DNA from: a virus
Length of the DNA stretch: 22,827 bases
Direction: 5' to 3' (one strand)
IMG/VR virus record: IMGVR_UViG_3300027805_001064
Coordinates: 1-22,827 of that record
Positions 1 to 22,827 of this stretch are shown in pieces. The translations under genes and the position numbers were made by a program. The number at the start of each line of letters is the position of its first letter. The stretch's first letter is position 1. The notes under the pieces were generated by a model. The model worked only from the letters and a program-made list of their open reading frames with translations. It did not search any database and was not told the origin of the DNA.

Positions 1-71
1 GCATTGTGCCATTGGTCAATGTAGGGATTCTTTGGAAGCAATTGCTTCAGTTGGTCTTTTGTCAGTTCCAT
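1..71 (-). CDS. Probable endolysin, N-terminal fragment (cut by window edge)
   Basis: Only the first 23 codons are present. The product begins MELTKDQLKQLLPKNP and continues with YIDQWHNA before the window ends. The ATG (71-69) lies 2 nt after the TAA of the preceding gene. The 'LTKDQLKxLxPxN' opening followed by a short helix resembles what I recall of the start of GH19 chitinase-like phage endolysins, which hydrolyse peptidoglycan glycan strands. Its place just after spanin and lipoprotein genes fits a lysis role. No catalytic residue is visible, so the assignment rests on a short N-terminal resemblance plus context. It could be any protein with a similar N-terminal helix. Confidence 0.45.
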   Translation of the reverse strand, partial: MELTKDQLKQLLPKNPYIDQWHN

Positions 72-73
72 TT

Positions 74-280
74 TTACGCCATTAAAGAGGCTGCACTAAT
101 AGCAGCATTGATAATTAAATTTAATTGTTCTTTCAATGCAAGTCCTTCTGCATCATCAGCAATACCTTCCATAATATTGATGCCTTTCAACAACTCCATA
201 TATTCTTCTTTTGTAACTAATCCATCTGCCAACATTTTATTGTATTCAATGATGTAAGCATTTAATTGTTCTGGTGTCAT
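74..280 (-). CDS. Small conserved-looking phage protein, 68 aa, function unknown
   Basis: This is an acidic, probably all-helical 68-residue protein. It has a central segment DGLVTKEEYMELLKG and a hydrophobic, alanine-rich C-terminus (NLIINAAISAASLMA). No signal peptide, lipobox or metal motif is visible. Its ATG overlaps the TGA of the upstream lipoprotein gene in an ATGA junction, so the two are probably translationally coupled, and the next gene begins 2 nt after its TAA. The pattern resembles small helical proteins I recall near lysis genes of marine T4-like phages. The C-terminal hydrophobic stretch is too short and alanine-rich to call a membrane segment with confidence, so I do not call it a holin. 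Confidence 0.7.
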   Translation of the reverse strand: MTPEQLNAYIIEYNKMLADGLVTKEEYMELLKGINIMEGIADDAEGLALKEQLNLIINAAISAASLMA

Positions 281-681
281 CTTGGTTTGCTCCCTAGTAC
301 ATGTTGAATAGTATCAGCTGATTTAACAACCTGTTGCAATTTTGCCTTACAGAAGATTGGTGATATCTTTTCTGCTTTGTTAAAATAATCTTTTGTATCT
401 TTTGTCAATGTCAATAACTTAGTTGACATATTATCTGTATCTTTGTTTCTCGGTATGTGCATTGTAAAGTTCTTAAACTCCAACGCTTTGATATACAATT
501 CGTTTACCTGTGTAACAACCAGTATATGATTGCCACAGTTTTCTTCAGCAATCTGTGCCTTTGTTTTGATATCATTAACAATGAAGTATTCATTGGTGTC
601 ATATTTAGACATAAAATAGGCATCAAATAAAACACAACCAGATAAACTAAACGCAAATAGAACTATAAGTATTCTTTTCAT
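277..681 (-). CDS. Predicted lipoprotein in the lysis cassette, 134 aa
   Basis: The N-terminus has two basic residues (K2, R3), a hydrophobic run and a lipobox LSGC with the cysteine near residue 16. It should therefore be cleaved by signal peptidase II and lipidated. The mature part is about 118 residues, mostly helical and polar, with two further cysteines (in EENC and IFCKAK). It overlaps the subtilase gene before it and the 68-aa gene after it by 4 nt each (ATGA), so it is part of the same translational unit. I do not recognise the mature domain. It could be a periplasmic or outer-membrane lysis accessory, an inhibitor of the neighbouring protease, or a superinfection-exclusion lipoprotein. 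The lipoprotein call is solid and the role is open. Confidence 0.75.
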   Translation of the reverse strand: MKRILIVLFAFSLSGCVLFDAYFMSKYDTNEYFIVNDIKTKAQIAEENCGNHILVVTQVNELYIKALEFKNFTMHIPRNKDTDNMSTKLLTLTKDTKDYFNKAEKISPIFCKAKLQQVVKSADTIQHVLGSKPR

Positions 682-2249
682 TTCATATCCACATTCGTTA
701 CAGACGCACTGCCTTGGATTTTAAAACTTTCATGATTATTGAATGGTTGATATGCATATCGACTATACCCTCTTTTTAAACTAGCGGGGTCAGTATAACT
801 ATTCGGATTTGTATTTGCAAGAACATCTTTAACACTATAATTGATAATTAAATCTCGCATTTGTTGTTGAGTTGCACCAGGATAAATTTGTAATAATTGT
901 GCCGCCATACCTGTAACTTGTGGAGAAGCCATAGAGGTGCCTGACAGATTTGCTATTTTCCAACTGTTGGTGCCATCAGGATAATATGCCGTAGCGCCAT
1001 ATATATTAATATTACTCATAGTACTAATAATATTACTCCCCGGAGCATATAAATCTACTCTTGGCCCACAACTACTATAGTATGATTTTGATTCAGTTAA
1101 GGCTGATGCATCAGTACTACCAACACTTATTACACCATCGGTACTACCTGGTGAACTACCTCTCATATATTGATATGTAAAAACAGGTGATACTGTTAAA
1201 TAGTAATTATTATAATCTAAACCGCCAGGTACATCTGCGCTTTGGTCATCGTTACCAGCTGCGCCAACAAATATTACACCAGCGGCAATACATTCCGCAA
1301 CATCAAGATCAACGCTACCTACCCGAACACCAAATGACTGCGAGAATCCATTCATGCCATAATTTGTGGAATAACCGGTATATGTGCTTCCTCTATAATT
1401 TACTGTACCAACTCCACCAGAAGCAGAATAAGAAGAAAAATAACCCCAACTCATATTAACTACCGTTGGATTTTTTACACCAGTAAGAGGATTTACAGCT
1501 TTATTGTTGTGCCACCCTTTTATACAATCGAATGCTTCGGTAACGTCAATACCAACTGTAGGGCTCTGTGTGGGATTGATAGTCATTATATAAATGTTGG
1601 CATTTTTTGCTCTACCATAAGTTTTACCTGCTGCAATACCAGCGACATGTGTGCCGTGGCCACGACTATCACTATAAAAGGTCGCTGGCATTGTACCAGG
1701 AACTCCTGAAGCTGCATACCAGTCAATTTGTTTATATCTGGTTATTCCATTTTTATCTTGCCATTCTGGATGGCCAGCTTGACAACCGCTATCCATAATT
1801 ACAACATCAACATTGGTACCGTCAAGTGTGTAAGCATAATCTAAATTAGCAAGAGCAATACTGACTGCAGAATAATTCTGTGTGCTATTATACGTGGTGT
1901 TTGTTCTTCTGAGTCCCCAATTTACTGCTGAAGTATTCGAAGGATTTATTCCTGAAACTGCTTGATATTTGCCGTTTTGCCAAGCTATAAATTTTATTTT
2001 AATATCATCTCTGTGTTCTGGAGGAATTTCTACACAGTAAATTCTAGGATCATTTCGTAATTTTTCAGCTTCTTCTTCTGTTAAATCGTACCAACATTGA
2101 CGTAAGCTAGTGGACCTTTCATTAACAATGTCAACGTTACGAACAGGCACAAACTCATTACTAAGTCTTGGTGGCCTTTTAGATTCCATTTCATGCCAGA
2201 AAGTGTTGTAATCAACACCTTCTTTGAGCGCTACATTATAGGTTGTCAT
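678..2249 (-). CDS. Subtilisin-like serine protease (peptidase S8), 523 aa
   Basis: All four landmarks of a subtilase are present: catalytic Asp153 in VIMDSG, His198 in RGHGTHVAG, oxyanion Asn333 in GAAGND, and nucleophile Ser439 in SGTSMASP. Residues about 40-85 (DLTEEEAEKLRNDPRIYCVE) look like an inhibitor-I9-type propeptide, so the enzyme probably matures by self-cleavage. There is no signal peptide, so it is not obviously exported on its own. It is more likely virion-associated or active in the cytoplasm or during lysis. The C-terminal 50 residues after the catalytic domain are polar with no recognised domain. It sits between o-spanin and a lipoprotein gene with ATGA overlaps on both sides. 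The fold is certain; the substrate is unknown (virion proteins, host envelope or ejected proteins). Confidence 0.93.
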   Translation of the reverse strand: MTTYNVALKEGVDYNTFWHEMESKRPPRLSNEFVPVRNVDIVNERSTSLRQCWYDLTEEEAEKLRNDPRIYCVEIPPEHRDDIKIKFIAWQNGKYQAVSGINPSNTSAVNWGLRRTNTTYNSTQNYSAVSIALANLDYAYTLDGTNVDVVIMDSGCQAGHPEWQDKNGITRYKQIDWYAASGVPGTMPATFYSDSRGHGTHVAGIAAGKTYGRAKNANIYIMTINPTQSPTVGIDVTEAFDCIKGWHNNKAVNPLTGVKNPTVVNMSWGYFSSYSASGGVGTVNYRGSTYTGYSTNYGMNGFSQSFGVRVGSVDLDVAECIAAGVIFVGAAGNDDQSADVPGGLDYNNYYLTVSPVFTYQYMRGSSPGSTDGVISVGSTDASALTESKSYYSSCGPRVDLYAPGSNIISTMSNINIYGATAYYPDGTNSWKIANLSGTSMASPQVTGMAAQLLQIYPGATQQQMRDLIINYSVKDVLANTNPNSYTDPASLKRGYSRYAYQPFNNHESFKIQGSASVTNVDMK

Positions 2250-2539
2250 TTTACACTATTAAAAATTTCTTTTTGTTGTTTATACCATAACTGCCATGCA
2301 TTGTATCTATCTTGCAATTCATAATACAAACCATAATTCTCATTAGCATTTTGTAATAGGTCTGCTAACGTCTTTTTATTCTCACTTAGAGGCTTTAGAA
2401 CCGGAGCGGGCTCCATTAGCACTTGAGGGGCCTCTGGAAATTTTTGGCTCAATGGCACGGTTGTAGAGCACCCAAGCATCATCAGACAACTTACACTCAG
2501 CGTTAATAGATTCCCTTTTCGCTTCAATATCTTTAGCAT
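2246..2539 (-). CDS. o-spanin (Rz1-like outer-membrane lipoprotein), 97 aa
   Basis: The product starts with a basic N-terminus (KILKRKGN), a hydrophobic core and a lipobox MLGC followed by S, giving a short mature lipoprotein of about 74 residues. It has a proline-containing segment (FPEAPQVLMEPAPVLKP) and a helical tail rich in Trp and Tyr (NYGLYYELQDRYNAWQLWY). The start lies inside the upstream i-spanin gene in another frame and the gene runs past its end, which is the overlapped architecture typical of spanin pairs. The protein should sit in the inner leaflet of the outer membrane and pair with the i-spanin to fuse membranes at lysis. It ends in a 4-nt ATGA overlap with the subtilase gene. 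Confidence 0.78.
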   Translation of the reverse strand: MLKILKRKGNLLTLSVSCLMMLGCSTTVPLSQKFPEAPQVLMEPAPVLKPLSENKKTLADLLQNANENYGLYYELQDRYNAWQLWYKQQKEIFNSVK

Positions 2540-2876
2540 TTCTATTCACCTTCTCTTTAATCAACTCTTTATTCTTACTCACTTCAACTGCCAACTTCTC
2601 ATTGGCTTTGGCAGATTGTATTTCTGCTTCCTTTATCTTTGCTTGCATCTCGGATATTCTAGCACGATACGACATTTCTGTGGCATATCCTCCTTCAAAG
2701 AATACACCAATTACTAATAACACTATACCTAATTGTCTGCCAACCAAAGCGTATGGTTGAATTACAGGTATAAATCTAACAAGTGAACCTATAAAGGTTA
2801 ATACAAGACCAAGAATAACTAGACCATGTATTGCCCATTGTAAAATCCAATCAGGTATGAATGACAAGAACCACAT
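2382..2876 (-). CDS. i-spanin (Rz-like inner-membrane protein), 164 aa
   Basis: Two hydrophobic segments (about residues 10-33 and 49-65) are followed by a charged, heptad-like region (about 70-125) that should form a periplasmic coiled coil, as in Rz-type i-spanins. The C-terminus is low complexity (SSANGARSGSKASK) because it is encoded where the o-spanin gene overlaps in a second frame (2382-2539). Classic Rz has one membrane segment; two here is the form I recall in marine T4-like phages. It starts 1 nt after the stop of the 64-aa gene. It would partner with the lipoprotein encoded at 2246-2539 in the last step of lysis. Confidence 0.75.
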   Translation of the reverse strand: MWFLSFIPDWILQWAIHGLVILGLVLTFIGSLVRFIPVIQPYALVGRQLGIVLLVIGVFFEGGYATEMSYRARISEMQAKIKEAEIQSAKANEKLAVEVSKNKELIKEKVNRNAKDIEAKRESINAECKLSDDAWVLYNRAIEPKISRGPSSANGARSGSKASK

Positions 2877-2877
2877 A

Positions 2878-3072
2878 TTAACCCTTTAAGGATTTTCTCC
2901 TGATAGACATCATAACAGGACTTTTTTTTCTACGAGGTAAATGAACACCTGGTTCACCGCCTTTACCACCTGTACCAGCAATAGCACCAGAGCTAACTAC
3001 GTTTGTGGGACCAGCTGACATAGCACCGCCAGCCATTCCATCTTCGTCAATAAATTTTTTGAATGTTTTCAT
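2878..3072 (-). CDS. Small Gly-rich protein with capsid-targeting-like N-terminus, 64 aa
   Basis: The first ten residues are MKTFKKFIDE. They match the T4 internal-protein leader as I recall it (MKTYQEFIAE) at M1, K2, T3, F7, I8 and E10, with an aromatic at position 4. In T4 this leader directs proteins into the prohead and is cut after E10 by the gp21 protease. The remainder is Gly/Ala-rich (DGMAGGAMSAGPTNVVSSG) and ends in a basic tail (RRKKSP, RRKSLKG). The gene starts in a 4-nt overlap with the 128-aa gene and sits just before the spanins. An internal head protein or small structural peptide is likely; the exact function is unknown. Confidence 0.7.
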   Translation of the reverse strand: MKTFKKFIDEDGMAGGAMSAGPTNVVSSGAIAGTGGKGGEPGVHLPRRKKSPVMMSIRRKSLKG

Positions 3073-3455
3073 ATTTTTAGTAGTATCTCTGCGATATTAA
3101 TTTCAACCGGTATTTTAGTCGAGTAAATGTTTTTTCCTTTAATACCTTTTACAACTTCAGGCATTATATTTAAATAACATAAAAATGTTTTCAATATATC
3201 ATAATCTCGTTCATCTATTCTATAAAATAATATTCTCGCTGTAGGCTCTGGACCAAAAACATTATTTAATAGAATGATGTGATTTAAAATTAACCGTTCC
3301 TTTAATGACTTTGAAACTTTATATCTACGGAACAATCGTTTTAAATATTTTGTTCTTTTAATATCTCCTTCAAATTCTGACATTAAACAATTAGGTGTAG
3401 TATAACACTTCATCGCATACATCATAAAGTTGTCATCATTTAAATCATCAAACAT
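3069..3455 (-). CDS. Conserved T4-like phage protein, 128 aa, function unknown
   Basis: This is a largely helical protein with the pattern DLNDDNFMMYAMKCY, then a basic stretch (IKRTKYLKRLFRRYK) and ILNHIILLNNVFGPE, ending in MPEVV and a hydrophobic C-terminus. The 'LNHIxxLxNVFG' pattern is one I associate with a conserved small protein of marine and enteric T4-like phages (possibly the family called DUF7207), with no known role. It is the first gene after the hairpin terminator at 3473-3496 and has only a weak ribosome-binding site, so it may be read from transcripts that pass the terminator. No catalytic motif is visible. Confidence 0.72.
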   Translation of the reverse strand: MFDDLNDDNFMMYAMKCYTTPNCLMSEFEGDIKRTKYLKRLFRRYKVSKSLKERLILNHIILLNNVFGPEPTARILFYRIDERDYDILKTFLCYLNIMPEVVKGIKGKNIYSTKIPVEINIAEILLKI

Positions 3456-3472
3456 TATTATCTTTCAGATGA

Positions 3473-3496
3473 AAATGGGAGCCGTAGCTCCCATTT
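3473..3496 (-). terminator. Intrinsic-type terminator with cUACGg tetraloop
   Basis: A perfect 10-bp inverted repeat (AAATGGGAGC / GCTCCCATTT) encloses a 4-nt loop. Read on the transcribed minus strand, the loop and closing pair are C-UACG-G, an exceptionally stable UNCG tetraloop. It is followed on that strand by the short T tract TTTTC. It lies 24 nt after the stop of the 210-aa virion gene and 18 nt before the next start. It should end or attenuate the late transcript of the virion protein and insulate or stabilise its 3' end. The T tract is short, so read-through into the lysis genes is likely. Confidence 0.85.
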
Positions 3497-3519
3497 CTAA
3501 TAAAATCAAAAAACTTTAA

Positions 3520-4152
3520 TTACAGACCACCGTAAATAGCGTTGGCGCTAGTATTGGCAGATGCTGTATTGGATGCTACTGGATTTGCCAAAGCAACCAA
3601 AGTTTCTTTTAGGAAACGAACTGTTCCATCGTTATTAATTTTACGTTGAATTAAGTTCCATCCTGCATTCACGTTACCAAGTTGTGTATTAGCAACTGTA
3701 GAACCAGCCGCACCTGTGGTGCCTCGGGTGTTGGCCATACGACCAGAAGTTACTAAAATGGTGTCTGAGAATACGTTTGCTGTTGTATTGGCAGCGTAAG
3801 TGACCTCTGCGTAGGGAATTTCATCACAGAAATAAAGCAAAGTGCCGTTAGGAATAGTAGTTGTAACAGCGTCTGTTAATACAACGTTAGCTGAATTGAC
3901 AGCTAAAACAGTATTATTCCCTTTAAAATAAGCACTCTCTCCACTTACTGCAATACCTACGCCAGAATCATATACGAATTGGCCAACAACAATTCCTGTT
4001 GTACTAGCAACTCGAATAACTGTATTTCCGCCTAAAACTCCTCCGGCCGTACCAGTATTTGCTACTGTTGTGGTTGCGACTGGACGCACTTGCCGAAGCA
4101 ACGGCATATGTGGTTTATCGCTTACTGAATCTGTATTTCCCCATGCTGGCAT
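3520..4152 (-). CDS. Virion structural protein (possible head decoration protein), 210 aa
   Basis: The protein opens MPAWGNTDSVSDKP and is rich in Ala, Thr, Val, Asn and Gly with no helix-forming charged stretches, so it should be mostly beta-structured. Its segments resemble a family I recall from marine T4-like phage virions: an N-terminal 'PxWGNTD...KP' and a C-terminal 'GWNLIQRKINNDGTVRFLKETLVAL' region (about residues 164-188). A strong AAGGAG ribosome-binding site lies 7 nt before the ATG, a late-promoter-like GATAAATA lies about 32 nt upstream, and a stable terminator follows. It is thus a one-gene late transcription unit, as expected for an abundant structural protein. Decoration or capsid accessory is my inference. 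Confidence 0.72.
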   Translation of the reverse strand: MPAWGNTDSVSDKPHMPLLRQVRPVATTTVANTGTAGGVLGGNTVIRVASTTGIVVGQFVYDSGVGIAVSGESAYFKGNNTVLAVNSANVVLTDAVTTTIPNGTLLYFCDEIPYAEVTYAANTTANVFSDTILVTSGRMANTRGTTGAAGSTVANTQLGNVNAGWNLIQRKINNDGTVRFLKETLVALANPVASNTASANTSANAIYGGL

Positions 4153-4165
4153 TTTTTTCTCCTTT

Positions 4166-4191
4166 TAACCTCGGGTTATGGTGTATTTATC
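4166..4191 (-). promoter_or_regulatory. T4-type late promoter with 5'-end hairpin
   Basis: On the minus strand GATAAATA (4191-4184) matches the T4 late box TATAAATA at seven of eight positions. Using T4 spacing, transcription would begin near 4178. There a 5-bp hairpin (TAACC-CGA-GGTTA, 4178-4166) would form the very end of the mRNA, just before the AAGGAG ribosome-binding site. The element occupies the gap between the 529-aa gene and the virion gene it would drive. Confidence 0.65.
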
Positions 4192-4196
4192 TTTAT

Positions 4197-5786
4197 TTAA
4201 GCTGGTGATTTCTTTGGATTACCTTTGTCAAAGGTATCTGGACGATCCGGCCGATTCTTCATGGTCGGATCAATTTCTACCATATCTCTTGGTTGTCCTG
4301 TTAGAGTTTTACCTCCAGCCATCACAGCACGAGCTTCTGGTTTGTTCTCGCCAATGTTATCCTTCTTATCTGTCATATCTAACTTTGGCTTTTTTCCGTA
4401 AGATTGAACGGACTTATCTTCTTTTTCCCAGTCGTTCATATCTTCTTTCATATTCTTACGTTTATATATGGATTTAATAATTCTTGCGGATTTAGTTGCT
4501 TCACGCCTTTTCATCATATCTGTGTCATTTGTGGTATTAGCACCATCAAAAGGCATTTGTGTGGCGGCTTGTGTATCTTGAAAAGCATCTTCTTTCATTT
4601 TTAGTTCATCTTTTCTTTTACCAAAAGTATGATGTACCAAAGTATCTAATTTTTTGTGAAATTGAGTTTCTTTTGTTTTGCTGATACCAGCAGCTTCAGA
4701 TGTTGGCTTATAACCAGCTAAACGGTCTAAAGCCCTATTCCAACTTTTACTATGAGTTTTGATTTTTTTATTGAAGTCTTTTCTAGTCATACCTGGCTTT
4801 TTCTCAGGTACAACTGGTTGTTTTTTCAACCAAGAAAATACTGTAGACTTTTTGAGTTCGTCAATTTGCTCAACTTCTTCATCAATACCACTTCCATGAA
4901 ATTTATGAGCAATATGCATGGCCATCTTTTCATGTTTCTCTTTTGGTACATTGGTACTTCTTAAATATCTTAAAGCTGACTGATGGACTTTATTATCATC
5001 TCCAGCATCACTATTATAAGGAGCGTGTTCAGAGTTTGACCAATTATTGAAATGGTGTTCAACTTCTGAACTGGAAACTTCATTGATAGTTTCTTCTTTG
5101 TTCAGATGCTTCTCTAAACGGTCAATAGAAGCAGTCATACCAGAACCATCTTTAGATAGATTTTTTTCAATCTCTGCGTGTTTCTTTGCTCTTTCAGCTG
5201 CAGCTGCACGAAACTTATCCAATGCTGTCGGTTTAGAATTATAGGTGCCGCCACGTAAACTTTTTTTAATTTTAGTTGCGCTGTTATCCCATGCTTCATT
5301 TACTTTTTCATTATTACTTGTCATATAGTTTGCAACAGTATCGATATAGTCGGTCGCAAGAGTTACTTTAGATTGAACCCAAGCAGGTACTTGCATATCA
5401 GGTTTCTTAATCACTGGTCGTAACATTTCAACACTTCGTGCAATTTGGTCCAACTGATTGAGTATCATACTACCTTCGTCATCCAATTGTTTACCCATTG
5501 CAATAGCAACATGGTCCTCTTTGACCTCAACTTCTTCTCTTGCAAATCGTTCTATGTGGTCAGCTTTCCATTTTGCATATTCTGATGATTTGGCATGCGC
5601 AATCTTGGTATCTCTTGTGACGAACCTAGGATTGACACCTCTTGAATTAAGATAACGTGCCAATAGTTCTGTTTCGGTTGCTTCAGTTACATTGTATTTG
5701 GTGGCCCATGGATTAGATGGGTCTGTGCCAAATGTAGCATTAGCTACAGGATTTTTCTTAATGATATCTTTCATTTTTTTTACCAT
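4197..5786 (-). CDS. Large modular phage protein with prohead-protease-like sites, 529 aa
   Basis: This is a highly charged, low-hydrophobicity protein with no enzyme motif. Residues about 101-157 contain a helical module with VPAWVQSKVTLATDYID, a pattern I recall from large marine-phage proteins. Around 303-310 is EEVEQIDE, which recurs nearly unchanged in the neighbouring 445-aa protein. It fits the T4 gp21 cleavage rule (I/L-x-E), as does TINE at 233-236. Cleavage would release separate segments. The C-terminus from about 400 is polar, Lys/Asp-rich and probably disordered. The ATG overlaps the upstream stop by 7 nt. I infer an internal head or scaffold-like polyprotein packaged with DNA, but the function is not established. 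Confidence 0.7.
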   Translation of the reverse strand: MVKKMKDIIKKNPVANATFGTDPSNPWATKYNVTEATETELLARYLNSRGVNPRFVTRDTKIAHAKSSEYAKWKADHIERFAREEVEVKEDHVAIAMGKQLDDEGSMILNQLDQIARSVEMLRPVIKKPDMQVPAWVQSKVTLATDYIDTVANYMTSNNEKVNEAWDNSATKIKKSLRGGTYNSKPTALDKFRAAAAERAKKHAEIEKNLSKDGSGMTASIDRLEKHLNKEETINEVSSSEVEHHFNNWSNSEHAPYNSDAGDDNKVHQSALRYLRSTNVPKEKHEKMAMHIAHKFHGSGIDEEVEQIDELKKSTVFSWLKKQPVVPEKKPGMTRKDFNKKIKTHSKSWNRALDRLAGYKPTSEAAGISKTKETQFHKKLDTLVHHTFGKRKDELKMKEDAFQDTQAATQMPFDGANTTNDTDMMKRREATKSARIIKSIYKRKNMKEDMNDWEKEDKSVQSYGKKPKLDMTDKKDNIGENKPEARAVMAGGKTLTGQPRDMVEIDPTMKNRPDRPDTFDKGNPKKSPA

Positions 5787-7117
5787 TTCTTGCTCTCAGA
5801 AGTTCCGCCATCTTTACCTAGCATCATTTCAGATTTAACTTTAGTTTTATCTTGTACTTTTTTAAAAGCTTGTTGAGCTAAATTTCTAGCACGGCTCATT
5901 GGAGAATGTTTTGCACCAGACTTATCGGTTACTGTTGCTGCCATCTTTTTCCATCCAGAAGTACCAGCGATAGTTGCTTCTTTAACTTCGTGTGACTTTC
6001 TTGCTGGTGTTTCATCTGGTTGAATAATTTCAGGAGTTGCATCCTTTGGAATTGTTTCACCTTCTTTATCTAAAGGACGAACTCTTAATTTATAAGATTT
6101 AAAATCATTTGATTTGCCACCAGGCATGCGGCCAGCTAATGTGTCTGTTGTTATAGGAGCAGAATCTACAGCAGCTTCTTTCATGGCTTGTTTTGTTGCT
6201 GTAGCATACATTACTGATTTAGCATCTTTACCATAACGTGATTTGAATCCAGCTAAACCCTTTTTCATACCCTTAACAATACGTTCACGTTCAGTTTTGT
6301 CAGCAGAGGTCATTGTACGCTCTTCTAATTCAACTTCTTCTTTATAACCTTTGGCTGCAGGTACTCCTTTAGATGGTACACAATTAGGTACTTCACGACC
6401 ATTTTTCTTTTTCATACCAACTTGTGTGTAATTATCCCAGCAAGGATCTTTTTCGTCAATCTGTTCAATTTCTTCATTGCGTGCTTTTGCTAGATTTTTT
6501 GGATCAGAAATAGAATCTTTTGAACCAGACTTTACTTCAGCTGGTGTTAATGGTGCATCACCACGAGCCTTACGAACAAAAGCAGGAACATCAGAGCGCT
6601 TCATGCCTTCAATTAATTTCTTTGCAAAGTACATATCTTCTTTGACCTTCTTTTTACCACGGAGAATGGCAAAATCATGTGCGTCAATTTTGTTATTTTT
6701 ATTTGCATCAATCTTATGTTGGTCACCTTTTAATTCCTCAGCCACTTTTTTCTTATCATTTAAGGCTTTCTTCATTGGCTCTTTTTTGTCGCCATCTTTA
6801 TCAAAGTCTAAGTAATCTGGCTTGGCAGCTTCGTCATACTTACCTTTTGTTTTCTCATGTTCTTCTTTGTCTTTCTGCATCAAGTCTTTTGTTTTAGGAC
6901 CTTTGAGGTCATCAACAGAAGATTTGCTTTGGTCTTGTTTAGCCTTTGCAGAATTGCCATAACTACGGCCATATACTCTCATGCCTGTAGAAGTAGGTTC
7001 TTTGATTGGGGCGCCAGCTTCGTTCAGTAATACATCTTCTTGTTCTACAGGTTGTTCACCTAGAACTTTGTTTACTGCATCGATCATTGACTGACTTACT
7101 TTATTTTTTGCGAACAT
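5780..7117 (-). CDS. Large modular phage protein with EF-hand-like loops, 445 aa
   Basis: The start at 7117 is preferred over an in-frame GTG at 7144 because CGGAGAAAAAAATG gives a strong ribosome-binding site. The protein is very charged and modular. Near residues 104-115 it has DFDKDGDKKEPM and at 137-148 DANKNNKIDAHD; the latter matches a canonical EF-hand/dockerin calcium loop. EEIEQIDE (215-222) precedes a Cys-containing module (about 225-247, DPCWDNYTQVGMKKKNG), and a second module (about 262-313) contains RYGKDAKSVMYATATKQ. Possible prohead-protease sites (I/L-x-E) are LLNE (30-33) and QIDE (219-222). It lies between the DUF6321-like gene and the 529-aa gene, and shares the EQIDE separator with the latter. 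An internal head protein is the best guess. Confidence 0.72.
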   Translation of the reverse strand: MFAKNKVSQSMIDAVNKVLGEQPVEQEDVLLNEAGAPIKEPTSTGMRVYGRSYGNSAKAKQDQSKSSVDDLKGPKTKDLMQKDKEEHEKTKGKYDEAAKPDYLDFDKDGDKKEPMKKALNDKKKVAEELKGDQHKIDANKNNKIDAHDFAILRGKKKVKEDMYFAKKLIEGMKRSDVPAFVRKARGDAPLTPAEVKSGSKDSISDPKNLAKARNEEIEQIDEKDPCWDNYTQVGMKKKNGREVPNCVPSKGVPAAKGYKEEVELEERTMTSADKTERERIVKGMKKGLAGFKSRYGKDAKSVMYATATKQAMKEAAVDSAPITTDTLAGRMPGGKSNDFKSYKLRVRPLDKEGETIPKDATPEIIQPDETPARKSHEVKEATIAGTSGWKKMAATVTDKSGAKHSPMSRARNLAQQAFKKVQDKTKVKSEMMLGKDGGTSESKKW

Positions 7118-7131
7118 TTTTTTCTCCGTTA

Positions 7132-7455
7132 TTAGCAGTTCCACTTGCGTAATGCTTTGTTAATTCTTGAATCTGGATCATTGGCTGTTTTAGCTGATGT
7201 CAATCGTTTCTTCATTCCACCCATACGAGCACAGAATGATTTACGGCGATTTGCTGCCTTTGAACCTGGTTTTAATTTTGATGGCTTTGTAGTAACAGCC
7301 ATACTTAGTTTTGAACCTGGATTTTCTCTACGATATGATGCAATACCTTTACGATTTAAACCACCTTCTGGATCTTTACCTGCGGCACGTTGCCATGCAG
7401 GAGATTTTTCATCTAAAGATTCTACTTCTTCTAAGAATTGTTTAAATTTTAACAT
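7132..7455 (-). CDS. Small basic phage protein (DUF6321-like) with capsid-targeting-like tag, 107 aa
   Basis: The N-terminus MLKFKQFLEE has F4, F7, L8 and E10, the same pattern as the other tagged proteins here, and a second possible prohead-protease site SLDE follows at 13-16. The rest is strongly basic: KSPAWQRAAGKDPEGG, ENPGSKL, KPSKLKPGSKAANRRKS, and a C-terminal RINKALRKWNC. I recall the SPAWQR...GGLNRKG pattern as the DUF6321 family of marine phages. The charge suggests DNA binding inside the head. The ATG lies inside the end of the upstream nucleotidyltransferase gene (14-nt overlap) and the next gene starts 14 nt after its stop. Confidence 0.78.
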   Translation of the reverse strand: MLKFKQFLEEVESLDEKSPAWQRAAGKDPEGGLNRKGIASYRRENPGSKLSMAVTTKPSKLKPGSKAANRRKSFCARMGGMKKRLTSAKTANDPDSRINKALRKWNC

Positions 7456-9334
7456 TTCGTTTTCTTTTTAGAATGTCGTTAGCACGAACTTTGTTATCAT
7501 TAGGTACAACTAAAGGTTCTTTATTTGTAGCACCATTAAGAGTTCCACCAACACCCATATCAAAGGCGCCTGGATCATCAATTGCTTCTTTCTTAACTAG
7601 CTTTCTAAACTTCTTAAAATCTTTACTGTCGTATTCACTACTTAGTGGGTTTACTGACCCACCAGACGGCATTGCTATAGAAGAAGGAGTGGCGTTACTA
7701 TACTCTTGGTTCTCACTATATGTTTGATTACCAAGTCCAGCACCACCAGTTAATCCTGAGCCATTTGTACGTGTGTTCCACTCGGAACCAAGGCCACTAG
7801 CATTACCAATTCTACCTGCACTTAAAGACTTATCTCCAAACTTTAATCTCTTTACTTTTTCTTTGTCTTTTTGGAAGTTTGGCTCTTTGGCCGTTGGGAG
7901 GACCTGGACTGTGGGGCCGCCTTCTTCGGAGTAGGTTTTGAAGATGTAGTCGGAGTTGTACTTAACGTCTCCGTCACGGACGTCATCTGGCCGGTTGAGC
8001 TTTCTTTGGAGCTGTTGTCCTGGGGAGTTGTTGTCGAGCAAGGGTCTACGGTTGGTTTTACTTTTAACCAGTCTATTAGTGCTTTGAGCATTTTTATTTT
8101 CCTTAAATAATAAATTAATATTTAACTTACTTCTTCGATTCAACCAATCTTCGGCTGTATCTCCTACATCAGAATCCAAAAACTCATTAGTGGATTCATA
8201 TACCTCGTATATATCTTCTTCTTTAGTATCTAAATTTCCTGTATTATCAAAAGGAATAAAATTACTAAAGGCTTCCATGAAATATTTAGTATTTTCTTGC
8301 GATTTAATCCACTTATCTTGCCTTACTGATTCAACCATCATTCTGGACAATAGTGAGTTTCTTTCTTTACTTGTTTCATCTGTCGTGTTAACAAATATCA
8401 TCATTGTATCATATCCCATATCTTCAAGTTCTTCTTTGATATAGGCAATTCTATCTCTATCATCGGCCGGACCATTAATAATCAATGGACCACGGTTACG
8501 AATGGCTTCTCTACGAGGATCATTGGTCTTTTCTGATAGTTTTTGTTTGTCGGCCAAGTAATCTTGTGCTTGAACCAAATTCAATTCAACAGACCTTTGT
8601 TCAGCAATGGCTTCACGAATAATAATGTCTTTACCAGAACCTGGACCACCAGTCACAAAAATTGCTTTGAATAGACCACGAGTATATGATTCATGTAAAC
8701 CCATACCTTTACGAGTATCATGCATTAACTCTTTTGCATGAGTATCTGAAACATGAGAAGGAACACCCTTTCTGAACTCACCAAAGTTCTTGCTCTTTGC
8801 GTGTTCTCTCATTTTACTGGCAGACATACCTTCAGTACCTTCGGCATCTGGATCACGATGACCAGCGGAATGTACAGTAATCTTTTTGAAATGATATTTT
8901 CCGTGGCCAGCCTCTACACCATTGTATTTGTGTAATAGGTGATGCATTTCTTTCACACGGTCGGAACCAACAACAACATGAAGGTGAGTTACGCCACTTT
9001 TGTGTGCATCTACTGCATGATGTAATATTGTTGGTTTCTCTTTCGATGCGGCCACAAAATTTGTGCCGCCAGATTTTGTTGCCTCTGAAATTGGGCCAGC
9101 TGTATAACGTTTTAAGTGTTTAATTTTTTGGTCAGCACTTAATGGATTCTTTTTACTATCTTGTGTATGAGAAACAACGATAGAATGAGTTGCATTATTT
9201 TTCTGTGCAATCTCTTTGACTTTACTAATCAATTTTAGATGACCTGTGGTAGGAGGACTCATTCTACCAAAGGTGATAACATGGTGTTTTTCACCTTGTT
9301 GTTCTTCTTTGATTGTATCTAAAAATGATTTCAT
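7442..9334 (-). CDS. Bifunctional nucleotidylyltransferase / P-loop kinase-like protein, 630 aa
   Basis: Residues about 17-180 form a cytidylyltransferase-like (NMNAT/NadM-type) nucleotidyltransferase. GRMSPPTTGH carries the HxGH-type signature with Thr29 in place of the first His, and SASKMRE (171-177) matches the second signature. Residues about 222-400 form a P-loop domain with Walker A GGPGSGKD (229-236). The pairing recalls NadR, which joins NMN adenylyltransferase with ribosylnicotinamide kinase, but the substrates here are unproven. The C-terminal 200 residues are polar, Gly/Asn-rich and of unknown fold. The N-terminus MKSFLDTIKE has F4, I8 and E10 like the tagged proteins around it. 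The ATGA overlap with the ligase-like gene suggests coupled synthesis. An alternate-frame ORF with odd base composition lies inside it at 7852-8091. Confidence 0.85.
   Translation of the reverse strand: MKSFLDTIKEEQQGEKHHVITFGRMSPPTTGHLKLISKVKEIAQKNNATHSIVVSHTQDSKKNPLSADQKIKHLKRYTAGPISEATKSGGTNFVAASKEKPTILHHAVDAHKSGVTHLHVVVGSDRVKEMHHLLHKYNGVEAGHGKYHFKKITVHSAGHRDPDAEGTEGMSASKMREHAKSKNFGEFRKGVPSHVSDTHAKELMHDTRKGMGLHESYTRGLFKAIFVTGGPGSGKDIIIREAIAEQRSVELNLVQAQDYLADKQKLSEKTNDPRREAIRNRGPLIINGPADDRDRIAYIKEELEDMGYDTMMIFVNTTDETSKERNSLLSRMMVESVRQDKWIKSQENTKYFMEAFSNFIPFDNTGNLDTKEEDIYEVYESTNEFLDSDVGDTAEDWLNRRSKLNINLLFKENKNAQSTNRLVKSKTNRRPLLDNNSPGQQLQRKLNRPDDVRDGDVKYNSDYIFKTYSEEGGPTVQVLPTAKEPNFQKDKEKVKRLKFGDKSLSAGRIGNASGLGSEWNTRTNGSGLTGGAGLGNQTYSENQEYSNATPSSIAMPSGGSVNPLSSEYDSKDFKKFRKLVKKEAIDDPGAFDMGVGGTLNGATNKEPLVVPNDNKVRANDILKRKRNVKI
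7852..8091 (-). CDS. Candidate overprinted gene inside the nucleotidyltransferase gene, 79 aa
   Basis: The ORF begins MLKALIDWLKVKP and becomes Ser/Thr/Pro-rich, ending in a basic tail (SKKTKKK). It has an ATG with AAGGA eight nt upstream, a better site than several accepted genes here. Its reading frame places the wobble base of the host gene at its own second codon position. In this stretch the host gene uses NNC codons almost exclusively, which yields Ser, Thr, Pro and Ala codons in the embedded frame. GC is about 52% over 7861-8040 by hand count against about 27-30% in the 60-nt flanks. C-rich wobble also removes stops in this frame, so openness alone is weak evidence. It could equally be a by-product of a recombined GC-rich patch. 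An amphipathic N-terminal helix and basic tail are the only visible features. Confidence 0.4.
   Translation of the reverse strand: MLKALIDWLKVKPTVDPCSTTTPQDNSSKESSTGQMTSVTETLSTTPTTSSKPTPKKAAPQSRSSQRPKSQTSKKTKKK
8100..8104 (-). promoter_or_regulatory. Ribosome-binding site of the embedded ORF
   Basis: AAGGA on the minus strand lies eight nt before the ATG at 8091-8089. It falls within the coding sequence of the nucleotidyltransferase/kinase gene (codons for KEN), so it may be chance. It is the main independent reason to consider that the embedded 79-codon ORF is translated. Confidence 0.4.
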
Positions 9335-10503
9335 TTTCTTACTTTAAGTAAATTAGCTTTTGCAAATTCTGCTCTATTAACTAATTTGGTTGGTTCACCA
9401 CCATGATTAACAACAAAGCCTTCTGGTCCTGTTGGTTTACCATCAATGTGGTGTTCTAAACCGCCAGTATTCTTTTCTAAATTTTTCACTAACACATTCT
9501 TTGCTTGTTGTAGATGGTGATGCATATTTAGAAGGTTATTATAATGCTCTGTATTACCTTCAATATGTTGCACATGAGATTTTGCTTCTGTTTCTTTTCT
9601 TGCTTGAGCAGCTGGTGTTCTTAATTTGGATGCAGCCTTAATAAATTTATTTTCTATATGTTTCTGTAGACCTTTAGCTGTAGGTTTTTCACCAGTTCTA
9701 ACAGTTTGATTGATATATGTTTCTAAATGACCACCAGAACCACGATGCGGTTCGGTAGCACTATACATCTTTTTACCTGATTCATCATGAATCTTTTGTG
9801 CAGATGCAATATGTTTTCTAAACTGCTCTTGGTCTTTTTCTGGATAGTTTACTTTTGAGGCATCATGTTCAGCTGACTTGTGCCAAACATCTTCGTGCTG
9901 TTTGAAATTGTGAACATCAGGACTAGCATCCGCTTTCATTGAACCAATGTCTTTACCATGATACTGCTGATGAACTACTACACCAAATTTGGCTTTACGA
10001 ATTTTATCACCTTCTGCACCTTTGGCAGAATACGTGATTGTATTGGGTGTAAATGATACTCCATGTTTAGTTTCTTTTTTATCTTCACCACTAAACATTA
10101 CATCACCTTGATACACACCTTTTTTTGGTGCCACTTTAGGCAAATGCTCTAATGCGTGTTTTAATTTCTCAACCAAACCTGGTGCATGGCCATGGTTCTT
10201 CTCAATATCTTTATTTGTGTAATTGATTTTTGGATTTTTATTGAAAGCTGATTTTGATGCCACAAAGAATTTTTTAGTTTCTGGATGATGACCAAAAACC
10301 AATGATGGAGAACCATCATATTTCATTGTTAATGCGGTGCTGTGACCGCCAGATTTGATGTGTTCGTGTGCTTGTTGCAATGCGCCAACGGCATGTTGAA
10401 ATCCTTCGGATCCATTTTGTAATGGCCTATCCTCAGCATGGGTTATATGCTTGAGTTTACCACCCTCATCTTCTTCTTTGAGAAACGTTAAAAACGAATA
10501 CAT
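9331..10503 (-). CDS. DNA/RNA ligase-fold nucleotidyltransferase-like protein (DUF6267-like), 390 aa
   Basis: The start at 10503 is chosen over an in-frame ATG at 10530 because AAGGA lies 6 nt before it. MKYDGSPS (60-67) is a ligase motif I (KxDG, candidate nucleotidylated Lys61). VYQGDVMFS (130-138) resembles motif III, KFGVVVH (172-178) motif IIIa, EGFVV (361-365) motif IV and TKLV (372-375) motif V. The core is interrupted by a long His/Lys-rich helical insert (about 195-345). I recall this family as DUF6267 in marine phages. It could seal nucleic acid or transfer a nucleotide to another target. The N-terminus MYSFLTFLKE has F4, F7, L8 and E10, the capsid-targeting-like tag. It is the first gene after a perfect late promoter. 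Confidence 0.8.
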   Translation of the reverse strand: MYSFLTFLKEEDEGGKLKHITHAEDRPLQNGSEGFQHAVGALQQAHEHIKSGGHSTALTMKYDGSPSLVFGHHPETKKFFVASKSAFNKNPKINYTNKDIEKNHGHAPGLVEKLKHALEHLPKVAPKKGVYQGDVMFSGEDKKETKHGVSFTPNTITYSAKGAEGDKIRKAKFGVVVHQQYHGKDIGSMKADASPDVHNFKQHEDVWHKSAEHDASKVNYPEKDQEQFRKHIASAQKIHDESGKKMYSATEPHRGSGGHLETYINQTVRTGEKPTAKGLQKHIENKFIKAASKLRTPAAQARKETEAKSHVQHIEGNTEHYNNLLNMHHHLQQAKNVLVKNLEKNTGGLEHHIDGKPTGPEGFVVNHGGEPTKLVNRAEFAKANLLKVRK

Positions 10504-10625
10504 TAATTTCCTTACAGATTTGCAACACACTTTGGTTGCCGGTCGCTTATTTATACAACATTTGGAGTTTTATAACCAAACCATAGAAAGATTCGGTTCG
10601 ATACATAGTCATCAAATTGTTGGGT
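10504..10625 (-). other. Longest non-coding gap; end of glycan island and start of late unit
   Basis: About 120 bases separate the SDR gene from the ligase-like gene. It holds the late promoter at 10555-10548 and the AAGGA site at about 10509-10513. I see no strong hairpin with a T tract to end the glycan transcript; a weak TTTGG/CCAAA repeat is not convincing. No tRNA can be folded from it. Confidence 0.6.
10548..10555 (-). promoter_or_regulatory. T4-type late promoter, perfect TATAAATA box
   Basis: The minus strand reads TATAAATA at 10555-10548 in a non-coding gap upstream of the ligase-like gene. With T4 geometry, transcription would start near 10542, leaving about 39 nt of leader. That leader contains a small hairpin (GCAAC/GTTGC, 10539-10522) followed by the AAGGA ribosome-binding site. 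It should drive the block from 10503 down to 4197 late in infection. Confidence 0.78.
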
Positions 10626-11447
10626 TTAAATCAACGTATCCAACGTCTGGAAAAGGTTATACTTTGGTGTGTAGCCCATTTCTTTGATTTTTGAGATATC
10701 TAAAACCATGTTTTTTGTTTGAACTGTTTTATGAAATTGAGGTATGTCCATGGTACCAAATTTTGATGTAGAATTGACCTTACTTTTCACATAATCCAAA
10801 GCTTGTTTAATGAATACCATTTCACCATTACCTATGTTATAGATTTCATTCATATTTCCCTTTTCTATAACAAGATTAATGGCTTGCACCACATCATCAA
10901 CATGAATGTAATCACGGTAAAAAATACCGCCTTCATAAAGGTTAATATTTTCATTATTTACCACTTGATTAATCATATACTGTAAAGCGTTCTTTTTCTT
11001 AGATACCTTACCATCACTTTTACCTAACACATTGGCCAACCTAAGAATACGGTATTTTATATTGAATGTTTCACAATATGAAATGAGTAGTTGTTCAGCG
11101 GTACGTTTGGTGATTGAGTAAAACCCTCTAGGATTACAGTATGATTCTTCTCTGGCTGGTAGTTGAACATCACCATAAACGAACCAGGAACTAATAAAAT
11201 TAAAAGTAACGTTCTTATCCTTACAGGACTCTAATGTGCGCACCAAAGTCGTTAGGTTCGTTTCTATGTCAATGTATGGATTAGTGTGAACATTGTAGTT
11301 GTCCACGGTAGAAATAAAGTATACCACTTCACTATCATCTTTTACATCATAATCATACTTGGCATTGATTACCACATTATCTGTGAGTTCACGATAACGG
11401 CTACCAACAAAGCCGTTACCGCCTAGAACATTAATCAAGCGTTCCAT
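10626..11447 (-). CDS. NAD(P)-dependent sugar epimerase/reductase (extended SDR), 273 aa
   Basis: The nucleotide-binding motif GGNGFVGS (9-16) and catalytic Tyr110/Lys114 (FYSITK) with an upstream SS pair (86-87) mark an extended short-chain dehydrogenase of nucleotide-sugar metabolism. At 273 residues it is shorter than typical UDP-glucose 4-epimerases and close to CDP-paratose/abequose synthases. In Salmonella O-antigen clusters those follow the 3-dehydrase gene, as this gene does here (13-nt overlap with the RfbH-like gene). The likely reaction is reduction of the C4 keto group of a 3,6-dideoxy-4-ketohexose nucleotide, the last step of the sugar's synthesis. Stereochemistry and nucleotide cannot be read from the sequence; a 4-epimerase remains possible. 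Confidence 0.82.
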   Translation of the reverse strand: MERLINVLGGNGFVGSRYRELTDNVVINAKYDYDVKDDSEVVYFISTVDNYNVHTNPYIDIETNLTTLVRTLESCKDKNVTFNFISSWFVYGDVQLPAREESYCNPRGFYSITKRTAEQLLISYCETFNIKYRILRLANVLGKSDGKVSKKKNALQYMINQVVNNENINLYEGGIFYRDYIHVDDVVQAINLVIEKGNMNEIYNIGNGEMVFIKQALDYVKSKVNSTSKFGTMDIPQFHKTVQTKNMVLDISKIKEMGYTPKYNLFQTLDTLI

Positions 11448-12715
11448 TTTTTACATACATCTTCAATATATGCCAAAACTTTTTCGTTATAGAGTGGTGA
11501 ACAACCTAAGAAGAACACATTACTGAGAGCCAAGTTTGAATTAGGATAATCTTTATAATTATCTAAGTGTTTATACCCAGGATGTAACAGAATATTACCA
11601 CTAAAATAGTTTCTTGTTTGAATTTTATTAGATTCAAAATGTTGTACCAAGAATTCTTTTACATCTTGTGATTCACAATAGATTGGCACACCAAACCAAG
11701 AAGGATCGGCCTTAGATAGAGGATTGATAACACGAATCTCTTTGATGTTATCTTCTAAGAATTTTTGAATTGTTTTCTTATACTCACGGCGTTTCTCATC
11801 AATATATTCAAACTTCTTTAATTGCTCTAAACCAATTGCGCCTTGCAAGTCTAAAGGCTTGAGATTGTAACCCATTGTCGTAAACAGATATTTGTGGTCA
11901 ATCACACCATCATAATTATCTAACCAATTATCAAATCGTTTACCACAGGTGCCACATTCAAGCATATTGTTTGATCCGACACAATAACAATCACGACCCC
12001 ACCACGAAACACTTCTTACTAGATTGATAAGATTGTCATCATTACAACAAACCATGCCACCTTCACCAGTTGAGATGTGATGAGCAGGATAGAATGATGT
12101 TGACCAGCAGTAGTAATATTCTGTAATCAGTTTGCCATTATAATTTGTTCCCAATGAATCACAGTTATCACCAATCAAAAGAATGCCGTGTTTGGTGCAA
12201 ATGTCTTGTAGAATATCCATGTCAGGAGGATTACCAAGGACAGGTGATACAAAAATTGCTTTGGTTCTTGGTGTAATCTTTTCTACAAGCTTGACCAAAT
12301 CAAAATTGAGAGTTTCTAATTCAATATCAATGAATATAGGCTTTAGATTATTTTGAACTAATGGTGCAATCGTTGTTGGGAAACCTACTGGCGAAACGAT
12401 GACTTCATCACCATCTTGCCAGTTCATATGCTTCTTTAGTGCAGTAATCATTACTAGATTGGCAGATGAACCAGAATTCACCATGTGTGCATGTTTAACA
12501 CCAAAGCGTTTACTGAAATGAATTTGAAATTGTGCTACCTTTTCACCTGATGTAATCCATTTACCATTGACAAGTGTATCAATGGCCGCATACATTTCTT
12601 TTTCGTCCCATAACTGGCCAGAATACTGTACGAAATCACCATGTTTATAGTTGTCATAATTTTTGGCATAACTTGGGCGTTCTTTTGATAAAGTTTCAAT
12701 CATTTGATTAATCAT
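11435..12715 (-). CDS. rfbH: RfbH/DdhC-type NDP-4-keto-6-deoxyhexose 3-dehydrase, 426 aa
   Basis: The DegT/DnrJ/EryC1/StrS fold is clear (NSGSSANL, GDNCDSLGT, GEGG). The site that holds the PLP lysine in aminotransferases reads SFYPAHH, with His212 in that position. This is the hallmark of E1/RfbH dehydrases, which use PMP to remove the C3 hydroxyl. C185, C243 and C245 reproduce the C-x57-C-x1-C spacing I recall for the [2Fe-2S] site of E1, followed by C254 and C257 before GKRF. ColD-type dehydrases lack this cluster, so a CDP-sugar-type RfbH partnered with an E3-like reductase is favoured. No reductase is encoded here, so the host may supply it. AAGG lies 8 nt before the ATG. It sits between the C-methyltransferase and SDR genes. 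Confidence 0.9.
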   Translation of the reverse strand: MINQMIETLSKERPSYAKNYDNYKHGDFVQYSGQLWDEKEMYAAIDTLVNGKWITSGEKVAQFQIHFSKRFGVKHAHMVNSGSSANLVMITALKKHMNWQDGDEVIVSPVGFPTTIAPLVQNNLKPIFIDIELETLNFDLVKLVEKITPRTKAIFVSPVLGNPPDMDILQDICTKHGILLIGDNCDSLGTNYNGKLITEYYYCWSTSFYPAHHISTGEGGMVCCNDDNLINLVRSVSWWGRDCYCVGSNNMLECGTCGKRFDNWLDNYDGVIDHKYLFTTMGYNLKPLDLQGAIGLEQLKKFEYIDEKRREYKKTIQKFLEDNIKEIRVINPLSKADPSWFGVPIYCESQDVKEFLVQHFESNKIQTRNYFSGNILLHPGYKHLDNYKDYPNSNLALSNVFFLGCSPLYNEKVLAYIEDVCKKWNA

Positions 12716-12716
12716 T

Positions 12717-13901
12717 TTACAACCTTTTCATATCTAAAAATACATCATTTAAATTATTTCTCTGCGCAGTAATTCTTTCTTTAATCTCTTTAAAGAAGTT
12801 CCAAGCCAAAGGTACAAACAATATTCTATCATGTTCCTCAAAGGATTTCAATACTTCCGATCCAACTATACCAATAGAAGAACCTGGTGTATAGAGGCCT
12901 TGCTTCATTGGATTGTCATCTATAATCATATCAAATGGTACTTTGGCAAAGTTTAGGAATGTATTGCCTTTGGCTGGCGCTCCGTAACCCACGATTTTGT
13001 AACCATTTGTTCGGTATTCTTCCACGACCTGTTTAAATTTTTCAACTAGTTCAACACAGTTTTTAGAATATTGTGTGTATGTTTCTTTACTATACAGACC
13101 TGCATTTGTTTCAATATCAATTAGATTCTTAATATTTGCTGGTGATGAAGTGTCTGCACTAATAACAAAGATATAACTTGTTCCATGAATTGGTGTTTTA
13201 ATAACATTAATCAAATTTAAACCTGCTCTATTACACAGAAACATCATTGATTTGATATTGTAGAACGATATGTGTTCATGGTAAATAGTATCGAATTCAT
13301 CATTCAATATCATATCTGCCTGTGAGGTTTGAATAAAAATTAGGCCATCAATATTTAAATTCTTCTTACAGTTCTTTAAGAGTTCTAATGGATTTGGATT
13401 GTGTGCAAAAGCATTTTGAATTGTTATGATATCTACTGGCTGAGAATACTTATCATCAAAGTAACCACAAGTCACATTATGATTCTTTGAAGATAATTCA
13501 AAGAGATTTTCTGCCGGATCAACTCCATAAGTTTCTAATCCACGTTTTTTAAATTTATCTAACTGCGAACCATCATTACAACCAATATCTAAGACCGACT
13601 GTGGGTATACATTGAATTGTTCACAAACAAAATCAGCATACCAGTCCATATAATCAACATATGTTTTGGTCGTTCCACTTACATACAGATAGTTCTTATA
13701 GATTAAATCAGGATTAACAGCATGAGTTAGTTGAACATGATAACATTGTTCACACCGATTAATTTTTAATGGGTATGATGCCTCTGGTTCATCTTTACTT
13801 TTTTTATAAGAGTTGGCCAAAGGCTGGTCATTTAAATCTAACACAGGTATTAAATCACCACTATCACATGCTAAACATTTTTTAATTTCAGTTAAATCCA
13901 T
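12717..13901 (-). CDS. TylC3/NovU-type sugar C-methyltransferase, 394 aa
   Basis: It has the three-part layout of deoxysugar C-methyltransferases. The N-terminal zinc site has CxxC pairs at Cys9/12 and Cys50/53. The SAM-binding domain has DIGCNDGS (105-112) and the active-site motif YHEH (207-210). The C-terminal domain contains GYGAPAKGNT (305-314). Enzymes of this family methylate the carbon next to the keto group of NDP-4-keto-deoxysugars, often C3. Next to an RfbH 3-dehydrase this suggests a 3-C-methyl-3,6-dideoxyhexose, though some members act on other positions. It overlaps the upstream gene by 1 nt (TAATG) with GAGG as ribosome-binding site, and its stop is 1 nt from the dehydrase start. 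Confidence 0.88.
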   Translation of the reverse strand: MDLTEIKKCLACDSGDLIPVLDLNDQPLANSYKKSKDEPEASYPLKINRCEQCYHVQLTHAVNPDLIYKNYLYVSGTTKTYVDYMDWYADFVCEQFNVYPQSVLDIGCNDGSQLDKFKKRGLETYGVDPAENLFELSSKNHNVTCGYFDDKYSQPVDIITIQNAFAHNPNPLELLKNCKKNLNIDGLIFIQTSQADMILNDEFDTIYHEHISFYNIKSMMFLCNRAGLNLINVIKTPIHGTSYIFVISADTSSPANIKNLIDIETNAGLYSKETYTQYSKNCVELVEKFKQVVEEYRTNGYKIVGYGAPAKGNTFLNFAKVPFDMIIDDNPMKQGLYTPGSSIGIVGSEVLKSFEEHDRILFVPLAWNFFKEIKERITAQRNNLNDVFLDMKRL

Positions 13902-14629
13902 TATCTACCCTCATAAAAATTCTTATAATTATGAACCATGTCGTAATGCTTCTTCATTTCATTTAAATCTAAATTTGGATTCTCTGGCCAAATATTGTGC
14001 AATCTTGGATTGACATTATATTTAGCACCAGCAAGGAAGAAGTATACTTGTAGGAAACAATCGTTCCATCCTAACTGTGGTTGATTCTGATGTAGTCTAT
14101 CAAAATCTCTATCCAAAAACTCTACAAATTTATAAAATGTTTGAATGAAGGTACTTGTTTTCATAATCGTGCCAGCACCAGCACCATATTGTGTTCTATC
14201 AGGTTTAACACCAGAGATTGTTTCACAGATATCTAAAACTTCTTGATTAATGTAATTGCCATCGGTGATATTGTAAGATGCAATATCCCAATTAGGATCA
14301 AATTGAATTTCATTCAAACAGATTACATCATCTTCTGATATAATAAAATGTGTGGTGCCCATACAGATGGCAGCCAACATCATTCGTTTCATAAAGTTAT
14401 ATACTCTAAGTTTATCGAAACCCCAATGTGGTGAAGGATAACCCAAATCAAAGTCTGCATGTAGATAGTTCACATTATACTTTTTGCATACATCGTATTG
14501 AGAACCACCAGCGGCATCACAGGCAACAAAGTATGGTGCATTTGGATGATATTTACGGAATGAAGCAATCGAGGCTTCTAGCCCCGATTTGTTATCTTTA
14601 TTCCAATGATAGATGCCTAGTGAAGCCAT
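13901..14629 (-). CDS. GT-A-like glycosyltransferase, 242 aa
   Basis: The start at 14629 (MASLGIYHWN) is preferred over 14650 because GGAG lies 8 nt upstream, inside the end of the dehydratase gene. ASIASFRKYHPNAPYFVACDAAGG (about 19-42) gives a nucleotide-sugar-binding beta-alpha unit of a GT-A fold. SEDDV (about 98-102) supplies a DxD-like acidic motif, and WND (about 189) is typical of the acceptor side. No close family is recognised. It is embedded among deoxysugar genes, so it may transfer the sugar made here. Confidence 0.65.
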   Translation of the reverse strand: MASLGIYHWNKDNKSGLEASIASFRKYHPNAPYFVACDAAGGSQYDVCKKYNVNYLHADFDLGYPSPHWGFDKLRVYNFMKRMMLAAICMGTTHFIISEDDVICLNEIQFDPNWDIASYNITDGNYINQEVLDICETISGVKPDRTQYGAGAGTIMKTSTFIQTFYKFVEFLDRDFDRLHQNQPQLGWNDCFLQVYFFLAGAKYNVNPRLHNIWPENPNLDLNEMKKHYDMVHNYKNFYEGR

Positions 14630-15654
14630 CTTTTGTTCTCCAATGTCCACAAAGTCATCTCTTTAATTCGTTCACTCAATTTAATCTTTGGTTCCCAACC
14701 CAATGATTTCAATAAACCACCATCTAAGGCATATCGTAAATCATGGCCAGGTCTGCTACCATGAAAATCAACCATTTCATAATTAAGTTCTTTGCCTTGT
14801 GCTTCAGCAATCATCTTAGCCAAAGTTAAGTTATCAATTTCTTCCGTGCCAACAAGATTGAATTTAGGACAATGAGCCCAACCATAATCACCAGTATGTT
14901 TATAATTCTTTGGTAGATTGTTGAGGATAAACATTAGGCCTTCGGCCACATCTTTGGCATGAATATACATGCGAGTGCCGGCTTCTGTACAATCAGCATT
15001 AGCATGAATATAAACCTTTTCACCATCACGAGCCCTTTTAATACACATTGGAATAAATTTCTCTGGATGTTGGCGTTCACCAAACACATTCATTGTGTGT
15101 GTTACCACAATAGGCATCTTATAAGTGTTTTCATAGGCAACACAAAATTCTTCTGCGGCAGCCTTACTTGCTGAATATGGATTTGTTGAATTGTATCGGT
15201 CGTATTCTTTATAAGCAACACCGGGAGGTGCAACACCAAAGATTTCATCTGTTGAGAAATATACAAATCGTTCCAGATTAGGCAAATGTTTACGAGCATA
15301 CTCAAGCATATTGACTGTGCCAACAGTATTATCTTGTACGAATTCCATTGGATATTGAATACTGCGGTCAACGTGACTGCCTGCAGCTAAGTGTAATACG
15401 ATATCGATGTCACCAATATCGTTCACAATCATTTCGTTAAGTTCAGCTTTCAAATCGTGAAACACAATCCGCAATCGTTGAGATACAATCTTAGGATCAT
15501 GGTCTTGTAGCATATCATGTAATCGATTTAAGTTACCTGAAATATCTAAACGATCCAAACAAGTAATTTTATAATCAGTTTCTCGTAACATCTTGTCAAT
15601 AACATGATGAGCAATAAACCCAGCACCACCTGTAATCAATACATTCTTACTCAT
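14617..15654 (-). CDS. NDP-glucose 4,6-dehydratase (RmlB/RfbG-like), 345 aa
   Basis: This is an extended SDR with GGAGFI (9-14), the catalytic triplet Thr135-Asp136-Glu137 in STDEIFG, and Tyr160/Lys164 in YSASK. The TDE set is diagnostic of nucleotide-sugar 4,6-dehydratases, which convert NDP-glucose to NDP-4-keto-6-deoxyglucose with bound NAD. Length is standard (about 340-360). It provides the first committed step for the sugar then handled by the 3-dehydrase, C-methyltransferase and SDR downstream. Whether the nucleotide is dTDP or CDP cannot be read; the RfbH partner favours CDP, while the sequence feel is closer to RmlB. It overlaps the genes on both sides (4 and 13 nt). Confidence 0.88.
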   Translation of the reverse strand: MSKNVLITGGAGFIAHHVIDKMLRETDYKITCLDRLDISGNLNRLHDMLQDHDPKIVSQRLRIVFHDLKAELNEMIVNDIGDIDIVLHLAAGSHVDRSIQYPMEFVQDNTVGTVNMLEYARKHLPNLERFVYFSTDEIFGVAPPGVAYKEYDRYNSTNPYSASKAAAEEFCVAYENTYKMPIVVTHTMNVFGERQHPEKFIPMCIKRARDGEKVYIHANADCTEAGTRMYIHAKDVAEGLMFILNNLPKNYKHTGDYGWAHCPKFNLVGTEEIDNLTLAKMIAEAQGKELNYEMVDFHGSRPGHDLRYALDGGLLKSLGWEPKIKLSERIKEMTLWTLENKRWLH

Positions 15655-16331
15655 AATTTAACTCCGTAATAATCAGCAACACCGTGTTTGCCATGAAATC
15701 CTAAACTTTTGCCTAACCATACAGAACTATAATTGTGTTCTATACTAAATCGATTTGCAATATAGAGTGGAGCAAATTTGATGTCATATTCTTTTTCCAA
15801 TTTCTCTCTATGCACTTTACAGATAATATTATCTTCAGGAATAAACTTTTCACCAGATTCGGTTATTACATAATAAAAAGAATCATTCATATAATCTTGG
15901 TAATCATTTGTAGAATTCTTTATACCAATGGAAATGAATGCGTCATATAACTTACGAGAACGCAAACAGAATCCGCCATTACCAACAGTACCGTCATTCC
16001 AAGAAGCACCAATGTAATCATATTCTAAGAATTCATCTGTCCATGCTTCACGATTTACTGCAAAGCCATCTGGATGAATAATTAAGTTATGTTCTTCTAT
16101 ACAAATCTCAGGACACAACTTTAATGTGATGTGGCTGTAATCTTCATTGTAGACTTTAATAGGATCAATTTTAATCCATGTTACAGGTATATCTATTGTG
16201 TCAGGAAAATCAATATCAGAAAACCAGTATACTCTTGTTATCTTATCACCAAGAGTTTCAATGGTTTTCTTTAATGCCGTAATTGTAGGTGTATAATGTA
16301 ATGTATCTATACAAGTGATGCTTATTGCCAT
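15651..16331 (-). CDS. DUF5672-type putative glycosyltransferase, 226 aa
   Basis: The central pattern NLIIHPDGFAVNREAWTDEF, then YDYIGASW and VGNGGFCLRSRKL, is what I recall of the DUF5672 family found in surface-glycan loci. PEDNIIC further on resembles the acidic motif seen in these proteins. The fold is probably GT-A with Asp in 'PDGF' near the nucleotide-sugar site. It overlaps the dehydratase gene by 4 nt and the GT9-like gene by 10 nt. Sugar donor and acceptor are unknown. Confidence 0.72.
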   Translation of the reverse strand: MAISITCIDTLHYTPTITALKKTIETLGDKITRVYWFSDIDFPDTIDIPVTWIKIDPIKVYNEDYSHITLKLCPEICIEEHNLIIHPDGFAVNREAWTDEFLEYDYIGASWNDGTVGNGGFCLRSRKLYDAFISIGIKNSTNDYQDYMNDSFYYVITESGEKFIPEDNIICKVHREKLEKEYDIKFAPLYIANRFSIEHNYSSVWLGKSLGFHGKHGVADYYGVKL

Positions 16332-17041
16332 GTTGTTCTTTCACAATCTAACCAATAGGTCGACATCTTACCTTTACCTTGCAAAAGATAAAACGGCAAG
16401 GTATGAATCAGACCTCTACTAGAACCATAGTATAACAATTCTTTAGGTCCTTTGTCAAGCGACCATGCAAAATGGCTTGAACCTGTATCACCGCCCACAA
16501 AGATTTCAGTTGTGGTAATATGGTAATAATTCTGTACAAAGTTGGTAGAATACCGCCAGCCTTCAAACGGACATGATTCAGTAGGTTCACCTTTCTTACA
16601 GATTATCTTTTCGTAATCTTTATATTCTTCGGTGCTAAATTTGTCAATCAAATATGGTAAAAGATTTATTGGCCAATTTCTCCACAAATTATATGGCGCA
16701 TCAAAGAGTGGGAAAATCGTAATCTTTTTCTCCATTGGTGCATCATTTGGAATCTTTACCAAATCACTTGAGATATCTCTAAAATCCCACACATTCACTC
16801 TACGCCAAGGTAAAGTTTCTGTACCTTCTTCTTTAGAGAAATAGTTAGTCATCTTCAACATTATCTCATAGAATGTTTGACAATGTATATCAGGACTAAT
16901 ATTACCTGGTTTTAAATGAAATTGAATTGTTGGATTGTTATTAGTTTTTCTTAAATGTTCTACGACATTGGCAACACCAATCATATCACCATTACGAATA
17001 GTACCAAAAGTTCCTGGTTCAATATTAATAATTGTATTCAT
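16322..17041 (-). CDS. GT9-like (heptosyltransferase-fold) glycosyltransferase, 239 aa
   Basis: The C-terminal half has GGDTGSSHFAWSLDKGPKE, matching the donor-site 'DxGxxH' region of GT9/GT-B heptosyltransferase-like proteins, followed by a Tyr/Gly-rich loop (YYGSSRG). The N-terminal GTFGTIRNGDMIGVANVVEHL resembles their first Rossmann loop. At 239 residues it is shorter than bacterial heptosyltransferases (about 320-350). The donor is unknown. It belongs to the same overlapping gene string as the other transferases. Confidence 0.6.
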   Translation of the reverse strand: MNTIINIEPGTFGTIRNGDMIGVANVVEHLRKTNNNPTIQFHLKPGNISPDIHCQTFYEIMLKMTNYFSKEEGTETLPWRRVNVWDFRDISSDLVKIPNDAPMEKKITIFPLFDAPYNLWRNWPINLLPYLIDKFSTEEYKDYEKIICKKGEPTESCPFEGWRYSTNFVQNYYHITTTEIFVGGDTGSSHFAWSLDKGPKELLYYGSSRGLIHTLPFYLLQGKGKMSTYWLDCERTTWQ

Positions 17042-17717
17042 TTATCACCGTTCCATCTTGTTGTAGTGAAGCAAAATGGTGTGGAGAACCAGAAGGTAAC
17101 TCCAACATTTCATCATAAGAAGAATAACCATGAACTTCATCCATTCTATTTTTATCACGCACGGAATCAAACCATGCTCTCTCTACTGGTCCTTCACACC
17201 GCCAGATTTCACTCATTGAGAATGTATCTTTAACAAATTGAATGTCAGCAAAGAAACATAATGTGGCCAAATCCCAAGGACTCTTATATGTAGCCAACTT
17301 TGTATTCAATGATTCAAACTTCTGAATTAGTTTTGGATAATCCAAATTAGGATGCTGGTCGTAGCAGAGTTTTAATACATTCTTAAAACCATATCTACTC
17401 AATACATTTAAACCATTGTGTATGGCCGTCATTTCTGCAACACCGTGATTTGGTCTATTTGGCACACCATCTATCTGCCAACGATTATCTGAATCATAAA
17501 TGAATGAATGGCAATAACGTTGTGTTTCTTCATCTAAGGTTGAATGAGAAGAAAGGCACACATAGTAACCAGTTTCTTTTAAGTATTTGACCAATGTTTT
17601 GGCCATGTGTCGTTTGTGTTGTACAATAGAATCACTACCCGTGTTGAAATAATCAGGATCATTTCCGCCAGTATAAGCAGTAATAAGAATTGCTGTATCT
17701 TTAGATACTAAATTCAT
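17025..17717 (-). CDS. Putative glycan-modifying protein of unknown family, 230 aa
   Basis: The N-terminus (AILITAYTGG) and 'TGYYVCLSSHS' form alternating strands and helices like a GT-A Rossmann half. NHGVAEMTAIHNGLN and LKLCYDQHPNLDYP follow, with CYDQH where a DxD motif might lie. No family is recognised and the acidic motif is not clear, so the glycosyltransferase idea rests mostly on position: it overlaps glycan genes on both sides (17 and 4 nt). Confidence 0.6.
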   Translation of the reverse strand: MNLVSKDTAILITAYTGGNDPDYFNTGSDSIVQHKRHMAKTLVKYLKETGYYVCLSSHSTLDEETQRYCHSFIYDSDNRWQIDGVPNRPNHGVAEMTAIHNGLNVLSRYGFKNVLKLCYDQHPNLDYPKLIQKFESLNTKLATYKSPWDLATLCFFADIQFVKDTFSMSEIWRCEGPVERAWFDSVRDKNRMDEVHGYSSYDEMLELPSGSPHHFASLQQDGTVINEYNY

Positions 17718-18463
17718 TTCAAATATCTTTCTAAATCTTTTGCATGAACCAACTCAGCAAGAGCTGCTTGATAGAAATGTTTTTCAAATACTTGTTGAAT
17801 GTTCTTACCATTATCCCAAGATACATCATTGTCACCAACTCTAAACTCCGGTTTCCAATCTTCTGCTTTCCAAACACAATACAAAGGAATATCACATAAG
17901 TCGGCCAACATACCAATACCAGTAAAGTTTGTAATAAATGGTTTCTTTAGATTTTTAAGAATATAAGCATTTTCTAACATAGTCCTATCGTAATCAATAA
18001 ACTCATAATCTTTTAAATGTGACAATATATGAGTTTCTCTACGGTTATCAATATCACCTACCGCCCATCTATCACCAACATAATAAGTGTCTTTAACTTC
18101 GATATCATATTCTGGTGTTTTTACCACGAACTCATCATCAACTTCAAACTCCATGCCATAATTATCTTTCATATAATTTTCATAGCGGCACGTTTCAGTC
18201 GGCCGATATGGATCATTTTTATCCTCTCTAATCGGCCAAGAACTCATTTGAATGATATCACCATATACAAATATCTCATCATCAAATGAAACATCAGTAA
18301 ATAAATCTTGATACATTAGAAACTCTTTAATGCCTTTAAACTTACGCATTTCTTTTTTAATGAGCAAATCAAATTTGACATACGATTTACTAATACCTGA
18401 CATCACAGGTAATCCATTTAAAAAATCACCAAGATTGGCAGTTCCACTAAGATAGATTTTCAT
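17714..18463 (-). CDS. GT9-like putative glycosyltransferase, 249 aa
   Basis: The start at 18463 (MKIYLSGTANLGDFLNG) is preferred over an in-frame ATG at 18517 because AGGA lies about 7 nt before it. GTANLGDFLNGLPVMSGI matches the N-terminal loop of GT9-type proteins, where 'GDxxxxxPxxxxL' binds the sugar acceptor side. The C-terminal FTGIGMLADLCDIPLYCVW fits the donor-site region ('GxxxLAxxxxxPxxxxx'). It is shorter than the bacterial family. It overlaps the HtrL-like gene by 17 nt. Substrate unknown. Confidence 0.6.
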   Translation of the reverse strand: MKIYLSGTANLGDFLNGLPVMSGISKSYVKFDLLIKKEMRKFKGIKEFLMYQDLFTDVSFDDEIFVYGDIIQMSSWPIREDKNDPYRPTETCRYENYMKDNYGMEFEVDDEFVVKTPEYDIEVKDTYYVGDRWAVGDIDNRRETHILSHLKDYEFIDYDRTMLENAYILKNLKKPFITNFTGIGMLADLCDIPLYCVWKAEDWKPEFRVGDNDVSWDNGKNIQQVFEKHFYQAALAELVHAKDLERYLK

Positions 18464-19256
18464 TATATTTCCTAAATGCAATAAACCAATCGTCAGCTGA
18501 GATTGGATGTAGTTCAAATTTTTCGGGTTCTTTCAATGAGGACAATAATAACAATGTTTGGTCATCATCAATTAAATTTTTCATCATTAATTCTTTAAAG
18601 CTCTCATCAACTAATCGCTCCAATTCTGGCCACATTTTTTGACTAGCAACAATACATGGACCAGTAACATGCACATCGTTGTTTGCTATAATATTAGTTA
18701 TGCTTGTTTTTGGATCAAAGTTTTTGATATTAAAGAGGTGAATCTTTTCTTTATCAAATGGATATTGCCACAACTCAACACCATTTAAAGTAGACGCTTC
18801 ACGGCAATAACCAAAGTCCAACCACGCCACTAAATCAGTATCAACAACACCAGCACCAATTGCATGATTGACGAAATGTGATTTCAACATATTAACGAGA
18901 ACATAGTCTGCTGACCAATATTCTGGATTTTTAACTTGACTTGGATTTATTTTGGCCAAGTAATCAGGATCATTTTGTACTTTACGGATTGCTTGACGTT
19001 GTTCATTGAATTCATCTTCAAAATCAACAGTTATAACAACTGTTTTATGTTCTTTTTCTTTTCTAATTTCCCATACTTTTTCAGCCAAATCTTCAGATGT
19101 ATAAACAACAATAGTATTATCGAGGTTGGCCATATTGGCAAATCGGTCAAAATACGTATCTGTTGTTCTTTGTAGATAATGTGGCAATCCTTTATCTGGT
19201 GTCCAATCACCACGGCCAATATCAAAGAATGCCGTTACAATACTAATTTCATTCAT
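18447..19256 (-). CDS. HtrL/YibB-family glycosyltransferase-like protein, 269 aa
   Basis: It opens ISIVTAFFDIGRGDW, the characteristic start of the HtrL_YibB family found in LPS-core and campylobacter/pasteurella glycan loci (WlaTC). VAWLDFGYCR (about 143-152) follows, with the family's Asp in a DxG setting. The family is regarded as glycosyltransferase-related, with a GT-A-like arrangement. Length (about 270) is normal. It lies 2 nt from the DxxD transferase gene and overlaps the next gene by 17 nt. Confidence 0.82.
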   Translation of the reverse strand: MNEISIVTAFFDIGRGDWTPDKGLPHYLQRTTDTYFDRFANMANLDNTIVVYTSEDLAEKVWEIRKEKEHKTVVITVDFEDEFNEQRQAIRKVQNDPDYLAKINPSQVKNPEYWSADYVLVNMLKSHFVNHAIGAGVVDTDLVAWLDFGYCREASTLNGVELWQYPFDKEKIHLFNIKNFDPKTSITNIIANNDVHVTGPCIVASQKMWPELERLVDESFKELMMKNLIDDDQTLLLLSSLKEPEKFELHPISADDWFIAFRKYNENLS

Positions 19257-19258
19257 AA

Positions 19259-20095
19259 TTAAACTCTATAGGTAAAATATTCCGATTCATCTTCTTGCTC
19301 ATACTTTTGTTGAACAAACTTTTTCAATTCAGGCACACGGTCATATTGATGAACAATGGGAAAAACAAGGCCATCAGAATATTTTAATTTGCCATCTTCC
19401 CAAATAGGCTCATCACATAACAGATTAGGTTTAAAGTGTTCAATCTTAGATGGATCCATGATGGTACCCAATTCAGCCGCCCATTGAATAGTTTTAGTTG
19501 CAATATCTTTGAATGGTTGTGTGTTCAGTAATACATTGAATACGGCTTGGTCGCAAATAGGAATCGGCCTATTGATGCCGTTGGTGAAGATATGAAACAC
19601 CATATCTTTTACATACTCTGATTTGCCACCGAATGTTCCAACGTTAAAGATTTCATTATCTTTGAATTTTTCATAAACATATGAGCCATAAGCTTGAAAT
19701 AGATTCTCATTACCCCAAGGTTCATCTTTGTATTTTAAACCTTCTGAAGCAATAACAAGTTTACGGTCAACAAGGAATTTAAATGGATCTGTTTGAAAAT
19801 AAACATCTTTGACATCCGTGGTAACAACATAATCATAATATTGCCAATGTTTATTCAGATATTCATAAATTGATAAGAAACGTAACACATGAATTGGTAC
19901 GTTTTGAACTTGTAACATAGGAACAATAACAACATTTTGTTCCACTAACCAATCTAAGGTTTCATCTGTTGCATTACCATAAACTAAAACAACATCATTG
20001 TCACCAGCGACTTCTTTTGCTGAGATGACCCAAGGTTTAAGTTGATTGATGCCGTAGTTTGTGAAACCGCCAATGATTAAGTTTTTTGTCGCCAT
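19259..20095 (-). CDS. GT-A glycosyltransferase with DxxD motif, 278 aa
   Basis: VVTTDVKDVYFQTDPF (about 90-105) contains Asp94 and Asp97 in a metal-binding 'DVxDVxFQxDP' motif. I recall this from a family of plant/phage/bacterial GT-A proteins. The GTFGG loop (about 153-157) and ICDQAVFN later are typical of retaining GT-A enzymes. The N-terminal strand pattern fits nucleotide binding. It overlaps the GT2 gene by 19 nt. Donor and acceptor unknown. Confidence 0.8.
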   Translation of the reverse strand: MATKNLIIGGFTNYGINQLKPWVISAKEVAGDNDVVLVYGNATDETLDWLVEQNVVIVPMLQVQNVPIHVLRFLSIYEYLNKHWQYYDYVVTTDVKDVYFQTDPFKFLVDRKLVIASEGLKYKDEPWGNENLFQAYGSYVYEKFKDNEIFNVGTFGGKSEYVKDMVFHIFTNGINRPIPICDQAVFNVLLNTQPFKDIATKTIQWAAELGTIMDPSKIEHFKPNLLCDEPIWEDGKLKYSDGLVFPIVHQYDRVPELKKFVQQKYEQEDESEYFTYRV

Positions 20096-20790
20096 GGGAA
20101 CGTTCCATTATATTTTTTATTCATTACTTCATTACCATTCATAAAGAATTCTGCATTAACAGAACCTTTGCCACCATCTACTCGATAACAAGTAGTATAT
20201 TCATTCGTGCAATCCCATTTAGGAAAGTGTTGAGATATGGCTGAAAGGAAAACCCTATCTTGGCCCCAGCCACCATGCCAAGCAGATGCTAACTTGATTG
20301 CAATCTCGGTTTTAACACAGTATGAATTCGTATCTATGTGATGAACACCATGATATGTCTGCCATTTACCTAACGATTCACAGTCATCAAAACAAACAAA
20401 CTTGCCTTCTTTATTATATATTTGTCGTAGGGAATAGCACCAATCTAGATTTCTTTTTTGTATTGTTTCAATACACTTAGCAACATGGCTTTGATATAAC
20501 CAATTATCTTGGTCAAGCCACATAACGTAGTCTGTATCGATTAGATGTGTGAAGGCTGCATAGACTCGATGGCCATAGAATCCTTTGGCACCGACATTGA
20601 TTGGTAAATAACAAACACGAAAACGTTCATCATGTGTATAATCATCAATAATATTTTTTGCTCTATCATAATTTTCTTCACCATCAACAATGACATAACA
20701 TTGTGTGGTGTAAGATTGATTCAATACAGATTTGATAGCATCACGAACCTCTGGAGAACCAGTAGTTGGTATAATCACCGTTGCACTCAT
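20077..20790 (-). CDS. GT2-like glycosyltransferase, 237 aa
   Basis: The start SATVIIPTTGSPEVRDAIKS and VLNQSY give the standard GT2 nucleotide-binding unit. WLDQDNW (91-97) carries the DxD metal site (Asp93, Asp95), and WGQDR near the C-terminus is in the position of the catalytic/acceptor motif (ED/QD-x-R). It is a compact single-domain member with no membrane segment. It is the first gene of the glycan string and follows the 92-aa phage gene by 3 nt. Confidence 0.88.
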   Translation of the reverse strand: MSATVIIPTTGSPEVRDAIKSVLNQSYTTQCYVIVDGEENYDRAKNIIDDYTHDERFRVCYLPINVGAKGFYGHRVYAAFTHLIDTDYVMWLDQDNWLYQSHVAKCIETIQKRNLDWCYSLRQIYNKEGKFVCFDDCESLGKWQTYHGVHHIDTNSYCVKTEIAIKLASAWHGGWGQDRVFLSAISQHFPKWDCTNEYTTCYRVDGGKGSVNAEFFMNGNEVMNKKYNGTFPWRQKT

Positions 20791-20793
20791 AAT

Positions 20794-21072
20794 TTAACCT
20801 CTAGTCAATTTTAATATTTTCTCTATTTGTTTTTCTATTGCTGGTTTACGATTTGGCCAATATATGTATTCTTTATCTCCAGTCGAATGTAGTTTAGTGA
20901 GAAAAGGAACAATCATTTTCTCCACTTCTTTCAATCGAACCTTATAATCTTCTGCGGTCTCGGCCGTCTTATTGATAACAGAATTGTATTCTTCTTCCGA
21001 TACGGCAGAAAAACCAAAGTCATCTTCCATATCAAATTCTTGTGAGAGTTTATCGAAATCTATTAGTGCCAT
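20794..21072 (-). CDS. Conserved marine T4-like phage protein, 92 aa, function unknown
   Basis: The N-terminus MALIDFDKLSQEFDMEDDFGFSA is acidic, followed by a helical Glu/Lys-rich stretch and KEYIYWPNRKPAIEKQI (residues 68-84). The 'DFGF(S/T)AV...EEE' plus 'KEYIxWPNR' pair is a pattern I recall in short proteins across cyanophages and pelagiphages, of no known role. It lies 8 nt after the 416-aa gene and just before the glycan genes, so it marks the border of the conserved phage backbone. Confidence 0.75.
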   Translation of the reverse strand: MALIDFDKLSQEFDMEDDFGFSAVSEEEYNSVINKTAETAEDYKVRLKEVEKMIVPFLTKLHSTGDKEYIYWPNRKPAIEKQIEKILKLTRG

Positions 21073-21080
21073 GATTTACC

Positions 21081-22331
21081 TTATTTTGCTATAACAAATT
21101 TTGAGGAATCTTCGGAACGAGAAGTTGCGTATTGGTACACAACACGAACAAAATCATCTGCATGTTTTTTATTTTTTAACCAGTTGTTGATTAGTGGAAT
21201 AACAACATTTGTTACATCTATAGCACTTAATGCACCCACCTCAAAATCATATTCTTTTCGGTTTATTATGTTTTTATCAAATTGTTGTCTATAAAATACT
21301 TTATCTTTTCTGAATTGTTTCATTGAATCATTTAGAGTTTTTTCAAATTTTGTTGCAAATGAGTTATCAACTAAACGAAAAATACCAACAATTGGTCCTT
21401 GAGTTAAACTACCACTTCGTGCTTCCATACCAGCAATTTTAATCTCACCTTTAAAATTCCCTGAAGAAGATGGATCGTGTCTAAAAGAAACTTCTTCTGT
21501 TTTAGATTCATTTAAATAGATTGTAAAATACCTTGCAATCTTTTTTTCACCAGGTTTTGGTTTAGTATATAACTTCCAATCATTTGTTCCACCATATTTA
21601 ATATCACCTAGTTTTTTCATTTCTAAAGGTCTATTAAAATTAACCTTTTCTATGTGAACTTGTTTGGTTTGTTTTTTCAATGATAGTGGTAATAATTGTC
21701 CTTCAGATATCATTTTACTAATCATTCTATTTAAAACAGAAAATGTCATTTTTTTGCGGCCTTGAACTTCATCACTTATTTGTTTTTTGGCTGATGGAGA
21801 AGCAAAATAGATATCAGCTGGAGACCACTTATTAATATTTGAAAACGCTATTCCACGAGCACCATCAGCAATTAAATCTTTTTGTACATCGTTGGCTCTT
21901 TTATATAATTCGGCTATGTTGTCCATAACATTTCTGTCACCACGAACATAAAAAATAGATGACCAAGAGGGTTGTTTAATTGACGAAAACTCTTTACTAA
22001 TTTTGCTGATATCTTTAATTAATTTTTTTGCAATTAAAAGTGATGATTTATACCAATCATCTTTTTCTTTAACTTTGGAAACGTCTTTACCACTCAACAG
22101 CTGTTCTACCGAGGTTAATGTTACATCAGCATCAACATGAGACCTGAATGTGTTTTCTATTTTTGCTTGAGGATAATTTTCATCCCAATAGTTTTTAAAA
22201 TCCAAATATGTTGGGTATTTTTTCAAATCAAATACTTCGTCTACCGCATCTGCACCAAGATAATCTGCCAAAGCACAAAATAATGCTTGTGCTGATTCTG
22301 CTGGTGCTGTGTTCTTTCCAGAAGTTGCCAT
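21081..22331 (-). CDS. Phage protein of unknown function, 416 aa
   Basis: I do not recognise this protein. The N-terminal 100 residues are helical (ESAQALFCALADYLGA, FDLKKYPTYLDFKNYW). The centre has KWSPADIYFAS (about 168-178), a 'WxPADI' pattern seen in some nuclease-like phage proteins. The C-terminal third has RYFTIYLNES and SFRHDPSSSGNFKGEIKI, probably a beta-sheet domain. Composition is basic with no membrane segments. It is 2 nt from the 162-aa gene and 8 nt from the 92-aa gene, so the three are probably co-expressed. A nucleic-acid-acting enzyme is possible but unproven. Confidence 0.75.
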   Translation of the reverse strand: MATSGKNTAPAESAQALFCALADYLGADAVDEVFDLKKYPTYLDFKNYWDENYPQAKIENTFRSHVDADVTLTSVEQLLSGKDVSKVKEKDDWYKSSLLIAKKLIKDISKISKEFSSIKQPSWSSIFYVRGDRNVMDNIAELYKRANDVQKDLIADGARGIAFSNINKWSPADIYFASPSAKKQISDEVQGRKKMTFSVLNRMISKMISEGQLLPLSLKKQTKQVHIEKVNFNRPLEMKKLGDIKYGGTNDWKLYTKPKPGEKKIARYFTIYLNESKTEEVSFRHDPSSSGNFKGEIKIAGMEARSGSLTQGPIVGIFRLVDNSFATKFEKTLNDSMKQFRKDKVFYRQQFDKNIINRKEYDFEVGALSAIDVTNVVIPLINNWLKNKKHADDFVRVVYQYATSRSEDSSKFVIAK

Positions 22332-22333
22332 TT

Positions 22334-22822
22334 TTACCTAATGATTTGAATGTCTTTACCTGAAGTCCAGATTTCTAATTCTGACCTTAATCTACCCTCA
22401 GATTTAAGGGTTTCGTATCTATTTATAGCTTTACTCCGCCACCATTCAATGATATTAGATAACTCATGTTTCTCATAATTTTCACCAGGTAAAAGTTTAT
22501 CCGTTTTACAGTTCATGTAATCTACTGTATTCTTGAATCCATAATCAGAAATATAATATCGTTTCTTTTCTGTCAACTTTTTGGCGTTCTCAATCGTTAA
22601 AGAGAAAGCATCTCCTTCAGGTGTTCCTTTTAAAGCAGCTTTAGTGAGAGCAATAATCTTAGTAAATGTCCTAAGTTTTCTACTAGTTGTTGAAGTATCT
22701 CCACCCAACAAATCTCCAGTAATATTCTCCACATAGTTTTTCAAATCATGGTATCTTTGGCCATGCATCATCGGTACAATATCAGAATCAGTTAAGCCTT
22801 TGAAACGAATATATGGTTTCAT
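22334..22822 (-). CDS. Phage protein of unknown function, 162 aa (5' end near window edge)
   Basis: A basic, mostly helical protein with no recognised motif. TKIIALTKAALKGTPEGDAF (about 73-92) and NIIEWWRSKAINRYETLKSEGRLRSE suggest a compact helical domain. The ATG at 22822 overlaps a possible TGA of an upstream gene (ATGA, with the frame reading ATG GTA TGA at the edge), the junction type used elsewhere here. The same frame stays open to the window end, so a start further upstream cannot be excluded. It precedes the 416-aa gene by 2 nt and may work with it. Confidence 0.65.
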   Translation of the reverse strand: MKPYIRFKGLTDSDIVPMMHGQRYHDLKNYVENITGDLLGGDTSTTSRKLRTFTKIIALTKAALKGTPEGDAFSLTIENAKKLTEKKRYYISDYGFKNTVDYMNCKTDKLLPGENYEKHELSNIIEWWRSKAINRYETLKSEGRLRSELEIWTSGKDIQIIR

Positions 22823-22827
22823 ACCAT

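Follow-up and report, generated by a model that had tools for sequence, protein, structure and literature searches.

A ten-residue N-terminal tag, very likely a capsid-targeting and cleavage signal of the T4 type, on unrelated proteins of an environmental phage operon

Organization of the tagged operon

The DNA analyzed, hereafter the window, is a fragment, 22,827 bases taken from a virus record, with genes on the minus strand. The features considered in this work, all on that strand, are the following:

10548..10555, minus: T4-type late promoter TATAAATA, with 44 nt separating it from the ATG of the DUF6267 gene, the first to be tagged
9331..10503, minus: DUF6267 protein, 390 aa, predicted cargo with an RNA-ligase-like fold (Pfam PF19782, E 5e-99)
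10474..10503, minus: its tag, MYSFLTFLKE, with a predicted gp21 cut after E10 (sequence, alignment, model)
7442..9334, minus: predicted cargo of 630 aa, a CTP_transf_like (HIGH-type) nucleotidyltransferase followed by a P-loop kinase-like domain and a low-complexity tail (PF01467, phrog_3041, phrog_12810)
9305..9334, minus: tag of the 630-aa protein, MKSFLDTIKE (sequence)
8690..8701, minus: residues 212-215 (G-L-H-E) of the 630-aa protein, a predicted internal site of the gp21 type located where its two domains meet
7132..7455, minus: DUF6321 protein, 107 aa, basic, Cys-containing (PF19846, E 3e-19)
7426..7455, minus: tag of the DUF6321 protein, MLKFKQFLEE (sequence)
5780..7117, minus: untagged protein whose CWxxY...VPNCVP module lies between QIDE and VELEE, sequences of the gp21 type [IL]xE
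4197..5786, minus: untagged charged protein, 529 aa, with an EEVEQIDEL-type linker (phrog_32745)
2878..3072, minus: Gly-rich protein with a basic tail, 64 aa (module E)
3043..3072, minus: tag of the 64-aa protein, MKTFKKFIDE (sequence)

The four tagged reading frames of 64, 107, 630 and 390 aa reported in the preliminary description exist as given, and all reside in a single operon. The operon opens with DUF6267 (PF19782). Next come the nucleotidyltransferase/P-loop protein, DUF6321 (PF19846), the pair of untagged charged proteins, a 210-aa protein, DUF7207 (PF23837) and the Gly-rich protein of 64 aa. Parts of this order recur in Pelagibacter phage HTVC008M and in Methylophilales phage Melnitz, which are both assigned to Kyanoviridae. 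Two IMG/VR scans provided 112 related loci. The 390-aa frame starts at an ATG, and has a GTG 9 codons upstream. A second [LI]xE (LDE, residues 14-16) lies ahead of the domain in the DUF6321 protein. The 64-aa protein, for which tblastn gave no match in phages at E 0.01, corresponds to the C-terminus of larger modular proteins found elsewhere. Judging from its sequence, the protein encoded at 5780..7117, whose homologues in relatives carry module B, is possibly a core or multi-cleaved protein.

PADLOC returned no defence match. On one side of the operon the window holds a 523-aa protein (678-2249) looking like a subtilisin-type peptidase, and overlapping reading frames (2246-2876) resembling a pair of i-spanin and o-spanin lipoproteins. 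Upstream of the operon, a large cassette (10626-20790) resembles glycosyltransferases, nucleotide-sugar epimerases and a methyltransferase; at this position gene sets differ in the relatives.

Conservation of the tag

F4, I/L8 and E10 are found in four of four tags, and F7 in three, the 630-aa protein having T7, as had been noticed at first. Also the remark that the tagged proteins are otherwise unrelated holds, bar occasional fusions, when sequences are clustered after removal of the first 14 residues. Within proteins of the window phage and its relatives, the motif F4-[IL]8-E10 occurs at 0.00055 per site. Its presence at 4 of 28 gene starts corresponds to a P of about 2e-9 (2e-7 with three starts per gene allowed), and shuffling of the N-termini predicts 0.035 motif-bearing starts among the 28 genes.

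In relatives the tag keeps its position, and F4 and E10 are fixed. Among 42 DUF6267 homologues picked by homology alone, E10 never varies, while F4, F7 and L8 are each conserved in at least 90%. Every member of the five largest tagged families has F4, though the search expression permitted F, Y or L. In tagged relatives of the 630-aa protein residue 7 is I, L, V, F or Y. The strict form of the tag is carried by 4 of 166 genes in the relative G001 and by 5 of 136 in G003, all within the operon (0.13 and 0.20 expected, respectively), and occurs once in G002. It is missing in the HTVC008M genome, where homologues keep [LI]xE without the spacing. Codon-level selection analysis was uninformative: nonsynonymous change is not reduced in the tag as a whole, only the key positions being fixed.

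Similar N-termini could in principle be hitch-hiking DNA and play no role as protein, either because recombination spread a conserved 5' gene leader or because translation initiation favours such starts, and the neighbouring tagged genes of one contig (L275) do have nearly identical starts. This origin is hardly credible, since the fixed positions vary synonymously (TTT/TTC, GAA/GAG), whereas residues 2, 5, 6 and 9 drift freely, and since few families surface when the motif is rearranged (10, in a complete control scan described below).

Similarity to the leader of T4 internal proteins

The T4 leader to which the tags had been compared, MKTYQEFIAE, is correct, as both IPII and IPIII start with it. 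From mutants of the IPIII leader, residues 4 and 7 direct targeting, and residues 8 and 10 processing (PMC9026906). The gp21 cleavage consensus is L/I-x-E, and in T4 gp22 cleavage takes place between Glu and Ala (PMC9026906). The T4 mutants thus assign a function to positions 4, 7, 8 and 10, and these are the positions conserved among the 42 DUF6267 homologues, as foretold by the T4 analogy. Once injected, the internal proteins of T4 that bear this leader disable host restriction enzymes (PMC12373910).

A scan of T4 with the strict tag gave three matches, IPII, IPIII and gp61.1. IPI, Alt and gp24 are missed, and the scan is therefore specific rather than sensitive. The gp61.1 protein (54 aa, MKTFKEFIKEDMVAGDSGGNPENIS..., NC_000866 18966-19130, minus strand, locus L150) has a perfect tag, resembles the 64-aa protein of the window, and may be an unrecognised T4 internal protein.

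The window proteins resemble IPI-IPIII in the N-terminal 10-mer, the key positions 4, 7, 8 and 10 and the L/I-x-E cleavage sequence (PMC12373910; Mullaney and Black 1996, via PMC9026906), and likewise in that cargo is unrelated beyond the leader and present in small sets per genome. In contrast to the small restriction inhibitors of T4, cargo here consists of conserved enzymes (RNA-ligase-like, nucleotidyltransferase-kinase), encoded in one operon with a conserved late promoter, shuffled modules and a predicted internal cut site. T4 Alt is a head-packaged ADP-ribosyltransferase. As for Alt, the predicted fate of the tagged enzymes is to enter the head, lose the leader to gp21 and reach the host, but they belong to unrelated enzyme families, and the Alt leader, MELITELFDE, falls outside the strict tag. 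Polyvalent proteins (Iyer et al. 2017, cited in PMC9503650 and PMC7824862) are likewise multi-domain, virion-carried enzymes predicted to act early; those are giant fused proteins, whereas the cargo of these T4-like phages is made of short separate proteins with a common leader.

Prohead protease and late promoter

The capsid-loading interpretation predicts a gp21-type protease. No gp21 gene was found in the window, a 22.8-kb fragment, while gp21 (PF03420) is present in each relative searched that holds head genes (G001, G002, G003, G005, Melnitz and HTVC008M), and gp23 likewise. In these relatives gp23, gp22 and gp67-like proteins feature LNE, LSE and IDE/LDE sites where cutting is expected.

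The late promoter sequence TATAAATA is found upstream of 60 of 69 DUF6267 homologues, against 22 of 847 other genes, and lies at -47 in the Melnitz operon. Other copies in G001 and G003 precede gp22, the gp67-like gene and apparent tail-fibre genes, among others. The tagged operon would thus be expressed late, at the time of head assembly, as far as can be judged from these sequences. A second TATAAATA is found at 22420-22427 of the window, 89 nt before a gene for a 416-aa protein (21081-22331); in G001 the sequence also precedes a similar gene (17169-18431).

The tag in other phages

A DNA scan for MK[ST]FxxF[ILM]xE returned at least 120 stretches. The search for the tag profile in other phages, which had been proposed at the outset, was productive, yielding at least 116 distinct starts falling into at least 62 clusters of unrelated families. 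A complete control scan, in which E and the hydrophobic positions were exchanged, returned 67 stretches and 10 clusters. Control motifs fall at gene starts too, and location at gene starts was dropped as evidence for the tag. Among the matches listed, 28 of 62 tagged clusters have A or S at residue 11, which the search left free (P 3e-9), against 2/10 and 4/19 control clusters, a preference resembling the Glu-Ala bond cleaved in T4; in the window family this residue is mostly E, not A/S. Among the matches listed, gp21 is encoded by four of four tagged contigs larger than 100 kb, and tagged proteins carry GNAT, HD hydrolase, HNH and methyltransferase domains. No description of the tag outside T-even phages was found in the literature; preprints and subscription papers lay outside the reach of the search, and the claim of novelty is limited accordingly.

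Virion proteins and podophage homologues

A putative citidylyltransferase, T4-GC190, was detected by mass spectrometry in purified S-SM1 virions by Sullivan et al. 2010 (PMC3037559). A database record equates T4-GC190 with S-SM1_190, which starts with MKKFSAFLNE/AERS (slash, predicted cut) and is the only protein of the S-SM1 genome to have the strict tag at the called ATG start. T4-GC190 is homologous to the 630-aa protein of the window, but lacks the fused kinase domain. A tagged homologue of the 630-aa protein is hence found in virions, which is direct outside support; no remark on the tag was found in PMC3037559.

Podophages of Pelagibacter and Prochlorococcus have DUF6321 too. Three were examined (HTVC035P, P-SCSP1l, Eistla), of which two are assigned to Autographiviridae, the T7-like family; in each, the protein lacks a tag and begins directly with the domain.

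These data bear on the notion that the motif serves some other purpose unrelated to gp21, for example by forming an amphipathic helix that attaches the proteins to another complex of the phage. The DUF6267 model does show a helix at residues 4-12. Yet L/I8 and E10 make up exactly the gp21 motif, A/S is preferred at residue 11 among the matches listed, the podophage DUF6321 proteins are devoid of the tag, and a tagged homologue is reported from virions (PMC3037559), all of which make such a purpose very improbable.

The tag is very likely a capsid-targeting sequence and gp21 site of the type known from T4 IPII/IPIII. Packaging and cutting of the tagged proteins, as predicted, are well supported: each consequence of capsid loading that sequences can test was borne out, namely the conserved positions, gp21 in relatives, the [LI]xE sites, the late promoter and the untagged DUF6321 of podophages, to which the detection of a tagged homologue in virions by others is added.

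Structure and possible function of the cargo

The "ligase-fold" label given at first to the 390-aa protein is plausible, the structures nearest to DUF6267 being RNA ligases. KxDG (K61, D63, G64), D134, E361-G362 and K373 are invariant across 42 sequences. The AlphaFold model has a pLDDT of 89, residues 1-14 scoring below 50, and the tag appears as a low-confidence end on a well-folded body. In VIA-align the top rows are all RNA ligases, the best with Z 8.7 over 186 residues at rmsd 3.9, values of Z near 8 possibly denoting a common arrangement only. Foldseek gave no match at E 0.001, and the sequence profile nothing relevant in PDB. T4 RNA ligases 1 and 2 and the tRNA ligase Trl1 are among the nearest solved structures, and share with DUF6267 the KxDG lysine and downstream E and K motifs, at a sequence identity of about 11%. 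From the model, DUF6267 resembles RNA ligases; ligase activity is putative.

The 630-aa protein had been described as NMNAT/kinase. The nucleotidyltransferase (PF01467), with its conserved catalytic motif GRxxPPTxGH, and the P-loop kinase-like domain stand, while the NadR-type assignment (NMN adenylyltransferase plus ribosylnicotinamide kinase) is not supported by the NadR equivalog model, as TIGR01526 scores 15.5 bits against a cut-off of 341; an analogous activity is conceivable. Past residue 215 the predicted structure is too poor for use. The Melnitz kinase hits AAA_33. It also hits a PHROG annotated as polynucleotide kinase, and a second PHROG so annotated is hit by a tagged HAD-like protein.

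RNA-ligase-like, nucleotidyltransferase and P-loop kinase proteins, with a phosphatase-like protein in relatives, travel together, which makes an early job in the host, either repair or counter-defence, plausible. That the cargo is an injected kit for nucleic-acid repair or nucleotide salvage is a reasonable guess, held with low confidence, and a role in RNA repair in particular is speculative and rather doubtful.

The tag may alternatively be a signal for core targeting and cleavage borne by components of the scaffold core, or by DNA-condensing proteins residing inside the head, rather than by delivered effectors. Several cargo modules, such as the 64-aa protein and DUF6321, are small and either basic or Gly-rich, N-terminal sites of a similar kind occur in the gp22 and gp67-like core proteins of these phages, and the podophage DUF6321 is encoded among capsid and tail genes. 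Against this, the largest tagged families keep the catalytic motifs KxDG (DUF6267) and GRxxPPTxGH (nucleotidyltransferase), GNAT, HD hydrolase, HNH and methyltransferase domains would be odd for a scaffold, and T4 internal proteins with the same leader are injected (PMC12373910). A purely structural role is accordingly considered unlikely, and ejection of the tagged proteins into the host probable, by analogy with T4.

Modularity and internal site

The cargo is modular and the tag portable. Behind the tag, small modules (CWxGY..VPNCVP, DLRKWF, DUF6321, Gly-rich, RHNC) occur in many different orders. Both genes and small modules undergo fusion and splitting, and a piece that stands alone usually bears its own tag. 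E215 of the 630-aa protein is invariant in 30 homologues, and the nucleotidyltransferase-kinase junction is [LI][HN]E in all distinct short linkers but one (VHE). Stand-alone kinases start with MKTFAELQE/GVYDPNIFK or MIPFILKE/GLYDPGIFK, and thus have their own site at the same place as the fused junction. [LI]xE sequences number 68 in linkers vs. 27 in shuffles, and 240 vs. 98 in the kinase module. The linker excess is weakened as proof of polyprotein cutting, as the kinase domain is enriched too; motif counts alone prove little, and only the fixed junction is persuasive.

Proposed mechanism and significance

The operon would be transcribed late from TATAAATA, together with the head genes. F4 and F7 would dock the tagged proteins on the prohead core, to judge from the T4 mutants, and a gp21-type protease would cut after E10, at I/L-x-E. 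An extra cut after E215 may part nucleotidyltransferase from kinase in the 630-aa protein. The freed enzymes would remain amid the packaged DNA (presence in virions is reported for one tagged homologue in PMC3037559), probably to be ejected with it at the next infection. Cargo might then act early in the host, in nucleic-acid or nucleotide repair or in counter-defence, this being the least certain step.

On a broader scale, we slightly favor the idea that MK[ST]FxxF[IL]xE is a portable address by which phages of the T4 superfamily load dozens of unrelated enzymes and modules, further gp21 sites serving as polyprotein junctions, and injected kits being swappable. If so, kits would include RNA-ligase-like, nucleotidyltransferase, kinase, phosphatase-like, HD hydrolase, GNAT, HNH and methyltransferase proteins, and the tag alone would predict injected effectors across a large part of the virosphere. 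The data suggest that, in many phages, DNA enters the cell accompanied by a ready-made set of enzymes. Beyond a few model phages, the identity of the proteins that accompany DNA into the cell is an open question; a tag readable in sequences turns it into a testable list, made of the four cargo proteins described here and at least 62 unrelated tagged families. As leader-bearing internal proteins of T4 disable restriction enzymes (PMC12373910), environmental tagged proteins are prime candidates for counter-defence or takeover. A hypothesis on function is also provided for the Pfam families DUF6267 and DUF6321, present in hundreds of cyanophages.

Other tagged proteins

Further candidate cargo is an ATP-grasp RimK-like protein of Melnitz (MZ577097, 82-1131), with start MTQKFSQFITE. 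A tagged family of 250-400 aa (A3) has a D...SxK pattern merely suggestive of a PD-(D/E)xK nuclease, and no family match supports the assignment. Five tagged reading frames, similar only in the tag, reside in about 3.5 kb of contig L275 (4803-7720, minus strand, reverse-complement positions), possibly an island of injected effectors. Contig L232 (minus strand, reverse-complement position 9346) encodes a tagged HD_4 protein (MKTFKKFISE), a SpoT-like hydrolase and possibly a packaged alarmone hydrolase. Tagged proteins of contigs L184 (2034, minus strand) and L190 (3736, plus strand) feature a YHGT motif near the start, and the latter has a weak match to RNA 2'-phosphotransferase (ADP-ribosyltransferase fold).

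Follow-up and report, generated by a model that had tools for sequence, protein, structure and literature searches.

A probable overlapping gene of about 80 codons within a NadR-like phage gene, apparently lost in several related lineages

The locus lies in the virus record IMGVR_UViG_3300027805_001064, of which positions 1 to 22,827 were analyzed (this whole stretch of 22,827 nucleotides is the window, and all positions refer to it). A gene of 630 codons on the minus strand, called the host gene here because it carries a second and much shorter reading frame, encodes a protein with a predicted NadR-like layout, that is, an N-terminal nucleotidyltransferase followed by a P-loop kinase domain on one chain (Table 1). 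NadR (1lw7) was the best Foldseek match of the host model, with the same two-domain order and a low TM-score on the whole model; the two proteins nevertheless share only 14% identity, and the host protein adds a probably disordered tail of ∼240 residues. In the isolate HTVC008M, kinase and cytidyltransferase are separate genes, whereas they are fused in the host gene of the window. As AlphaFold gave pLDDT values below 50 for host residues 388-629, the overlap is predicted to fall in the probably disordered tail. Host residues 494-630 had no match in the phage collection. Among 50,697 phage records, none contained a match spanning 80% of the host protein, and no isolate carrying the nested gene was found there; nor was any relative of the host gene confirmed when contigs from bacterial and archaeal genomes were scanned.

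Table 1. Features of the host gene and of the frame nested within it (window coordinates)
Feature	Position	Strand	Basis
Host gene, 630 aa, NadR-like nucleotidyltransferase and P-loop kinase with probably disordered C-terminal extension	7442..9334	-	Pfam, PHROG, AlphaFold, Foldseek
Host residues 1-216, cytidylyltransferase-like domain	8687..9334	-	PF01467, residues 20-123; phrog_3041, residues 5-216
Host residues 218-411, P-loop kinase domain (GGPGSGK)	8102..8683	-	phrog_12810, residues 218-411
Host tail from residue 388, probably disordered, carrier of the nested gene	7442..8173	-	AlphaFold pLDDT <50, residues 388-629
Probable nested gene, 79 aa, ATG to TAA	7852..8091	-	+1 frame relative to the 630-aa host gene; frame kept in homologues
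Shine-Dalgarno (SD) motif TAAGGA	8100..8105	-	8 nt upstream of nested ATG; SD/ATG enrichment and AAG bias in homologues
Nested protein residues 2-10, predicted N-terminal helix	8062..8088	-	Family consensus MLKALIxLLKxKP; AlphaFold model
Nested protein residues 50-79, basic tail	7855..7944	-	Last 30 residues with median net charge +10 in family; conserved ..SKS..PK..TSxKTKKK
G+C-rich, C-wobble patch of host frame	7861..8040	-	Base and codon counts

An earlier note on this DNA had described a 79-codon open reading frame (ORF) with an ATG and an AAGGA motif lying entirely within the 630-aa gene; its coordinates were confirmed, as was the +1 offset by which the host wobble base becomes the second base of the nested codon. 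The SD motif is supplied by host codons (..TTT AAG GAA..). In the window, the +1 frame is open for 89 codons, 79 of them from the ATG, and a stop lies 11 codons ahead of the nested ATG. Long spurious ORFs are frequent in the window, so ORF length alone counts little.

The nested frame runs through a patch with an unusual preference for C at host third positions. G+C amounts to 95 of 180 bases in the patch vs 18/60 and 20/60 in its flanks, and the 59 host codons that fall fully within it comprise 32 NNC and 3 NNT, vs 70 NNC and 241 NNT in the other 571. The G+C richness and the reversal of codon preference reported in the earlier note therefore stand, with hand counts (94, with flanks of 16 and 18, and 34 NNC to 4 NNT) that differ slightly from these. 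No other gene of the window has a comparable patch (best 40-codon GC3 of 0.72 here and ≤0.53 in the other 27 genes listed); the compositional step is sharp at both edges, and the excess is located in host third positions. Ser, Thr, Pro and Ala together make up 51% of the window's nested protein, compared with 15% when host codons 1-400 are translated in the +1 frame; the earlier note had proposed that the C bias yields this composition and removes stop codons. Synonymous reshuffling left the nested frame open in 0.25% of cases with gene-wide codon usage and in 42% with the patch's own usage, which bears out the earlier caution that an open frame is not independent of the bias. Since openness depends on the C bias, the comparison of homologues is what decides.

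Homologues were collected in three scans of viral contigs by similarity to the host protein, the nested frame not being consulted in sampling. Of 153 distinct host sequences including the window, 17 under 500 aa were left out, and 136 were analyzed. The nested frame, opening with an ATG and closing with a stop in roughly the same place in the host sequence, was kept in 108 of these and broken in 28 (one sequence, L195, was recoded by eye as having the frame, L131 was recoded as broken, and L127 was counted as having it despite a nested gene of 44 aa); an earlier count with a 60-codon limit had given 94 of 103. Alignment of homologues of the 630-aa gene, which the earlier note had proposed as a check on the embedded start and stop, thus found that 108/136 retain the frame with its start and stop, along with the ribosome-binding site and the pattern of the peptide. 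A profile built from 57 nested proteins matched 107 of the 108 keepers at E <0.001 (L113 at E = 0.008), 39 of the matches being to sequences not identical to any training row, and matched 1 of the 28 frame-broken rows (L146) in part; the latter may be a remnant or, equally, a product of shared host codons. A nested-peptide profile (A3) matched once in each of six large gene-bearing records, with E values from 1e-15 to 1e-28. No free-standing copy was found with it, there being no additional match in those six records and none in four large records lacking the gene, nor did it detect an equivalent of the nested protein in the isolates HTVC008M, Melnitz-3 and C48C1.

Dereplication left 101 rows, 82 with the gene and 19 without; NNC, synonymous and SD counts use 81 rows with the gene (L195 excluded). 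Over host codons 421-480 there were zero +1 stops across the 82 rows with the gene, whereas the 19 rows that lack it had 0.8 to 1.4 stops per row in every 20 codons. Of the 100 dereplicated homologues other than the window, 81 had the frame open, as opposed to 16/97, 36/100, 2/100 and 28/100 for four control ORFs of the host gene. An SD motif 3 to 14 nt ahead of the start was present for 76 of 81 nested frames (L129 and L135, for which a later Met was taken as the start, were scored without one) vs 77 of 1538 other out-of-frame internal ATGs of these genes, and the Lys codon that forms the motif was AAG in 59/62 rows vs 30/523 Lys-Glu pairs elsewhere. Wobble choice showed the same division: NNC/NNY in the overlap was 0.71 with the nested gene and 0.24 without, and the host Asn-Phe pair in this region was written AAC TTC 78 times out of 90 where the nested gene is present and 3 times out of 16 where it is absent.

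Divergence also differed between the two groups. At codons for identical amino acids, in pairs of 70 to 85% identity, synonymous differences were reduced in the overlap where the gene is present (0.27 vs 0.41 in codons 1-400) but not where it is absent (0.43 vs 0.44 to 0.46); the synonymous-site test that the earlier note had suggested therefore shows lowered overlap divergence only where the nested frame exists. When single differences standing alone were counted in close pairs, those that altered the host protein were +1-synonymous at a ratio of 62:80 in the overlap, compared with 85:295 over codons 1-400 (P = 3e-6, Fisher test; odds ratio 2.7) and with 3:15 in the overlap of losers (P = 0.04 vs overlap with the gene), related sequences being treated as independent in these P values. 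The commonest change in the overlap of close pairs was host-synonymous and nested-nonsynonymous (199 of 348); because these changes alter the nested protein only, constraint on its middle is probably mainly compositional, and this part appears to evolve fast under selection that acts largely on composition. What the homologues share is a second frame that stays open within the host gene, its own start and stop included, together with apparent selection on this frame beyond that on the first; these are two of the marks of a nested protein-coding gene, and the second-frame signal is absent from lineages without the frame.

The 28 frame-broken relatives retain much of the host protein without the C-wobble patch. 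Host residues such as DNN and RDGD persist in many of them with more T-ending codons, and NNC/NNY in the overlap is 0.13 to 0.28 in each losing lineage, compared with 0.62 to 0.72 in three sister sets that keep the gene. As the patch was lost along with the frame, it appears to follow the nested gene. On a host tree (101 rows, linker columns removed; a quick search with the root not known), there are four switches between presence and absence of the gene. Gene-bearing rows occur on either side of the deepest split, and the simplest reading is therefore a single origin followed by about four losses. Judging by the relatives that do without it, the nested gene is dispensable in some phage lineages. 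The earlier note had held that homologues keeping the host protein while breaking the embedded frame would speak against its reading; 28 of 136 do so, which would count against it had they still carried the GC patch, but the patch is gone in every losing lineage. Its interpretation as a possible overprinted gene is supported, with the refinement that the frame is not universal and appears to have been lost several times.

Taken together, these comparisons argue strongly (probability roughly 0.9) for a real, selected overlapping gene of ∼80 codons within the host gene. The second gene would start within the host message at an ATG whose SD is made from host Lys-Glu codons, traverse the probably disordered C-terminal extension in the +1 frame and terminate at its own stop. 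The C-wobble patch would exist because a C in the host third position falls on the second base of nested codons, where it would give Ser, Thr, Pro and Ala and remove stops while host residues barely change. The conserved SD and ATG support initiation of translation within the host mRNA, and we infer that ribosomes initiating there would make both proteins together.

A very unlikely alternative is that the patch acts in cis at the level of RNA or DNA (as a C-rich binding site, a Rho-loading site or a signal that sets the rate of translation), with the open +1 frame as a by-product. The mRNA strand is indeed C-rich at the patch, and the patch's codon usage leaves the frame open in about half of reshuffles; such an element, however, leaves the SD and ATG (76/81) and the absence of stops in 82 rows unexplained, and the conserved consensus of the N-terminal helix is encoded mostly ahead of the C-rich part. 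Slightly less probable again is programmed frameshifting into the +1 frame, giving the host N-terminus an alternative tail, as the shared strand and +1 frame would allow; the +1 stop 11 codons upstream of the nested ATG in the window and the conserved SD and ATG speak against this. If another phage had recently donated a GC-rich segment, by recombination or import, the sharp step at both edges would be accounted for, but we consider the probability of this close to negligible, given that the patch is common to homologues down to ∼45% host identity with normal flanks, that the excess lies in host third positions, and that the patch vanishes where the frame is broken, a distribution on the host tree that contradicts import.

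The nested peptides form one family, with a short N-terminal helix (MLKALIxLLKxKP), a Ser/Thr/Pro/Gln linker of variable length and a Lys-rich tail (..SKS..PK..TSxKTKKK), the likeness of the tail (KTKKK) being partly dictated by conserved host codons (NF, KDKEK). Across 107 sequences (L195 excluded), median length is 85 aa, median pI is 10.4 and median net charge of the last 30 residues is +10; Lys makes up 17%, Thr 15%, Ser 14%, Pro 11% and Cys 0.2% of residues. In L127, the nested gene has been cut to 44 aa by an in-frame deletion, which has shortened the host tail as well; helix and basic tail remain, with little linker. The nested protein is predicted to be mostly disordered and basic: the sole structure in its low-confidence AlphaFold model (mean pLDDT 65) is a helix at residues 2-10, whose hydrophobic moment in the window is ordinary (35% of shuffles equally high). 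Searches with 57 members returned no significant match in Pfam (best E = 0.012, one member) or PHROGs (best E = 0.042, one member), and the nested protein had no match among PDB sequences at E up to 1. The nested gene is unlisted in any database tested, and a literature search that included few subscription-journal papers returned no report of the overlap or the protein family, which appears to be new.

Its product might tentatively be seen as an accessory peptide that binds nucleic acid or another polyanion while tethered by its helix, which would dock on a partner protein or membrane. The short hydrophobic/basic helix, flexible linker and tail charge of about +10 fit such a binder, and the proposal draws on composition and a low-confidence model. 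More speculative, and on balance doubtful, is the idea that the family occurs solely in overprinted form, with an NAD-type enzyme whose disordered tail carries a basic disordered protein that resembles a histone H1 tail and binds nucleic acid in infection, its amount tied to the enzyme mRNA by internal initiation. If that were true, the repeated natural losses would offer a system in which to measure the cost of the overlap to both proteins.

Nested +1 phage genes are a known kind, the lambda Rz1 gene sitting in the +1 frame of Rz (PMC6139136). Like Rz1, the frame described here is a complete small gene in the +1 frame of a longer phage gene on the same strand. Lambda Rz1 is an outer-membrane lipoprotein that acts with its host protein (PMC6139136), whereas here the lipobox Cys is missing and the host is a predicted NadR-like enzyme. 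That the nested product is an Rz1-like o-spanin, as its +1 layout and small Pro-rich character might suggest, has next to no probability: the N-terminus (MLKALIxLLKxKP) shows no signal peptide by eye, no Cys is conserved, the window has a separate Rz-like spanin pair (2246-2876), and the host frame encodes a predicted cytidyltransferase-family enzyme instead of a membrane-anchored i-spanin.

For the overlapping gene proposed here, a second parallel comes from overlapping regions of viruses, reported to be enriched in C, Ser, Pro, Arg and disorder-promoting residues (PMC6195259). The enrichment in C, Ser and Pro is shared, but Lys is abundant here instead of Arg, and related host genes without the overlap serve as controls. 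According to the spanin survey, o-spanin genes nested in this way are mostly unannotated and same-strand nested frames tend to be dropped by gene callers (PMC6139136), so a protein kept by most relatives of the host gene can escape annotation. Our results indicate that selection acts on one stretch of phage DNA for two proteins simultaneously, and the relatives with and without the overlap form a natural experiment, since wobble bias, synonymous divergence and stop codons all switch together between them. For AT-rich phages, a local NNC bias combined with an SD and ATG suggests a cheap screen for more nested genes.

Two further ORFs of the host gene were considered and rejected. An antisense ORF starting with TTG in the patch (7871-8110) was open in 36 of the 81 rows that have the nested gene and in none of the 19 that lack it, most simply as a by-product of missing stops, and a long +2-frame stretch over host codons 72-159 showed ordinary +2 stop densities in homologues. 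Elsewhere on the minus strand of the window, the two spanin-like genes (2246-2539 and 2382-2876) overlap by 158 nt and encode a small protein with a lipobox-like N-terminus (..MLGC..) and a longer one with N-terminal hydrophobic segments. Adjoining this pair is a gene (678-2249) for a 523-aa protein with a subtilase (Peptidase_S8) domain, and a run of sugar-modification genes (10626-15654) encodes an epimerase, a DegT-type aminotransferase, a C-methyltransferase and a nucleotide-sugar epimerase.
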